Assembly (NCBI GenBank): GCA_022457155.1
Contig: JAJGOT010000091.1
Location: 248,001-312,000 of the forward strand
From: Cladopsammia gracilis
Lineage: Eukaryota; Cnidaria; Anthozoa; Scleractinia; Dendrophylliidae
DNA: 64,000 bases
Direction of reading: 5' to 3'
The notes beneath the pieces were generated by a model. The model worked only from the letters and a program-made list of their open reading frames with translations. It was not told the DNA's origin and made no database searches. Below, piece after piece: positions 1 to 64,000 of this stretch. The position numbers and the translations under genes were made by a program. Position 1 is the stretch's first letter. Every line of letters starts with the position of its first letter.

Positions 1-1498
1 AGAAGATTATTTTCAAGTAGTTTGGCCAGAAGACGTGCTTGTGTTCCATTGAAAAGACATGTTTCTGTTCCATTTGATGACCTGTTCGTTGAACGTAGTG
101 TATAGGTTTAGTTTCATGACAAAAGAAGCAGATTTTGGCGTAGCAACTTGGATAAGTCAGAATCTTGCGATTGACTATGTGATATTTAAAAGTTCGAGAA
201 TTGTACAGTGTTGTAGCACTTAAAATAGTACATAGATTTAAAGATTAAAGGGTATCAAATCTCGATTTTCTACCTTTAAATGGGGTCAGGGTTTGAGAAC
301 CTTGGCGGCACACACCTATCCTGAATTGCCGGGAGTACCCCCCCCCCCCCCCCACCCCGGGACTTTCACCAATTCTACTTAGTCTGTGTGGTTTTACAAA
401 CGGAATAGCTGAACTATTTACATTTAGACTTGATCATTGTGTCTATATTGTACCGTTTCAACAACGGCAGCTATACGGTTTGCAAACTGTCTAAACCAAT
501 TATTGGTTGAGTATTCCGAGGGGTTTCCAAATATGGTGCTAAGCAACATATGAATATTCGGAAGCCGTGAATGCGCGTTACACGTTTCAACCCACTTATG
601 GGTTTCTGGTTTGGAGTAACAAAGAAGAAGGCAATGGCAAAAGAACAGAATGAAATTGAACAGACTATTGCAACTTTAGAAAAGCGGTTATCTAACGTTT
701 CCCATGACGATGACTATTTTGTCGATAGTCAAATGCCCGTCCGTGCAGGCCTCGTTTCGTGTCAAATTCCCCTTTATGCGGAGAATGCGGAGCTATCCTC
801 TTGTCAAATGCCCGGGGTATGCCCGGGAGGTGGGTATGGGCGCTCTTGGAATTGACTGATACATAAGTGGATTTAATAGGCTTAGATTCGATACATTTGA
901 CACTTTCTACAGCGGTTTTTATCAACATCACAACCTTCATGATCCTCTAGTTTTTAACATACACGGTAGTACATGTACAAGTAAATTAAAAAAAAATGCT
1001 TCCTGAAGTTCCTTGCTCGGCGGAGATGTCAACAAAGCGTGTGATGAAATAGGTACGCGGTTGCAGTGACTGTCGCTTGCGTTTTGGTTTTCCTTTACAA
1101 TTTCAGTTCTAAAGGACAAATACGATAGGTGCGGATGTCATTATTATTAATATCATTCTTTAAATAATTTTCTCTCTGCCTCTTCGCCTCTCGCTTCAAA
1201 AACAAATCTATTTCTATAAACTCCGCTGACCACCTTGTGTGGTGACCGCTTTGCAAGTTGTGAGAACATCGTTTCTCGGTCCCCGACATGGTCGCTCCCC
1301 ACCCCGGAGAGTATAGATTACGCACAACCAAAGAAGTACTGCTGAGAAAGGAACCCACTGTTTCGGCTTTCAACAGTGTGAAACTACAAACAGGCTCGCA
1401 CCTGAGTGCTGGACGACCCCTGTCTCGAATTTTGATGGATGTAGAATTGGGGGTACGTTTTTTGTGATGGGTGCACTTTTCTTTTTAGTTTAGAGCTT
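1..1498. other. intergenic, no supported gene
   Basis: No gene can be supported here. A poly-C run lies near 338-353. An open frame at 571-855 has no recognisable domain, and its end (about 740-860, with CCCGGGGTATGCCCGGGAGG followed by ttgactgatacataag) resembles 57359-57420, so this stretch is most likely part of a dispersed repeat rather than a gene. Confidence 0.5.
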
Positions 1499-2545
1499 TC
1501 AACATATAGTTGATTATGTTTGTAAAAAAGCGAGCTCTTGGATTGGTGCTATTAGGGCCTATTTAAATGGTGTCGGGTACCCGAGATCACCCCCCCCCCC
1601 CCCCCCACCCCGCCCCGAGACAACTTTGCCTAGTGTTTATATGAGAAATGTTGTCCTGACCGAGTCAAAATTGACCCTACTTAAATATTCACAACGCTCC
1701 GTAAATATTCAAATCTAAATACAGCTATCGTATACCTGTTCTTTTGACTTTGTTTCATTCATTTGATCACTGTGGGCTTTGCTGATTTACATTCTACTTC
1801 TTTAATGCGAATTTGTGTTCTAAAACCTTAAAACTTGGCTTTCCGTGACATGCAGAACGCCGTGAGTTGTCCCGGGTAGGCGAGCCAAAGTGTTTATATG
1901 AGAAAAAGTTGTCCCACCTGCCAGGGTTACCCTACCTGCCGAGGCGAGACAACTCGCCCAACTGAGTTGGCTCGCCCCCGAGACAAGTCATGATTCTCAT
2001 GTAAATGGTTGGTTTAATTTTTCAAAGAAATAAGTGAAAAATTAGCTTGGCCAGGGTAACTCGGAGGGAGGGTTGTCTTGGGTACCCGAGACCATATAAA
2101 CAGGCCCTTAGGCTTCTGAAGCCATTCGTGCCGACTGACTCACTTGTGATGTTAATATGTAGGGCCTTAATCCAACCATACTTTGTTTTATATTGCTCGC
2201 CTGTCTGGGATACCTGTCGGAAAGTCTTAAAAGACAAACTCCAGAGACTCCAGTCACGTGGTGCAGGAGTGATTACGAGTTCGCTCGGCTGATATTCTTT
2301 AAAAACTCAATTAACTGGGCAATGCTCGAACGAAGACACAAATATAACAAATTAATGCTTATGTACAAAGCTCTCAATGATCTTTCTGTGCCTTATATGA
2401 AAACTAAATTCAACAAAGCAAATGAGTGCGATAAAAATTACAATCTTCAAAATATTGACATGGATCTGGCCCTTCTGAAGGCTAAAATGAATTTTCTTTA
2501 ATCCAGTTTTGAATACAGCAGTGCCATGCCCTGGAATAGGGGATG
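1499..2545 (+). pseudogene. LINE reverse transcriptase C-terminal fragment, interrupted
   Basis: Remnant of a non-LTR retrotransposon ORF2, the part after the RT catalytic core. Recognisable blocks are YVCKKASSWIGAI (about 1513-1551), then RLLKPFVPTD and LIQPYFVLYCSPVWD (2110-2210), then the downstream block with LMYKALNDL and NIDMDLALLKAKMNFL up to a stop near 2501. The block order matches the C-terminal region of CR1/L2-like LINE proteins. At least two frame changes plus a stop make it non-functional. The reading is split at 1552-1554 by a 553-bp insertion, and the two halves join in register once that insertion is removed. Confidence 0.8.
1555..2107. mobile_element. PIF/Harbinger-type non-autonomous element in the LINE
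   Basis: The termini are imperfect inverted repeats: GGGCCTATTTAAATGG on the left, and on the right the complement of GGGCCTGTTTATATGG. A TTA trinucleotide flanks both sides (1552-1554 and 2108-2110), the TWA target duplication typical of PIF/Harbinger. Removing 1555-2110 restores the interrupted LINE sequence, which independently supports the boundaries. The interior has a poly-C run near 1591-1606 and several GGGTACCCGAGA-type subterminal repeats, and no coding sequence. Confidence 0.75.
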
Positions 2546-2808
2546 TTCCATTTTATTTTTTATCTGCATCCCCCCCCCACCCCTCCACAAAGATGGCTTG
2601 AACCCAAACCCTCAATTTTTTTCAGCACCCTTTGAAATATGAAATCTGAAGGGTTAGTTTTTTTGTTGGCTCCTTTGAAAAAAATGTCCGAAGGGTCCAA
2701 GTTTTGTTGGCTTCTTTGAAGAAAAACTCCGAACTCCCCCCCCCCCCCCCCCCTTTGCAAAACCCGCCATCCTTAGGGGGCGAGTGGATAAAAAATGGAA
2801 TGTCCCTA
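2538..2808. repeat. MITE-like element with internal tandem units
   Basis: The ends are inverted (AGGGGATGTTCCATTTTA at left, complement AGGGACATTCCATTTTT at right). The interior holds about three diverged ~60-bp units of the form gttggctcctttgaa...cgaagggt, which read on the minus strand as the repeated peptide KKxDPSDxFFKGANKK. That peptide comes from the repeat and is not evidence of a gene. Poly-C tracts flank the units. Confidence 0.55.
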
Positions 2809-3193
2809 GCCTTCCAAGGGAGACTAAACTTGCAAAAACACCTGCCAGTTTTAGGAGACAGATTTCACATCTCCCCACAGGGCTAGAATAGGCTAGAATA
2901 GTGTCAATTTTATGTGTATTTTGTGTAGTTTCCAATATTTTTATTCTTACACAATCAGGCATTACATACACCACCCGTAGAACTGTGAGTAATGGGCACC
3001 ACACCCCGCATGGAAACCAGTAGGATTTCATTTTATTGTAAATTCTGTTATGGCTAGTGTGGCTATTTAAATGTGATGATGATGATGATGATGACAAACT
3101 TAATTTAAATCAACATTTTGAACAAGGAGCAAAAAAAAAAAATTGGTTTGCATACATCCGAACTTGAAATGATTTGACTCAATACAAGACTTT

Positions 3194-3350
3194 CACGTTC
3201 CCCATAATGCAATTTTCATTCCCCACAAAATTTTGCATAAGTATTGTTTTTAATTTCTCAAGGGACGTTTGTTAGTCTTAAGAGAAATTGAAAACAATAT
3301 CTATGCAAAATTTTGTCAGGAATAAAAAATGCATTATAGTGAACAATGTG
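3194..3350. repeat. palindromic MITE
   Basis: Two arms of about 60 bp are imperfect inverted copies, with CATAATGCAATTTTCATTCC on the left and gGAATaaaaaATGCATTATaG on the right, and the shared block ACAAAATTTTGCATA/TATGCAAAATTTTGT. The loop lies around 3258-3285. No coding sequence is present. Confidence 0.65.
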
Positions 3351-3652
3351 CCTGAGCTATTTTAAAAACTGCCTCAACCCACACATTAACCCTAGAAGAA
3401 TGAAATTCTTATTGAAACAGTGCTCCCGGTCAATCTTCAGGGGCACCCATCGATTGTTTTCTGTAAAATGTCTGTTCAACGGAGCGAATATTGTCTAGAG
3501 ATTTCTATAGTTCAAGAAAGGCTAAATATTTCTGGATAACCTTTCCGTTCACAGGCATCTAAGATTTTCGGTGTTTTTCTATTAGCATCCCTACAATTCA
3601 TGGAAGTGGATTTTTCACCATTTAAGGCTTGGTTGTGCTTATTCTTTTGTAG

Positions 3653-3907
3653 GATGAAACGCCTTTACCTGTGCGAGACCTGTCACCATCTCTACTTAAG
3701 TATGTGGAGGCTGCTATCGAAGGTGATCTTGTGGAAGGTGCACAAGGCGTAGCTGTACACAATTTGAAGAAAGGTTTGAATCAGCTTACAGATCCTAGGG
3801 GAGAAGGTGGACTAAGTGATCATGCTCTGAAAGTTCTTGACAGTGCCTCCAAGATGCAGGAAGCTGATGCTCATGTAAAGATTGTGGCTGAATACTGCTT
3901 CCTCTAA
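3653..3907 (+). CDS. orphan terminal exon of an unidentified protein
   Basis: An open frame enters from a good splice acceptor (pyrimidine-rich ttgtgcttattcttttgtag ending at 3652) and runs 84 codons to TAA at 3905-3907. It begins DETPLPVRDLSPSLLKYVEA and ends ASKMQEADAHVKIVAEYCFL. The mixture is hydrophilic and probably helical; I see no domain, Cys cluster or membrane segment that I recognise. There is no ATG at its start, so I take it as the last exon of a gene whose upstream exons I cannot find in 1-3650. The flanks are transposon debris, so it could be a stranded exon copy. No function is assigned. Confidence 0.45.
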   Translation, partial: DETPLPVRDLSPSLLKYVEAAIEGDLVEGAQGVAVHNLKKGLNQLTDPRGEGGLSDHALKVLDSASKMQEADAHVKIVAEYCFL

Positions 3908-4469
3908 TGAGAGGCTTTTGTGTTTTTAATATGAGCCATCAGAAAGCACTTCAAAAGATACATGGCCATAAAAATAACATGTTTCTACCTCCTTCAGTTA
4001 ACTGGAAAGGCCTTGCCCTAGGTAAATGAATTATCTTGTTCATGGTTTTCTTGTACAGGTGTTTATTGTTGTATTTTTAATACAGTCAGACCATGTTTGT
4101 TTTGTGAATCAGCTATTCTGATGTCTCTGAATAATCCTATGTGTCATCACTCTTCAATTGTAGGGAACCCAAGGTTATGGTTTGGGGAGCTAGACATGCT
4201 TTTTTGCCCTAAACTAAACAATATGGTTTCTGAATCAGGTGAGTGTGTAGTTTGATCACAAGAACATTTACAAAGGAGAACTCACCAAGCATATTCAGTG
4301 ATCATTATTATGGTCTTCAGCACTCTGAGTCAACCGACAGCTAGATTTTTAATTCACTGGCCTCCAGGGGCCATCTATTTCTGGGTATATCATTTTGTCG
4401 TTAAGACTGTCCAAAAAAAAACTTCTGCCTCATTGTATTGTGTTATCGGTAAGTACATTGTAAGTGTAT

Positions 4470-4517
<48 letters not shown>

Positions 4518-4542
4518 TATTATTATTATTATTATTATTATA
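4470..4542. repeat. (AAT)n/(ATT)n microsatellite
   Basis: A pure run of AAT units turns into ATT units near 4517, giving a self-complementary microsatellite of about 73 bp that can fold on itself. Confidence 0.95.
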
Positions 4543-4616
4543 GCTTAACAGGAAGCATTCACAACTTGCTATTTAGAGCTTTGCCTCAGGTTGAATGAAA
4601 GGTGTTTAGCTTGGTC

Positions 4617-4830
4617 TTAAGGTCGGTACACACTAGGCGACAAATCGCTTCGTATGTACTGGAGAATTTTTGTGAAAATCTTTGTCTCTGCGACAGAATT
4701 TTGTCACCGCGATAAGCCGCAAAAATTCAAACTGGTTTGATTTTGTGCTACTTGTCATGGCAACAAAATGCTGTCGCAGAGACAAAGATTTTCACGAATT
4801 ATCATGGTTGATGGTTGTAATACTGTTTTT
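4617..4830. repeat. MITE fragment with 25-bp perfect inverted repeat
   Basis: Positions 4672-4696 and 4771-4795 are exact reverse complements (gtgaaaatctttgtctctgc..., both 25 bp) around a 74-bp spacer. The left edge GGTACACACTAGGCGAC looks like a transposon terminus, but no matching right terminus is visible. Confidence 0.5.
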
Positions 4831-4859
4831 GATTTCTAACGTTTTACGATTATATTACC

Positions 4860-5121
4860 TTTAACTACTATTTAATTAATGAAGTAATACTTTTTATCTA
4901 AAACAACTATTTTGTCTCTATATTCCTTCTACTTATATTCTTGTCTTGGGTCACCTACTCGGTTAGTTCTACGAACTATTTAGGTGTCCCAAACTCTGCA
5001 CAATGAACCTACAATTGAAAATTTATTTTCCTTCACAATCTTTTGATTTTATATTTTAAAGCACTAATTTGTATCAATATTCTGTGTGAGTTTAAATAAA
5101 CATTGACTTGACTTGACTTGA
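4860..5121 (+). mobile_element. probable LINE 3' end with (TTGAC)n tail
   Basis: An AT-rich stretch ends in taaataaacattgacttgac and further TTGAC units (5091-5121). A short tandem-repeat tail after an AATAAA-like motif is characteristic of CR1/L2-type LINE 3' ends. No coding part is present, so the copy is heavily 5'-truncated. Confidence 0.5.
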
Positions 5122-5399
5122 TAAATACTTGTTGTGCAAATTGTTATGTACTCATTAACTCATTTTCATTGTAAAGTTTAAACAGGGTTTATAGTGCTGT
5201 ATGTTACCATGAAATCTCTTTCTTTGCAGAACATTTTCCAGTTGCTGTTGTATAAAGCAGCAAAGGTAAGGAGCTAGAGTCTATACTGTGTGAGTTGAAT
5301 GGCATGGTAAGATACACTGTACATGTAATCCTCTGCCGGAGATAATCAAGTTAATGTGTAAACTGCTGGGATCTAAGCTTCCTTAGCATTCTAAGGGAA
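5122..5399. other. intergenic, nothing recognised
   Basis: Unique-looking AT-rich sequence without an open frame or repeat that I can identify. Confidence 0.5.
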
Positions 5400-5910
5400 C
5401 AGAGGCGGCGGAGCGTTTTTAAACGTGGGGGGGGGGGGGGGGGGGGGGGGTTGAGGGCGGCTTATCGTTTACCAAGCCAAGAACATACCCCTACTCAAAT
5501 TTTCCAAAATGTCCTTTTCGTAGTTCGTTGGCAGAAGCAAACCTCTTTGCAATCTTGACAGTGTCCAGTGTGTCCGTAGTCGATTTGTGACAATGCATTA
5601 GCAGGCAGTTGTTCAGACGATCCTGCTCCATGGAGCATCTTAGATAGTTCTTAAGTCGTCGGAGGGCAGAAAATGTACGTTCTGAGGTCGCCGATCCCAC
5701 AGGTAATGTCAAATACAGCCTCAACAGTTTGTGGACCTCTCCTAGTAGCGTTTTGGTGACAGTATTTTTGTTGAAAGCTTCGCACACGGTTCTTATATTT
5801 GTAACCTGACGTACTGGGGTACTTGGGTAGCGATATTTTAGGCACCAAAACGTGGAGGGAGGGCTGTGCCCCCCACATTTTCGTAGCCCCCCCTGCTCCA
5901 CCGCCCTATG
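5400..5910 (-). mobile_element. deleted hAT element
   Basis: The left end CAGAGGCGGCGGAGC and the right end (complement CATAGGGCGGTGGAGCAG) are imperfect hAT-like terminal repeats. A poly-G tract at 5427-5450 lies next to the left end. Only the last part of a transposase remains (next entry). The flanking taagggaa/gggaaggt is only partly alike, so the 8-bp target duplication is not secure. Confidence 0.55.
5491..5850 (-). pseudogene. hAT transposase C-terminal dimerisation domain
   Basis: The minus-strand frame contains the hAT family C-terminal signature: LYLTLPVGSATSERTFSALR followed by RLKNYLRCSMEQDRLNN and LLMHCH. This is the dimerisation region just downstream of the catalytic domain in ZMYM/TTF-type hAT transposases. 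The protein ends about 40 residues later (stop at 5491). The RNase H-like catalytic core and N-terminal zinc finger are absent, and the sequence upstream of about 5850 is terminal-repeat DNA read as protein. It is a truncated remnant without transposition activity. Confidence 0.85.
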
Positions 5911-6864
5911 GGGAAGGTTTAGAATTCATGCTGACAATGAGGGGCCAACAAACTGCGAGGCAGCTACGTCAATCTCAAAGTGGTTTATAACACAATAATA
6001 ACAAAAACAAGAATTTAAACCGGCAGTGAGGACCAACAAAATATAGTCTGCACTGCAGGCGTTTTTGTTGGGTGTGCGAATGTTACTTGTACGCGTAACT
6101 GCCATGTTGAATTCTAGAAAAAGGGGGAAAAGTTGGGGTGAGTCGAAGGGGGCAGGAGAGAGGGCGGGGAGAGAAGAGAAAATGCCTGCCCGCAGAACTC
6201 CTGGCTTGCCCGAGAACACTGTGAAAATGAGAAACATCCCCTAATTATTGCGGGTTGACCGCTGTTCTGGAAATGACATGTGGGTCAATGACACCGACAA
6301 AAACCACAAACCAGACACAAACGTTGCCAGCTGACAGAGTATGCATGTTTATGTGTAGATTATAAAAACGTTTTTAAGAAGTGTTAGTAGAAAACAGGCT
6401 TAGTGGGCCTGAAGGAGGTTTTATACCTCGTGTTTAGGGGAACTATCGACTTAACTTACAACAAGTAGCCCATTGGGCTTCGAAACTGGCTTGTTTGGTC
6501 TCAGTTTCCACCCGGTTTTCATTTTAGAGTTTTATATTAGTAATCCACAATATACAATCTAGAATCTATTAATATGCACAGTCCAGACCACACTTTACTC
6601 AGCAGTTCTTTGACTTGCCGGGACGTGTTTTGTTCAACGATTTATTCGATCTAAACGCAACTGTTTGACAATTGATTTGTTTAGAAAAGTTCAACCTGCT
6701 TTCCTTTTTCCAGAAAAAGAACACATCCGAAAATCACAGCGATTTAATGTTTAACAATTCCGTCTAAATTAGAACGGTAAATATTTCAATTGTAGTTGCT
6801 TAATTACTGGTTACAGTTCGCTATACTACTTATGAAAACACAATAAAATCACACACGGTAGCGA
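5911..6864. other. intergenic; one unassigned minus ORF
   Basis: A 103-codon minus-strand frame (5926-6237) begins with hydrophobic and Pro/Ser-rich sequence and has no recognisable domain. Its GA-rich leader (6120-6200) suggests repeat origin. Nothing else is recognised. Confidence 0.4.
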
Positions 6865-7013
6865 TATAGACACTTTTATTAAATACCACGATGCATCATT
6901 TTCCGCTAATGACGTCAAACATATTCTTTTGAATTCTCTTGCAATTCAAAAGAATACATTTGACATCGATAGCGGAATGTGATGCATTCTGGTATTTATT
7001 AAAAGGGTCTATA
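6865..7013. repeat. 149-bp palindromic MITE
   Basis: Arms 6865-6935 and 6943-7013 are near-perfect reverse complements. The ends are TATAGACACTTTTATTAAAT and ATTTATTAAAAGGGTCTATA, and the inner block ATTCTTTTGAATT pairs with AATTCAAAAGAAT around a 7-base loop. It is non-coding. Confidence 0.8.
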
Positions 7014-8277
7014 CAAAGAGTATAAATAGCAAAGCAGAGCCATTTCCCTTAAATGATCATTACTTCCTCCTAGATGTCTCCTAAAACGAAAAATGTGGAA
7101 AACATGGTTGTATTTTAAAATAATCACAGCAAATGGCTATGGCATGCAAGAAAAAGCTTACCTTGTAGAGTATTTAACCATATCTAACATGTGTCAAAGT
7201 GAAGCGATCAATGAATGTCACATCAGCTGCATGAAACTAACCATCGATGTCTCATAAATCCAGCAGCCAAGTCTTGTTACAGTATCGTTTTGTTTTACAA
7301 CGATATCGCTTGCTTTTATAACGATCGAAGAAACCAAGCAACACCATCAATCGAGCAGAGGAAGGTCGGGAACGAGTCATGCACCCCTCCTCCCAAAACA
7401 TTTTGCCTGACAAACATTGTACCATAGACGTGTCCTGGCGTGTTCTTGAGTGTCGAAAGCTAGCAATTTGGCCTTACTCGCTTTGAATATTTAATTTATT
7501 GCTTCCCGAGTAAATCCTCACTCGTCTAATACTTTCCAAACCATATTTTTTTGCTGTTACATTTAAAAAGACTATTTTTAAAAGCGATGAAATCATTATT
7601 AATATGCCGACGCATTTTGTAGTCCATAATCCACAGAAGTCCAGTCCAGAGATCATTTTGTGTTTACAATGATGGGCATGTTACCTAGCAAAGGACAATC
7701 CCGTTTTCCCGTGTATTTATGTTGTTTTTTTTTTCGCCACATAAAGTCTTGAAATTACTCACTACAGGCAGCGAGGACTGCACAAAGGCATTGTAAAGAA
7801 TCGGTAGTAAAATTTGTAATGAATTAACAATATGCTTACGAGCGTGAAAGAATAGTTTTGCTCTTTAGCCTCACAAAAGCTCGACCGAACAACTAGCTCT
7901 TATTTCTACAGAATCTCGACAAATTCGGTCTCAAGTCCCATGTTGTGTACAAAAACAACGTTCACCTCGATGGGAGAAATACAGGATTGGCTTATACACC
8001 AATAAGACCAAATCAGGGAAAATGTATGTGATGTGCATGCGCAAGAAACAATTATCACGCACCATAACAAAAGTAGCAATTTTTCTAAAGCAACAAGACG
8101 ATGAGAACCCAAATGGTTCTAAGAATTATCCCTTGCACGTAATACGCATCTGTGTACAGCACGTTTCTATTTTAAATTGCTTTTATAAAAAACCCTACCA
8201 CAAGGAAGCCACCGATTCGTCTTTGCCTTTAATATAGGTGACTTGAAACTAAAGGTTAGCGCAGTATTCTTGGTTTG

Positions 8278-8308
<31 letters not shown>

Positions 8309-9339
8309 CACCTACAAAAGAATTTTGATGAACTTCTTTTGTTCTGGCACCAACATGGCCACCATGGCCTTTGTCATTTGAGTCCCACAGGACTGAAGGT
8401 CTCGTGATTGCAAACCATCAATGGGTTGGCGGCGTGACTGCGTGATGCTGCCGTGACGACGTTTTGATGACATCACTGGTTATGTCATTTCTGAAAACCG
8501 GAAGTGACCCGCAGGTGACCCGACAGGAAAAAAAGAGGGTATGTTAACTGTCTCGTCGGAAGCGACGAACCAGTTAATAATAATATTGTCAATTATTGAC
8601 TGGCAGGCGTCAATCTGTTAGTGGTGTAAAGCACCAATCAAAGACTCTGTTTGCCAGCGTACTAATAAACGATGAGCTCGAACAGGCGTATTGTTCTTCT
8701 CCCCTCCCCCTCCCCTGTCTCCTTTCGCCCTAGCGCCTTCCCCAAGGGTTGTTATTTGTACTCTCCCCCAATCTTCCTCAGTGATAACCTCAAAGATGGC
8801 GGCCACGGCATTACAAACATCAACAAGCAGCTTTCGCTTGTCCACAAAATATGCCTGCATTGCATTGCAGGCTAACAAAGTACAATGCAGCTACCTGGTC
8901 TACCTCAAAGGCAAAGCAACGTACAAATTAACAAAGCAAACTAACAAAATCAAGTGGTTAGTGTTGTTACTGGCAGTAAGGGAACAACATACTGTGAAGC
9001 AGCTACAGCCACCTCACCTTATTAATAAAATATTTAATTGAAGTGGTATATGAAAGAGGAAAATTACACCAAAAGAGGTTGGTTAGAACGCAGTTGAAAA
9101 GTGGAAGTCTATTCTAAAAACATTCAAACTGATGTGAAGCCTAAATCTAAAAACATTCAAACTGATGATCTCCAGTAGTGACATTGGCAGATGATATCAA
9201 CTTCAAGACCTTTGACACATTAATACCGTATCATGAAATATCAAAGGGCCTAATATCTAATGATGAAGAGTTGTAACCATTATAGGTATACCGAAACTAC
9301 ATTTTTATGTTTTGATGATCATTTTTACTTTCTTGACAG
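7014..9339. other. intergenic, repeat-derived
   Basis: No gene supported. A CRE-like TGACGTCA lies at about 8283, in a GC-richer stretch (8281-8500) with CGGCGGCCATGTTGG and ACCAACATGGCCACC as inverted neighbours. Around 8700-8860 a pyrimidine-rich tract runs into AAAGATGGCGGCC. Short frames here have no domains. Confidence 0.4.
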
Positions 9340-9872
9340 GTGATTTTCCTGAAATAGATGTTGCTGTAGAGGGCAAAAGTGCGATAAAAAAACAGTGGTC
9401 TTTATTGGGTACAAGTACAGAGTTTTCTCAGGCATATGCCACAGCTATAGTTTTTTCTTTCTTGTGCCATTATAAGTTTGGTATGAAATGTTCGTTCATA
9501 CCGAGTTAATTGATATCTCCTCAAGGTTTTGCTGTATTTTTTTATGACTGTAAAGAAGACATAATGATTTCCAAAGCTTGCACATGGTCTGAATATTCCC
9601 TTGTTTTGATCTGGAGTGTACTTCACTATAGTGTGTTCTATCCACTCATGTGGGGCCAGGTAGGCAATACAACTCCCTCATTTGGCTACTTAGACAGAGT
9701 ACGCCATGATTTTCGTTACATTGATGAAGACGAATTTTATTTTGGGGAAAGCCTAAACTCGCCCGTTTTTAAGAAGACATGCCCTTTTGTTGGAAGACTT
9801 GCAGATGATGTACGGATGGCTGATAAGGGCGTAATCATAAGCATATTGCAAGGGGAAAAAGACAAGAATTAA
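9340..9872 (+). pseudogene. unidentified terminal exon with one in-frame stop
   Basis: The exon follows a strong acceptor (tttttactttcttgacag, ending 9339) and stays open in one frame for about 177 codons to TAA 9870-9872, except for a single TAA at 9507-9509. Before the stop it reads GDFPEIDVAVEGKSAIKKQW and ends KFGMKCSFIPS; after it, LISPQGFAVFFYDCKEDIMI through ACTWSEYSLVLIW and ends GEKDKN. Both halves look like one compact alpha/beta-type protein, but I do not recognise the family. An AATAAA at 10076-10081 is suitably placed for its 3' end. One stop in otherwise sound sequence suggests a recent pseudogene, a sequencing error or a polymorphic null allele. Confidence 0.5.
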
Positions 9873-10002
9873 AAAGCTTGCCGTATAAATTTGGCCCATT
9901 TTGCCTGCTGCATTTCTCAACACAAATTTTAGCAGGCACAAAACAGTTTTTAATGCAACACAGTTTCAACTCTAAAGAATCTTGGATTCAATTGTTTGTT
10001 GG

Positions 10003-10008
10003 TTTATT
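10003..10008 (-). terminator. polyadenylation signal for the 10124-10741 gene
   Basis: TTTATT on the plus strand reads AATAAA on the minus strand, 116 nt beyond the minus-strand stop codon. It is the only canonical signal in that interval. Confidence 0.5.
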
Positions 10009-10075
10009 TGAAAAGCATAACAATGCTAAGTTGCGTTTAAAGTTTTAAAGTTTTTCATCATTGCGTTTAAAGTTT

Positions 10076-10081
10076 AATAAA
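10076..10081 (+). terminator. polyadenylation signal for the 9340-9872 exon
   Basis: AATAAA lies 204 nt after the plus-strand stop and is followed by A-rich and then GT-rich DNA. It sits between two tail-to-tail reading frames, so the two 3' ends interleave. Confidence 0.45.
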
Positions 10082-10123
10082 ATCAACCACTTGTAAAAAA
10101 ACAAAAAAGTGTTTTGTGTCAGT

Positions 10124-10741
10124 TCATGCCTTATTGTCTTTCAAGGTCAAGACTTGGACGCCTTCGTTCACTAATTGTTTTTCGATGGCTTGTAAGCGGG
10201 GATCCTTCTCGAAATACTCGGGGATAACAAATTCGCCCGCGTGCTTGTCCATTCCAGCCTGCAAATTGTATTTGGCCAATTTACAGAATCCCTCGCAACA
10301 GTTGGGTTCCCAGTCGTAACCGTGTCCCGTGTGGTAGGCGGCATCTTTCTCCTCTTCGCACTCCCTGCACAAAATTTGGTCCAACAAGAGATCGCAGCGC
10401 ACTTGCCATTGCAGACCCCGACGACGTTCCTCTTTCGTGTCTTTCAAGCACTGCGTTTTCTCCCGTTGCAACGTCTCGACTCGAGCGCGGGCCTCTTTCA
10501 TGTCTGTCGACCACTGCATTTTGTCCCGTTGGTAGGTCTCGATTCGAGCGCGGAGGGACGAGTTGTCGGTCTTCAAGGCCTCGACGCAACTCGGAATCTC
10601 GCTCCAGGGTACCCCACTGAGTTGACACGTGACATCCGCCATGGCCTTTCGCAGGGACAGATTTTCTTTTTTCACTTCGTTCAATTCCTTGGTCAATAAC
10701 ACGTTCTTCACGGACAACGGATCCATCGCGTAGCCCAACAT
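10124..10741 (-). CDS. coiled-coil protein with C-terminal Cys/His cluster
   Basis: A complete 205-codon frame in visibly GC-richer DNA, starting MLGYAMDP (a second Met is residue 6). Residues about 10-115 are a heptad-rich coiled coil containing a 21-residue tandem repeat (RARIETYQRDKMQWS... at 65 and RARVETLQREKTQCL... at 86). Residues 125-153 hold C125, C128, H137, H140, C148, C149 and C153 (ILCREC, YHTGHGYDWEPNCCEGFC), a plausible metal site. I do not recognise the family. It is transcribed away from the modular gene at 10972, with 230 bp between the two starts, so the pair probably shares a promoter region. A small nuclear or cytoplasmic oligomeric regulator is possible but not shown by the sequence. 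Viral or transposon origin is an alternative. Confidence 0.65.
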   Translation of the reverse strand: MLGYAMDPLSVKNVLLTKELNEVKKENLSLRKAMADVTCQLSGVPWSEIPSCVEALKTDNSSLRARIETYQRDKMQWSTDMKEARARVETLQREKTQCLKDTKEERRRGLQWQVRCDLLLDQILCRECEEEKDAAYHTGHGYDWEPNCCEGFCKLAKYNLQAGMDKHAGEFVIPEYFEKDPRLQAIEKQLVNEGVQVLTLKDNKA

Positions 10742-10971
10742 CGTGCCCGTCCTTCTTTCTATCTCTCGAGGCGATTAAATAGAACAGGGTGGGGTGGCCA
10801 GAGACCCTGGGACGAGTGAAGAATCAAGACCCATACCCCCCCCCCCCCCCATGGGTACCCCGTTCCTTCCCGGCATGCTTCGTCCTCTTTCCCAAGGGTA
10901 TAATAAGAGCAAGGGGTTCCCACCGTTTTCACCCTTCACTCAGTTGTTACGAGCTATAGTAAAAAACAAAC
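10742..10971. promoter_or_regulatory. divergent promoter region
   Basis: The 230 bp separate two head-to-head genes. On the plus side, TATAATAAG at 10899 precedes an initiator-like TCAGTT at 10940-10945 and the ATG at 10972. On the minus side, CTATTTAATC (complement of about 10773-10782) lies about 40 bp before the ATG. A poly-C run at about 10835-10850 separates them. Assignment rests on motif spacing only. Confidence 0.5.
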
Positions 10972-11451
10972 ATGGCGTCCAACAAAGTGGTCACCCCCTC
11001 GGTGGTGGAAGTCATGCGTGCCAAGCGGAAACGTGTCATGGAGGAGAAGAAGAAGGAGACCGGGGCCGCCAAACGCGTGAAAGTGGAACCAGTGGGAGAG
11101 GAGGAGAAGGATCCATCCCAGACTGCCTCGCTTCCCCATGGAGAGTCTTATTGGGATTATCTACCCATCATCCTCCAAGAACGCATCCTGGATTTGGCGG
11201 CCAGGCAATTGCACCGCGAACGCATGGCACGGGTATGTTTCGACCTTGTATTTCATCGTGTTTGCCAACTTCATAAATGGGTCAAATATTCAGTTAGATG
11301 TGTCGGTTGCAACCATTGCTCCCGACGACGGCGTTACGGGACCATCAATCAATTATTAACCAAAGTGCGTTCCATCGAAAACCCCCATTCCGCCCATTGG
11401 ACCAATGGCTATTGCAACGAATGCCACGACGATTTGATGCTGGGTCTTTGA
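10972..11451 (+). CDS. modular gene: constant exon plus zinc module 1
   Basis: ATG at 10972 opens 159 codons. Residues 1-87 (10972-11232) are the constant part. It has basic nuclear-localisation-like patches (RAKRKR, AAKRVKVE), an acidic linker, then ESYWDYLPIILQERILDLAA, which resembles the first helices of an F-box-like motif. After CGG at 11230-11232 comes GTATGT, a textbook splice donor in phase 0. Read without splicing, the frame continues into module 1 (residues 88-159): Cys at module residue 11 (VFHRVC), Trp at residue 16, CNHCSR at 26-31, YGTINQLL, then a second CNEC pair and TGA at 11449-11451. Six paralogous modules follow downstream, each behind a phase-0 acceptor. The unspliced form would therefore carry module 1 and spliced forms another module. 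Partner and role are unknown; DNA, RNA or protein binding through a small Zn site is an inference. Confidence 0.75.
   Translation: MASNKVVTPSVVEVMRAKRKRVMEEKKKETGAAKRVKVEPVGEEEKDPSQTASLPHGESYWDYLPIILQERILDLAARQLHRERMARVCFDLVFHRVCQLHKWVKYSVRCVGCNHCSRRRRYGTINQLLTKVRSIENPHSAHWTNGYCNECHDDLMLGL
11233..11238 (+). promoter_or_regulatory. shared 5' splice donor GTATGT
   Basis: GTATGT after CGG in phase 0. The first codon of the putative intron (GTA, Val) is also the first residue of module 1, at the same alignment position as the first residue after each downstream acceptor. The donor thus sits exactly on the module boundary. Confidence 0.7.
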
Positions 11452-11499
11452 TGGGGTCTTTGTAACCTTTGTGTTTTTTTTTTCCTCTTTAACTACAAG

Positions 11500-11631
11500 G
11501 TGATGGTCGAAATCCGCACTTTGCTTCGCTGTCCTGTCACGCAATGGGTGCGACCCACTCCCAGTCGACGTTCATTTATTATGTGGGACCTCTCTTGCCT
11601 CTACTGCCGGCGACGTGTTTTTAATCTGTAA
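11500..11631 (+). CDS. zinc module 2 (alternative terminal exon)
   Basis: Acceptor: a pyrimidine-rich tract (about 11469-11490) leading to ctttaactacaag, AG at 11498-11499. The phase-0 frame of 43 codons to TAA 11629-11631 begins VMVEIRTLLRCPVTQW, with the family Cys at residue 11 and Trp at 16, then CLYCRR. The C-x2-C is spaced further from the Trp (17 residues between) than in other modules, and the usual G-x-I-D-D tail is missing because the stop follows CRRRVFNL. It is either a shortened or a decaying member of the array. Confidence 0.65.
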   Translation: MMVEIRTLLRCPVTQWVRPTPSRRSFIMWDLSCLYCRRRVFNL

Positions 11632-11662
11632 CGCTGTTATTTTTTTCACCCCACAAACACAG

Positions 11663-11821
11663 ATCACGGGACAGTTACGGGAATTGTACCTCTGCCCACG
11701 CTCGTTATGGTTGAACACCGAAAAACATACGAACAATCCTATGGTGTGCCAACATTGTAATCGTAAAGTCTTCAAGGGCAAAATTGATCGTTTGATTTCA
11801 GCCATGCTCCGTCACGCGTGA
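11663..11821 (+). CDS. zinc module 3 (alternative terminal exon)
   Basis: Acceptor atttttttcaccccacaaac ending acAG at 11661-11662. The phase-0 frame of 52 codons to TGA 11819-11821 begins ITGQLRELYLCPRSLW (Cys 11, Trp 16), then CQHCNR at 29-34 and FKGKIDRLI, the conserved G-x-I-D tail. The intron-like gap after module 2 is only 31 bp, so module 3 can be reached from the shared donor but not easily from a module 2 donor. The last 20 bases of the frame are part of a 27-bp inverted repeat (11801-11827 with 12123-12149). Confidence 0.7.
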   Translation: MTGQLRELYLCPRSLWLNTEKHTNNPMVCQHCNRKVFKGKIDRLISAMLRHA

Positions 11822-12149
11822 CCAGTAATCACAAGACTGAAATGAACATTTGAATATTTCTTTGTAACGTCCGAAATTTGAATGAAACCTTGAAGATCTC
11901 GCTAGAAAACACTTTGAAAGTCACGAGTTAACGGAAAAAATAACTTCACTACACGCATAAAAGACCTAATATTGTTCAGATCTGTAACATTTAAAGTAAA
12001 ATGATATTTTGTTGCTCTTTGTTTCCAAAAATTCGGTTAAATTCTAACGGGAGTTCCGAATCTCGGAATGAATTTACAAAACCGACGCGTAAACTTGAAA
12101 ACTCCATTCAAATTTTCAAAAATACTGGTCACGCGTGACGGAGCATGGC
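11801..12149. repeat. 27-bp perfect inverted repeat around a 295-bp AT-rich insert
   Basis: Positions 11801-11827 and 12123-12149 are exact reverse complements (gccatgctccgtcacgcgtg... on the left, ending ...cacgcgtgacggagcatggc on the right). They include the palindrome CACGCGTG and the coding end of module 3. The 295-bp interior is strikingly more AT-rich than the flanking modules and has no module-like frame. No target duplication is apparent. It looks like an insertion, or an inverted duplication event, in the widest gap of the array. Confidence 0.8.
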
Positions 12150-12206
12150 TGTAAAAGAAGGAAACGCAGAGATCACTAATTTTCATTTTTATTTCACACT
12201 GTACAG

Positions 12207-12347
12207 TTGATTTTAGAAATACAAGACTTGCCCGTTTGCGCCGTTTCTATTTGGGGCGATCCCACTCCGCCATCTTATTGTCAACATTGTTTGCGACGAT
12301 GGACAGACGGGGACATTGACGATCGTTTTCTTCTCCGTTTCTTTTAG
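12207..12347 (+). CDS. zinc module 4 (alternative terminal exon)
   Basis: Acceptor atttttatttcacactgtacag, AG at 12205-12206. The phase-0 frame of 46 codons to TAG 12345-12347 begins LILEIQDLPVCAVSIW (Cys 11, Trp 16), followed by YCQHCLRR (Cys 25 and 28) and DGDIDDRFL. Its last codons (RFLLRFF and the stop) are the pyrimidine tract and AG of the module 5 acceptor: the TAG stop is itself the acceptor AG. Module 4 is thus fully in frame yet has no spacer to module 5. Confidence 0.75.
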   Translation: MILEIQDLPVCAVSIWGDPTPPSYCQHCLRRWTDGDIDDRFLLRFF

Positions 12348-12596
12348 TTGATGCAAGAACTCGGGCAATCCATCGTGTGTCCGTGCACCAAATGGGTCAC
12401 CAATCCCGCGTTGCCTTTATATTGCCAACATTGTCGACGCATAGAACTGTTTGGGCGACTCGATTTTCTCGTCGCCCATTCCATCGATTGGGCTCACGAC
12501 GACTTTATGGACAGACAGGACGCCGTTCACAACGATGATCACCTGATTGCTTTTGCGGACAAACGTTTCAATTTACATTTTTATCAACACGTGTAA
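12348..12596 (+). CDS. zinc module 5 (alternative terminal exon, long tail)
   Basis: Acceptor cgttttcttctccgtttcttttag (AG 12346-12347). The phase-0 frame of 82 codons to TAA 12594-12596 begins LMQELGQSIVCPCTKW (Cys 11, Trp 16), then YCQHCRR (26 and 29) and FGRLDFL. It is the longest module: about 40 extra residues rich in Asp, His and aromatic residues (SIDWAHDDFMDRQDAVHND) follow the common fold, which may add a second interaction surface. Confidence 0.75.
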   Translation: MMQELGQSIVCPCTKWVTNPALPLYCQHCRRIELFGRLDFLVAHSIDWAHDDFMDRQDAVHNDDHLIAFADKRFNLHFYQHV

Positions 12597-12645
12597 TTAT
12601 TTTTTAAAAAACAATCGTGAATAAATGTTGTTGTTGTTTTTTCAG

Positions 12646-12807
12646 ATTCTGGATGAATTGCTGTCTTTTCGCGTTTGCCCCTTCTACCTATGGTCTAACC
12701 GATCCTTCTTTCTATCCTATCCATGCTGCCATTGCGTGCGGGGACTGGGCCTGGGAACCATTGACGATTGGATGAAATACAAAAAGCGACAAAACCACTC
12801 AACGTGA
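12646..12807 (+). CDS. zinc module 6 (alternative terminal exon)
   Basis: Acceptor tgttgttgttgttttttcag (AG 12644-12645). The phase-0 frame of 53 codons to TGA 12805-12807 begins ILDELLSFRVCPFYLW (Cys 11, Trp 16), then CCHCVR (27-32) and LGTIDDWM, with a basic tail KYKKRQNHST. The intron-like gap from module 5 is 49 bp. Confidence 0.75.
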   Translation: MLDELLSFRVCPFYLWSNRSFFLSYPCCHCVRGLGLGTIDDWMKYKKRQNHST

Positions 12808-12822
12808 CTTCCCGTTTTTCAG

Positions 12823-13002
12823 GTCATGACGCAATTGAAATCCCTGATCGTGTGTGGCTTCCGACAATGGACCACCCGCGGTGCCGATCCGTGGATTCTA
12901 TGCAACCATTGCATTCGGTATTTTGCTTTCGGGGCCATTGACGACTGGCTCGAAAAGACAAAACCGCCCCCATCAGAGACTTGCCATTACGGCTTCAATT
13001 GA
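12823..13002 (+). CDS. zinc module 7 (alternative terminal exon, last)
   Basis: Acceptor gacttcccgtttttcag (AG 12821-12822), only 15 bp after the module 6 stop. The phase-0 frame of 59 codons to TGA 13000-13002 begins VMTQLKSLIVCGFRQW (Cys 11, Trp 16), then CNHCIR (27-32) and FGAIDDWL, with a Pro-rich tail ending SETCHYGFN. It is the last module, and a polyadenylation signal follows 99 nt after the stop. Confidence 0.75.
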   Translation, partial: VMTQLKSLIVCGFRQWTTRGADPWILCNHCIRYFAFGAIDDWLEKTKPPPSETCHYGFN

Positions 13003-13100
13003 CGTCGACCCGACGAGGTAAACACCTGCCAGGGGCGTTCTCCCATTAGGGGATGGAAACCATGTCCCCGCTTGTAAAAATAGCTTTTCGTTGTGTGACT

Positions 13101-13106
13101 ATTAAA
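13101..13106 (+). terminator. polyadenylation signal of the module array
   Basis: ATTAAA is followed by a strongly T/GT-rich stretch (13112-13146), the expected arrangement of signal and downstream element. It is the only good candidate after module 7 and could serve all splice forms. Confidence 0.55.
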
Positions 13107-13134
13107 AGCCATTTTTTTGCGTTATTTTCTGTTT

Positions 13135-13400
13135 TTTTCTGTCTCTCTGGCCGAGCGGGATCTGGGACCCACCCCGCGTGCGGAACCAGAGCGACCAGTC
13201 ACCATCCCCGAGCGACCCCCGAGCGATTCCCGAACCATCCCGAGCTCTCCCGACCTTTTTTCGAGTGTTCTATGTATAAGCTATGTTAAAGCTATGTACT
13301 TCCGGTCTATGACGTCACCTCCATGATGTCATTGCACGTGTACAGATTTTTAATGAGATGCAAATGAGATGCTAATGAGATGTACTCGCTCCTGATTGGT
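13135..13400. promoter_or_regulatory. GC-rich enhancer/promoter-like cluster
   Basis: A GC-rich block with repeated CCCGAGCGA-like units (13196-13250) is followed by TATAAG at 13275, a perfect CRE TGACGTCA at 13310-13317, a CACGTG E-box near 13335, the octamer ATGCAAAT at 13358-13365 with a near copy ATGCTAAT at 13370, and an inverted CCAAT at 13394-13398. Such density is unusual in this window. No reading frame downstream is recognised, so it may serve the array from its 3' side or be the start of an unannotated transcript. Confidence 0.4.
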
Positions 13401-13462
13401 TGATATCGTGTTTCGCAAAGGTTGAGCGTCCCTTACTACTAATAGTAACTTTGACTGGACTG

Positions 13463-13887
13463 AACGTCTGACGTTATTATTTATTTTTGTTTTATTTTTT
13501 ATTTTTTACTTTAATTACAAAGAACTATTAAAAAAGAAAATAATTACAATATTCTAAACAACCGCCATAACGGACATACTTACAACTGTCAAGATTTCAC
13601 AGATTATATACATTACAGCCAAAAAAACAGCCGCGCAATTGCTGAATGAGGCTTGTATTACAAAGAATTAATTAATGCTTAAGTATGTTGATAAAAGAGA
13701 AATTGACACTTATTTACAGTACACCCTAAAATAAAACAAAAACACACACGAACATACACACGAAAACATACACACGAACTTAAATAAAGGGGGGAAATGT
13801 CTTTTGGCCATTTTTCATAAACGGTTTCTAATTTATTATTCTCAGTGGAAATATAACGTCTGACGTTAGCTGTTACGTCTGGCGTTA
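13463..13887. repeat. AACGTCTGACGTT motif pair, AT-rich repeat
   Basis: The 13-base inverted motif AACGTC-T-GACGTT occurs at 13463-13475 and 13855-13867, followed by a looser copy at 13872-13887. It recurs once more at 30295-30307. The sequence after the second copy (aagttttgtgcaactgg) also resembles the sequence after the 30295 copy, so the motif is probably a transposon terminus. Confidence 0.4.
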
Positions 13888-14754
13888 AGTTTTGTGCAAC
13901 TGGCCCCTGGACAAAAGGCTTGGTTACTAATGAATGCTAATGATGGCATCGACCGTTTACGAAAGGGAAATCAGCGTCGCCTATCACCCTTCGTCTCGGA
14001 CAAAGTGAAGTGAAAGGGTTAAAGGGTGCCAGTGTTTTCCTTTATATATACTCATTTGCGTATCATTAATTAATCCCCAGGTATCATATTGACAATTCAA
14101 ATGGAATGTGAATAGGTTTCAAATTTGGCCAATCAGACGGCATACCAAACTCTGGTATACCGCCACGTTAACCGCGATCAAACGAGAGAAATTTGCAAAA
14201 GTTAAGCAAAGTACTTAAAAGTTAAGGTTGTCATTTTCACTGTTTAAAGTTTAATATATTGCCAATACACTGTCAATTTACCAAACGTTTTGAAAGTTTA
14301 CTAAAAAAAGTTCTAAGCGTTTAAAAACTGTGAACTGCAGAATTGTCGGTGCCATTTGCCAACATAATTTTGATCAGGCGCAAAGTGGTTTGGTTAGTTT
14401 TCAACGGAAAGAAGCTCATTATTTTGAGAAAAATTAAAAGAAAGTTACGTCCACCGGCTAATTTGGTTGCGATTGACAATTCTATTGTTACACCTGAAAT
14501 GTTTCCTGTGTTCGCTGACTACTTCAGCGGAACACAAAAATAGAATACAACTTATCCGTAAGTGTTTATTTGCTTCAAGTGCCCATAACCAATTTTTTTT
14601 TTCTCACCAGAATCGAAATGTCACCCAAGGACCTTGGCCGCGAAAAAAGTTTACAATTTACATAGAACGTGATTGTTTTATAATTGTTTCATTAACTTCA
14701 AAATCCAATATTTTTGCGGCCTACTCGCCCCGCTGATTTAGGCACACTTTGTGA
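13888..14754. other. intergenic; degraded repeat
   Basis: An open frame at 14343-14543 has no domain. Its end (about 14478-14550) matches 37920-38020 in inverted orientation and 28265-28320 in part, sharing tgctgactac...cagcggaacacaaaaa, so it is a dispersed repeat. Confidence 0.4.
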
Positions 14755-15400
14755 CGTAGATTCAGGAACGCGTGTTGTTTGGCATTGTCATCGAAAGAAG
14801 AAAGGTTTAATAGGTGAATCGGAAAGTGACAATGTTAAAGAACTAAGCAATCAATATCTTTCAAACAATTCTTGCTATGCCAGCTAATCACAGCGACGAA
14901 CTTACAAGTGGGAGCAAGTCTGAAGTCATGATCACGTGTTCATTAATGTACGTCACAGCTCCTTTGCAGAGAGGACTATAGACTTTCTCAAAGTCCCTTC
15001 CAATACTTGTTTTCGATAAGTTTTGGTTCTTCGCGACTTAAATTAATTCCGCGCGCAAATTTATCGAATAAAACTCGTTAAGGTCAACTTGTGGCAAGTC
15101 TAAGAGGACTAAAGAGAGAGGACTAAAACGAATGGTGTGCCAAAATGGCGGCAAATTTGAAAGTTTTATAACATTATTTAACAAATCGCGCTTTTTGCAA
15201 GTCGCAAAATTTTTTCGCAGGAAGTCGTTGGTCTCCTAGTTGGATGTGCTAAGTGCGGTTAATAAAGTTTCAGAGGTTCGACTTATCCAGGTCAAATAAA
15301 TGTTGAGCCACGTAGTACTGGTGATACAAACAAGGAATCAGAGAATTAACTGTGTGTGTAAGTTATAGTTCTAAGGTCAATCATCGGCGTACGGGAAAAA
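14755..15400 (-). repeat. copy of a dispersed element, with empty IS3EU-like site
   Basis: In reverse orientation this stretch matches the sequence on both sides of the foldback element at 54229-55807. Positions 14755-14985 match 55814-56018, and the region from 14991 to about 15270 matches sequence upstream of 54222, including the shared gttcgacttat/ataagtcgaac block. The junction at 14985-14990 (complement TGAGAA) corresponds to the 6-bp duplicated target TGAGAG at 54223, so this copy lacks the insertion. Parts also resemble 20420-20700. Confidence 0.7.
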
Positions 15401-15670
15401 TTTTGTCGGGGGGGGGGGGGGGGGGCGCTGAACTTAATTTGCCTGAATGAAAGTTTGCGGAAAATTGGTTCTATTCTTTTCAATTCTTTTTAGAACGAGG
15501 CATTGAGACAATGAGCTCTAGCACTCGCTGACATTTTACTTTTCTACAGCTGTGAACGATGCGAGAATGAGCTTCTACATCTCGCATTCTTCGCGCTTCA
15601 CACGGTACCGATAAGATATTTTACGAGACTTTGATAAAGACATACTTTGAACGACCAGATACCAACCACA
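15401..15670. other. intergenic with poly-G tract
   Basis: A poly-G run lies at about 15409-15425. Nothing else is recognised. Confidence 0.5.
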
Positions 15671-15679
15671 CATACTGTC

Positions 15680-16044
15680 GGTAAACACTCGTTTCCATAT
15701 CTCAAACTGACCTTTCCTTTTCACTTTAAGTTACATGAAGTAAAACCTATTTCACACTTAGAGTAAAAACCTATTTATAGAGTTACCCATAACAATAAAT
15801 GAAAGCTAACCGTTCTCAAATCAGTGCTTAACCCTAAACACTGTAGATCAATGCTAAACTTCAAAACACTACTCTTTGCTTTACCGGAGCTCTGTTCTCT
15901 CAATTCTCCGGGTTCTCTGAACAATAAAGGGGGTTCTGTTCATGTGTACGTCAGTACTACGGTATAACAATAACATATACTACGTTGTGTAAAACCTCAT
16001 TAGGTGTCCAAGGTCAGTTTGAGAGATGGAAACGAGTGTTAACC
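15680..16044. mobile_element. MITE copy 1, Mutator-like (9-bp target duplication)
   Basis: The terminal inverted repeats are GGTAAACACTCGTTTCCATA... and the complement GGTTAACACTCGTTTCCATC.... A 9-bp direct repeat CATACTGTC flanks the element exactly (15671-15679 and 16045-16053). It is 365 bp and non-coding. A second, oppositely oriented copy lies at 16342-16804. Confidence 0.85.
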
Positions 16045-16341
16045 CATACTGTCTCTGAAAAGATGGTCGCCAAATGTTATACTTAGTTTCAGTCCCTGCG
16101 CGGTCCACAATATCATTCCCACCCTTAGCGGACCATAACGCAAATTCATCGTTCTATGGCTCTATTTACACGGACAGAGGATGATCCTAGAAGGAGTTTG
16201 GTTTACATGCGTAAATGCGGCATCCAGGGTCAACTTTTCATTTGGTTTACGTGAAAAATTCGGCAGGATAGCCCAGGTACCTTTGAGTTCGGCGCGGTTG
16301 CAAAGCAATAACAAAAGCGAAGGGGCGACAATAACAAAAGC

Positions 16342-16804
16342 GGTTGACACTCGTTTCCATCTCTCAAACTGACCTTGGACACCTTATGAGGTTTTACACA
16401 ACGTAGTATATTTTTGTTACACCGTAGTACTGACGTACACGACAACAGATGCAGAGAACCCGGAGAACTGAGAGAACAGAGCACCGGTTAAGCAAAGAGT
16501 AGCATTTTGGGGTTTAGCATTGATCTACAGTGTTTAGGGTTAAGCACTGATTTGAAAACGGTTAGCTTTCATTTACTGTTATGGGTAACTCTATAAATAG
16601 GTTAAAAATTGCATCTCCCGGCAGCTAATCCACGTTGGTATAGTGGATAAGGATATTAGCTATAAAGCAAACGACTCGGGTTCGAGGCATACATTATACT
16701 GATCTTTTTTTCTAATTTTACTCTAAGTGTGAAATAGGTTTTACTTCATGTAACTTAAAGTGAAAAGGAAAGGTCAGTTTGAGATATGGAAACGAGTGTT
16801 TACC
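16342..16804. mobile_element. MITE copy 2 with extra tRNA-like insert
   Basis: Same family as 15680-16044 but in the opposite orientation. It is flanked by the 9-bp duplication AACAAAAGC (16333-16341 and 16805-16813). It is about 98 bp longer because of an insertion at about 16605-16717, which contains tRNA-like sequence. Apart from that insert the two copies align end to end. Confidence 0.85.
16628..16716 (+). repeat. tRNA-derived retroposon or SINE head
   Basis: An A-box-like TTGGTATAGTGGATAAGG (from 16635) and a B-box GGGTTCGAGGC (16678-16688) have the spacing of a tRNA gene, and a TTTTTTT Pol III terminator follows at about 16705. The T-stem and acceptor stem do not pair properly, so it is not a functional tRNA. 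It is absent from MITE copy 1. Confidence 0.6.
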
Positions 16805-17175
16805 AACAAAAGCGAAGATAACCCTGGGGCTCCCGAGGCTGTTTACATGATGGAGCTCGGATGATCCTAGCGCTAGCATCATCCTACTTCTCAGATGAGG
16901 CCCTGTTAGGGGGGGTCTGAATAATCCATAATCCTGGATAAATTTTGGAAATAATCCGTATCCCAATATTGTAAAAAAAAAATATCCCTAAAATAAAATT
17001 CTAAAACAATCAATTTATAGCAACCCCTAATTACCCTTTTGTGTCCCGTGAATTGATTTACGTACTGTATATCAAGCATAAATACGAAAAAAGCAAGTGA
17101 CACACTCGAACACCAACCCCGCGGCCTGGCCAGTACTTTACGCATGCCCACAGCCATATCACCCTGGCAGTTGCA

Positions 17176-17220
17176 GCCATGGACAGCTGTTTCGTCCTAG
17201 TTAGGACTCGTCAGCATGGC
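17176..17220 (-). ncRNA. minimal type I hammerhead ribozyme, intact core
   Basis: On the minus strand the order is GCCATG (stem I), CTGACGA (core), GTCC-TAACTA-GGAC (stem II), GAAA (core), CAGCTG-T (very short stem III, ACAG/CUGU), C (cleavage site), CATGGC (stem I). All conserved core bases are present and all three stems pair. A stem III of this kind, without a loop, is the form known from Penelope-like elements, where it is thought to act as a dimer. Predicted cleavage is after the UC preceding CATGGC. Confidence 0.85.
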
Positions 17221-17260
17221 ATAGCCAGGCAGGGTCTCACAAACGATCATCGACAGCTAT

Positions 17261-17305
17261 GCCATGTTGACGAGTCCTAATAAGGACGAAACAGCTGTCC
17301 ATGGC
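17261..17305 (+). ncRNA. hammerhead ribozyme copy with C3-to-U change
   Basis: Sense-strand partner of the motif at 17176-17220, with the same stems (GCCATG/CATGGC, GTCC/GGAC, ACAG/CTGT) and loop TAATAA. The core reads TTGACGA instead of CTGACGA. C3 is a catalytic-core position, so this copy, which lies in the orientation of the downstream ORF, is expected to be weak or dead. Confidence 0.75.
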
Positions 17306-17562
17306 TGCCACTGCCAGGGTGATATGGCTGTGCGCATGCGTAAGGTACTGGCCAGACCGCGGGGTTGGTGTTTGAGTGTGTCACTTGCTTTTTTCGTGTT
17401 TTACTTAAAATTAACTGACACACTGATCGGCAAAAATGCTGATCCACCTCCCCATACGCATGCTGTGGGAGGATGGCCGTGCTGTCCCCAGCCAACAGCT
17501 ACCATGTGTGTTGTGTGGAGCTGGCGCTTAAAGCGATGCTTGCATCCGCCTTGGCAGTAAAG

Positions 17563-18601
17563 GACACCTACAAAACGACTTTCGGGTCGTGTATAACCGT
17601 GGGTATTTCCAACTTTCACCCTGCACTTCAATTCACACATTCTATCTCTGAAACCGAATTGCCTTTCCTTGGTATCAATTTACGCATTTCTGGCAATCGA
17701 ATCTCTACTACCATCTACTACAAGCCCACAGATACCCACAGTTAACTCACCACCAGTCATCACATCCTCGACACTGCAAAGAAAGCCTACCTCACAGTCA
17801 GCTCATACGCATTCGACGCCTCTGCTCTGACGACGCCGACTTTCTAGCAAGAGCACATGAAATGGCCTCTTTCTTTGAAAGGCGTGGTTACAATGCACAC
17901 ACTCTCCAACATGATCTTGAGGAAATCCGACATGTCACACAGACCGATGCCCTCAAACGGAACACCGTGGCCGATGAAAAGGAGAGCAGGATCCCTTTGG
18001 TTCTTACTTACCATCCTCTGAACAACAGAATCAAACGGATTTTGCTCGACAACTTCAGCATCATATCGAACGACCCTGAAACCAAGGAAATATTTCCTCA
18101 GCCACCAATGATCGCTTATTGCCGAGATCAAAACCTGCGAAACGTCTTGGTCCACACGTCCGACACAAATCAAACTACTTCGCCCGTAGGTTCTGCTCCT
18201 TGTCGACACCCCCGCTGCCGTACCTGTGACCACATCTCAAATGACACTACTCTACTGGCTCCAAAAGGCTCCTTCACCATCAGAGAGTCCTTTACCTGTC
18301 TGTCATCTGGCCTTATATACTGCATCTCCTGCCGTTGCTGCCTGCCATTTACATCGGCGAAACTGGGCGCACTCTTAGGGAAAGGTTTGGCGAACATCTC
18401 AGGAGTATTACCAAGAGTGCACCCGGTTTTCCAGTCGCAGAGCACTTCAGTTCCAATGGGCACTCTGTGGATGACGTGCAGGTTTGCGGCGTCAAGCTCT
18501 GCGGCGGAAACAAGCAAAGGAAACGGCAGGAGATGCGTCTTATTTTCCAACTTGGTACCTGTCAACCGCGCGGCCTAAATTCTGACTTTCGTTTCTTCTA
18601 A
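17563..18601 (+). pseudogene. Penelope-like element 1: RT C-terminus and GIY-YIG nuclease
   Basis: The product would be a reverse transcriptase fused to a GIY-YIG endonuclease. Only the C-terminal third remains. Frame one (to 17745) ends at the block TELPFLGINLRISGNR and YYKPTDTHS. Frame two (17862-18340) carries KESRIPLVLTYHPLNNRI, the CRTCDHIS cysteine motif and GLIYCISC. Frame three (about 18340-18601) has IYIGETGRTLRERFGEH, the GIY-YIG motif, then AEHFSSNGHS. There are thus two frameshifts and one stop, and the RT catalytic motifs are deleted. The element lies within the 16898-19896 transposon, downstream of its ribozyme-bearing terminal repeat. Confidence 0.85.
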
Positions 18602-19740
18602 AGGTCGCGCGCGCATGCAAGAGACAATCATTTTAAACTTTAGATGTCGTGGCGTATTTCTCAACGAACATAGTTCCACTGAAGAAGAAACGTTTGGAAC
18701 TTATTAAAAAATTTTGGCACTTTAAATTACATTTAAAAAAGTTTATTCTATATTTAGCCATTTGTTAAGGAGTGTTTTAGTGTAGACTGAGTTTTAAAAC
18801 CTTCCAAAAGCCGCATGCATGCAACGGATTAGAGGTCAAGTCTGTTTGTTGTGGTTCCCGTGATTTTGAAGCTTTTTGACCTCATTTTAGCATCCTTTTT
18901 TTGCCTGGCGGTTGGTGTGTTGTTTTTGCCATTAATATTGGCATGTAGATTTTTATGTAGGAAAGGTTTGAATTTCTCTAACTGACTGATTCTCTCTGAC
19001 ATGACAGGATCTGAAATGATCTGTTGGCCGTGAATGTCTTTCCTGCTATTAATGTCACGCTGGGCCCAGCTATTTTAGTTTTGTCTTTGCAGGATTTTAA
19101 ATTTCAGGATCCAAGCTTTATTGCAGAGAGAGTTGTAGCTTAATAAGCTATTCAACTTGTAGAGAGTTAAAGTTTGTCTCAGTCAAGGCTGTAATTTTAG
19201 CTTCCATTTGCTACGCTTTATAGCTGCATGGAGCTCGCTGTTTATACTAAAACCTCCGTTGGCAATTTTAACAGTCTAGTGACTGCTTCGTTTATGCCAC
19301 TATTTCATTCAGGCAACGCCATGGTTTCGGTTCTCCTCTTGAACCACATCAGTTGCCGGGTTGTTGTATTTGCTAGTTGCTACCTAGCAACACATATTTT
19401 TGTTGAGAACGGTTAAACCATTCTGCTTGGCATAATTTTCAAGCTTATAAATTGCCCCAGTAACTTCGAGGAGTGGCTCATTTAGCGGGTGCAACAGCGA
19501 TGTGAGAGATGCCATTTTTTTAAGCGAGTCTTTTGTTGACCTTTGATCACCTAGAGTGAGTTCTCAACTTCCCGCCATCTTGAGTATATTACCCAGAAGA
19601 CTTAGCGACTGGCGACTACTACCGCGAGGCATCGCGGGCTCGGAATTTTGACTAGGAGCACCGGAGGGGCCACTGGAGATAAATATTTGTCATTCTCTGT
19701 ATGACTTTCACCTCTCTTTATGACCTTTTATCCTTTTTTA
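18602..19740. other. Penelope 3' UTR and unassigned sequence
   Basis: To about 18720 this is the 3' untranslated part of the Penelope-like copy (tccactgaagaagaaacgtt is typical). The rest to 19740 has no recognisable gene; a 62-codon frame at 19228 has no domain. Confidence 0.45.
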
Positions 19741-20043
19741 TGTAAAAAGCAATCTATGTGATAATGACCGATAATAATCCGTAATTTTAAAATGGGGACG
19801 CAAATAATCCGTAATCCTTAAATTTAGTGGCCAATAATCCGTATCCCTTCTCTAAAAACCCCTAATAATCCATAATCCTAAAACCCTAACAGGGCCTCTC
19901 AGATGGGATGAACCTAGCGCTAGGATGATCTTAGCGCTAGGACCAAATGCATCCCTTCGCATGTAAACTGAAAGTTGAAAACAAGTTGCACTCGGATGAT
20001 CCTAGCACTAGGATCATCCCCTTTCCACGTAAATAGCGCCTTT

Positions 20044-20788
20044 GTCTGCTCACGTGGTAAGCATCTTATGGAGCTATCACATCAATGACATGATCGATGT
20101 AGTATAGAGCTCGGTTAGAAAGTTAAGTGAGTAATGTGAGGTACGAAATAAAAACAATTAATGTAAGACATTGAATCACAAAATAGTTCAGTAATTTTTC
20201 TGTGTCTGTGGTGCCCGACTGGGGGCCCCAGCCCCTCCCCCACGTACGACTATGAGGTCAATCCACAAATTTCCTTGTACTGAGAGTTGGTCCTAGTAAG
20301 GAAATGAGGGACCACACGAGGGAAAGAAAAAAATCTTTGACCTCGGTGAGATTCGAACCCACACCCTTCGGATTAGATCTTCCTTTAATAGGGTGGTAAT
20401 TCGTGGCAATGAGAATGTGAAGGGTACAAATAAATGTTCAGCCATGCAGCACTGGTGATACAAACAAGGAATTCGAGAATTAACTCTATGTGTAAATTAT
20501 AGTGCTAAGGTCAACCCATAAATTTTGGGTTAGTTTTTCTCACGGGAGCCCAGAAGTGGTTCGAGTTTGCGGGAGTTTCGAGTTATCGATCGAGTGTTCG
20601 AGAAATCGGGGGTAAAATTGCAGTGTTCAAGTGAAGCAAATCCAGGGGAAACCAACTTTGCTTCGACTTATCGGGATTCCGCTGTAGTTCCAAGGGAACA
20701 GATCAGGACTCGAAACTCGTGGTAGATTAAGAACATGTAGCCTAAAATGCGTCACTTCAACCCCAACATAAGAGAAGCTGTTCAACAC
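20044..20788. other. dispersed repeat, related to 14755-15400 and 53800-54200
   Basis: The segment 20540-20700 (gttcgagtttgcgggagttt, then cttcgacttatcgggattcc) matches 54000-54130 in reverse. The segment 20420-20510 matches 15280-15380. The TTCGACTTATCGGGATTC terminus resembles pogo/Tigger-type ends, but no transposase is visible. Confidence 0.45.
20332..20385 (-). repeat. tRNA-derived SINE fragment
   Basis: The minus strand reads a B-box-containing T arm, GTGGGTTCGAATCTCACC, preceded by tRNA-like variable-arm sequence. The acceptor stem and A box are not intact, so it is a SINE or tRNA relic. Confidence 0.55.
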
Positions 20789-20792
20789 TTAA

Positions 20793-21247
20793 AGTGCCTA
20801 TCACCCCTAGAAAGTTATTTTCAGAATCAACTCTATGTACATTGAATAGTTGAATGGTAAAATATTTATTGTTTTGAACGTCGCGTTTGTGAGTTATAGA
20901 GATTTCAATTTACAAAATGCTAATTAGATGACGTCAACCTGGGAATTTGCCATTATTTCTACGCCAATTTACAATGCGCAGTTTACAGCATGAGGATAAT
21001 TAATTTGATAAATGCTAAAAGCAAACTATGGATAGTAAATTGATTCGTAAAAATATTACTTGGAGGTGTAAACAAGTAGTTGCATAATAAATGATTCCCG
21101 GGTTGACGACATCTAATTAGCATTTTGTAAATTCAAATCTCTATAACTCACTAACACGACGTTCAAAACAAGAACTATTTTACCATTCCACTATTCAATG
21201 TACAAAGAGTTGATTCTGAAAATAACTTTCTAGAGGTAATAGGCACT
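20793..21247. mobile_element. palindromic TTAA-MITE (Kolobok-like)
   Basis: Flanked by TTAA on both sides (20789-20792, 21248-21251). The ends are AGTGCCTATCACCCCTAGAA and the complement AGTGCCTATTACCTCTAGAA, and the arms extend about 165 bp, including gctaattagatg/catctaattagc. TTAA target sites with purine-start termini fit Kolobok. It is non-coding. Confidence 0.75.
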
Positions 21248-22239
21248 TTAACATGTATTAAAACGGGTTCTTATTTTGAAAAATCAGTTCAAATGAAGGT
21301 TTGTCTGACAACCAAAATGTGCCTGTTTCTGTATAAGAAATGTCATGCTATAAAGGTGTTGTTGTGGGTTTAAGGACCACACCCATATTGTAGTAATTTT
21401 TTGACAAGCAAAAGCACTTTTTACCTTAAAAAATAAGAATCTTATATTGAACCTTGTTTCTCCCAGGGCAAATTCTCGAGATAGTGACAATCAGTACTTT
21501 GCGTGTTGGCACTCTTCGGAGTTAAAGAACCTAAATATCTTAATTTCTCAGTAGAAACAAATTTTCTAACAACCTTTTCAGGCTAACCTGCAAAAATGCT
21601 GGTGTTGTATGCAGGTGTTTACTCTATCTTCCTCTGTTCTCAGACCTTTTCTTTCCATAAAAAATAATAAAAAGTAAATAAATAAATAAATAAATAATAA
21701 GAACGTCAGTTTTAAATTAAATCCTTTCTCAAGAATTTCCTTCTCCAATTTTACACTCGGACAATATTTTGACCCTGTAATAAACTTCAGTCAGTCAGTC
21801 AGCCAATAATTTAATCAACCAACTGGTAAAAGAATAACAAAATAATCATGCATAGCAATAAAACAGTCAGCAATAACCTAATGGACAATTATCTATTGTT
21901 TATTGTATCAAGACCATTGTTACCCTAATTCCTTTCAGTACAAAATACAAAGAAATGTCACGTACATTTTCCCGGATTTAAAACATGTCATTTGATAGTT
22001 CATTACAATATATTATGATTTTGTTACTTTTTTTAGATTATATTTACTGTTGTATCACAGGTGTAAAAAAAAAGAAAGAAAGGGAAAATGTGTAATCCTT
22101 TCACTACAGAGGCACGTGGTGTAGCTTTAACTTATTAAACACGAAGTTCCGGTATAAACGGCTTAGCTCCTCCCCATTTCACACCTTTTGGGTGTGAAAT
22201 GCAAATTTACGCGTCTTTCAGTCACAAAACGTGGTTAAC

Positions 22240-22278
22240 TAGCCTGTGTACAGACGAGGGGCGTCTGTACACAGGCTA
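22240..22278. mobile_element. 39-bp micro-element, two ends only
   Basis: TAGCCTGTGTACAGACG, a 5-base middle and CGTCTGTACACAGGCTA form an almost complete palindrome flanked by the 8-bp direct repeat TGGTTAAC (22232-22239 and 22279-22286). Its TAGCCTGT terminus and 8-bp duplication match those of the 38722-41147 transposon. Confidence 0.75.
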
Positions 22279-22875
22279 TGGTTAACTTGCCCGTCCTTTG
22301 AACATAATTTGCTTAAAAAATCTGATAAAACCAAGATTTTACCTAAGCTAAAAAAGAAATAGAAGTTCATAAAGACTTCTGATATAGCTTTCATAAAGTT
22401 TTTCCAAATTGTGTTAGCAATGGTCTCAGTAATGACGCATGTTATTTGTCAGTTGTTTATGCTTCAGTGGTTGATTGACGACTGGAGGTGAGAATGGCCA
22501 GGCCAGGCTCCTTTTATACCAGAACTTCGTCTTTAAACTGCTTAATTATTCACGTTAGTTTTTCAATATTTTACAAAAACAGAATTTTTAACTTTGAATG
22601 AAAGGGGTATTTCTCTTTTATCTACACCCACCAAACAGGCTTACACTTTTAGCAAATCAGTTAAGAAACTAAAAGATCCTGTCCTTCATGACTTTGTTTA
22701 GGATTTTTTAAATGGAGTAAATTTTCGTAAAAATGCAAGGACCACTTGAACAAACAGCAGCAAAATGTAGCTGGATCTTTGTGCAGATCAGGATCAGCAA
22801 TGAACTAAATAAAAAAACTTTAACATGCAAGGCTGATCAGACAGCAAATTCGTTCGATTTCTTTTAATAATATTT

Positions 22876-22917
22876 GCCCGATATTTCGGTTAGGCAAAAA
22901 TAACCTTCATCAGGGGC
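22876..22917 (-). ncRNA. hammerhead ribozyme motif of Penelope-like element 2
   Basis: On the minus strand the order is GCCC (stem I), CTGATGA (core), A, GGTTA...TAACC (stem II around TTTTTGCC), GAAA (core), TAT (2-bp stem III), C (cleavage site), GGGC (stem I). The core is complete, and the tiny stem III again matches the known Penelope-type form. Stem I is only 4 bp by perfect pairing, so confidence is lower than for 17176-17220. Confidence 0.65.
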
Positions 22918-23067
22918 TAAGAAAGCTAAGTGAAGATGGAAACAAACGGTTACAATATTTAAAAAAGGGGGTAAGATAAAATGCTGACACATGATAGGCT
23001 ATTAAACAAGTAACGGTTGAAATTTAGAAACGGCTACTAATGATTATAACAATAAATATGTGGAAGA

Positions 23068-23400
23068 TTAAATTTCGTCGCGTCTGTTCATGCCATTAGG
23101 TTCAAGCGTATTGGCTGTAGTGATTAAATATGATTCTCTCGCTTTACGGATCATGTCTCTATTAGAATTAATGAGTTCTGATGGGATGATTTGGAGGTCG
23201 GTAATGGAGTGTCCGGTGAGAGTAATGTGATCTGACACGGCAGTCGGTTGATCCTCATGTTCTTTCTTCAAGGCCTTCTCAACTGCACGTCTATGTTCCC
23301 CAAATCGATCGCTGACTTGTCGTTTTGTCTCACCGATGTATTGTGTATGGCATTTGGCACATTGGATCATATAGATGACGTTAGTAGATGAACAGACGCG
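23068..23400 (-). pseudogene. GIY-YIG endonuclease domain of Penelope-like element 2
   Basis: The minus-strand frame contains NVIYMIQCAKCHTQYIGETK, with both halves of the GIY-YIG signature and the CxxC insertion seen in Penelope-type nucleases, then DRFGEHRRAVEKA, DHITLTGHS and the C-terminal NRDMIRKARESYLI. It ends at a stop at 23068. The RT domain is missing; upstream of 23400 the frame runs into the inverted UTR copy, so the leading residues are artefactual. Confidence 0.85.
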
Positions 23401-23560
23401 ACGAAATTTAATCTTCCACAAATTTATTGTTATAATCACTATTAGCCGTTTCTAGTTTTCAACCGTTACTTGTTTATGAATCTATCATGTGTCAGCATTT
23501 TATCTTAGCCCCTTTTTAAATATTGTAACCGTTTGTTTCAGAGGTTGAAAGTGTAAAAGT

Positions 23561-24091
23561 TTTATTAAATTGACCCCAGTTAAAAAAAAAATTATACTGG
23601 ATCAGGGTTGTCCACAACTTTTCAAGTAGCTGGCAAAAATTTTTAAGTAGCCAGATAGCACCAGTAAAGAAACAAATAATTTGTCTTTAAAAAACTATAT
23701 TTGTCACAAAAGTAGCCGGCACAAACGGCCGAAGTAGCCGGTTAATTCTGCCGGCTGCTAGGGACAACCCTGCTGGATGAAATATTCTGTAATGGATCAA
23801 TTATTTCGTACTGCTTTTAAAGAAATTGTACCAGTACAAATATAAATTGTACCATAAGCAAAATTGAACTACAAGATAGATTTTTTCGTTGTAGTTTATT
23901 TTTGTGGTATCGTATTTGGATCGTTGCGGAACCCGCGAAATTCATGAAAATTAGACGCTGAAAAAATTTCATGCCACGCAGTATTATACTCACCAGCTCT
24001 CTCATAATTGATTATTTCACTTACTGTATGACAGCATGCTCCTTCATAAATTTAAAAATCTCTAAGCTAATGTTCATTTCCAGTCAAACAA
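23561..24091. other. zf1 3' flank, no gene
   Basis: AT-rich sequence, matching the zf2 3' flank from about 23820. A short stretch at 23604-23775 has inverted ends (gggttgtccacaac and gggacaaccctg), suggesting a small MITE. Confidence 0.4.
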
Positions 24092-24099
24092 CTTGTTCC

Positions 24100-24557
24100 A
24101 TGGGGTGTAACGATTAACATTCCTTGCGATTCGATTCGATTTCGATTATTGCCTTTCGATTTTGAATATTTCGGTTCGACTACGAAAATGTTTGTTGCAG
24201 ATAGTTTTAGACTTATCTGTTGTACCGTCTTTAGCTGGAAAACCATAATATTTTCACACAGCTGATCTAAAATATGCAGGCGGATTCACGATTGCTTGGT
24301 CGTTCGTCGCCACGTTTGAGAACGTGGTAGAAGGGCAGCACTTTTACCAGGCAACACAAGACGCCTTTGTTCGTCAATCAAAAACGCAGATTTTAAAGAG
24401 TTCTGAATTCTGATTTCACAATAACTCATTGAGGGCACCCAGGAAAAGGTATGCAAAAATCGAACCAAAATCGAAACGTGGAAGCAAAGAATCGTGAATC
24501 GAACCGAATGGTCATAATCGCGATTAATCGAGAATTCGATTAATCGTTGCACCACTA
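24100..24557. mobile_element. non-autonomous hAT (Ac-like)
   Basis: The ends ATGGGGTGTAACGATTAA and the complement TAGTGGTGCAACGATTAA are typical Ac-like hAT termini, and CTTGTTCC is duplicated on both sides (24092-24099, 24558-24565). Subterminal TTCGATTCGATT-type repeats are present. The zf2 3' flank has the same sequence uninterrupted at 51682-51689, so the insertion happened after zf1 and zf2 separated. Confidence 0.9.
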
Positions 24558-24617
24558 CTTGTTCCCTGATGATCTTTGGAAATTCAAACAAAAAACATGT
24601 AAAAGGGAAACAAGGCT

Positions 24618-26126
24618 TCACTCCTGTTTGATTTGTGAAATGTCAGTTAAGAATTCACTGATACTAAAAACACTGTCATGTTGATTGAAAGTAAACGTCC
24701 CTTTCTTGTGCATTCGTTTGTGTTGCTTAAGATTTCCTGCTTTAGTAAAACACTTGCCACAGTGGTCACATTCAAAAGGTTTCTCTCTACTGTGTGTTCG
24801 TTTGTGCTCCTTTAGACTTCCTGCTAGGGTAAAACACTTGCCATATTGGTGACATTCAAACGGTTTCTCTCCCCTGTGTTTTTGTTTGTGTTCCTTCAGA
24901 CGTAATTGGCTGAAGCATTTCCCACACTGGTGGCATTTCATAGGTTTCTCTCCACTGTGTGTTCGTTTGTGTTCCTTTAGATTTCCTGCTCTAGTAAAAC
25001 ACTTGCCACATTGGTCACATTCAAAAGGTTTCTCTCCACTGTGTGTTCGTTTGTGTTCCTTTAGATGCCCTGCTTGAGTAAAACACTTGCCACATTGGTC
25101 ACATTCATAAGGTTTCTCTCCACTGTGTGTTCGTTTGTGTTCCTTTAGATTTCCTGCTTTAGTAAAACACTTGCCACATTGGTCACATTCAAAAGGTTTC
25201 TCTCCAGTGTGTGTTCGTTTGTGTTCCTGTAGATGCCCTACTTGAGTAAAACACTTGCCACAGTGGTCACATGCCAAAGGTTTCCCTCCACTGTGTATTC
25301 GTTTGTGTTCCTTTAGACTTCTTGCTTTAGTAAAACACTTGCCACATTGGTCACATTCAAAAGTTTCTTCTCCACTGTGTGTTCGTTTGTGTTCCTGTAG
25401 ATGCCCTACTTGAGTGAAACACTTGCCACATTGATCACATTCAAAAGGTTTCTCTCCACTGTGTGTTCGTTTGTGTACCTTCAGACTTCCTGCTTTAGTA
25501 AAACTCTTGCCACAACGGTCACATTCAAAAGGTTTCTCTCTACTGTGTGTTCGTTTGTGTACCTTTAGACTTCCTGCTAGAGTAAAACACTTGCCACATT
25601 GATCACATTCAAAAGGTTTCTCTCCACTGTGTGTTCGTTTGTGTGCCTTAAGATTTCCTGCTTGAGTAAAATACTTGCCACATTCGTCACATTCATAAGG
25701 TTTCTCGCCACTGTGTGTTCGTTTGTGTTGCTTTAGATTTCCTGCTTTAGTAAAACACTTGCCACATTGGTCACATTCAAAAGGTTTTTCTCCAGTGTGT
25801 GTTCGTTTGTGTTCCTGTAGATGCCCTACTTGAGTAAAACACTTGCCACATTGGTCACATTCAAAAGGTTTCTCTCCACTGTGTGTTCGTTTGTGTTTCT
25901 TTAGATCTCCTGATTTATTAAAACACTTGCCACATTGGTCACATTCAAAAGGTTTTTCTCCAGTGTGTGTTCGTTTGTGTTCCTGTAGATGCCCTACTTG
26001 AGTAAAACACTTGCCACACTGGTTGCATGCAAAAGGTTTCTCCCCACAGTGTGTAATCTTGTGAAACTTCAGACTTCCTGCCATTTTATCACACTGACCA
26101 CACTTATATACATCTGCCCAATTCAT
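24618..26126 (-). CDS. zf1: 17-finger C2H2 zinc-finger protein
   Basis: A 502-residue frame made almost wholly of tandem C2H2 fingers of 28 residues (consensus [21 protein letters not shown] with a THSGEKP linker), typical of sequence-specific nuclear DNA-binding proteins. Finger 1 is degenerate (CGQC followed by only nine residues before the His pair). Fingers 2-14 and 17 are canonical. Finger 15 is one residue short (FSQLRLKEH). Finger 16 has lost its second Cys (CHQY). Contact positions -1, 3 and 6 vary (Q/K/T/L/R; S/N/H/D; E/V/Q/K/A) while the framework is nearly invariant. A 24-residue tail after the last finger ([16 protein letters not shown]) is shared with zf2. The start at 26126 is the first ATG after an in-frame stop. 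No KRAB, BTB or SCAN domain is seen; upstream exons may exist. Confidence 0.85.
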
Positions 26127-27929
26127 ACATTTGCCACAGTTTTTACATTTTTAAGTCATCTATCCCGGAATAGATATTCCTAAATTTGTCAGACTCAGTC
26201 CCACTGAAATTTGTAATCATTATGCAACATTATCATCTGCATGTTCTTCAATTTTGAGCATTAATCTGAAAAACAAGCAAATGGAAGACATTAGATTATT
26301 TCCAAACACTGGTGAGAATGTCCAAGTTAAAAATAAAAAAGTCTAACAAAATACTTAATGGTCCAAAATGATGCATACATACTAAGCTACATGCACCTTG
26401 GGGAATGTGCAGGAGTTTGCCAAGGTACTACAGAGAAAATATGCCATTTGCTTATGTTTGGCAGCCTGTTCTTGCAACAACAGTGTATTACCACTAACTA
26501 TGATGACCCGGTGATTCGGCAAAAAACAAGAGAGTAAAATGAAATCCACACTACCAGCCTAGTTTAGTTCTTGTGACACCAGGGCATGATCCTAACATTT
26601 CTGGGAGTGGATGGGTCACAATAGTTTCAGTTACATCATGTTATATTTTACTAATAATTTGTGTTTGCTAAATTTGATTGTAAATTATACAACCTGCCTT
26701 GATTAGCTTTGCTATATGCAGGTTGTATATTTCTTTAATTCGTTAAATTTAAACTATTGAAATAAAATAAAAAAAGAATTTAAAAAAAAGAACCGAGGCC
26801 ATTGTCCGCACCAACCAGTTTTCATTTGGAAATATAGAAATACACTAAGCTCTTTCCTTAAAAATGCATACATTTTTATTCCTTTTAGCATACTGTTCAC
26901 ATTGTTTCGACCACTGTCAGCATTTTCAAAAATAAAGTTTTTTTTTTTTTTTCAAATTCACCCACTTTGGAGATACCCTGCTATCAGAGTTTCCTTCCAT
27001 TTTCCTAGAAAAATCAATTTTATTTCTCTCGGAAGATCACAGGGGACTCTGGAGAGCATTCTCAAGAAGATCTGTTTCCAGGAGGTCAAAAATGCTGTCC
27101 ATTAGGACGAGGACTGATTCAACATCGCCATTTTGGGATACGATCAAAAAACAAAGGCATGCAATGTGTATGATAAGATAGTTCCAAGGAAACACATCAG
27201 GAGTACACTCAAAACTCCTAGTTCATAAAGAACATGTAGGCTAAAATTTGTCCAACAAGCTGTATAAGAATCTGTTTAGCCTTAACATTGAAACAGGTTC
27301 TTATTAGGAAAAATCAGTTAAAATGAAAAAAAAAGGAACCTGTTGCTGCACTAGAAGTGTCATACTATAAAGGACTTGTTGTGGGTTTAAATAAATCATA
27401 AGTCCCAGAACAGTTTCTCTGTTTGTTTGAAATGTAGTCACAACAGGCATAATGTACATTTCTGACACAGAGCCTAGAAACCACACCCATATTGAATTAG
27501 TCTTCTGACCAGCAAAAAGCACTTAAACCTAAATATCCTAATTTCTTAGTAGACACCAATATCTAAGGACCTTTTTAGACTAACTTGGAAAAATACTGCT
27601 TCTTATAGGCAGGTGGTTACTGTACGTTCTTCTGTTCTCAGACCTGCCCTTTCCATAATAAAAGTAAATAAATAGATTAATAAATAAATAAATAAATAAA
27701 TAAGCACTTCAGTTTGAATGATATCTCCTCTCAAGAATTTTCCTCCCAGAGTTTAAACCATAAGAATAGTTTTACCTTGTAACAAACATCAAGTCTGGCT
27801 CTGTCAGTCAATAATTTAACCAATCAAGCAACTGGTTAAAGAATTAATCTAACAATAGAACAGACAACAATAACTTTATGGTTATGTGGACAATTATTTA
27901 TAGGTAATTGTAGAAAGTCCATTGTTACT
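26127..27929. other. zf1 5' flank, duplicated, no clear exon
   Basis: Matches 62040-63060 and 41160-41780 in reverse. A possible upstream coding scrap reading MLKIEEHADDNVA (minus, near 26255) follows an acceptor-like tract in the zf2 copy (tgcttgtttttcag at 49660-49673). The scrap is broken differently in each copy, so I do not call it an exon. Confidence 0.45.
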
Positions 27930-27933
27930 TTAA

Positions 27934-28214
27934 GGTGGCTCCCAACAGTTTCCAGCACTTTCCAAGACTTAGATTTTGATGGGTCATTAAAACCACCCTT
28001 TATCAGTTGATGCTACAATCATGGTATCAAGCGAATGCCCAATGGAAGGTGAACATGTTGTTATCACTTTTGTGACACAATATGTTGCCATAGCTTTAAG
28101 TGTTAATAATTCAAACATTACCCCATTTTTTATTGTCAAATTTTGATCAGCAGGATAAGATGCAAATTTTGGCAAAGTTTTAAAAATATTCTGTACATGG
28201 GGTTCAGAGCCACC
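27934..28214. mobile_element. Kolobok-like TTAA MITE (GGTGGCTC family)
   Basis: The ends GGTGGCTCCCAACAG and the complement GGTGGCTCTGAACC are flanked by TTAA on both sides (27930-27933, 28215-28218). The same family occurs at 52907-53517. Confidence 0.75.
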
Positions 28215-29551
28215 TTAAATTCTCGAAAATGTTCCCTTACATTGACAAAATTACACTACTCAACGACATTAGTGTTTGCTGACTACAGTATGTCAGCAGA
28301 ACACAAAAAAATTGAATTTCATTAAAAGTCTTATTAAAGTATTAGTAATGGTCCAAAATCAAGCTTTACATATTTACATAATTAAGCTACATGCTCCTTA
28401 CATAAGCATACTATTTTTAACAATGTTACTTTAGGGATTGTGTAGGTTGCTAAGTTACTAAAAAGAAAACATTTCATTTGTTTAACAGGGAGGGGGAAGG
28501 GAGTGAACAGGGGTGGGGGTCCTGAGTGAAAATGGTTGAGACTGAAATAAAGCATTTCTTTGTGGGCCTTACTTTTGGCATGATAAGGGGAGGACCTAAG
28601 GTCCCTGCCCTGAATTGGTCACTGATGTAACTAAAGTAAGATGATTGTAAAGTAAGTGTTGGTATTGTATGAATGGCTTTGCTGTGTATATGGAAACGTG
28701 TCGCTTGTAACATGGTGTCAGGGCAAGTCCTAAACACAAGCGTTCATCAGCAGCTGCAATTCCTTAAACCTTTAACTTCCAGATTCGCATATGAAGACAT
28801 GCAGTGTAGTTCAAACTTTTGAGTTTGTTGATGAAATCCTATGGTGACCAGAACTGTCGTGATGTTACCTTGCATTACAATTGGACATGACTTTTCACTA
28901 TTAGTATTTAGGTGATCGACAACTGAAACAGGATACAAATAAGTGTTGTGAAATAGGGTTTTTGGAGTGAGAGACAATGCGAGCAACATGAGGAGACCCA
29001 CAAGGCTAGTTATTTTTGTATTTTTCGTTTATTTACTTAATTAAATACTGGATTTGTCTACACTACACTGCGAGTACTCTTGTGTTCCCTGCAACTTCGG
29101 GACAATGGCGTGACCGTTCAAATGAAACCTCTTTGGCACTACGTTTACACGGTGCTTTTTGTATTACAATATTTTGCAAAATGAAATTTGAAATTTTTCT
29201 TAAATTTTGAAATCTGCAACTCTTGGGTGTTCATTTGAGCAAACTTGTGAATACAAAACAACCTTCTGGACCTCCCCTCCCCTCCCCTCCCCTTGCCTAC
29301 ACATTTTGCTCCACCAACCCCCCACCTCCACCCTCTGCATCTAACTCCCCACCCTCCCCTCCCTCCATTGCCATCCCCATGGGTAAGGCAGATGACCATT
29401 ACCCATCACATTTGGAATGGGCAAGATATCTGCGCAAGCTTTACATACTGGTACTGGTAAGCGGAATTACCAGGAAAAGTTAATAGCTGAGTGAAGGAGC
29501 GAGTGAGTGAGTGAAAACTTGCATTTTTGCCACCATCTGTGATAACCCAGG

Positions 29552-30352
29552 CCCAGCTGCATAAAACCTAATGTCGGATGTATCTGCTATAGAGCTCCAG
29601 TTAATTTCAAAACAAGTTCTTTAAACTGTTGTTTGAAGACCTTTAATTTTCTTCTTAGATACTTTGTCATACAAACACCGTAAGAACTGAAAAATATACA
29701 CAAATATGCTTGGTGATGAAAAAGCTAGAAATAAAAAGCTTTACAACTGGTTTGAAAAACAAAAATGTACAGTAACATTGGCCTATGAGTTATTTGAACA
29801 AAAATTAAAATAAATAAAGCAATGATGTAAAAAATGAGAATGTTGGGACTGTTACAATAATACGAATAAAAGTGCTTAACTAATCGTAGTTAATTAATGA
29901 AATAAATAAAGAAATAAATACCTTGGTTCTGCACTGAGTAATCACTGAAACTAGTAACTCATAACTTGAAACTTATGGCTTGTTGTTTTAGCAACTGAAC
30001 TTGTAAGTCTTGCTTGCAATTTTTGCTTGAAACTTTTTTCTTGTAACTTTGCTTGCGATTTGCTTGTGACAACGCAAAATTTTGTATTTTTAAGTACTGT
30101 TCTGTACACTATCGTGTGCTTAAAATGTATGCACGATAAATTGCGACAATGGAAAGACCTAGAAACGCAATATAGAACTTTCTCTTAAATAACAAATCAT
30201 AACTGGAAAGGGTAGCATTCCTTTGATAAATAAAACGCAAAATAAATTAAAGATAATTAATTTAGTAATAATGTTTCTGCTGTAGCTACATACCAACGTC
30301 TGACGTTAACATAGTAAGTTTCAGTTTTATGCAACTGACTCCAGTTCCTTTG
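29552..30352. mobile_element. possible DNA transposon, ~0.8 kb
   Basis: The left end CCAGGCCCAGCTGCATAAAA and the right end (ttttatgcaactgactccag) are imperfect inverted repeats. The right end also carries the AACGTCTGACGTT motif (30295-30307) seen at 13.46 and 13.86 kb. The interior is AT-rich with cttg-rich near-repeats (29960-30065) and no coding sequence. Confidence 0.4.
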
Positions 30353-30354
30353 TA

Positions 30355-31815
30355 TATTCACAAGTTAAAAAGGCCAACCCTCACTAAGAAGGAGCGTCTG
30401 CCGACAGTGGTCAAAGTGGAGCAACTGAAAATATCTACAAGTGCTTTTCATGACGAATGCAATCGGCTAAATCGCAGAATACCAGGCCCACTTATTTGCA
30501 TCTCAATGAATAACAATAGTGCCTATTGTTATTTGCCGCGTTCTACAAAGCTAACCGACACATGGAAATAAATGGGCGGGTATTCTGCAATCGCCCCATC
30601 TATGCAAGTCTGCATTCTGTGTAAATCTCGGGCAAACTGATATGCCAATGGCTTTGAAAATCTACACCAAGCAGCATCTGCAAGTCTGCATTCTGTGTGA
30701 ATCTCACGCCAACTCTATGAAACCCGAAGAGTGAATCAATCAACGAACACACGCCAGAATACGCCTTAGACTGGAATAGTCATGACGCCACAACCTTTTG
30801 AAAACCACGCCGAACGAGATCTTCGGGGTGTAAGTACACACGGAATGCAGACTGAAAACCTCTTCACATCGAAGGGAATATAACGACTAATGTTTAAATG
30901 TACCTGGGACAATTACTTAACACCATTTTAAGATATTCTCGTGTACTTTTCTTACCTAAACTGAAGCAAAACAGTTGATAAAGTGAGCTGCAAAGACTTC
31001 AAACCACGATCATACGACGGCCAGTCTGCTATTCGATGTTGCTTGTCACGCAATGCATTACCTTCTGGGGGGTAATGCATGTGTGACAAGCAACATCGGA
31101 TAACAGACTGGGCACTAGTGTTCAATGGTCGTCGTACGTCGGTCGTCGTATTAGGCTCGGGCTCGTTTCCCGAACAGCGGCTGGTTATCGAGCCTATCCA
31201 GGTATACGTCGTATGATCGTGGTTTGAAGTCTTTGCAGCTCACTTTATCAACTATTTTGCTTCAGTTTAGGTAAGAAAAATTCACGAGAATATGTTAAAA
31301 GGGTGTTAAGTAATTGTCCCAAGTATATTTAAACGTTAGTCGTTATATTTCCTTCGATGTGAAGAGGTTTTCAGTCTGCATTCCGTGTGTACTTACACCG
31401 AAGATCTTCGGCGTGGTTTTCAAAAGGTGTGGCGTACTATTCCAGTCTAAGGCGTATTTTGGCGTGTGTTCGTTGATTGATTCATTCTTCAGGTTTCATA
31501 GAGTTGGCGTGAGATGCTTGGCGGAGATTTTCAAAGCCATTGGCATATCAGTTGGCGCGAGATTTACACAGAATGCAGACTTGCAGGATCTTGCAGAGAT
31601 GGGGCGATTGCAGAATAACCGGACCTTTCCATGTGTCGGTTCGCTTTTTAGAACGAGGCAAATAACAATAGGCCCTAATCTTATTCATTGAGCCGATTGC
31701 GTTTGTCATGAAAAGCAGTTGCAGATAATTCCGGTTGCTCCACTTTGACCACTATCCGCAGATGCTCCTTCTTAGTGAGGGTTGGACTTTTTACTGTAAC
31801 TTGTGAATATGCAAA
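30355..31815. repeat. large palindrome with ~0.6-kb arms
   Basis: Arms 30355-31025 and 31205-31815 are inverted copies throughout (shared tcttcacatcgaaggga, gtttcatagagttggcgtgaga, cctcactaagaaggagc and others). The plus-oriented arm is duplicated once more at 57950-58610. The 180-bp centre contains its own 91-bp hairpin (31021-31111, cagtctg...cagactg with gcttgtcacgcaatgcatta). Frames at 31314 and 58072 are conserved only as repeat sequence. Confidence 0.75.
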
Positions 31816-31875
31816 GTGTAATATATAAACATAGCCCAAGCCTAACAGCGTCGCACTTTGAACAAGCTTAACTAA

Positions 31876-32031
31876 GGGTTGATTTCCACTGTCGCGTAAT
31901 TTTCACGTGCTTAAATAAAAATAAGAGACGATGTATGAACAATTTGCGTAAACTTTTACGCAAGCTGTTCATACATCGTCTCTTATTTTTATTTACGCAC
32001 GTGAAAATTACGCGACAGTGGATATCAACCC
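31876..32031. mobile_element. 156-bp PIF/Harbinger-type MITE
   Basis: A near-perfect palindrome (arms of about 68 bp, ends GGGTTGATTTCCACTGTCGC and the complement GGGTTGATATCCACTGTCGC) is flanked by TAA on both sides (31873-31875, 32032-32034). The matching place in block 3 (59780-59782) is empty. It is followed by three tandem TTAACTAAGGTGAAAC units (to 32075). Confidence 0.85.
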
Positions 32032-32492
32032 TAAGGTGAAACTTAACTAAGGTGAAACTTAACTAAGGTGAAAGGTTGGAAGCACAAGAATTAAGATTGA
32101 CGAACGGGCTATTTTCAATTTTAGCAATTCTCAAAAACAGTATTACGCGACCGTCTGCACAGTACATTTTTATAGACCGTACAAAAGTTCACAAAAACAA
32201 CTTTTCTCTGTCTAGAATAACTAGTACCACTAGTTTCCGAATAAAATACAGTTTATGTTTGTCAAAAATTGCCCGAGGAACTGATTTGAAAATCAAAAAT
32301 TGCAAAAATACACAAACATATTTGCATAAGGCGATGCGAGTGAAGATAGAACTGTACTATAAAATCAAAGTCTTGTTTTGTTTACATAAAATCGCTTTTC
32401 AATCTATCTAATGAATGAACAAACACATAAAAATGGACAACACAATCTTCTTTCGAAAAAATTTATTCAAATCTCCATTAGTTTACGTTTAA

Positions 32493-33073
32493 CCCTATTC
32501 AGCCTGGGCTTTTTTTGAGTTCCTGAGCCTGGGGGGGCACATTGTGCCCCCCCTTCGTAACTTCAAGAATAATAAGGCTACGACAATGAAACTTAGAGGG
32601 TACATAGTACGTCCGAAACTGTCTCCTTAGCGGTCCGCACAATGGAACGATGACGTCATATGACGTAGTTATTAGGTAATTAGTTATACGGCCGCCATCT
32701 TGGATCCGCCATCTTGGATTTCTGAAATTTTTTAAAACCTCTTAAAAACCGTCCAAATTGACTCAAAATTAATCAAAAGCAATAAATGAACGCTGAATGA
32801 CGTAAAAATATAAAAGTTATACCAATAAACATTGTTTTTCTTCATTCAAAGGTACAAATATGCAAATTTCTAAAAACATGGCTGTCAAAACCTTGTTGCC
32901 ATGGAAACATCAAGTCACGTGATCAAAAAATTGTCATACAAAATTGTTGCCAGATAAATTTTAGGAAAAGTCACAAAGTTTGATGGCGTTTGAATACATA
33001 TTAAAGAAGTTATAAACGTTCAAAGTTAGCGCGGGCACTTTGTGCCCCCCCCCCCCCCCCAGGCCGAATAGGG
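32493..33073. mobile_element. piggyBac-type MITE
   Basis: The ends CCCTATTCAGCCTGGG and the complement CCCTATTCGGCCTGGG are flanked by TTAA (32489-32492, 33074-33077). CCC termini with TTAA duplication fit piggyBac. GCACATTGTGCCCCCC and its partner near 33040 extend the subterminal repeats. Block 3 has the empty TTAA at 59379-59382. It is non-coding. Confidence 0.85.
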
Positions 33074-33269
33074 TTAAAAGCAAAACGCGTACCATTTAAT
33101 TATAGCTCATCGAGTTTAAGCTTTCTTCGATGAAATTCAAGAGATCGATACAACTGAATTTAAGCACGTTTTAAAATCAATTCTCCAATACTAACAATAA
33201 CACTAATAAAAAGTCACTCACAGATTGATATCAACATAAATTCTCATTGAAAACTGTAATCTGTTTTAC

Positions 33270-33468
33270 CTTTAAGTTCCTCGCTTGCTTGGAAATTCAA
33301 ATCTCCGCTTCTGGTTCTGAAATCCGTAGAAAATAAACATCTCCCGCATTGATAAAAACGTAATACATGAAGTTCCTCGAAGCAAGATTTTATCCCTGAA
33401 AGCTCGTCTTTTTCCACTAAAGCGGCTTCTGAGTATCCCTTAATTAGTATGCCTGTCTTCAGTAGCAA
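33270..33468 (-). pseudogene. first-exon-like frame in a duplicated block (copy 1)
   Basis: Begins near 33468 and reads GILIKGYSEAALVEKDELSG, then CFEELHVLRFYQCGRCLF, ending at a donor-like AAG|GTAAAA. The upstream 33480-33735 is GC-rich and promoter-like. The copy at 58974 shares the first 40 residues and then diverges in frame. I do not recognise the family. It is probably a gene fragment carried by the repeat. Confidence 0.4.
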
Positions 33469-33739
33469 ACCGTGAAAAAATGCAGGAAAATAACGACTTT
33501 AATTCTCCGCTAGACACAACAAAACAACTAAAGTGTTTACCGAGCTCACGGCTGTGTGGCCGCGCGAAAAACAAAGCCTTGCTTTCAAGATCCCGGATGT
33601 TGTTCCAACACGGTGGGGACCCGGTGGGCGGACGGACATGCGCCCGTGAAACATTCCGCTAGCCATGACCATGAAAAATGACGGCGATAGGTTCTATGAG
33701 TATGGAGCTGCGCAGCCAGGCCTTCGGCCTGGCAAGTGC

Positions 33740-34330
33740 TCCGCTAATAATGAACTGGGGTCAGATTTTTCTATCGCTTCTCGATCTGTTACAAATCGTA
33801 ATATTATTACCTATATTTTATAACTGTGTACCGGCTTTGAATCTGTAATTCGATGTGGCTCACACACTACACTCACTCCTTCACTCGGCTATAAACTTTA
33901 CCTGTTCCAAATGTGATTGGTAATGGTGATCTGCCTTACCCGTGGATGGCATTGGAGGGAGGGGAGGGTGGGGAGTTAGATGCAGTGGGTGGTGGTGGTG
34001 GAGCAAAACGTGTAAGAAAGGGGAGGAGAGGGCCAGAAGGTTGTTTAGTATTCACAAATTGGCTCATATGAACATAGCCTGCGAATGGGTGGTTCCAGAA
34101 AATATCCATACCCACACCACAGGCGGCATCTTGGAATTCCGAAGGGGAGGGGGGGTGGGGGGGTGGGGGGGGGGGTTCATTGGACTGGAATTCCGAAGGC
34201 ATGGGGGGATTTTTCAGGTCTGGACTTCCAGAAGGGAAATACAAGTTCGCGAATCGAGTCCTAACTGTGAACGTACATTTCATTACGAAGAAGAAGGGCA
34301 AACAAAGCACCAGAGGGCCTAATATTAATA
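33740..34330. repeat. dispersed repeat with G-rich low complexity
   Basis: 33740-33880 matches the two sides of the 58690-59829 unit in block 3. 33900-34080 matches 29220-29410 (reverse) and 60180-60370. A (G)n-rich tract lies at 34140-34180. The overlapping open frames are low-complexity Gly/Pro artefacts. Confidence 0.55.
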
Positions 34331-35111
34331 TACTGCATGTTAGATTAATAATTTGAAAAATTGTTGTTTCCTACCGCCTACATTATTACATAAAAGACAC
34401 ATTTTGCCAACCTGGTACAATCATTCGCAAATGTTTTGAAAGCGTCGTGAGTGGAAACTCAGGCCAGTCTCTCGCTGTCATTTGGAATGCCTGTCAGATT
34501 TGTATTTTTTAGCCGCACGCCAGTTGTTGGGAAAAATCAACCTATTCACACTACATGTATAAATCACACATGAAAAATCTTGAAAGACAAAATAACTACC
34601 GTGATATTTGTGAGATATCTTGCTGTGACAATCTACGTTGCATAGCCCAAGTATTAACCAAGTTGCGCAATAAAAGTAAAAATTATATAAGGATGGCAGT
34701 CAGATGCCATCTCCCATTTCGAGGGAAAGAACGTTTTACACCCGACGGATCGGAAAATGTGCAAATAGACTGGATAATTTAAACAGCAACAAAAGCAAAA
34801 GCTTTTCCTTTGCTTGCGACACAAATTGAGAGTGAAATGCAGCGTTTGCAAGCAGATTGGATGATAGTTAACTTCTGAAGAAATGGGTTAATTATTAACC
34901 ATACATGTAGCTAAAGATAATAAGCGTTAAAAAATTTGCTGGTTTTACCAAAATTGTATACCTTTGGTGGGAAGCATGGATTTGCAAAAACGATTATTCA
35001 AGCACTGCATTTTCGCCTCGTTTGCCTACAGTGAAAATTGTGCTAAGTAAATGTGAAGACCTGATGCGTCATAACAACTGTTCACTCGATGATAAAAACT
35101 AAGATTGTTTG
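34331..35111. other. intergenic, no gene recognised
   Basis: AT-rich sequence. A 75-codon frame at 34555 has no domain signature. Confidence 0.45.
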
Positions 35112-35689
35112 TTACGGTGTATGGTTTACATTCCAACAAATCTCTAAACTGGGCCTTTTGCCTCTCATCCTGTCCACAGAAGCCTGTGTAACACTAGTCT
35201 CACACATGCAAATATAGGTTGAATTTTCCAGGCTGTTAGTTATGAATTTGAAGGTGCGGTTATCCACAAAGGCATATGGAATAATCAAACCGGTTAACAG
35301 GTAATTGCTGCAGACAATTTGTGTCAATTCCTCCTCGTTGAAAAAGTAGCCCTCTTAGCAATCCAGTGTCCTCAGGGACGAGCAGTGTTTTGCTATCACT
35401 AGCACGCCGCTCATGCCGAATCCGCAGGCACCTTCAGGAGGAACAGCGATGTACCTAAGTTTCTTTAAGCCAACGATCGCAGGCAGGCACTCTTTGCTTA
35501 TGCCCATTCCAAGCAAATGAAGCTCCACTAGCTCACTGCTAGTTTTAAGGATTTGCAATAAAATTCTGTCGATGACACAAGTTCCTGACAAGATAAGGCA
35601 TTTTGAAAGTGAAGAGCTAATTTCAGTGGGGCTTTCCTTGCCATAAGTGCTTGATAAAGCCTGCCACACACCTTTGTGACAAAGCTGGC
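35112..35689 (-). pseudogene. F-box/LRR-like terminal exon with one in-frame stop
   Basis: Minus strand, after an acceptor-like tract ending acaaaaatcag. One frame runs from 35689 to the stop at 35112. It contains leucine-rich-repeat-type segments: ILKTSSELVELHLLGMGI, AIVGLKKLRYIAVPPE and IAKHCSSLRTLDC. A TAA at 35355-35357 follows TLDC, after which the same frame continues EGYFFNEEELTQIVCSNYLL to the end. The pattern resembles F-box/LRR substrate receptors of SCF ubiquitin ligases, but the F-box itself is not present here. The single stop could be a real decay lesion or a true C-terminus. Confidence 0.55.
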
Positions 35690-36257
35690 CTGATTTTTGT
35701 CGTATGCAACAAAAAATCAAACTAAATTTAGACTTAATGGGAAGGTTTGCGGTTCCTTACGACACGATTTTCATCATTGTTGTCGACAAAAATTGGGCAA
35801 AAAAAAATATCAAACATGTTTAATATTTTTCACATGAAATTTTTGTCGTAAGTGTGCGTGGCTTCCATACGACAAAGTTTGCAATTTTTTCTCATGCACA
35901 GCAATCAAGCTGTCGCAGAGCTTTGCGGCGGGCTTAAGGCAAAAACTGTCTGAATATACGACATATGGTATCTGTCGGTCTTGGTATACAGTTTGTACAC
36001 CCGCATATGGCAAATTTAAACTGCTAACTCGAATCACCAATCAGTTGGTTGAGTGAACGGAGATTAAAACACTACAAGAACTTAAACAGAGAAAAATTCC
36101 CCTGTCAACTGAAGCCGGAGACTGAAGTGGCATAAGAATTCGTCATAATAAATAACATGCCAAATTATTTTGCCTTTTGCCATTTGTGCATGTATTCAAA
36201 CAACTGTTTTAAAGTACAATAAAAGATATTTGTCCAATTTAGATTCCTCGGTTTAAA
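35690..36257. other. upstream of the LRR-like exon, possible intron
   Basis: The minus-strand segment with several tacgacaaa repeats (35700-35880) may be intronic. No further exon can be supported. Confidence 0.35.
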
Positions 36258-36443
36258 TAGGCCATTTGCACGATGACGTCATTTGACTACTACTACCAGA
36301 ATTCATTTCGTTTTTCCTTTCTTATTTAAATTTTGTAATCCCAGTGCGGTTTAAATAACAATAGCCCTAATTTGCACTACAAAACAAAAAACTGAAGGAT
36401 TCTGGTAGTAGTAGTCAAATGACATCATCGTGCAAATGGCCTA
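36258..36443. mobile_element. 186-bp MITE with CRE-like site in its ends
   Basis: Inverted ends of about 48 bp (TAGGCCATTTGCACGATGAC... and the complement TAGGCCATTTGCACGATGAT...), containing ATGACGTCATTTGAC and ACTACTACTACCAGAAT. It is non-coding. Confidence 0.8.
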
Positions 36444-37190
36444 TTGCAAGGTTATATGAAAGACTCACCACAGTTGAATAATACGCTGTCAAATCAAAAG
36501 AAATTATCCAAAGCAAACGGATCACAAGTTTATTTGTGTAAAATCAATTATCAGACAAGAGAATTTAGGGCTGCTATTTGTCATCACGCAACGCTGAGAA
36601 CATAAATGGTGTGCTCGCTTAGACTTCTGGGATACAAAATGGTGGTCAACGCTTACGTTAGGTTGAAGAAGTTCGAAGTGTATCGGAGCTTGTTTTTCAG
36701 GTTTTTTGGTGTTTTTCAAGAATTTTCTCTCTTGTGTGAAAAAAATTGGCGACTACTTTCATGCTTCATGGAGTTTTGCAGGTAAAAATAGTTTTTTGTT
36801 TTCCTTTTCAAGGAAGTCAAAGAGCTTAATTCGATCAGGTCTTTCCATTGATCGTTCGTTGGGCTGAAAATTATAAATAAAGGTGTTTGGAAGTTAGAGA
36901 GGGCTTCTCGAATCAGTTGGAAAGAAAAGCAGAAATTCCTGAGGGGGGTTTGAATGATTACGGAATTCCGAAGGCATGGGGGGTAAAACGTTTTGGAATT
37001 CCGAGGGTAGGCGGGGATTGAACATTTTGGAATTTCCTAAGGCAAGAGGGGGGTCTTGATGAAGATGCCGCCCATGGTAGGGTATGGATATTTTCTGGAA
37101 TCACCCAATTCAACCGCCCCTCATCGCTACCGGCAGCTCTCATGCGAACGCCCCTAGCGGCCGGGAGTGATGAGAGGTAGCTGTATTCAC
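36444..37190. other. intergenic, repeat-derived
   Basis: The segment 36950-37110 has three ggaattccgaaggc-like units also seen at 34130-34200. No gene recognised. Confidence 0.4.
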
Positions 37191-40100
37191 AGGCTAACAT
37201 GAACACCCAAGAGTTGCAGGTATCAAAATTGAAGAAAAATCCAAAGTTTCTTTTTGTGAAATATTGTAATACAAAAGGCACCATGGAAAAGTAGTCCCAA
37301 GGTTTCATTTGAATTGTCATGCCAAAGGATTTCATCAACAGATTCAAAAGTTTGAACTACACTGCATGTCTTCATAATTGAATCTGGCAGTGAAAGGGTT
37401 AAGGAATTGCAGCTGCTGATGAAAGCTTGTGTTTTGGGCTTGCCCTGACACCATGTTACAAGAGACATGTGTACATTTACACAGCAAAGCCATTCATACT
37501 ATACCAACACTTCACAATCATCTTACTTTAGTTACATCAGTGACTGATTCAGGGCAGGGGCCTTAGGTCCTCCCCTTATCTTGCCAAAAGTAAGGCCCAC
37601 ACAGAAATTTTTTTTTTCAGTCTAAACCATTTTCACTCAGGACCCCCACCCCTGTTCACTCCCTTACCCCTCCCTGTTATGAGGGAGTCTGAATCCACAC
37701 AGCACATGGTTATACCTACTAAAAGTGATCACAGAATTATCATAGTTGTTAGTGATAATACACTGTAGTTGCAAAAACCAGCTGTCAAACATAAACAAAT
37801 GGCATATTTTCTCTGTGGTAACTTAGCAGCCTTCTACACATTTCCTAGAGTAACATTGTTAAAAATAGTATGCTTATATAAGGTGCATGATTTTGGACCA
37901 TTAAGCACTTTTGCATTTTAGTAAAATGCAATTTTTTTGTGTTCTGCTGACGTAGTCAGCAAACACTAATGTCGTTGGATGACGTAATTTTTAATGTAAG
38001 GGAACATTTCTGGTGTAACAATATAGAAATCCTCAAACAATCAAAACGTAGAACTGACAAACTTGCAAGTAGTTCTGATAATTCTCTATGTTCATAACTC
38101 AAATAATATTCCAGCTATTCACTTCAATTAAAGACTGAATTTCAGCTAAAGAGTAAGCGATCAAGATTTTATTATTTATCTGCCACTACAAATTATGTCA
38201 GCAGTCTAAAGTAAAGTGAAATCAAATGACGACTCATGTCAAACCAGTTTATTAACTTGTGACTGAGATGAATCATAATTCTTCATGCTTACTGGTACCT
38301 TTGAGAATTTGTAACTAAAATAATATTATTCCATTGATTCACTTGAATTAAATATTGAATTATGGCTAAATAGTAAAGAGTAAGCAATCAAGATTTTTGA
38401 ATTTATCTACCACTACAAGCAAGCAAAGTAACCAATTATTGTATTGTAATGAACTATTGTGCACCATAAGAAGTTAAAGTAACAAAGTTATTGTTGTCTG
38501 TTTTATTGTTAGTTTAATTCTTTGACCAGTTGCTTGGTTGATTAAATAATTGACTGACTGAGCCGGACTTGAGGTTTATTACAAGGTCAAAATATTCTCA
38601 TAGTTTAAACTCCGGGAGGAAAATTCTTGAGAGAAGATAACATTTAACCTGACGTTTTTATTTGTTTATTTTTTTAATTTATTCATTTACTTTTATTTAA
38701 TGGAAAGAGAAGGTCTGAGAATAGCCTGTTACAGGCGTTCAGATAGTGGGGCAAGCGCGAATCGTTGAGGAAGGCGCAAAGAAAAACGAGCGAAAAAAAT
38801 GAGGGGAGATGAGGGAATACCTGTAAACAAACTCAACAAAAGGTCCTTCTGCCCACTTTTAGACCTCCAACTCAGTTGTCAATCATATGAAGCGTCCAGA
38901 GCATTACCAAGCTATGTCAAATTTCAGAACATTTTTTGTCTTTTCGCGCTTATTTTGCCTCATTTTTGGCATGTGACCTACAAATTAACTTCAAAACATC
39001 GTTCAGAAATTTGTATGCTGGTTTTCCCGTCATTTAAGAGACAAAAAAAAACGTATATAAAAACGAAATTAACTAAACTAAACTACCTGAAGAAAGATGA
39101 GTTCGGGCCATCTAGTGATTTGACCGTACATCTGAGCATAGTTCCTTCCAAACCTGTACGAAAAGTACTCCAAATCGACGCCATTAAAAGCAGATTGGCC
39201 GTGAGACTATGCGACCGCAATGCTCTTGACCAATGCCAACAACCTGTATGAATATACCGCTATTTATGTGCGCCTGGCTCGCTTATCGATCGCGAGTTCG
39301 CTGCGGTTAACACATCGTCCGTAGCGTGTGTGTAAGCCAACATGTTTGAAGGCCGTCCGGTGATGGAAGGACATCATTAAGTCCGGAAATCCTTAAGTCT
39401 CTAGCACCTCTCAAAGAAACGAGTCGTGTTTCTTGTCCCACCTTGTGTCTAAATCGCTACTTCGCGCTCAAGGTGAAAAAAGACGTTGGTGGACAAGACT
39501 CGAGCTGGCGGGAAAGTCTGGAACCACTTCAGATCAGAAAAGGGGCAGTGTTGTGAGTTGTGGGCCATTTCCCATCCCGTGCCGTAGTCGAAATGCCCGA
39601 TATCCGAAGTGCTTCGAGACTTAATATCCTGACATGCTTTGCGATACCTTTGCCAACTATTGGTGATAAAAATGAAGCGATTTTGAGGGAATGAACTTTG
39701 GGATAAATGTTTCTTGAGCGGGATTTAGTGGTACGGGCCCAAACTTGGCCATCTGAAGTGAAAAAAAACTCAGCATAAAATCGATAAATTCGGATAAACT
39801 TTGGGATTCATTTTCTCGAGCGGGATTCAACGGAAAGACAAGGAGTTTAGTTAATTTTTGTTTTTTGCATACGTTATTTCTCTAAAATGACGCAAAAAAA
39901 AAAACAGCATAAAAAAATTCTGAACAATGTTTTGCAATTAATTTGTAGATCACATGCCAAAAATGAGGCAAAATGAGCACGAAAAAACAAAAAAGGTCTC
40001 AAATTCGACTTAGTTTGGTTATGCTCCGATGTCTTCATATGCCAATTACAACCAGATTAGATTTCCCGGAAAATATGACACTTTCAAGATCCACGTTGTC

Positions 40101-40237
40101 ATATCTCATATCTCGATCTGCGTTTCGATGTCTGATCGTTTTGTATGTTCTTCTGCAAAATAATTGGCAGTCCATCCTTCAATTTGTTGCAGGTTTTGCT
40201 AAAAAAAATGTGAAGTGTTCGGGAACCAAAGTTTCGC

Positions 40238-40531
40238 ATGTGTCCAGTTAAAAATAAGGATATTGTTGGATATTCTGGAGCGGGGAGTTTGGTGTTGGCC
40301 GACATTGCTCGCTCATTAGGCCACCAACTGGATAAAAGTAAACAGAAATCTGATGTTAGGTGCCTTTCCTGCGCCAGAACATTGGCAAAAACTCATACCA
40401 ACATTTCTAAATTATTTTCGGGGGAAACTGGTGAATTGCAGAGAGTGGGGAAGCGACAAACCTACACAAGGTCGCCGACAGGACTTACTTCCTCTGCAAA
40501 ACGTGCGCCAACGGCTGACAGCAACAACTGA
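40238..40531 (+). pseudogene. Cys-containing ORF in the 38.7-kb transposon
   Basis: Reads MCPVKNKDIVGYSGAGSLVL, then RCLSCARTLAKTHTNISKLF: a Cys pair spaced to a C-x2-C, perhaps an N-terminal zinc domain of a transposon protein. It stays open for 97 codons but overlaps the helicase remnant on the other strand at its 3' end. Not identified further. Confidence 0.4.
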
Positions 40532-40538
40532 GAAATCG

Positions 40539-40910
40539 CTACATTTTCTCGCTCTTTCCACTTTTCGCCGCGTCCTCGTCCATTCCCTCCTCCTGCTCCA
40601 ATCTTATGGCTGTTGCTGTAACTCCAATTCGATTCAATTGTTCCACTTGATCTTTCATGATAGCTACGAGTGGCGTAACAACGAGAATAGTCGAAACGGC
40701 ACCATGTTTTCCGTTCATTGCTTTCGTTATCCATGGAAAGAGCTGAAAAATCAAGCTCTTTCCGAAGCCGGTTAGAAGTATCGCGAAGACATCTCTACCA
40801 GAACCAGGTTATTCAAGAGCAATCTTTCTGTTCTTCGCGAAGAGATACGATATTCGAAAAGTCCTTGAGTACGTTGTTTACAACGATTTCGATCTCAGCG
40901 TGACTCAATG
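40539..40910 (-). pseudogene. RecQ-like helicase fragment
   Basis: Minus strand. Near 40860-40910 it reads LSHAEIEIVVNNVLKDF; then, with frameshifts, a Walker A-like LLTGFGKSLIFQLFP (about 40735-40775) and motif Ia-like ILVVTPLVAIMKDQVEQL, ending at a stop at 40539. These are helicase motifs I and Ia of the RecQ family (3'-5' DNA helicases). Motif II and everything after it are missing. The fragment lies inside a transposon, so it is cargo or part of the element's own replication protein. Confidence 0.75.
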
Positions 40911-41778
40911 ACAGCTGTCTTTCCTCCGCCTTATCGCATTTCTTATCACGCTTGAGTGTTAACATAATTGACCAATCAGAGAGTATACCGGAATCCGGTA
41001 TACCGGAACAACCTTTCGTTAAGTTTGTTTACAGGCGTTCCCTCGCTTCCTCTCCCAGTCTCCCCGCATTTTTTTCGCTCGCTTTTCTTCGCACCTTCTC
41101 CAACTATTCGTGCTTTTCCCACTATCTGAACGCCTGGAACAGGCTAGTCTGAGAACAGAGGAACATACAGTAAACACCTACCTATATGAAGCAGTATTTT
41201 TCAAAATTAGTCTAAAAAGGTCCTTCAATAATAATTATTGGTGTCTACTTAGAAATTAGGATATTTAGGACCTTAAATAGGTTTAAGTGCTTTTTGCTGT
41301 TCAGAAAACTAATTCAATATGGGTGTGGTTTCTAGGCTCTGTGCCAAAAATGTACAATTATGCCTGTTGACTAAATTTCAAACATTTATAACATGACATT
41401 TCTAGTGCAACAACAGGTACGTTTTTTGTTTCATTTTAACTGACTTTTCCTAATTATAAGAACCTGTTTCAATGTTAGGGCTAAGCAGGTTCTTATATAT
41501 GTTAGACAAATTTTAGCCTACATGTTCTCTATCAACTAGGAGTTTTGAGTCATGATGTGTTTCCTTGGAACTATCTTATCGTACACATTGCATGACTTGT
41601 TTTTTGGTGGTATCCCAAAATGACGATGTTGGACCAGTCCTAAAGCTTAGCGTAACTAATGCACAGTGTTTTTAATTTCCTGCCAAACATAAACAAATGG
41701 CATATTTTCTCTGTAGTACCTTAGCAACCTCCCGCACTTCCCCAAGGTGCGTGTAGCTTAGTTAGTATGTAAAGCATG

Positions 41779-42159
41779 TGTTTCGTGCCAGTTTTTTATT
41801 CACAGTCCATAGTGCCAAACTACATGATGTCAGTTCGAATTACCTAAACAAAACAACAGAATGCATGCTACATGTAGAAAAGTTCACAGTGAAAGCACCG
41901 AACGAACGGGTAAACAAGAGTCGTGCAAGAGGCAAAAATGTAACAGTACTTACTATTTGTCGTAGGGTAAATAACTAGCACGAAAAGCCGTAAACACAAC
42001 TTAATCCTAGCTTACGATGAAGATTTAACAGCGTTCAAATTTACGTGCTTCAGCAAAATATAAAGCTTTCATGCAAACATGGCGAAAACAAGGTCTTAGT
42101 CACGTGACTTGTAGCTTAATTCAGTCTCAGTCCACTCCGAGCGCAAACAGCGCGAAACA
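41779..42159 (-). repeat. BEL/Pao 3' LTR
   Basis: 381 bp, TG...CA ends, flanked on the left by GCATG. It differs from the other LTR at two positions noted by eye (a g/a and a c/t). The open frame within it is an LTR artefact. Confidence 0.95.
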
Positions 42160-42200
42160 CTCCGCGCAACCAAAAAGCTTCAAGCTCATGACGTCAGCAT

Positions 42201-43439
42201 TCAGTCGTCATCAACAACTGGGACAAGTACTATGAGTCTGTGAACCGCTCTTTCAATGCTTGTGTACTTTGCAGTGTCGCCCTGACACCGGTTCTTGTAC
42301 GATACAGTGACCCGGCGAACTTTGTTGTCGTGGCTGGGATGGACTTCAGTAACGATGCCGATCCTCCAAACACCTCGAAGAGCATTGCTGTCTTGCATCA
42401 AAACGACGTCCCCTTCCTTGACGTTCCTCCTTTCCACGTGCCATTTCGATCGTACGATTAGTCCCGGGAAGTAATCGCGGGTCCACTTTTCCCAGAAGCT
42501 ATGAACAACACGCTGGATGAAGTCAAGCTTGTATCTGTCCCCAACTCTTTGCTTAAATGGTCCCTGTGGCACGTCAGGAGAAGCTCTGCCGAGTAGCAGA
42601 TCATTCGGACAAAGGTAACTTCCATCATCTGGATGGGTTGGGTGACTACCAATCGACCTTTGATTAACAAGCTGCGCTGCTTCAAACATCACGGTTTGCA
42701 ACTCGCTAAAACTCATAACTTGATCTCCAACGGCCGCATTTAGCGCTTTCTTGATGGATTTCACCAATGCTTCTGTTACGCCGTTCATCCAGGGAGCATC
42801 ACCTGGAGTAAAACTCCATTCCATCTTATGCTTCACGCCGAATGCGTGGAGTTCGCGCTGGTCTAGCCCGCTGATAGCATCCTTTAACTCTTTAGATGCA
42901 GCCACGAGTTGGGTGCCACAATCGCTGTGGATCTTCTTAGGCCAGCCTCTGATACTTGAGAACCGCCGCATCACTTGAAGGAAGGAATCAGTCAAGTAAT
43001 CCTTGCTGACATCGACATGCACTGCACGGGAGGAGAAACAGACAAAGGTCACTCCATAGCATTTTCCGCGAACTCTCTTCTGCACCTCTCCCTTGATGGT
43101 AAATGGCCCGAAGAAATCTATTCCGACTGTATAGAATGGCGGCGAAGGCTGCAGTCGCTCCAAGGGCAGACTACTCATAACCTGGCCACTCAATCTTTGG
43201 AATTTCCTCTTGCATACGACGCACTTGTGACAAATGCTTTTGACTATCCTTTGGAGATTAGTAATCCAGAAACGACATCGGATTCTAGCAACAGCGGCAA
43301 CGCCAAGGTGTCCACCCTTCCTGTGTTCATCTTCAGCTATCAGTTGCGATAGACGGTGACTGAAGGGGAGAAGGATGAATTCCTGCCTGTTCCACGTCGC
43401 CTGCATCCAGCGTTCAGCTCTGCGACCTACTACAATCAA
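42201..43439 (-). CDS. BEL/Pao integrase
   Basis: 412-residue frame covering integrase. An N-terminal HHCC zinc-binding region (H39, H44, C73, C76; HRKGGHLGV, CHKCVVC) precedes the catalytic core with D108 (TVGIDFFG), D173 (IHSDCGTQ) and E223 (GVTEALVKS), a complete DDE triad. The C-terminal part has the WxxGxV-type segment (GVWRIGIVTEVHP) usual in BEL/Pao. It inserts the cDNA copy into chromosomes. In this copy it is separated from the preceding frame by a one-base shift near 43436, so it would not be made as part of the polyprotein without frameshifting. Confidence 0.92.
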   Translation of the reverse strand: MIVVGRRAERWMQATWNRQEFILLPFSHRLSQLIAEDEHRKGGHLGVAAVARIRCRFWITNLQRIVKSICHKCVVCKRKFQRLSGQVMSSLPLERLQPSPPFYTVGIDFFGPFTIKGEVQKRVRGKCYGVTFVCFSSRAVHVDVSKDYLTDSFLQVMRRFSSIRGWPKKIHSDCGTQLVAASKELKDAISGLDQRELHAFGVKHKMEWSFTPGDAPWMNGVTEALVKSIKKALNAAVGDQVMSFSELQTVMFEAAQLVNQRSIGSHPTHPDDGSYLCPNDLLLGRASPDVPQGPFKQRVGDRYKLDFIQRVVHSFWEKWTRDYFPGLIVRSKWHVERRNVKEGDVVLMQDSNALRGVWRIGIVTEVHPSHDNKVRRVTVSYKNRCQGDTAKYTSIERAVHRLIVLVPVVDDD

Positions 43440-44320
43440 GCCATCTTATACTTCGGACAGAGTCTAATAAACTTGCCCTCTTGGACGTCCTTAGCGATCG
43501 ACTCTTGCGCATCCCTGATCCAGAATCGTTCAGCCGCATCAACGTCTTCGGTCTTAAGCTCTCTCAGTCCGCTCACACCGCTGGGTGAGTGTTCGGCACC
43601 TTTCTTATAATGCTTATAAAGCTTCAGTATTCTAGCTGTAGTATTCATCAATAGCTCAATCTTACTGAACCTCCCGATGTCGATTCTGGCTGCCAACGTC
43701 TCTTTCTCCCTGGCGCTAACATTCATGACCACTTTGTGGCGCTCAGGTAGCTCTTCTACATTAGTATGTCTCGATACTGGCCACTCTTCTACTGGTTGCC
43801 TCAAAAACTCTGGGCCTCTCTGCCACGTGCTGCGTGGTCCTAGTTCCGTGGGGCTTTTCCCTCGAGTTACCCAGTCAGCAATGTTTAAGCTTCCTGCTAC
43901 CCAAAACCACTCCTGAGGACTTGTCTTCTCTTGAATTTCTCCGATTCGATTCGCTGCATAGGTATTGAAGCCATAGCTTTCCTTGCTTATCATGGCCTTG
44001 ACTATCTCGCTGTCTACAATGTGATAAACAGCAGTGAAGGTGTATCTGATTTCAGCCTGAACGAAAACTCTCAGTCGCTTGCCAATAACGGCACCACTCA
44101 GCTCAAGGCGTACAATGTCAACGACCTTGATAGGAGCTATCCTGTTTTTGCTGGCGATAATTCGTGCTTCGTATGTTCCGTTTTTCGTCAACCACCTTGC
44201 ATAGGCAACCGCCCCGTATGCATCGCCAGAGCCATCTGAGAAAACCACCAACACTGGGTCCCCAATCGCGTTGCTGGGTTTAATACATCTAGGGAACTCT
44301 ACTTCTTTTAACTGGAACAA
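43436..44320 (-). CDS. BEL/Pao RNase H and connection region
   Basis: 294-residue frame in the same register as the upstream RT frame, separated only by a TAG at 44339-44341. RNase H catalytic residues are all present: D29 (VFSDGSG), E73 (RLELSG), D103 (IVDSEI) and D149 (SLNIADW). It degrades the RNA strand during reverse transcription. It ends just short of the integrase zinc region because of the frameshift at about 43436. The displayed Met is internal to the polyprotein and not a true start. Confidence 0.9.
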   Translation of the reverse strand: MFQLKEVEFPRCIKPSNAIGDPVLVVFSDGSGDAYGAVAYARWLTKNGTYEARIIASKNRIAPIKVVDIVRLELSGAVIGKRLRVFVQAEIRYTFTAVYHIVDSEIVKAMISKESYGFNTYAANRIGEIQEKTSPQEWFWVAGSLNIADWVTRGKSPTELGPRSTWQRGPEFLRQPVEEWPVSRHTNVEELPERHKVVMNVSAREKETLAARIDIGRFSKIELLMNTTARILKLYKHYKKGAEHSPSGVSGLRELKTEDVDAAERFWIRDAQESIAKDVQEGKFIRLCPKYKMA

Positions 44321-44338
44321 CTCCTCGAAGAAAGTTAC

Positions 44339-47300
44339 CTAGTCGCGTCGCAGGTGTTCGGGAATGGGATCATCCCAATCCAGTTTCTCGTCCCGTCCCC
44401 AGAGCCTGCGAAGCATGATCTTTGCGCGAACCATGAAAGGGGATAATAGACCCATAGGGTCGTATATTCCGTTGACTTGAGAGAGAATCGTTCTCTTGGT
44501 TAGTGCTTCCGGGACGCTTTCTGGGATTTGCTCTCGAGATAAATCTGGCTGTGTGTGTATCTTTCGTTTCTTTTTAGAGAAGTTCGGTTTGATTCGGTAG
44601 CAAAGCGTGTCTTTAGAGGAGTTCCAATTCATACCAAGCACTCTTTCCAATTCTGTGGCGTCACTACTTGTGCCGGTCAAACCTCGCACGAGGTGCTGAT
44701 CTTCATGGTTCTGTATTTGAGCCCCGTGCTTTATTTCCAAGCCTTCTCCAGACATGATCCATCCCCTAATTCTGAACCCGCCAAGCTCAAGGATTTTGTC
44801 AATTTCAGATGTCAAGGTCAAGGCTTCCTGTCTTGTCTTAACGCTTTCCGGGATGTCATCCATATAGCTGTTTCTCAGAATAGTTTCACTGGAGCGTGGA
44901 AACTCATCTCTGCTCATTTCTGCTGTTTTGCGAAGCGCTACAATCGCTATGGTTCCTGACGGGCGGTCTCCCATGTTTACGGCAGTCATTACATATGTTT
45001 CAGGCTCTTTCTGGTCATCCAGGTCTCTCCACAGGAAACGATGGGTCATTTGATCTAACAGAGGTATATCAATGGAATGAAACATCTTCTGAATGTCTCC
45101 GATTACAGCTACTCTTTCCTCTCTAAACCTTAGCAAAACGCCGAGCAAATTATTCAACATGTCTGGGCCCTTGGCATAGTACTCGTTTAATACATGTCCC
45201 TGGAAGTTTGCACTACTGTTAAACACGATGCGGCAAGGAGTGGTCTTGCTTTCTGGTTTAAGAACTTCATGGTGCGATATGTAGAACACCGGTCCCTCGT
45301 AGTCTTTAATCTCTTTTTCGGTCAATTTGCGGGCAACACCTCTTTCAATCATACTTTCGATCTGCTTACTGTATACTGCGGCGTGTACTGTGTCTTTGCT
45401 GAGACGCCTCTCTGTGGCTTTCAGAGCGGATAAGGCAGCACTTTTGTTGTCTGGTAACGCTCTAGGATCCTTGATCCACGGGTAACCTGCTTCCCATTTC
45501 TTCTGATCTGCCTTATAGACAAGTTTGTCTTCAATAATCTTGTATTCCCTTTCCTCCTTTAGTGTCATGTTTTTTCCACCTGGATGACATTGTCCACATT
45601 TGCATGACCCACATCTTGGGTTGCATTCAACCCCTAACTGCTCCAACTTGTAGAAGTCATCCACTCGCACCATGGCATGATGGACAGTTGCGTGTTGCAG
45701 AACTTTTTTGGTCTCTTCGACGAGTGAAGGGTGTGTACCTCCTATTAGCGTTACATATCTGTTCTCTAGCAGCAACAAGTGTCCGGTCGCTTGCTTTCGC
45801 ACGGGGTGAAAGGCAGCGTACTCGTAGCCAATGAGACAGTCAACCTGTCCATTTCTCGGTCTGTCTAACTGATGAGGACTCGTGTTTTCAAACAGCTTCA
45901 CGATACCGTCTACCTCTATTGGTGTGATGTCTGTAGATATGCGGTCTATCCCAAGTACGCTTATGGCAACAACAGCATTAGCGTTGTCAATCAGGCAAAG
46001 TTCATAGCGGCAGGACTCTAGCTCTTCAACTGCTCCCCCAACCTTAACGATTTGAAGGTTGACTTTGTGTCCTGATAGGTTCATTAGTTTAGCTTGGTGA
46101 AAAGTTATGAAGGAGAGCGTGCTTCCGCCATCCCACAGTGTGTTCAGGGTGGTCCACTTGCCTCTTCCATTGCCTCCTTTAAGCTTCTGGAGTTGTAAAA
46201 GGATCTCTCCATCTCCGCCATTTGTCATTCCGAATACCTCATCACTATAGAGGGATATGCTGGATGCGTGTGCTTCGTGCAACATGTAGTGGTGAGGCAT
46301 ACCGCAACCGTCTTCTCTACACGTGAAGTTTCTTCTGCAGGATTTTGTTGTGTGGCCTTGCTCAAGACACCTAAAGCAAGCATTGTTCTCCCGAACCAAC
46401 TTAACCTTCTCTGACGCTGATTTGCTCTCAAAGGCTTTGCACCTCCATATGGGGTGCCCATGGTGGTTGGGGTGCATCCAACAACGCGGTTTTTCTTCAC
46501 TGGACTTTCTGTCAACTAATAAAGTATAGCTGGTCTCACTGATTCCCGCTCTAAGGTCGCAAAACTTGTATTCGATCCTCTCTCTAAATTCCAGCAGTAG
46601 GTTCAGGAGGGCTGGGAATTTATCCCTTGCGATCCCAGGTTGTGTCTTGCTGGTAACAATCTTTATCCACTCCTTCTCAATGGATTCCGGTAGCTTTTCT
46701 TCAATCATACTGACAATGGTGGAGTTACTGATTTCTTTTTCGAGGCTCAGACTCTTCAGATCTCTGTGCGCTCTTTCGATCACATTTATCATCTCAAGCG
46801 TTCCTTTAGGGTCTGCATCTACACTCCTTTTCAGCTTCTTTATCTCCAACATTATGGCGTCCACCAGCTTGCCTTCATCTCCATATTTCTTGTCGAGTCG
46901 CTCCCATATTCGTTCGATGTTTTCTCCTAAACCCTCTACTTCATCTCTTACTTCATTAGATAGGTAGTGCCGTAATACAAATGCTTCCTCACTAGGCTTG
47001 TAGAGCGGTTTAATGTGCTTTAAAAATTCCTCTTTAAATTTCGGGTACTTTCTTAAGTCTCCTTTAAATGGGTCAAATTTTATTTTCTCGAGTCTGATTC
47101 CACTGGATGGAACGGGCTTTTCATAGGGTGCAGCAGCTGATTTATCCTCTGGACTGTTTTGGCTGATAAAGATCTCCGCCCTGTCACAAATCTTGTAGTA
47201 CTTTTCGAGGATGGTTGCAATCCATTGCGACTCGCTTTCCATTGCGTCTTTGCTGGTAAGAGATCTCATGTACTCTTCTTGCGCCTTCTCGCAGGCAGAC

Positions 47301-47740
47301 ATCCTAATATCCAGTCTTTTCCGGGCGTCCTTAACTGCACCAACAAGATGCTCAGCGGTTGTAGCACTCGCAGTTGCTATAAGATTTTGGATGGTCTCAA
47401 TTGACGTCTGGATTTTAATTTCCTCCTGGTCTCTTCGAGCTAACAATTCTTCTATCCGTTCCTTTGCTTTAAGTCTAGCTTTCTCATTTTCTTCCTCCTT
47501 AGCAATTTCTGCCAATTCGCGTGACCTTATCTCCGCTTCCTCCGTCTCCCTACGAATTTTTAATTCCATTTCCTGTGCTTTAGCCGCGTTGGATTCTTCC
47601 AAATAGCTGTCTGTTTTCACTTCCATCTCACTAAATGTTCGATTTAGTTCATCAATCCATTGCTCATCGAGTTCATCCGCAGGAAGTAATTTCACGTACG
47701 CGTCGTGTTTGTCTTGAACTTCTTTCCATACAGCTCTCAA
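44339..47740 (-). CDS. BEL/Pao gag-protease-reverse transcriptase
   Basis: 1133-residue frame. Residues about 45-110 are a charged coiled coil of Gag. About 215-370 match the Gag region of BEL elements known as DUF1759 (KIKFDPFKGDLRKYPKFKEE). A zinc knuckle CFRCLEQGHTTKSC lies at about 455-468. An aspartic protease motif (LWDGGST, where D-S/T-G is more usual) lies at about 535-541. RT covers about 820-1000, with AVIGDIQKMFHSI and the catalytic YMDD at about 959-962. It ends at TAG at 44339-44341 in the middle of the polyprotein, likely a nonsense mutation. The N-terminus of Gag lies upstream in another frame (47745-47897). Confidence 0.93.
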   Translation of the reverse strand: MRAVWKEVQDKHDAYVKLLPADELDEQWIDELNRTFSEMEVKTDSYLEESNAAKAQEMELKIRRETEEAEIRSRELAEIAKEEENEKARLKAKERIEELLARRDQEEIKIQTSIETIQNLIATASATTAEHLVGAVKDARKRLDIRMSACEKAQEEYMRSLTSKDAMESESQWIATILEKYYKICDRAEIFISQNSPEDKSAAAPYEKPVPSSGIRLEKIKFDPFKGDLRKYPKFKEEFLKHIKPLYKPSEEAFVLRHYLSNEVRDEVEGLGENIERIWERLDKKYGDEGKLVDAIMLEIKKLKRSVDADPKGTLEMINVIERAHRDLKSLSLEKEISNSTIVSMIEEKLPESIEKEWIKIVTSKTQPGIARDKFPALLNLLLEFRERIEYKFCDLRAGISETSYTLLVDRKSSEEKPRCWMHPNHHGHPIWRCKAFESKSASEKVKLVRENNACFRCLEQGHTTKSCRRNFTCREDGCGMPHHYMLHEAHASSISLYSDEVFGMTNGGDGEILLQLQKLKGGNGRGKWTTLNTLWDGGSTLSFITFHQAKLMNLSGHKVNLQIVKVGGAVEELESCRYELCLIDNANAVVAISVLGIDRISTDITPIEVDGIVKLFENTSPHQLDRPRNGQVDCLIGYEYAAFHPVRKQATGHLLLLENRYVTLIGGTHPSLVEETKKVLQHATVHHAMVRVDDFYKLEQLGVECNPRCGSCKCGQCHPGGKNMTLKEEREYKIIEDKLVYKADQKKWEAGYPWIKDPRALPDNKSAALSALKATERRLSKDTVHAAVYSKQIESMIERGVARKLTEKEIKDYEGPVFYISHHEVLKPESKTTPCRIVFNSSANFQGHVLNEYYAKGPDMLNNLLGVLLRFREERVAVIGDIQKMFHSIDIPLLDQMTHRFLWRDLDDQKEPETYVMTAVNMGDRPSGTIAIVALRKTAEMSRDEFPRSSETILRNSYMDDIPESVKTRQEALTLTSEIDKILELGGFRIRGWIMSGEGLEIKHGAQIQNHEDQHLVRGLTGTSSDATELERVLGMNWNSSKDTLCYRIKPNFSKKKRKIHTQPDLSREQIPESVPEALTKRTILSQVNGIYDPMGLLSPFMVRAKIMLRRLWGRDEKLDWDDPIPEHLRRD

Positions 47741-47744
47741 CGTA

Positions 47745-47897
47745 TCGTGTTGTTACTGGAGTTTCGGCAGTCATAGCTTGGTTTAGGTTGTTAATCGCTC
47801 GGGTAAACTTTCCCTTTGCAGTTGCACGAAGTTTCTTCGCTGCTCCTTGTTCGCTCATATCCGTTTTTCCGTCCTCGCTTGTACTCTCCGTTGACAT
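47745..47897 (-). CDS. BEL/Pao Gag N-terminus, frameshifted from the rest
   Basis: An ATG at 47895-47897, 30 bp inside the 5' LTR, opens MSTESTSEDGKTDMSEQGAA and continues as AKGKFTRAINNLNQAMTAE, a plausible Gag N-terminus. The frame diverges from the 1133-residue frame near 47745-47760 within an AAC-rich stretch, so one small indel separates the two parts. Confidence 0.75.
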
Positions 47898-47926
47898 TTC
47901 GTCGGTAGATGCCTTAGTAATTCGAA

Positions 47927-48307
47927 TGTTTCGTGCCAGTTTTTTATTCACAGTCCATAGTACCAAACTACATGATGTCAGTTCGAATTACCTAAACAAA
48001 ACAACAGAATGCATGCTACATGTAGAAAAGTTCACAGTGAAAGCACCGAATGAACGGGTAAACAAGAGTCGTGCAAGAGGCAAAAATGTAACAGTACTTA
48101 CTATTTGTCGTAGGGTAAATAACTAGCACGAAAAGCCGTAAACACAACTTAATCCTAGCTTACGATGAAGATTTAACAGCGTTCAAATTTACGTGCTTCA
48201 GCAAAATATAAAGCTTTCATGCAAACATGGCGAAAACAAGGTCTTAGTCACGTGACTTGTAGCTTAATTCAGTCTCAGTCCACTCCGAGCGCAAACAGCG
48301 CGAAACA
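47927..48307 (-). repeat. BEL/Pao 5' LTR
   Basis: 381 bp, the promoter-side LTR for the minus-strand element, followed on the right by the target duplication GCATG. I could not identify a standard TGG-starting primer-binding site next to it. Confidence 0.93.
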
Positions 48308-48360
48308 GCATGATTTTAGACCATTAAATATTTTATTAGACTTTTTTCATTTTTAACTTT

Positions 48361-48960
48361 CTTTTTATTCTTTACTCCACTTTTATTATTACATACATGT
48401 ACATTTTTTTTAAGTTAAGAAGATAAGAAAAACTAAATATATTATATGCCCTATAATCAAATTACAATTTTTTTTTTAAGAAAAAGAGAAAACACACTAC
48501 TTAAGAAAGGAATAGAAACATAGAAGTAATATAGCTGTTACAAGATTGGTGAGACAGTGATTAATACTGAGCAAAATAGCATTAGTAAACTGCTCTTTTG
48601 AATTGTTTAGTATGGATATTAGGATATCATTCCTGACCAGTAATGGCATCCAGCAATTGTTGGACAAAATTTTCTTATGTTTGTTCTGAAGGAACTAAGA
48701 TTTAGATGTTGTAAGGATGTACCTCAAGTGGCATAATTATGTTGCTCAGATACAAAGGATATAGTGAGATTAGGTAGGTTGTTATCTACAATATGATCAT
48801 AAAATAGTTGGTAGGCATTTAATTTACAATGTCAGAAAGCTTAATAAGGCCAAGGTTCACATAATGGGGAGTAATATGATCCCAAAGTGGTATGTTGTTG
48901 ATGATTCTGACAACCTTATTTTGTAGCTTCACTAATTGTGATAACAGAGCTTTGTAATTA
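48361..48960 (-). pseudogene. LINE fragment A (RT C-terminal region)
   Basis: The minus-strand conceptual sequence, with many stops, shows the order IPLWDHITPHYVNLGLI...HNYATRGTSLQHLNLSSF typical of the region after the RT domain of CR1/L2-like LINEs. Strongly decayed. It is absent from the corresponding place in block 3. Confidence 0.6.
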
Positions 48961-49612
48961 TTACCAACAACAACAACAAACAAAAATTTTATTAGACATA
49001 TTAAACTGAAATACAGTTGTGCTGCAAATTAGCAAAGAAACGCTATTCAAGGCAGTGAAAAGTAATCTAATTGAAAATAATGAAAGTGAGACAATATAAT
49101 AAAATAGAAGCTGATCTTTACTGTAAAGTTACAGATTAGATGAAATCATGATGTTGGTGGCAGAAACAGGAAATAAATGAAATATGCAAATTATAACATT
49201 TTCATTTGCTTAATATCACAAAGTATTTGGGGAACATCAATATAGTCATCTGTTTTCTGAAGAATCTCCAGAAGAATTTGTTTAATTTTCGATTTGAATT
49301 GAGATTTCTTCAATGATTTCAGAGATTTAACGGTAGGTAGTCCGTTCCATACCATATCACCAGTTCTCGCAAATGATTTTTTCATTTTTTCCCCACAATA
49401 CACAACCATAGGTACATGTAAGATAAATACTTATCAAAGATTGGGTTTTTACATGTCCTTTAAAGTTTCGCGATAATATATTTACATTTTTACTAATTTT
49501 ACTACTAATATAATCAATATGGTCATGCCATGACAGGAAACAATCAATAACTAATCCAAAATATTTAATACTACAGACTTGACTTAACTTAACTTGGACT
49601 TAATTGAACTCA
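48961..49612 (-). pseudogene. LINE fragment B with (TTG)n 3' tail
   Basis: Minus strand. The frame 49409-49191 reads SFARTGDMVWNGLPTVKSLK and SQFKSKIKQILLE, the extreme C-terminus of a LINE ORF2. The 3' UTR follows to 48961, ending with taataaaatttttgtttg and TTG repeats. 5'-truncated. Fragments A and B together fill the gap between 48360 and 49613 in the zf2 upstream flank. Confidence 0.75.
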
Positions 49613-49871
49613 ACTTGGACGTTCTCACCAGTGTTTGGAAATAACATCATGTCTTCCATTTGCTTGTTTTTCAGATCAGTGCTCAAAATTGAAGAACATG
49701 CAGATGATAATGTTGCATATTGGCTACAAATTTCAATGGGACAGTGACTCTGACAAATTTAGCAATATCTATTCAGGGAAAGATGACCTTAAAATGTAAA
49801 AACTGTGGCAAATGTATGAATTGTGCAGATGTATATAAAGGTGGTCAAACCAGTGCAGTCAGTGTGATAAA

Positions 49872-51629
49872 ATGGCAGGAAGTCTGAAGTTGCACAAGAT
49901 TGCACATTGTGGGGAGAAACCTTTTGCATGCGACCAGTGTGGCAAGTTTTTTACTAGAGCAGGAAGTCTAAGGGAACACAAACGAACACACAGTGGAGAG
50001 AAACCTTTTGAATGCGATCAATGTGGCAAGTGTTTCAATAAAGCAGGAAACCTAAAGGTACACAAACGAACACACAGTGGAGAGAAACCTTTTGAATGTG
50101 ATCAATGTGGCAAGTGTTTTACTGTAGCAGGACATCTAAAGGGACACAAACGAACACACAGTGGAGAGAAACCTTTCGAATGTGATCAATGTGGCAAGTG
50201 TTTTACTCAAGCAGGAAGTCTAAAGGAACACAAACGAACACACAGTGGAGAAAAACCTTTTGAATGCGATCAACGTGGCAAGTGTTTTACTCATGCAGTA
50301 AGTCTAAAGGAACACAAACGAACACACAGTGGAGAGAAACCCTTTGAATGTGATCAATGTGGCAAGTGTTTTACTCAAGCAGGAAGTCTAAAGGAACACA
50401 AACGAACACACAGTGGAGAAAAACCTTTTGAATGCGATCAATGTGGCAAGTGTTTTACTCATGCAGTAGGTCTAAAGGTACACAAACGAACACACAGTGG
50501 AGAGAAACCTTTTGAATGTGATCAATGTGGCAAGTGTTTTACTCAAGCAGGAAGCCTAAAGGAACACAAACGAACACACAGTGGAGAAAAACCTTTTGAA
50601 TGCGATCAATGTGGCAAGTGTTTTACTCATGCAGTAGGTCTAAAGGTACACAAACGAACACACAGTGGAGAGAAACCTTTTGAATGTGATCAATGTGGCA
50701 AGTGTTTTACTCAAGCAGGAAGTCTTAATGGACACAAACGAACACACAGTGGAGAGAAACCTTTTGAATGTGATCAATGTGGCAAGCACTTTACTCAAGC
50801 AGGAAATCTAAAGGGACACAAACGAACACACAGTGGAGAAAAACCTTTTGAATGTGACCAATGTGGCAAGCACTTTACTCAAGCAGGAAATCTAAAGGGA
50901 CACAAACGAACACACAGTGGAGAGAAACCTTTTAAATGCGATCAATGTGGGAAGTGTTATACTCTAGCAGGAAGTCTTACGGTACATAAACGAATACACA
51001 GTGGAGAGAAACTTTTTAAATGCGATCAATGTGGGAAGTGTTTTACTAAAGCAGGAAGTCTAAAGGTACACAAACGAACACACAGTGGAGAAAAACCTTT
51101 TGAATGTGACCAATGTGGCAAGCACTTTACTGGAGCAGGAAATCTAAAGGGACACAAACGATTAACACACAGTGGAGAGAAACCTTTTGAATGCGATCAA
51201 TGTGGGAAGTGTTTTACTGTAGCAGGAAGTCTAAAGTTACATAAACGAATACACAGTGGAGAGAAACCTTTTGAATGCGATCAATGTGGCAAATGCTTTA
51301 CTCGAGTAGGACATCTAAAGGAACACAAACGAACACACAGTGGAGAAAAACCTTTTGAATGTGACCAGTGTGGCACGTGTTTTACTCAAGCAGGAACTCT
51401 AAAGGGACACAAACGAATACACAGTGGAGAGAAACCTTTTGAATGCGATCAATGTGGCAAGTGTTTTACTTTAGCAAAATATCTAAAGGGACACAAACGA
51501 ACACACAGTGGAGAAAAACCTTTTGAATGCGATCAATGTGGCAAAGGGACATTTACTTTCAAGCAACATGGCAATGTTTTTAGTATCAGTGAATTCTTAA
51601 CTGACATTTATCAAATCAAACAGGAGTGA
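49872..51629 (+). CDS. zf2: 19-20 finger C2H2 zinc-finger protein
   Basis: A 585-residue frame of tandem 28-residue C2H2 fingers with THSGEKP linkers, a sequence-specific nuclear DNA-binding protein by family. After a partial leader (MAGSLKLHKIAH) there are 19 fingers. Finger 6 has lost a zinc ligand (CDQRGK). One near residue 420 has an extra residue between its two His (HKRLTH). The last, partial unit runs into the tail [16 protein letters not shown] shared with zf1. Pairs of fingers with TQAGSLKEH and THAVGLKVH helices repeat in tandem, and two adjacent TQAGNLKGH fingers are identical, showing recent internal 84- and 168-bp duplications. The ATG at 49872 is the first in this frame after an upstream TAA. 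No N-terminal effector domain is visible. Confidence 0.87.
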   Translation: MAGSLKLHKIAHCGEKPFACDQCGKFFTRAGSLREHKRTHSGEKPFECDQCGKCFNKAGNLKVHKRTHSGEKPFECDQCGKCFTVAGHLKGHKRTHSGEKPFECDQCGKCFTQAGSLKEHKRTHSGEKPFECDQRGKCFTHAVSLKEHKRTHSGEKPFECDQCGKCFTQAGSLKEHKRTHSGEKPFECDQCGKCFTHAVGLKVHKRTHSGEKPFECDQCGKCFTQAGSLKEHKRTHSGEKPFECDQCGKCFTHAVGLKVHKRTHSGEKPFECDQCGKCFTQAGSLNGHKRTHSGEKPFECDQCGKHFTQAGNLKGHKRTHSGEKPFECDQCGKHFTQAGNLKGHKRTHSGEKPFKCDQCGKCYTLAGSLTVHKRIHSGEKLFKCDQCGKCFTKAGSLKVHKRTHSGEKPFECDQCGKHFTGAGNLKGHKRLTHSGEKPFECDQCGKCFTVAGSLKLHKRIHSGEKPFECDQCGKCFTRVGHLKEHKRTHSGEKPFECDQCGTCFTQAGTLKGHKRIHSGEKPFECDQCGKCFTLAKYLKGHKRTHSGEKPFECDQCGKGTFTFKQHGNVFSISEFLTDIYQIKQE

Positions 51630-52902
51630 AGCCTTATTACCTTTTTACAAGTGTTTGGTTTGACTTTCTAAAGATCGTCAGGGAACAAATTGTTTGACTG
51701 GAAATGAACATTGAATTTCACGGGTTTTGCAACAATCCGTGAAAATACTATACCGCAAAAATAAACTACAGCAAAAAAAATCTATGTGTACGAAAATGTA
51801 CTCCATTCAAAAAATGCAAAACAAAGTCATAAAGAACATGATCTTTCAGTTTCATAATTGATTTGATAGAAGTGTTAGTGTTTAAATCCTGGAAAATGTA
51901 CGTAACATTTCTATGTATTTTGTACTTAAAGGAATAAGGGTAACAATGGGCTTGATACAATAAACAATAGATAATTGTCCATTAGGTTATTAGTAGCGGC
52001 ATGAGTTATAAAATGGCCTCTGTTTTTCTTATTTTTTTTTTTAGTGTCACGATTTTGCATGCAAATTTATGCACGCATATCTTAAATTGTGCACTTCTGG
52101 TTCAAAGCTTTGCCATTTACACTTAGTGAATTCCGGCTGCTCCCACTTCCGGTAAAACAGCGTTACTGAAGTGTCACGACAGCATCTCCTACAACCCTAC
52201 TTACATTGCTAATGTTCACGTTAGGTGTATATTAGACTCAGAAGAATCACTGGCTTCATTTACAAAACATTCAATAGTAAAAAACGTGGTTTGCAGGAAC
52301 GATGACTGAATGAAAAGAGTAACTCTTTTCCATGTCGGACATCTTTTTATCATGTTTAAAATATATCATAAAACTTTCTTACGCATGCACATGAGTATAG
52401 GCTGCTTGCAGCCTCTTGTTTGCTAGAAAGTGTTAGCTTGTTTGGTAGGAGTAGATAAAAGAAAAATACCTCTTTCACTCAAAGTTAAAAATTCTGTTTT
52501 TGTAAAATATTGAAAAACTAACATTTGAATAATTAAGTAGTTAAATAAGTTAAAACTGCACCACATGTCTCCAGAGTGAAAGGATTACACATTTTTCCTT
52601 TCTTTTTTTTTTCAACACCTGTGATACAACAGTAAATATAATCTCAACAAAGTAACAAAATAATAATTATATTGTAATGAACTATCAAATGACATGTTTT
52701 AATTCCGGGAAAATGTATATGACATTTCTTTGTACTTTGTACTAAAAGTTGGGCTTGATAAAATAAACAGTAGATAATAATATTGTCCATTAGGTCATCT
52801 GTTTTATTGCTACACATGATTATTTTGTCATTCCTTAACCACTTGGTTGATTATATACTGAACTCTCAACTTGTACACCTGGTACACAAAGAAATCACTT
52901 TT
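51630..52902. other. zf2 3' flank, no gene
   Basis: Matches the zf1 3' flank in reverse (for example 52580-52680 with 22010-22110). Contains the empty site of the 24100-24557 hAT element at 51682-51689. No other gene recognised. Confidence 0.55.
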
Positions 52903-52906
52903 TTAA

Positions 52907-53517
52907 GGTGGCTCCTAATAGTTTAAACATTCCCATCATGATAAATCTATGATATTCAATCACAGCTACACCAGTAAAGTTAAGAGGAAACGTTTAGTAC
53001 AGGTTTGTAAACACTTAACTAATGAACAAATTTAGGTGGCTACGACAATTTGTTACCATGGCAACGTTAAAAGACCCCATTTTCAACCTTTTAAGGCTAA
53101 TAACTTCAAAACTGCTCTGTGAAATTTTTTTGATTTTTGTACATTTTCGTCTTATAAACATAGCAAACATTTGTGCCAATTTTGAAAAAAATCTGTACAT
53201 AGGATTCAGAGATATGTCATTTTTACATAAATTTAAGGTAGCTCTGAGCTCTATGTACAGAATTTTTTAAAAAATTGTTAAAATGTTTCTCTTGCCAATT
53301 AAACAAAAATATCAAAAACAAAAACTTTCACCATGTAGTTTATAAGTTATTAGCCTCAAATGATCGTTGCCATGGCAACGAATGATGACGTCATTTGGAT
53401 ACCACGTTGTTGACTGATAAAAGATTTACTGGTTCCAACTAAAAGATTTTAGCCACACCGTCGGGCTAGCTGTAATAATATGCAAAAGACGAGAGGGCTG
53501 AACAATATGGAGCCACC
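52907..53517. mobile_element. Kolobok-like TTAA element (GGTGGCTC family)
   Basis: The ends GGTGGCTCCTAATAG and the complement GGTGGCTCCATATTG are flanked by TTAA (52903-52906, 53518-53521). Inside, ttgccatggcaacg occurs twice in opposite halves (about 53053 and 53367). It is non-coding and longer than its relative at 27934. Confidence 0.8.
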
Positions 53518-53891
53518 TTAATTGAAAACTCGCACTCAATTAATAGAATATAAATCTCATATGATGCCCGATTTAGGGTGTCAGCTCCATTGTACATTGT
53601 ACACCTCCATTGTATTAGGTAAAACAGTGAGATAATATAACGAAAATGATGCTTTTTAACTCATTTATTCCTGTCGACGATTACAATTTTCGCGCGCAAA
53701 TTGCTGGGAGGTGAATAACCAGAGTGCGCCAACAATGCTATCCACTGTTTCAGTATATACTAAATACTGCTAACCCCTTCCTCAACTGAAAGCTAACCAG
53801 TTATTCCGTTATATAAGTCTCAATAAGGTGTCCAACCTCCATCAGAGTTATGGAATCCAGACTCTTCCGAAGCAAAGTTGGTTTCCCCTGG

Positions 53892-54019
53892 ATCATTGTC
53901 GTCCCCAGAGCCGCTTGGCCCTCTTAACTGCCGGAGCCTGAGTGAGTACGAGGGCCCTTGACCCTCGTACTCAGGCTCTGGCGGTTAAGAGGGCCAAGCG
54001 GCTCTGGGGACGATAATGT
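53892..54019. mobile_element. 128-bp palindromic MITE
   Basis: A near-perfect hairpin (ATCATTGTCGTCCCCAGAGC... paired with ...GCTCTGGGGACGATAATGT) is flanked by CCCTGG on both sides (53886-53891, 54020-54025). The related repeat at 20640-20670 has the uninterrupted form (ccaggggaaacc), supporting insertion here. Confidence 0.75.
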
Positions 54020-54613
54020 CCCTGGATTTGCTTCACTTAAACACTGCAATTTTACCCCCGATTTCTCGAATACTCGATTACTCGAAACTCCCAAAAACTC
54101 GAACGCCAGTGAGAGAAACTGACCCACGATAAGTCGAACCGCTGAAACGTATTTTAAAACCACTCATAACCCCCATTTTTCTACTTTCTCACCTGAATCA
54201 AAACTAGTATTGGAAGGGACTTTGAGAGTATGGTTGCCGAAATGTAGCAAAATTCGAAAAAAATATTTTTTTATTCGATAAAATATATTTTCATTCGATA
54301 AAATTTATTTTCATTCGATAAAATATATTTTCATTCGATAAAATATATTTTCATTCGATAAAATATATTTTCATTCGATAAATAATATATTTTCACTTGA
54401 TAAAATATATTTTCATTCGATAAAATATTTTCATTCGATAAAAAAATTCGTTCGATAAAAAATATTTTCATTCGATAAAATCTCGTGGTATCATAAGGCC
54501 TGGTCACTTGGCTTAAACATGGCGACGGACGAAGATGACCCTGTGGGAAGACTTTTTTTTCAGGGCTTGTCCCCCTACTCAACATCTGCGAGTGCAATAG
54601 TTCGAATGTTAAC

Positions 54614-55024
54614 TTGGACTTTCCTTCAGCAGCAGTGTTATTCAATCAGTTGGACATGACGTTATCAGTTCTTAGAAGTGTTTCAGACGCTGTTGTAAAT
54701 ATGGCGAATTTTGACCAGTTCCAAGAACTTTGTTCATGCTTTTCTGAAATTCACTTGTATTGGTGGAATAGGATGGCTGAAATTGGAAGGAGAACCACAA
54801 GCATGGCCGATATGGGTCCGCGTTCTGTCGCCGTTAGTGGAGCAGGAAGACCACGATTTGTAATTGCACAGGAACTTTTGGAAAACGGTTGCACTTGGAT
54901 ACAAATAGCTCGCATGCTGCACGTTTCCCGATGGACCATTCAACGGAGAGTGGTGGAGTACGGATTAAACTGTGGAAGGTGGTCTGATATAAATGATGAT
55001 CAACTAGACACTATCATGAGAGGA
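54614..55024 (+). pseudogene. HTH N-terminal part of integrase-like transposase, left arm
   Basis: Reads AAVLFNQLDMTLSVLRSV, then CSCFSEIHLYWWNRMAEIGR, GAGRPRFVIAQELLENG and the helix-turn-helix WIQIARMLHVSRWTIQRRVV (about 54893-54955). This resembles the DNA-binding front half of cnidarian integrase-core transposases. The catalytic rve domain is absent because the sequence runs through the loop into the inverted arm. The N-terminal 85 bp are in another frame. Confidence 0.7.
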
Positions 55025-55035
55025 TACATATCACG

Positions 55036-55521
55036 CTTCCACAGTTTAATCCATACTCCACCACTCTCCGTTGAATGGTCCATCGGGAAACGTGCAGCAT
55101 GCGAGCTATTTGTATCCAAGTGCAACCTAGGCTTCTCAAGTTTTCCAAAAGTTCCTGTGCAATTACAAAATAATCGTGGTCTTCCTGCTCCACTGACGGC
55201 GACAGAACGCGGACTCATATCGGCCATGCTTGTGGTTCTCCTTCCAATTTCAGCCATCCTATTCCACCAATACAAGTGAATTTCAGAAAAGCATGAACAA
55301 AGTTCTTGGAACTGGTCAAAATTCGCCATATTTACAACAGCGTCTGGTCCGTCTGAAACACTTCTAAGAACTGATAACGTCATGTCCAACTGATTGAATA
55401 ACACTGCTGCTGAGGGAAAGTCCAAGTTAACATTCGAACTATTGCACTCGCAGATGTTGAGTAGGGGGACAAGCCCTGAAAAAAAGTCTTCCCACAGGGG
55501 TCGATTCGCTGAGGGAATCAT
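55036..55521 (-). pseudogene. HTH gene fragment, inverted right arm
   Basis: Minus-strand copy of the left-arm gene. The frame starts MIPSANRPLWEDFFSG and includes the segment up to SGAGRPR, then loses register before the helix-turn-helix. Relative to the left arm it keeps 16 more bases near the start (tcccctcagcgaatcg-like) and has a six-base insertion (VSDGPDAVV versus VSDAVV), so the arms have diverged independently. Confidence 0.65.
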
Positions 55522-55813
55522 CTTCGTCCGTCGCCATGTTTAAGCCAAGTGACCAGGCCTTATGGTACCACGTGATTTTATCGAATGAAAATATTTTTTT
55601 ATCGAATGAAAATATTTTATCGAATGAAAATATATTATCGAATGAAAATATATTTTATCGAATGAAAATATATTATCGTATGAAAATATATTATTTATCG
55701 AATGAAAATATATTTTATCGAATGGAAATATATTTTATCGAATGGAAATATATTTTATCGAATGAAAATATATTTTTTTCGAATTTTGCTACATTTCGGC
55801 AACCATATGAGAG

Positions 55814-56018
55814 AGTCTATTGTCCTCTCTGCAAAGGAGCTGTGACGTACATTGAGGAACACGTGACTTCAGACAGTTCGTCGCTGTGATTAGCTGGTAT
55901 TGCTAAAAAATGTTTAAAAGATGTTGACTGCTTAGTTTTCAACAATGTCACTTTCCGATTCACTAATTAAACCTTTCTTCTGTCGATGACAATGCCAAAC
56001 AACACGCGTTCCTGAATG
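55814..56018. repeat. right flank of the interrupted dispersed element
   Basis: Continues the repeat interrupted by the foldback element; it matches 14755-14985 in reverse. Confidence 0.65.
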
Positions 56019-57904
56019 CCTAAGGCCCCGACCACAATACGTTTTCGTTTGAAAACGCATACGTTTTGATGCGTTTTCGCCTATTGTCCACACTAAAAAG
56101 CCCGAAATCGCTGATGAAAACGGAGACTTTCGAAAACGGTTTCAAAAGTGGAGAATTTTCAAAAAGCTCATGCAGACAATGCGTGCCTATGTTTATACTT
56201 GGCCGCAACGCCCAAGTAAAAAGCTGGGGCCCGGCTCCGAGCTCGAAAAGTTAAAACTGGTTTTCACTAGCGACGCAAGCACAAGCGCAAGCATAAGCGC
56301 AAGCACAAGAGAGCCCTTATTTCGCCGTGAAAACGAGCTTGAAGCAAGCATAGGCAGAAGCGCAAGCACAAGCACAAGGATCAAAATATTTTGATCCTTG
56401 TGCCTGCGCTTATGCTTGCGTTGCATGCATGTGAAAACGGAACATAACACAAGCACAAGAAAAAAGCAGTGATTCTGATATGATTTTGAAAAGATTTTTT
56501 GAACAAAACAAAGGTTAGTTAAGAAAATTATCTTCGAAAGTCATTTGTGCGTTATTCAATTATTTTGCTTGCTTAGATTCTACGAATCTTGCTGGTTACA
56601 AACGTCGTTGTCGTGAAAATTGTTCGTTTCGTTTTCAAGCGAAAATAACATTATTTGAGCTGTCAGTCAATGAGTAAAACAAATAGATTCATGTTTTCCG
56701 TCAGTTAAATGCACAAACACCTGATGGTTTTAACAATGATCAAATCTTGCTGGTGAATATTTCGTTCTTAATTGTGCTTGTGATTGCGTTCGTTTACACT
56801 TGTATAAAATTCTTAGGCCCGGTTCAAACGTCGAACTTCACATGTGCCGAATCTAATGCAAATGAGCAAGAGCAATAGATTTTGCTCATTTGCATTTGAT
56901 TCGGCACATGTGAAGTTCGACGTTTGAACCGGGCCTTATGCTTGCGCCTATGTGTGCGCTTGTACTTGCGTCGCTCGTGAAAAACCAGGCTTTTCACTAG
57001 CGACGCAAGCACAAGCGAAAGCATTCAGTGTCTTCCGTGGGCATCACCCACGATCACAGGATCTTGAGAAGGTGAGTGAAGAGTTATTTACCATATTTCT
57101 CCAATCTTTTATGTTTAAAATCTTTTCTTCTTTGCACTATTAGCCGATCGATTTTTCGCCAGCTGGCGTTAAGTGAAGTAATTTGGATGTGATTTGAACC
57201 GTGTAAAATATAAGCTTAAGCTTACTTTTGATGATTTTAATAAGATTTTTTTAATTAGGTCATTTGGATATTTTACAGAATTTCTCTAGGGTGGGCGAAT
57301 TTGAATGGAAATTTTTGCCCCAGGGTGACAAAATTGACCAAAATTTGAACGGAAAATGTCAAACCCCGTGGGTATGCCCGATACCCCTCCCCTGGGGGAA
57401 ACCATTGACTGGTGCATAAGCACGAGCGCAAGCACGAGCACAAGTATCAAAATATTTTGATCTTGTGCTTGCGCTTATGCTTGTGTCGCATGTGAAATCG
57501 GAACATAACACAACCACAAGAAAAAAGCAGTGATTCTGACATGATTTTGAAAAGATTTTTTTAACAAAACAAAGGTTAGTTAAGAAAATCATCTTCGAAA
57601 GTCATTTGCGAGTTATTCACTTATTCTGCTTGCCTTGATTCTATGAATTTTGCTGGTTACAAACGGGCGTTGTCGTGAAAATTGTTCGTTTCGTTTTCAA
57701 GCGAAAATAACATTATTTGAGCTGTCATTAATGTTTTCCGTCAGTGAAATGCACAAAGACCTGATAGTTTTAACAATGATCAAATCTTGCTGGTGAATAT
57801 TTCGTTCTTACCTTCACTTGTACAGAATTCTTATGCTTGCGGTCCTTGCGGATGCTTGCGCCTATGCTTGCGCTTGTGCTTGCGTCGCTAGTGAAATGAC
57901 CAGG
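56019..57904. repeat. two copies of a hexamer-rich element
   Basis: The ends carry runs of AAGCRC hexamers (ttttcactagcgacgcaagc..., 56260-56400; 56938-57020; 57410-57490; 57835-57900). An internal segment of about 330 bp is duplicated: 56430-56790 and 57490-57815 match closely (cataacacaagcacaagaaa..., tgctggtgaatatttcgttc). Between them, 57290-57420 resembles 740-860. Reading frames with long Ala/Ser or Arg/Lys strings are products of the hexamer repeat. Confidence 0.7.
56816..56935. mobile_element. 120-bp PIF/Harbinger-type MITE
   Basis: A palindrome with ends GGCCCGGTTCAAACGTCGAA and its complement, flanked by TTA (56813-56815, 56936-56938). The sister copy of the host repeat has the single TTA at 57831-57833 without the insertion. 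Confidence 0.88.
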
Positions 57905-59880
57905 CTTAATGCATTGCGTGACAAGCAACATCGGATAACAGACTGGGCACTAGTGTTCAATGGCCGTCGTATGATCGTTGTTTGAAGTCTTTGCAGCTCA
58001 CTTTATCAACTATTTTGCTTCAGTTTAGGTAAGAAAAGTACACGAGAATATCTTAAAAGGGTGTTAAGTAATTGTCTCAGGTATATTTAAACGTTTGTCG
58101 TTATATTTCCTTCGATGTGAAGAGGTTTTCAGTCTGCATTTCGTGTGAAGATCTTCGTCGTGGTTTTCAAAAGGTGTCGTCTAAGGCGTATTTTGGCGTG
58201 TGTTCGTTGATTGATTCATTCTTCAGGTTTCATAGAGTTGGCTTGAGATTCACACAGATTGCAGACTTGCAGATGCTGCTTGGCGGAGATTTTCAAAGCC
58301 AATGGCATATCAATTGGCGCGAGATTTACACAGAATGCAGACTTGTAGAGATGGGGCGATTGCAGAATACTCGGCCCATTTATTTCCATGTGTCCGTTCG
58401 CTTTTTAGAACGAGGCAAATAACAATAGGTCTTATTCTTATTCATTGAGATGCAAATAAGTGGGCCTGGTATTCTGCAATTTCGCTGATTGCGTTTGTCA
58501 TGAAGAGCAGTTGTAGATATTTCCGGTTGCTCCGCTTTGACCACAATCAGCAGACGCTCCTTCGTAGTGAGGGTTGGCCTTTTTACTGTAACTTGTGATT
58601 ATGCTAAGTGTAATGAACTGGGGTCAGATTTTTCTATCGCTTCTTGATCCGTTACAAATCGTAATATTATTACCTATATTTTATAGCGGAGCTCTGTGGG
58701 CTGAAGGCCTGCATGTAGCCCCATACTCATAGAACCCATGCACATCATTTTTCATGGTCATGGCCAGCAGAATGTTTCGCGGGCGGCGTCTGTTACATGT
58801 GTGTCCAAGCGTTGTGCAAGGCTAGCTCGCGGATGCATATGACATCGCAAAACATGCGCAAATGACGCCACACGCGTGGCTACACAGCCGTCAGCTCGGT
58901 AAACACAAAGTTGGATCTTTCGCAGTGTTTAGCGGAGCAGTAAAGTCGTTATTTCCCTGCATTTTTTCGTGGTTTGCTACTCGAGACAGGGATACTAATT
59001 AAGGGATACTCAGAAGCCGCTTTAGTGGAAAAAGAAGAGCTTTCAGGGATAAAATCTTGCTTCGAGGAACCCTCATACATTTTTATCAATGCAGGAGCAA
59101 TTATGCGGGGAGATGCCTTGTTTTTATTACAGATTTCAGAACCGAAGAAGCAGAGTTTTAACGAATTTCCAAGCAGTCCAGTGACTTAAAGGTAAAATAA
59201 ATCAAATTTTTCGATGGGAATTTATGTTGATATTAATTTTTGATTGACTTTTCCTTTGTGTTCTCTTAAGGTTTGGAGACATTTTATGAAACATGCTCAA
59301 ATTAAGTCGTGTTGTTATCTTGAATTTCATCAAGGACAGCTCTGCCTTGATGTGCTATAAATGCTGCATGTTTTGCTTTTAAACATAAACTTATGGAGAT
59401 TTGAATAAAATTTTTCGAAAGAAGATTGTGTTGCCCATTTTTATGTGTTAGTTCATTCATTACATAGATTGAAAAGTGATTTTATGTAAACAAAACGAGA
59501 CTTCTTCACTTGCGTCGCCTTATGCAAATATGTTTGTGTATTTTTGCAATTTTGATTTCCTAATCAGTTTCTCGAGCAATTTTTGACAAACAAAAACTGT
59601 ATTTTATTCGGAAAGTAGTCGTAGTAGTTATTCTAGACAGAGAAAACTTGTTTTGGTGAACTTTTGTATGGTCTAAATGTACTGTGCAGACGGTCTGGTA
59701 ATACTGTTTTTTGAGAATTGCTAAAATTGAAGAATAGCCCGGTCGTCAATCTTAATTCTTGTGATTCCGACCTTTCACCTTAGTTAAGCTTGTTCAAAGT
59801 GCGATGCTGTTAGGCTCTGCCTATCTATATATATTAACTGTGTACCGGCTTTGAATCTGTAATTCGATGTGGCTCACACA
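57905..59880. repeat. duplicated block 3, left part, rearranged relative to block 1
   Basis: 57950-58610 matches 31205-31815 (same orientation) and 30355-31025 (reverse). 58690-59829 matches 33735-32080 in reverse and is inserted between two pieces that are adjacent in block 1 (attacctatattttata at 33820 and actgtgtaccggct). An inversion or transposition of about 1.1 kb thus separates the two arrangements. Confidence 0.65.
58974..59189 (+). pseudogene. first-exon-like frame in a duplicated block (copy 2)
   Basis: Plus-strand counterpart of 33270-33468. Reads GILIKGYSEAALVEKEELSG, then loses the CGRC-containing register seen in copy 1 after CFEE. Ends before a donor-like AAAG|GTAAAA at about 59191. 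Unidentified. Confidence 0.4.
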
Positions 59881-59884
59881 CTAC

Positions 59885-60180
59885 GCTTGGGCCGCCTGTG
59901 TTTTCACTCACTCACTCGCTCCTTCACTCGGCTATAAACTTTTCTTGGTAATTCTGCTGAGCAGTACATAAGGCTTGTGCATATATTTTACACTTGGGTC
60001 GCCTGTGTTTTCACTCACTCACTCCTTCACTCGGCTATAAACTTTTCTTGGTAATTCTGCTGAGCAGTACATAAGGCTTGGGCCACCTGTGTTTTCACTC
60101 ACTCACTCACTCCTTCACTCGGCTATAAACTTTTCTTGGTAATTACACTGAGCAGTACATAAGGCTTGTGCACATATTTT
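59885..60180. repeat. three tandem units of ~95 bp
   Basis: Each unit contains cctgtgttttcactcactca, ccttcactcggctataaact and gagcagtacataaggctt. The units start near 59885, 59999 and 60085 and differ by a few bases and in the number of CTCA repeats. Confidence 0.8.
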
Positions 60181-60604
60181 ACCCATTCCAAATGTGATTG
60201 GTAATGGTCATCTGTCTTACCCATGGGGATGGCAATGGAGGGAGGAGAGGGTGGGGAGTTGGATGCAGTGGGTGGTGGGGTGGGGGGCGTTAAGTGGAGC
60301 AAAACGTGTAAGAAAGAGGAGGGCCAGACAGTTGTTTTGTTTTCATAAGTTGGCTCATATGAACATAGCCTGCGCATACAACTGCCTCTCATCACTCCCA
60401 GCTGGTAGGAGCGTTCACGTGACAGAGCGTCTGCAATTTACTTTGAGAAATGCCATTCTGATGATGTAAATCTGTCCCGAATCGAGACAGGAGTGTTGAT
60501 TGATCAACTTGATAATTTTACATAATTATACTTTAAATTATGCAGTGTTGTGACTCAAAACTACATCTTAACAAATATGGTTGCCAGTTGTCTGTTGTTA
60601 GAAA

Positions 60605-61057
60605 ATGTTCGACTCTGTGTTCAATCTATTTGTCCTATTAATGTTTTGCTGTTACAAGCAAGTCAATTTCAGGCTCTTTATAGTTTTTTCTGCAGTGAAG
60701 AGGTCTTTCTTTTTTTGTCAATTTACTGACTGGATATTGCAAGTCACTGAAATTTCAAATGACGCCACTCGTGCACGTGTGGATGAATGGACATTTGTCG
60801 GCGATACATGGAAAGAAGAATCCTGTAATTATCATCATCAGTCTGCTTTTAGCGAAAAGACTACCTTCATACTCATGGCAACGCAATCAGTGGCTGGGGA
60901 CAAAAATGGCAGTTTCTTTCGCCAATATTTTTATGGTAAATATGGAAATGGAAATAATAAACCATTCCACAAAGAAATAAAAGTGTGCAAGGAAATGTTA
61001 TCCTTTGTAACACAATACAACCCTGTGTGCCTTCATCCTTGTGGACACTTGAAATGA
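60605..61057 (+). CDS. unidentified ORF or exon, 150 codons
   Basis: Open from about 60605 to TGA at 61055-61057. The front is hydrophobic (FNLFVLLMFCCYKQVNF) over a pyrimidine-rich tract (60700-60720) that could be intronic. The back reads ARVDEWTFVGDTWKEES, then KNGSFFRQYFYGKYGNGNN and ends VTQYNPVCLHPCGHLK. If the tract is an acceptor, the exon begins near 60720-60755. I recognise no family. The absence of repeat copies in the window makes it a candidate for a real exon. Confidence 0.35.
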   Translation: MFDSVFNLFVLLMFCCYKQVNFRLFIVFSAVKRSFFFCQFTDWILQVTEISNDATRARVDEWTFVGDTWKEESCNYHHQSAFSEKTTFILMATQSVAGDKNGSFFRQYFYGKYGNGNNKPFHKEIKVCKEMLSFVTQYNPVCLHPCGHLK

Positions 61058-61220
61058 ATCGCAACCTTTGCTTAGATGGATCTATAAACCTTCATTTGGT
61101 TTCACTGCATGCACATTATTATAATTACCGGTATAGGAGATTAGCGTAGGGAGATTTAAGTCATCAGAATGGAATTTCTCAAAGTTAATCGCAGACGTTC
61201 TCTCGCGCAAATGCCACTAG

Positions 61221-61387
61221 CAGGGTTCTCCTTATCAGGCGGTTACCGGTAAAATTTACCGCTTGAAGCAGCACTTATTACCGCCCGTAACCGCTTGCCC
61301 CCGGAAAATTTTTAAGACATGCAGTTTTCCCTTTACCGCTTAGCAAAAATCCTTTACCTGCTGAGCTAAAACTTAGGGAGAATCCTG
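61221..61387. mobile_element. 167-bp MITE with 6-bp duplication
   Basis: The ends CAGGGTTCTCC and the complement CAGGATTCTCC are flanked by CACTAG (61215-61220, 61388-61393). The interior has repeated ttaccgctt units. The paralogous site at 37152-37157 is empty. Confidence 0.75.
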
Positions 61388-63060
61388 CACTAGTTGCTGG
61401 GAGCAATGAGAGGCGGTTGCATTCGCAGGCTACTATGAACACCCGAGAGTTGCAGGTATCAAAATTTAAGAAAAATCCCAAATTTCATTTTGTCAAACAT
61501 TGTTATACAAAAAGCAACATGGAAAAGTAGCCCCAAGGTTTCATTTGAATTGTCATGCCATAGGATTTCATCAACAGACTCAAAAGTTTGAACTACACTG
61601 CATGTCTTCATATACGAATCTGGAAGTGAAAGGGTTAAGGAATTGCAGTTGCTGATGAAGCTTGTGTTTAGGACTTGCCCTGACACCATGTTACAAGCAA
61701 CATGTGTACATATACACAGCAAATTAAGCCATTCATACCATACCAACACTTCACAATCATCTTACGTTAGTTACATCAGTGATGGATTCAGGGCAGGGAC
61801 CTTAGGTCCTCCCCTTATCTTTATCTTATCTTTTTTTCAGCCTAAACCATTTTCACTCAGGACCCCCACCCCTGTTCACTCCGTTCCCCCTCCCCGTTAT
61901 GAGGGAGTCTGAATCCACACCGCACATGGTTATACCTACTAAAAGTGATCACAGAATTCTCATACATCTAGTTGTTAGTGGTAATACACTGTAGTTGCAA
62001 GAACAAGCTGTCAAATGTTAACAAATGGCATATTTTCTCTGTAGCAACTGTAGCTGTAAGAGTTTCGAGTCCTGATGTGTTGCCTTGAAACTATCTTATC
62101 ATACACATTGCATGACTTTGTTGTTTTTTTTTTCATATTCCAAAATGACGATGTTGAATCAGTCCTAAGTGTAACTAATGTACAGTGTTTCGATTTCCTG
62201 AAAATGAATTTTCTTGAAAATGCTCTCCAGAGTCCCCTGTGATCTTCCAAGAGAAAAAAAAATGATTTTCCTAGGGAGATGGAAGGAGACTCGGCAAGTA
62301 GGGTATCTCCAAAGTGAGTGAATTTGAGAAAAAAACCTTTCTTTTTGAAAATGCTGACAGTGGTCTAAACAATATGAATGGTAGGCTAAAAGGAATAAAA
62401 ATTTATGCATTTTAAACAAAGGAGCGTAGTTCATTTAGTGTATTTCTGATGCGAAAATGCCTTTTTCAAATGAAAACTGGTTGGTGTGGACATGGCCTCA
62501 GTTTCCATTGCATGAAGTAACTGAAACTATTGTGACTCATCCACTCCCAGAAATGTTAGGGTCATGCCCTGGCATTTTGACTCACTAGCACTGGTGTCAA
62601 AAGAACTAAACTAGGCTGGTAGTGTGGATTTCAATTTACCTGCTTGTTCTTTGCCAAATCACCAGGTCATCACAGATAGTGGTAATACACTGTAGTTGGA
62701 AGAACAGGTTGCCAAACATAAACAAATGGCATATTTTCTCTGTAGTACCTTAGCAACCTCCTACACATTCCCCAAGGTGCGTGTAGCCTAGTTAGTTTGT
62801 AAAGCATGATTTTGTACTGTTAAGTATTTTATTACACTTTTTTCATTTTTTACTTGGAAATTCTCACCAGTGTTTGGAAATAACGTAACGTCTTCCATTT
62901 GCTTCTTTTTCATATTAATGCTCAAAATTGAAGAACATGCAGATAATGTTGCATAATGGATGCAAATTCCAATGGGACTGTGCGACAAATTTAGGAATAT
63001 CTATTCAGGGAAAGATGACTTTAAAATGTAAAAACTGTGGCAAATGTATGAATTGGGCAG
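61388..63060. other. zf3 5' flank, duplicated, no clear exon
   Basis: 61430-61900 matches 37190-37690. 62040-63060 matches 26127-27100 in reverse and 41530-41780. It contains the empty BEL/Pao site at 62804-62808. No separate gene recognised. Confidence 0.5.
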
Positions 63061-64000
63061 ATGGTCAAAAGGTGGTCAAACCAGTGCAGTCAGTGTGATA
63101 AAATGGCAGGAAGTCTGAAGTTGCACAAGATTGCACACTGTGGGGAGAAACCTTTTGCATGCAACCAGTGTGGCAAGTGTTTTACTAAAGCAGGAGGTCT
63201 AAGGGAACACAAACGAACACACAGTGAAGAGAAACCTTTTGAATGTGGCCAGTGTGGCAAGTGTTTTAATAAAGCAGGAGACCTAAAGGTACACAAACGA
63301 ACACACAGTGGAGAGAAACCTTTTGAATGTGATCAATGTGGCAAGTGCTTTACTGTAACAGTAAGTCTAAAGAAACATCAAAGAATACACAGTGGGGAGA
63401 AATCTTATGAATGTGACGAATGTGGCAAGTGTTTTATTCAAGCTGGAAATCTGAAGGCACACATACGAACACACAGTGGAGAGAAACCTTTTGAATGTGA
63501 CCAATGTGGCAAGTCTTTTACTGAAGCAGGAAACCTAAAGGTACACAAACGAACACACAGTGGAGAGAAACCTTTTGAATGTGATCAATGTGGCAAGTGT
63601 TTTACTGTAGCAGGAAGTCTAAAGGCACACAAACGAACACACAGCGGAGAGAAACCTTTTGAATGTGACCAATGTGGCAAGTGTTTTACTGTAGCAGGAA
63701 GTCTAAAGGCACACAAACGAACACACAGTGGAGAGAAACCTTTTGAATGTGACCAATGTGGCAAGTGTTTTACTAGAGCAGTAAAACTAAAGGAACACAA
63801 ACGAACACACAGTGGAGAGAAACCTTTTGAATGTGATCAATGTGGCAAGTCTTTTACTCTAGCAAGAAGTCTAAAGGAACACAAACGAACACACAGCGGA
63901 GAGAAACCTTTTGAATGTGATCAATGTGGCAAGTGTTTTACTCTAACAGGACGTCTAAAGGAACACAAACGAACACACAATGGAGAGAAACCTTTTGAAT
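63061..64000 (+). CDS. zf3: C2H2 zinc-finger protein, cut by window end
   Basis: The frame is open from ATG 63061 (after an in-frame TGA at about 63049) to the edge: at least 313 codons. The leader MVKRWSNQCSQCDKMAG continues into a degenerate first finger, then ten complete fingers and the start of another. Linkers are THSGEKP with exceptions (SEEKP, SGEKS, NGEKP). Helices include [54 protein letters not shown] (twice, adjacent and identical), TRAVKLKEH, TLARSLKEH and TLTGRLKEH. Same family as zf1 and zf2, same orientation as zf2. An alternative start is ATG 63103, aligned to the zf2 start. Confidence 0.85.
   Translation, partial: MVKRWSNQCSQCDKMAGSLKLHKIAHCGEKPFACNQCGKCFTKAGGLREHKRTHSEEKPFECGQCGKCFNKAGDLKVHKRTHSGEKPFECDQCGKCFTVTVSLKKHQRIHSGEKSYECDECGKCFIQAGNLKAHIRTHSGEKPFECDQCGKSFTEAGNLKVHKRTHSGEKPFECDQCGKCFTVAGSLKAHKRTHSGEKPFECDQCGKCFTVAGSLKAHKRTHSGEKPFECDQCGKCFTRAVKLKEHKRTHSGEKPFECDQCGKSFTLARSLKEHKRTHSGEKPFECDQCGKCFTLTGRLKEHKRTHNGEKPFE

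What the first reader, a model, noticed from the sequence alone, without database searches (positions are those of the whole stretch)
10972..13106. One splice donor facing six in-phase acceptors: an array of alternative C-terminal zinc modules
Seven short frames follow one constant exon. Counting from the donor boundary (module 1) or from each acceptor AG (modules 2-7), every module has Cys at residue 11 and Trp at residue 16. Residue 5 is always Leu or Ile, then comes C-x-[HY]-C-x-R, and six of seven have G-x-[IL]-[DN]. All six acceptors are phase 0, the donor CGG|GTATGT is phase 0, and every module ends in its own stop. Since the first module after the junction ends translation, choice of acceptor alone would select the C-terminus, while one poly(A) signal (13101) could serve all forms. 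Unspliced RNA gives module 1. I know of no described family with this layout; it recalls alternative-acceptor coding in small DNA viruses. Shared alignment and splice phase are seen; the splicing itself is inferred.
Basis: partly seen in the sequence, partly recalled or inferred. Interest (0 to 1): 0.93.

Follow-up and report, generated by a model that had tools for sequence, protein, structure and literature searches.

The report
Viral gene with swappable zinc tails
In what is likely the remnant of a Polinton-type DNA virus, one splice donor faces six in-phase splice acceptors, each followed by its own small, predicted zinc-binding ending, so that one gene would likely make seven proteins with different tails; the same layout recurs in distant relatives, although the splicing itself has not been seen.

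Summary
One 87-codon exon ends at CGG|GTATGT (11232/11233) and is followed by seven homologous modules, six behind phase-0 acceptors, each with its own stop. The six acceptors are the six best of 44 AGs in the region. Profiles built without a given module still find it.

New here: the window copy is a truncated right-hand piece of a repeated element, at least about 16 kb long in one copy, with a phospholipase A2-like gene. A distant relative carries an rve integrase with a chromodomain-like end, which points to a Polinton/adintovirus-type endogenous virus. Other copies mostly carry seven or eight modules; donor and acceptors are nearly invariant.

Two relatives only about 40% identical keep the GTATGT donor and eight modules. 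Two single-module relatives lack the donor GT. This supports alternative-acceptor choice of the C-terminus.

No RNA data, structure or zinc assay was available; splicing, zinc binding and function are inferred.

The parts
10061..13440 (.). Truncated right-hand piece of the repeated Polinton/adintovirus-type element
   Evidence: Similarity to other copies starts at 10061 in most of them and fades between 13172 and 13440; many other copies share more than 4 kb further left among themselves
10124..10741 (-). Divergently transcribed gene, 205 aa, coiled-coil-like with a Cys-rich C-terminal part; kept in other copies
   Evidence: pN/pS 0.53 over 16 copies, 8 of them with a frame-breaking indel
10775..10781 (-). 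TATA-like box (TATTTAA on the minus strand) upstream of the divergent gene
   Evidence: sequence; consensus match only
10899..10907 (+). TATA-like box (TATAATAAG) upstream of the constant exon
   Evidence: sequence; consensus match only
10972..11232 (+). Constant exon: N-terminal basic stretch (KRKR, KRVKV) and the 'WDYLP...ILDLAARQLHRERM' domain with His81
   Evidence: pN/pS 0.43 over 21 copies
11230..11238 (+). Splice donor CGG|GTATGT, phase 0; GTATGT in 16 of 16 copies checked
11233..11451 (+). Module 1 (unspliced read-through), stop TGA
11500..11631 (+). Module 2 behind acceptor AAG|GTG; lacks the G-x-I-D tail; stop TAA
   Evidence: AG intact in 15 of 15 located copies
11663..11821 (+). 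Module 3 behind CAG|ATC; last residues and stop lie in the inserted element, most other copies end differently
   Evidence: AG intact in 16 of 16
11798..12152 (.). Foldback (MITE-like) insertion of about 355 nt with 32-nt inverted ends, absent at this place in 16 of 16 other copies; a similar stretch lies elsewhere in L026
12207..12347 (+). Module 4 behind CAG|TTG; its stop TAG is at the same time the acceptor of module 5
   Evidence: AG intact in 16 of 16
12348..12596 (+). Module 5 behind TAG|TTG, stop TAA
   Evidence: AG intact in 16 of 16
12620..12625 (+). Inner poly(A) signal AATAAA with GT-rich stretch downstream, between modules 5 and 6
   Evidence: present in 13 of 14 copies where the place was located
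12646..12807 (+). Module 6 behind CAG|ATT, stop TGA
   Evidence: AG intact in 13 of 14
12823..13002 (+). Module 7 behind CAG|GTC, stop TGA
   Evidence: AG intact in 15 of 15
13101..13106 (+). Distal poly(A) signal ATTAAA

Best explanation
This is a gene of what is likely a degraded Polinton/adintovirus-type endogenous virus, in which one donor likely splices to any of six in-phase acceptors, so that one constant domain would carry one of seven alternative, predicted zinc-binding C-termini. Shown by sequence: the homologous modules, their phases and stops, the ranked splice sites, their conservation in other copies, the recurrence of the layout in a distant lineage, and the phospholipase-like and integrase neighbours in relatives. 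Inferred: that the splices occur; that RNA left unspliced gives tail 1; that the inner poly(A) signal (12620) biases the choice towards tails 1-5 and the distal one (13101) allows tails 6-7; that His81 of the constant exon joins the three invariant cysteines of whichever module is spliced on, so that splicing completes one zinc site; and that the basic, probably nuclear constant part brings different tails to different partners, as small DNA-virus early proteins do. Modules appear to multiply by tandem duplication.
For: Splice sites: six acceptors are the six best of 44 AGs and the donor the best GT in its region. Module homology starts at the boundary; leave-one-out profiles recover all seven. 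Little room for separate promoters: stop-to-next-exon gaps of 48, 31, 385 (insertion), 0, 49 and 15 nt.

Conservation: GTATGT in 16 of 16 copies L009-L024; acceptor AG in 15/15, 16/16, 16/16, 16/16, 13/14 and 15/15 for m2-m7 where located. pN/pS over 19 to 21 copies: constant 0.43, m1 0.45, m2 0.50, m3 0.70, m4 0.51, m5 0.37, m6 0.76, m7 0.19.

Replication: L027 and L028, 41% and 40% identical to the window over the matched part of constant domain and module 1, have AAG|GTATGT as their best donor and eight modules each. L027's seven acceptors rank 1-6 and 14 of 61 AGs; L028's rank 2, 4, 5, 6, 9, 10 and 16 of 76. Six modules compared between these two: pooled pN/pS 0.31.

Natural control: in L025 and L026 the profile finds only module 1 in the 10 kb fetched, and the donor place reads CTATGT and ATATGT.

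Virus: PLA2-like domain E 1e-10 in L009; rve E 3e-12 and Chromo E 1e-4 (the latter under Pfam's cut-off) in one L027 frame.

His81 is invariant in the 10 constant domains aligned; m2 has three Cys and no His.
Against: No RNA, protein or structural data; structure prediction was off. pN/pS intervals of m3, m4 and m6 reach above 1. Many copies carry frameshifts or stops: for instance 11 of 18 other copies have a frame-breaking indel in the m7 stretch measured (place within it not checked). Between L027 and L028 the constant part shows no constraint (1 synonymous, 4 nonsynonymous differences) and one module exceeds 1. m2 lacks the module tail. The extra modules in L027 (two) and L028 (one) were recognised only after the AG ranking pointed to them, so they are not an independent test; in L028 the AGs of ranks 1, 3, 7 and 8 are not module acceptors. 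L012 has lost the m2 acceptor. L025 and L026 resemble each other and may stand for one event. No profile named the constant domain or the modules. Hexon, PolB and terminal repeats were not shown for this element by any profile.
Confidence: 0.85

Rival explanations
1. The modules are separate small genes or exons with their own promoters, or are joined to the constant exon by trans-splicing as in mod(mdg4).
For: Modules are self-contained and each ends in its own stop; mod(mdg4) in insects works by trans-splicing from independent promoters (PMC12692577 and PMC4667647, passages read).
Against: Gaps between a stop and the next exon are 0-49 nt apart from the insertion, leaving little room for promoters; four of seven modules have no Met at residue 1 or 2; the cis donor GTATGT is kept in 16 of 16 copies and is lost in the two array-less relatives L025 and L026.
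Confidence: 0.05
2. The array is a graveyard of decaying duplicates of the last exon, with only module 1 (read-through) and perhaps one acceptor in use.
For: m2 is shortened; m3 and m6 have pN/pS of 0.70 and 0.76 with intervals above 1; a number of copies have broken modules.
Against: Acceptor AGs are kept in 91 of 92 located sites, all seven window modules are open, constraint is clear for m1, m2, m5 and m7, and an array of eight persists in a lineage about 40% identical, pooled pN/pS of six modules 0.31.
Confidence: 0.08
3. The modules are cassette exons that are chained into one longer protein with several zinc units.
For: Donor-like sites in phase 0 lie inside m1 (AAA|GTGCGT, 11364), m2 (TGG|GTGCGA, 11547) and m3 (ATG|GTGTGC, 11743), and AAG|GTGATG at the m2 acceptor.
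Against: The sites in m2 and m3 would cut off the C-x2-C half of the module. No GT scoring above 4 lies inside m4-m7; the others above 4 in 11450-13120 are at 11499 and 12822, both at acceptors, and 13017, after m7's stop.
Confidence: 0.02

Closest known systems
Human adenovirus E1B alternative splicing (E1B-496R, -156R, -93R, -84R)
   Same: One donor inside an early-gene frame, three alternative acceptors, a shared N-terminus of 79 aa and different C-terminal parts; the full-length transcript carries the full frame (PMC9663300, passages read).
   Different: Three acceptors that are not described there as an array of homologous modules; no sequence relation to E1B found here (no such Pfam match).
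Drosophila lola and insect mod(mdg4)
   Same: A constant 5-prime part joined to one of many 3-prime exons, most of which encode zinc domains (PMC1947980, PMC4667647, passages read).
   Different: Host genes with a BTB domain and, for mod(mdg4), trans-splicing from separate promoters; private 3-prime ends are recalled. Here no BTB match, about 1.8 kb in all, a viral element, shared 3-prime end signals.
Polyomavirus T antigens and other small DNA tumour virus early genes
   Same: One first exon; read-through gives a short protein with a Cys-rich zinc tail, splicing gives another C-terminus (recalled; search listing only).
   Different: No homologous array known to me; no sequence match found here.
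Adintoviruses / Polintons (Mavericks)
   Same: rve integrase with a chromodomain-like C-terminus in one frame (L027), PLA2-like gene (L009), multi-copy integrated element; the adintovirus definition was read in passages of PMC11071296.
   Different: I saw no description of an alternative-acceptor module array in them (searches; listings, besides the passages).

Membership tests
Adintovirus / Polinton (Maverick) | Retrovirus-like (rve) integrase with C-terminal chromodomain | tested here: met
   In the distant relative L027, 7880-8950: rve E 2.6e-12, Chromo E 1.1e-4 (under Pfam's cut-off); beside a nearer copy, L029 4732-5343, Chromo only at E 0.037. The window copy itself has lost this part
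Adintovirus / Polinton (Maverick) | PolB with OTU-like N-terminus and Hexon | tested here: inconclusive
   PF03175 gives 218 matches in this genome (76 of 3788 candidates scored, list cut), none of the listed rows beside an array copy; L029 frames resemble Polinton capsid proteins by recall only, no profile match
Adintovirus / Polinton (Maverick) | Terminal inverted repeats and short target duplications (recalled) | tested here: inconclusive
   Only an inverted copy of the promoter stretch was found between the fetched parts; element ends were not located
Constant-5-prime / variable-3-prime zinc exon genes (lola, mod(mdg4)) | BTB domain in the constant part | tested here: not met
   No BTB match at E up to 10
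Constant-5-prime / variable-3-prime zinc exon genes (lola, mod(mdg4)) | Several alternative C-terminal exons with related metal-binding motifs | tested here: met
   By layout: seven homologous modules here, eight in L027 and L028; metal binding and splicing themselves untested
F-box / SCF adaptor | Significant F-box profile match | tested here: not met
   A typed F-box consensus is found at E 3e-21, the constant pieces are not; a profile of 10 constant domains ranks an F-box consensus 2nd and SKP2 13th of 1893 reported strings, nearly all shuffles; L027 matches PRANC only at E 0.084
C2H2 zinc finger | C-x2-4-C ... H-x3-5-H, Pfam zf-C2H2 match | tested here: not met
   No module matches PF00096; one of nine rows touches a ZNF462 finger at E 0.057; the invariant residues are C11, W16, C-x2-C, R
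Adenovirus E1B | Sequence homology to E1B | tested here: not met
   No Pfam family at E 0.01, no E1B family at E 10

The most novel reading that the evidence does not exclude
A virus keeps a magazine of interchangeable zinc tails behind one donor: each splice completes a composite zinc site, with one histidine from the constant exon and three cysteines from the chosen module, and so folds a different effector from one gene; the magazine grows and shrinks by module duplication as host targets change. It would be, to my knowledge, the first viral counterpart of variable-exon arrays, compressed into 1.8 kb, with a stop codon that doubles as an acceptor.
Probability: 0.35. Interest if true: 0.92.

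Novelty: new variant of a known kind. Interest (0 to 1): 0.82.

Why it matters
If the splices are real, a small integrated DNA virus encodes at least seven proteins from one promoter by acceptor choice alone, a degree of C-terminal diversity that I know only from host genes such as lola and mod(mdg4). Array-bearing and array-less relatives sit in one genome, so the birth of an alternative-splicing array, the gain or loss of its donor and the changes in its module number can be followed directly. It also offers a sequence signature (a GTATGT donor overlapping Val-Cys, then C11/W16/C-x2-C modules behind acceptors) with which to look for such genes in other Polintons and adintoviruses.

Tried and rejected
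Searches that gave nothing: IMG/VR with the constant+m1 protein, the divergent protein, P0001 and two DNA patterns; GTDB contigs, two scans; INPHARED phages by DNA; 5.8 billion proteins with the divergent gene and with the module alignment. The constant+m1 search returned 2 proteins, P0001 and P0002, of 38 candidates; P0002's tail follows another reading frame of module 1.

Considered and dropped: F-box membership (weak resemblance only); C2H2 fingers; chained cassette exons; separate promoters. The module tree with the second lineage was largely unresolved, with long branches; the pairing of m4 with one L027/L028 module had support 89/93. PDB matches to the constant+m1 protein are to designed repeat proteins with low-complexity character (E 8e-5 at best), to the modules weak (best 0.003, a short CxHCxR stretch), to the constant domain at chance level. 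An ATPase search in IMG/VR gave one 28-residue match of no use.

The acceptor and donor matrices are generic metazoan frequencies typed from general knowledge, not trained on this genome; the pyrimidine count is the model-free check for acceptors.

For alignment A5 I used 10 constant domains and left out P0002 and L033 (near-duplicates of used rows) and L037 (no such frame printed).
Full report
The observation. From the boundary, Cys11 and Trp16 are in 7 of 7 modules, residue 5 is Leu or Ile in 7 of 7, C-x-[HY]-C-x-R in 7 of 7, and G-x-[IL]-[DN] in 6 of 7. Similarity starts at the boundary and falls away upstream, apart from the splice-signal letters. Against 20,000 random sets of six AG-led open stretches from the same window (1082 available, both strands) the score of m2-m7 is 15 standard deviations out and is never reached. 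Profiles made without one module still find it at E 2e-13 to 3e-4 among stop-to-stop frames of 20 residues or more in all six frames of the window, while the best other stretch is at 0.14 or worse. Three modules (m4, m6, m7) match a DNA pattern that 100 shuffles of the window never match.

The splice signals. Scored with a generic matrix, the six acceptors are ranks 1 to 6 of the 44 AGs in 11233-13100, and the donor is the best GT from 10950 to 13120. The acceptor matrix looks mostly at intron letters, so this is nearly independent of the coding homology. A plain pyrimidine count separates the six from the other 38 at p = 3e-7. The next AG upstream is 35 to 134 nt away. Layout is very tight: m4's stop TAG is m5's acceptor, and m7's exon begins 15 nt after m6's stop. 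Cleavage there would remove m6 and m7, so poly(A) choice may be a second switch; this is inference.

What it belongs to. A genome search answered at the thirteenth attempt: the window lies in an unnamed 878-Mb assembly, and the 159-residue constant-plus-m1 protein gives 99 matches, fragments included. Of the listed rows 45 (the window's own among them) cover at least residues 1-156, 35 of these without a stop inside. I fetched 20 regions of 10 kb. Other copies resemble the window only from about 10061 to about 13172-13440, but many share more than 4 kb further left among themselves, and 10 kb left of one copy is matched nearly throughout by another copy. That makes about 16 kb in the copy of L029 plus L009. 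The window copy is thus a truncated right-hand piece. Left of the array, L009 encodes a phospholipase A2-like domain (PF08398, E 1e-10). In the distant relative L027 the neighbour frames include an integrase with rve (E 3e-12) and a chromodomain match (E 1e-4, under its cut-off) and a RING-like protein (E 0.006, under its cut-off). An rve integrase with C-terminal chromodomain is part of the published adintovirus description (PMC11071296, passages). Hexon- and ATPase-like frames were seen by eye and are recalled resemblances, not profile matches. PolB of the PF03175 kind is abundant in this genome (218 matches, list cut), but no listed row sits beside an array copy. I call it Polinton/adintovirus-type and do not claim more.

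Conservation between copies. In the 16 copies L009-L024 GTATGT is present in 16 of 16; acceptor AGs are intact in 15/15, 16/16, 16/16, 16/16, 13/14 and 15/15 for m2 to m7, sites that could not be located being left out. Four further copies, L003 and L005-L007, failed because I had not turned them; turned, all four have GTATGT. Module numbers by profile: seven in L009-L014, L016 and L024 (there module 1 is split by a stop), eight in L018-L023, six in L017 and five in L015, which has lost its right part; seven in L003 and L006, eight in L007, nine in L005, which carries a second copy of the m4-m5 pair. Some of these modules are broken, above all in L022, L003 and L005. The eighth module lies between m6 and m7. 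Arrays thus seem to change by tandem duplication. pN/pS among 19 to 21 copies (the window's included) is 0.19 to 0.76, with intervals below 1 for the constant exon, m1, m2, m5 and m7 and reaching above 1 for m3, m4 and m6. Copies with frameshifts or stops were kept in, position by position; frame-breaking indels were found in 0 copies for the constant exon and m1, and in 3, 2, 1, 2, 1 and 11 for m2 to m7.

A second lineage and two natural controls. L027 and L028 match the query at 41% and 40%. Both have AAG|GTATGT as the best donor, and a profile made only from the window modules finds six and seven modules there behind pyrimidine-rich acceptors. The AG ranking then pointed to two more in L027 (5353, 6437) and one in L028 (5297) that fit Cys11, Trp16 and C-x2-C, giving eight each; this recognition came after the fact. 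Ranks of the acceptors: 1-6 and 14 of 61, and 2, 4, 5, 6, 9, 10 and 16 of 76; L028's ranks 1, 3, 7 and 8 are not module acceptors. Pooled pN/pS of six modules between the two is 0.31; one of them exceeds 1, and the constant part shows 1 synonymous and 4 nonsynonymous differences. In contrast, L025 and L026, 81% identical to the window at the DNA level where they match, show one module only, and where the donor should be they read CTATGT and ATATGT; they resemble each other and may stand for one event. More distant genes (L032-L036) have the same constant domain on a Cys-bearing tail and no module found by the profile. So donor and array are both present or both absent in the few cases seen.

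The constant domain and the zinc idea. No Pfam family matches the constant domain or the modules with confidence. Ten aligned constant domains share invariant S, W, D, P, I, L, H, C and W. m2 holds exactly three Cys and no His, so if all modules bind metal in one way, the fourth ligand should come from outside the module; His81 of the constant exon is invariant in those ten. This composite site is a prediction. The basic stretch AAKRVKVE resembles a known nuclear import signal (recalled). An F-box-like fold was tested and not supported at significance.

Another change in the window copy. A foldback element of about 355 nt with 32-nt inverted ends lies between m3 and m4 and is absent at this place in 16 of 16 other copies (L009-L024), while a similar stretch lies elsewhere in L026. 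It replaced the end of m3: most other copies read on to a different tail.

How it compares. Layouts with one constant part and many 3-prime zinc exons are known in insect genes (lola, mod(mdg4): PMC1947980, PMC4667647, PMC12692577, passages), and one donor with three acceptors and a 79-residue common N-terminus in adenovirus E1B (PMC9663300, passages). What differs is the combination: homologous modules, one donor, hardly any room for private promoters, viral setting. My searches (listings) showed no such array in Polintons or adintoviruses; many papers are not in the library. The paper that I recall as founding the adintoviruses was not held.

Limits. No transcript, protein or structure was available.

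Noticed in passing
window 17176-17220 (-) and 17261-17305 (+): Two type I hammerhead ribozymes 40 nt apart in opposite orientation (Rfam, E 1e-9 and 1e-5), near a frame that looks like a Penelope-type element (recalled).
   Followed up: no
window 54273-55784: A 1.5-kb foldback: the stretch matches its own reverse complement at 89% over its whole length.
   Followed up: no
window 24707-26585, 49612-51545, 62588-64000: Three dispersed C2H2 zinc-finger array regions, 86-90% identical, in both orientations.
   Followed up: no
window 10830-10910; L027 upstream of 4880 (turned); L029 770-860: A similar promoter stretch (CCCATACCC...ATGGGTAC, then a TATA-like box) precedes the array gene in both lineages, and an inverted copy of the L009 stretch lies near the start of another frame of the element.
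   Followed up: partly
L029 1511-2110 (-): A gene with a weak match to DNA-processing protein A (PF02481, E 5e-7, at the cut-off) inside a Polinton-type element.
   Followed up: no
L032-L036: Array-less genes with the same 'WDYLP...LHRERM' domain joined to a Cys-bearing tail; a domain without a Pfam match.
   Followed up: partly
window 11364/11365 and 11499/11500: A further phase-0 donor-like site inside m1 (AAA|GTGCGT) and a dual acceptor/donor site at m2 (AAG|GTGATG) that would allow re-splicing.
   Followed up: no
window 42201-47740 (-): BEL/Pao retrotransposon frames.
   Followed up: no
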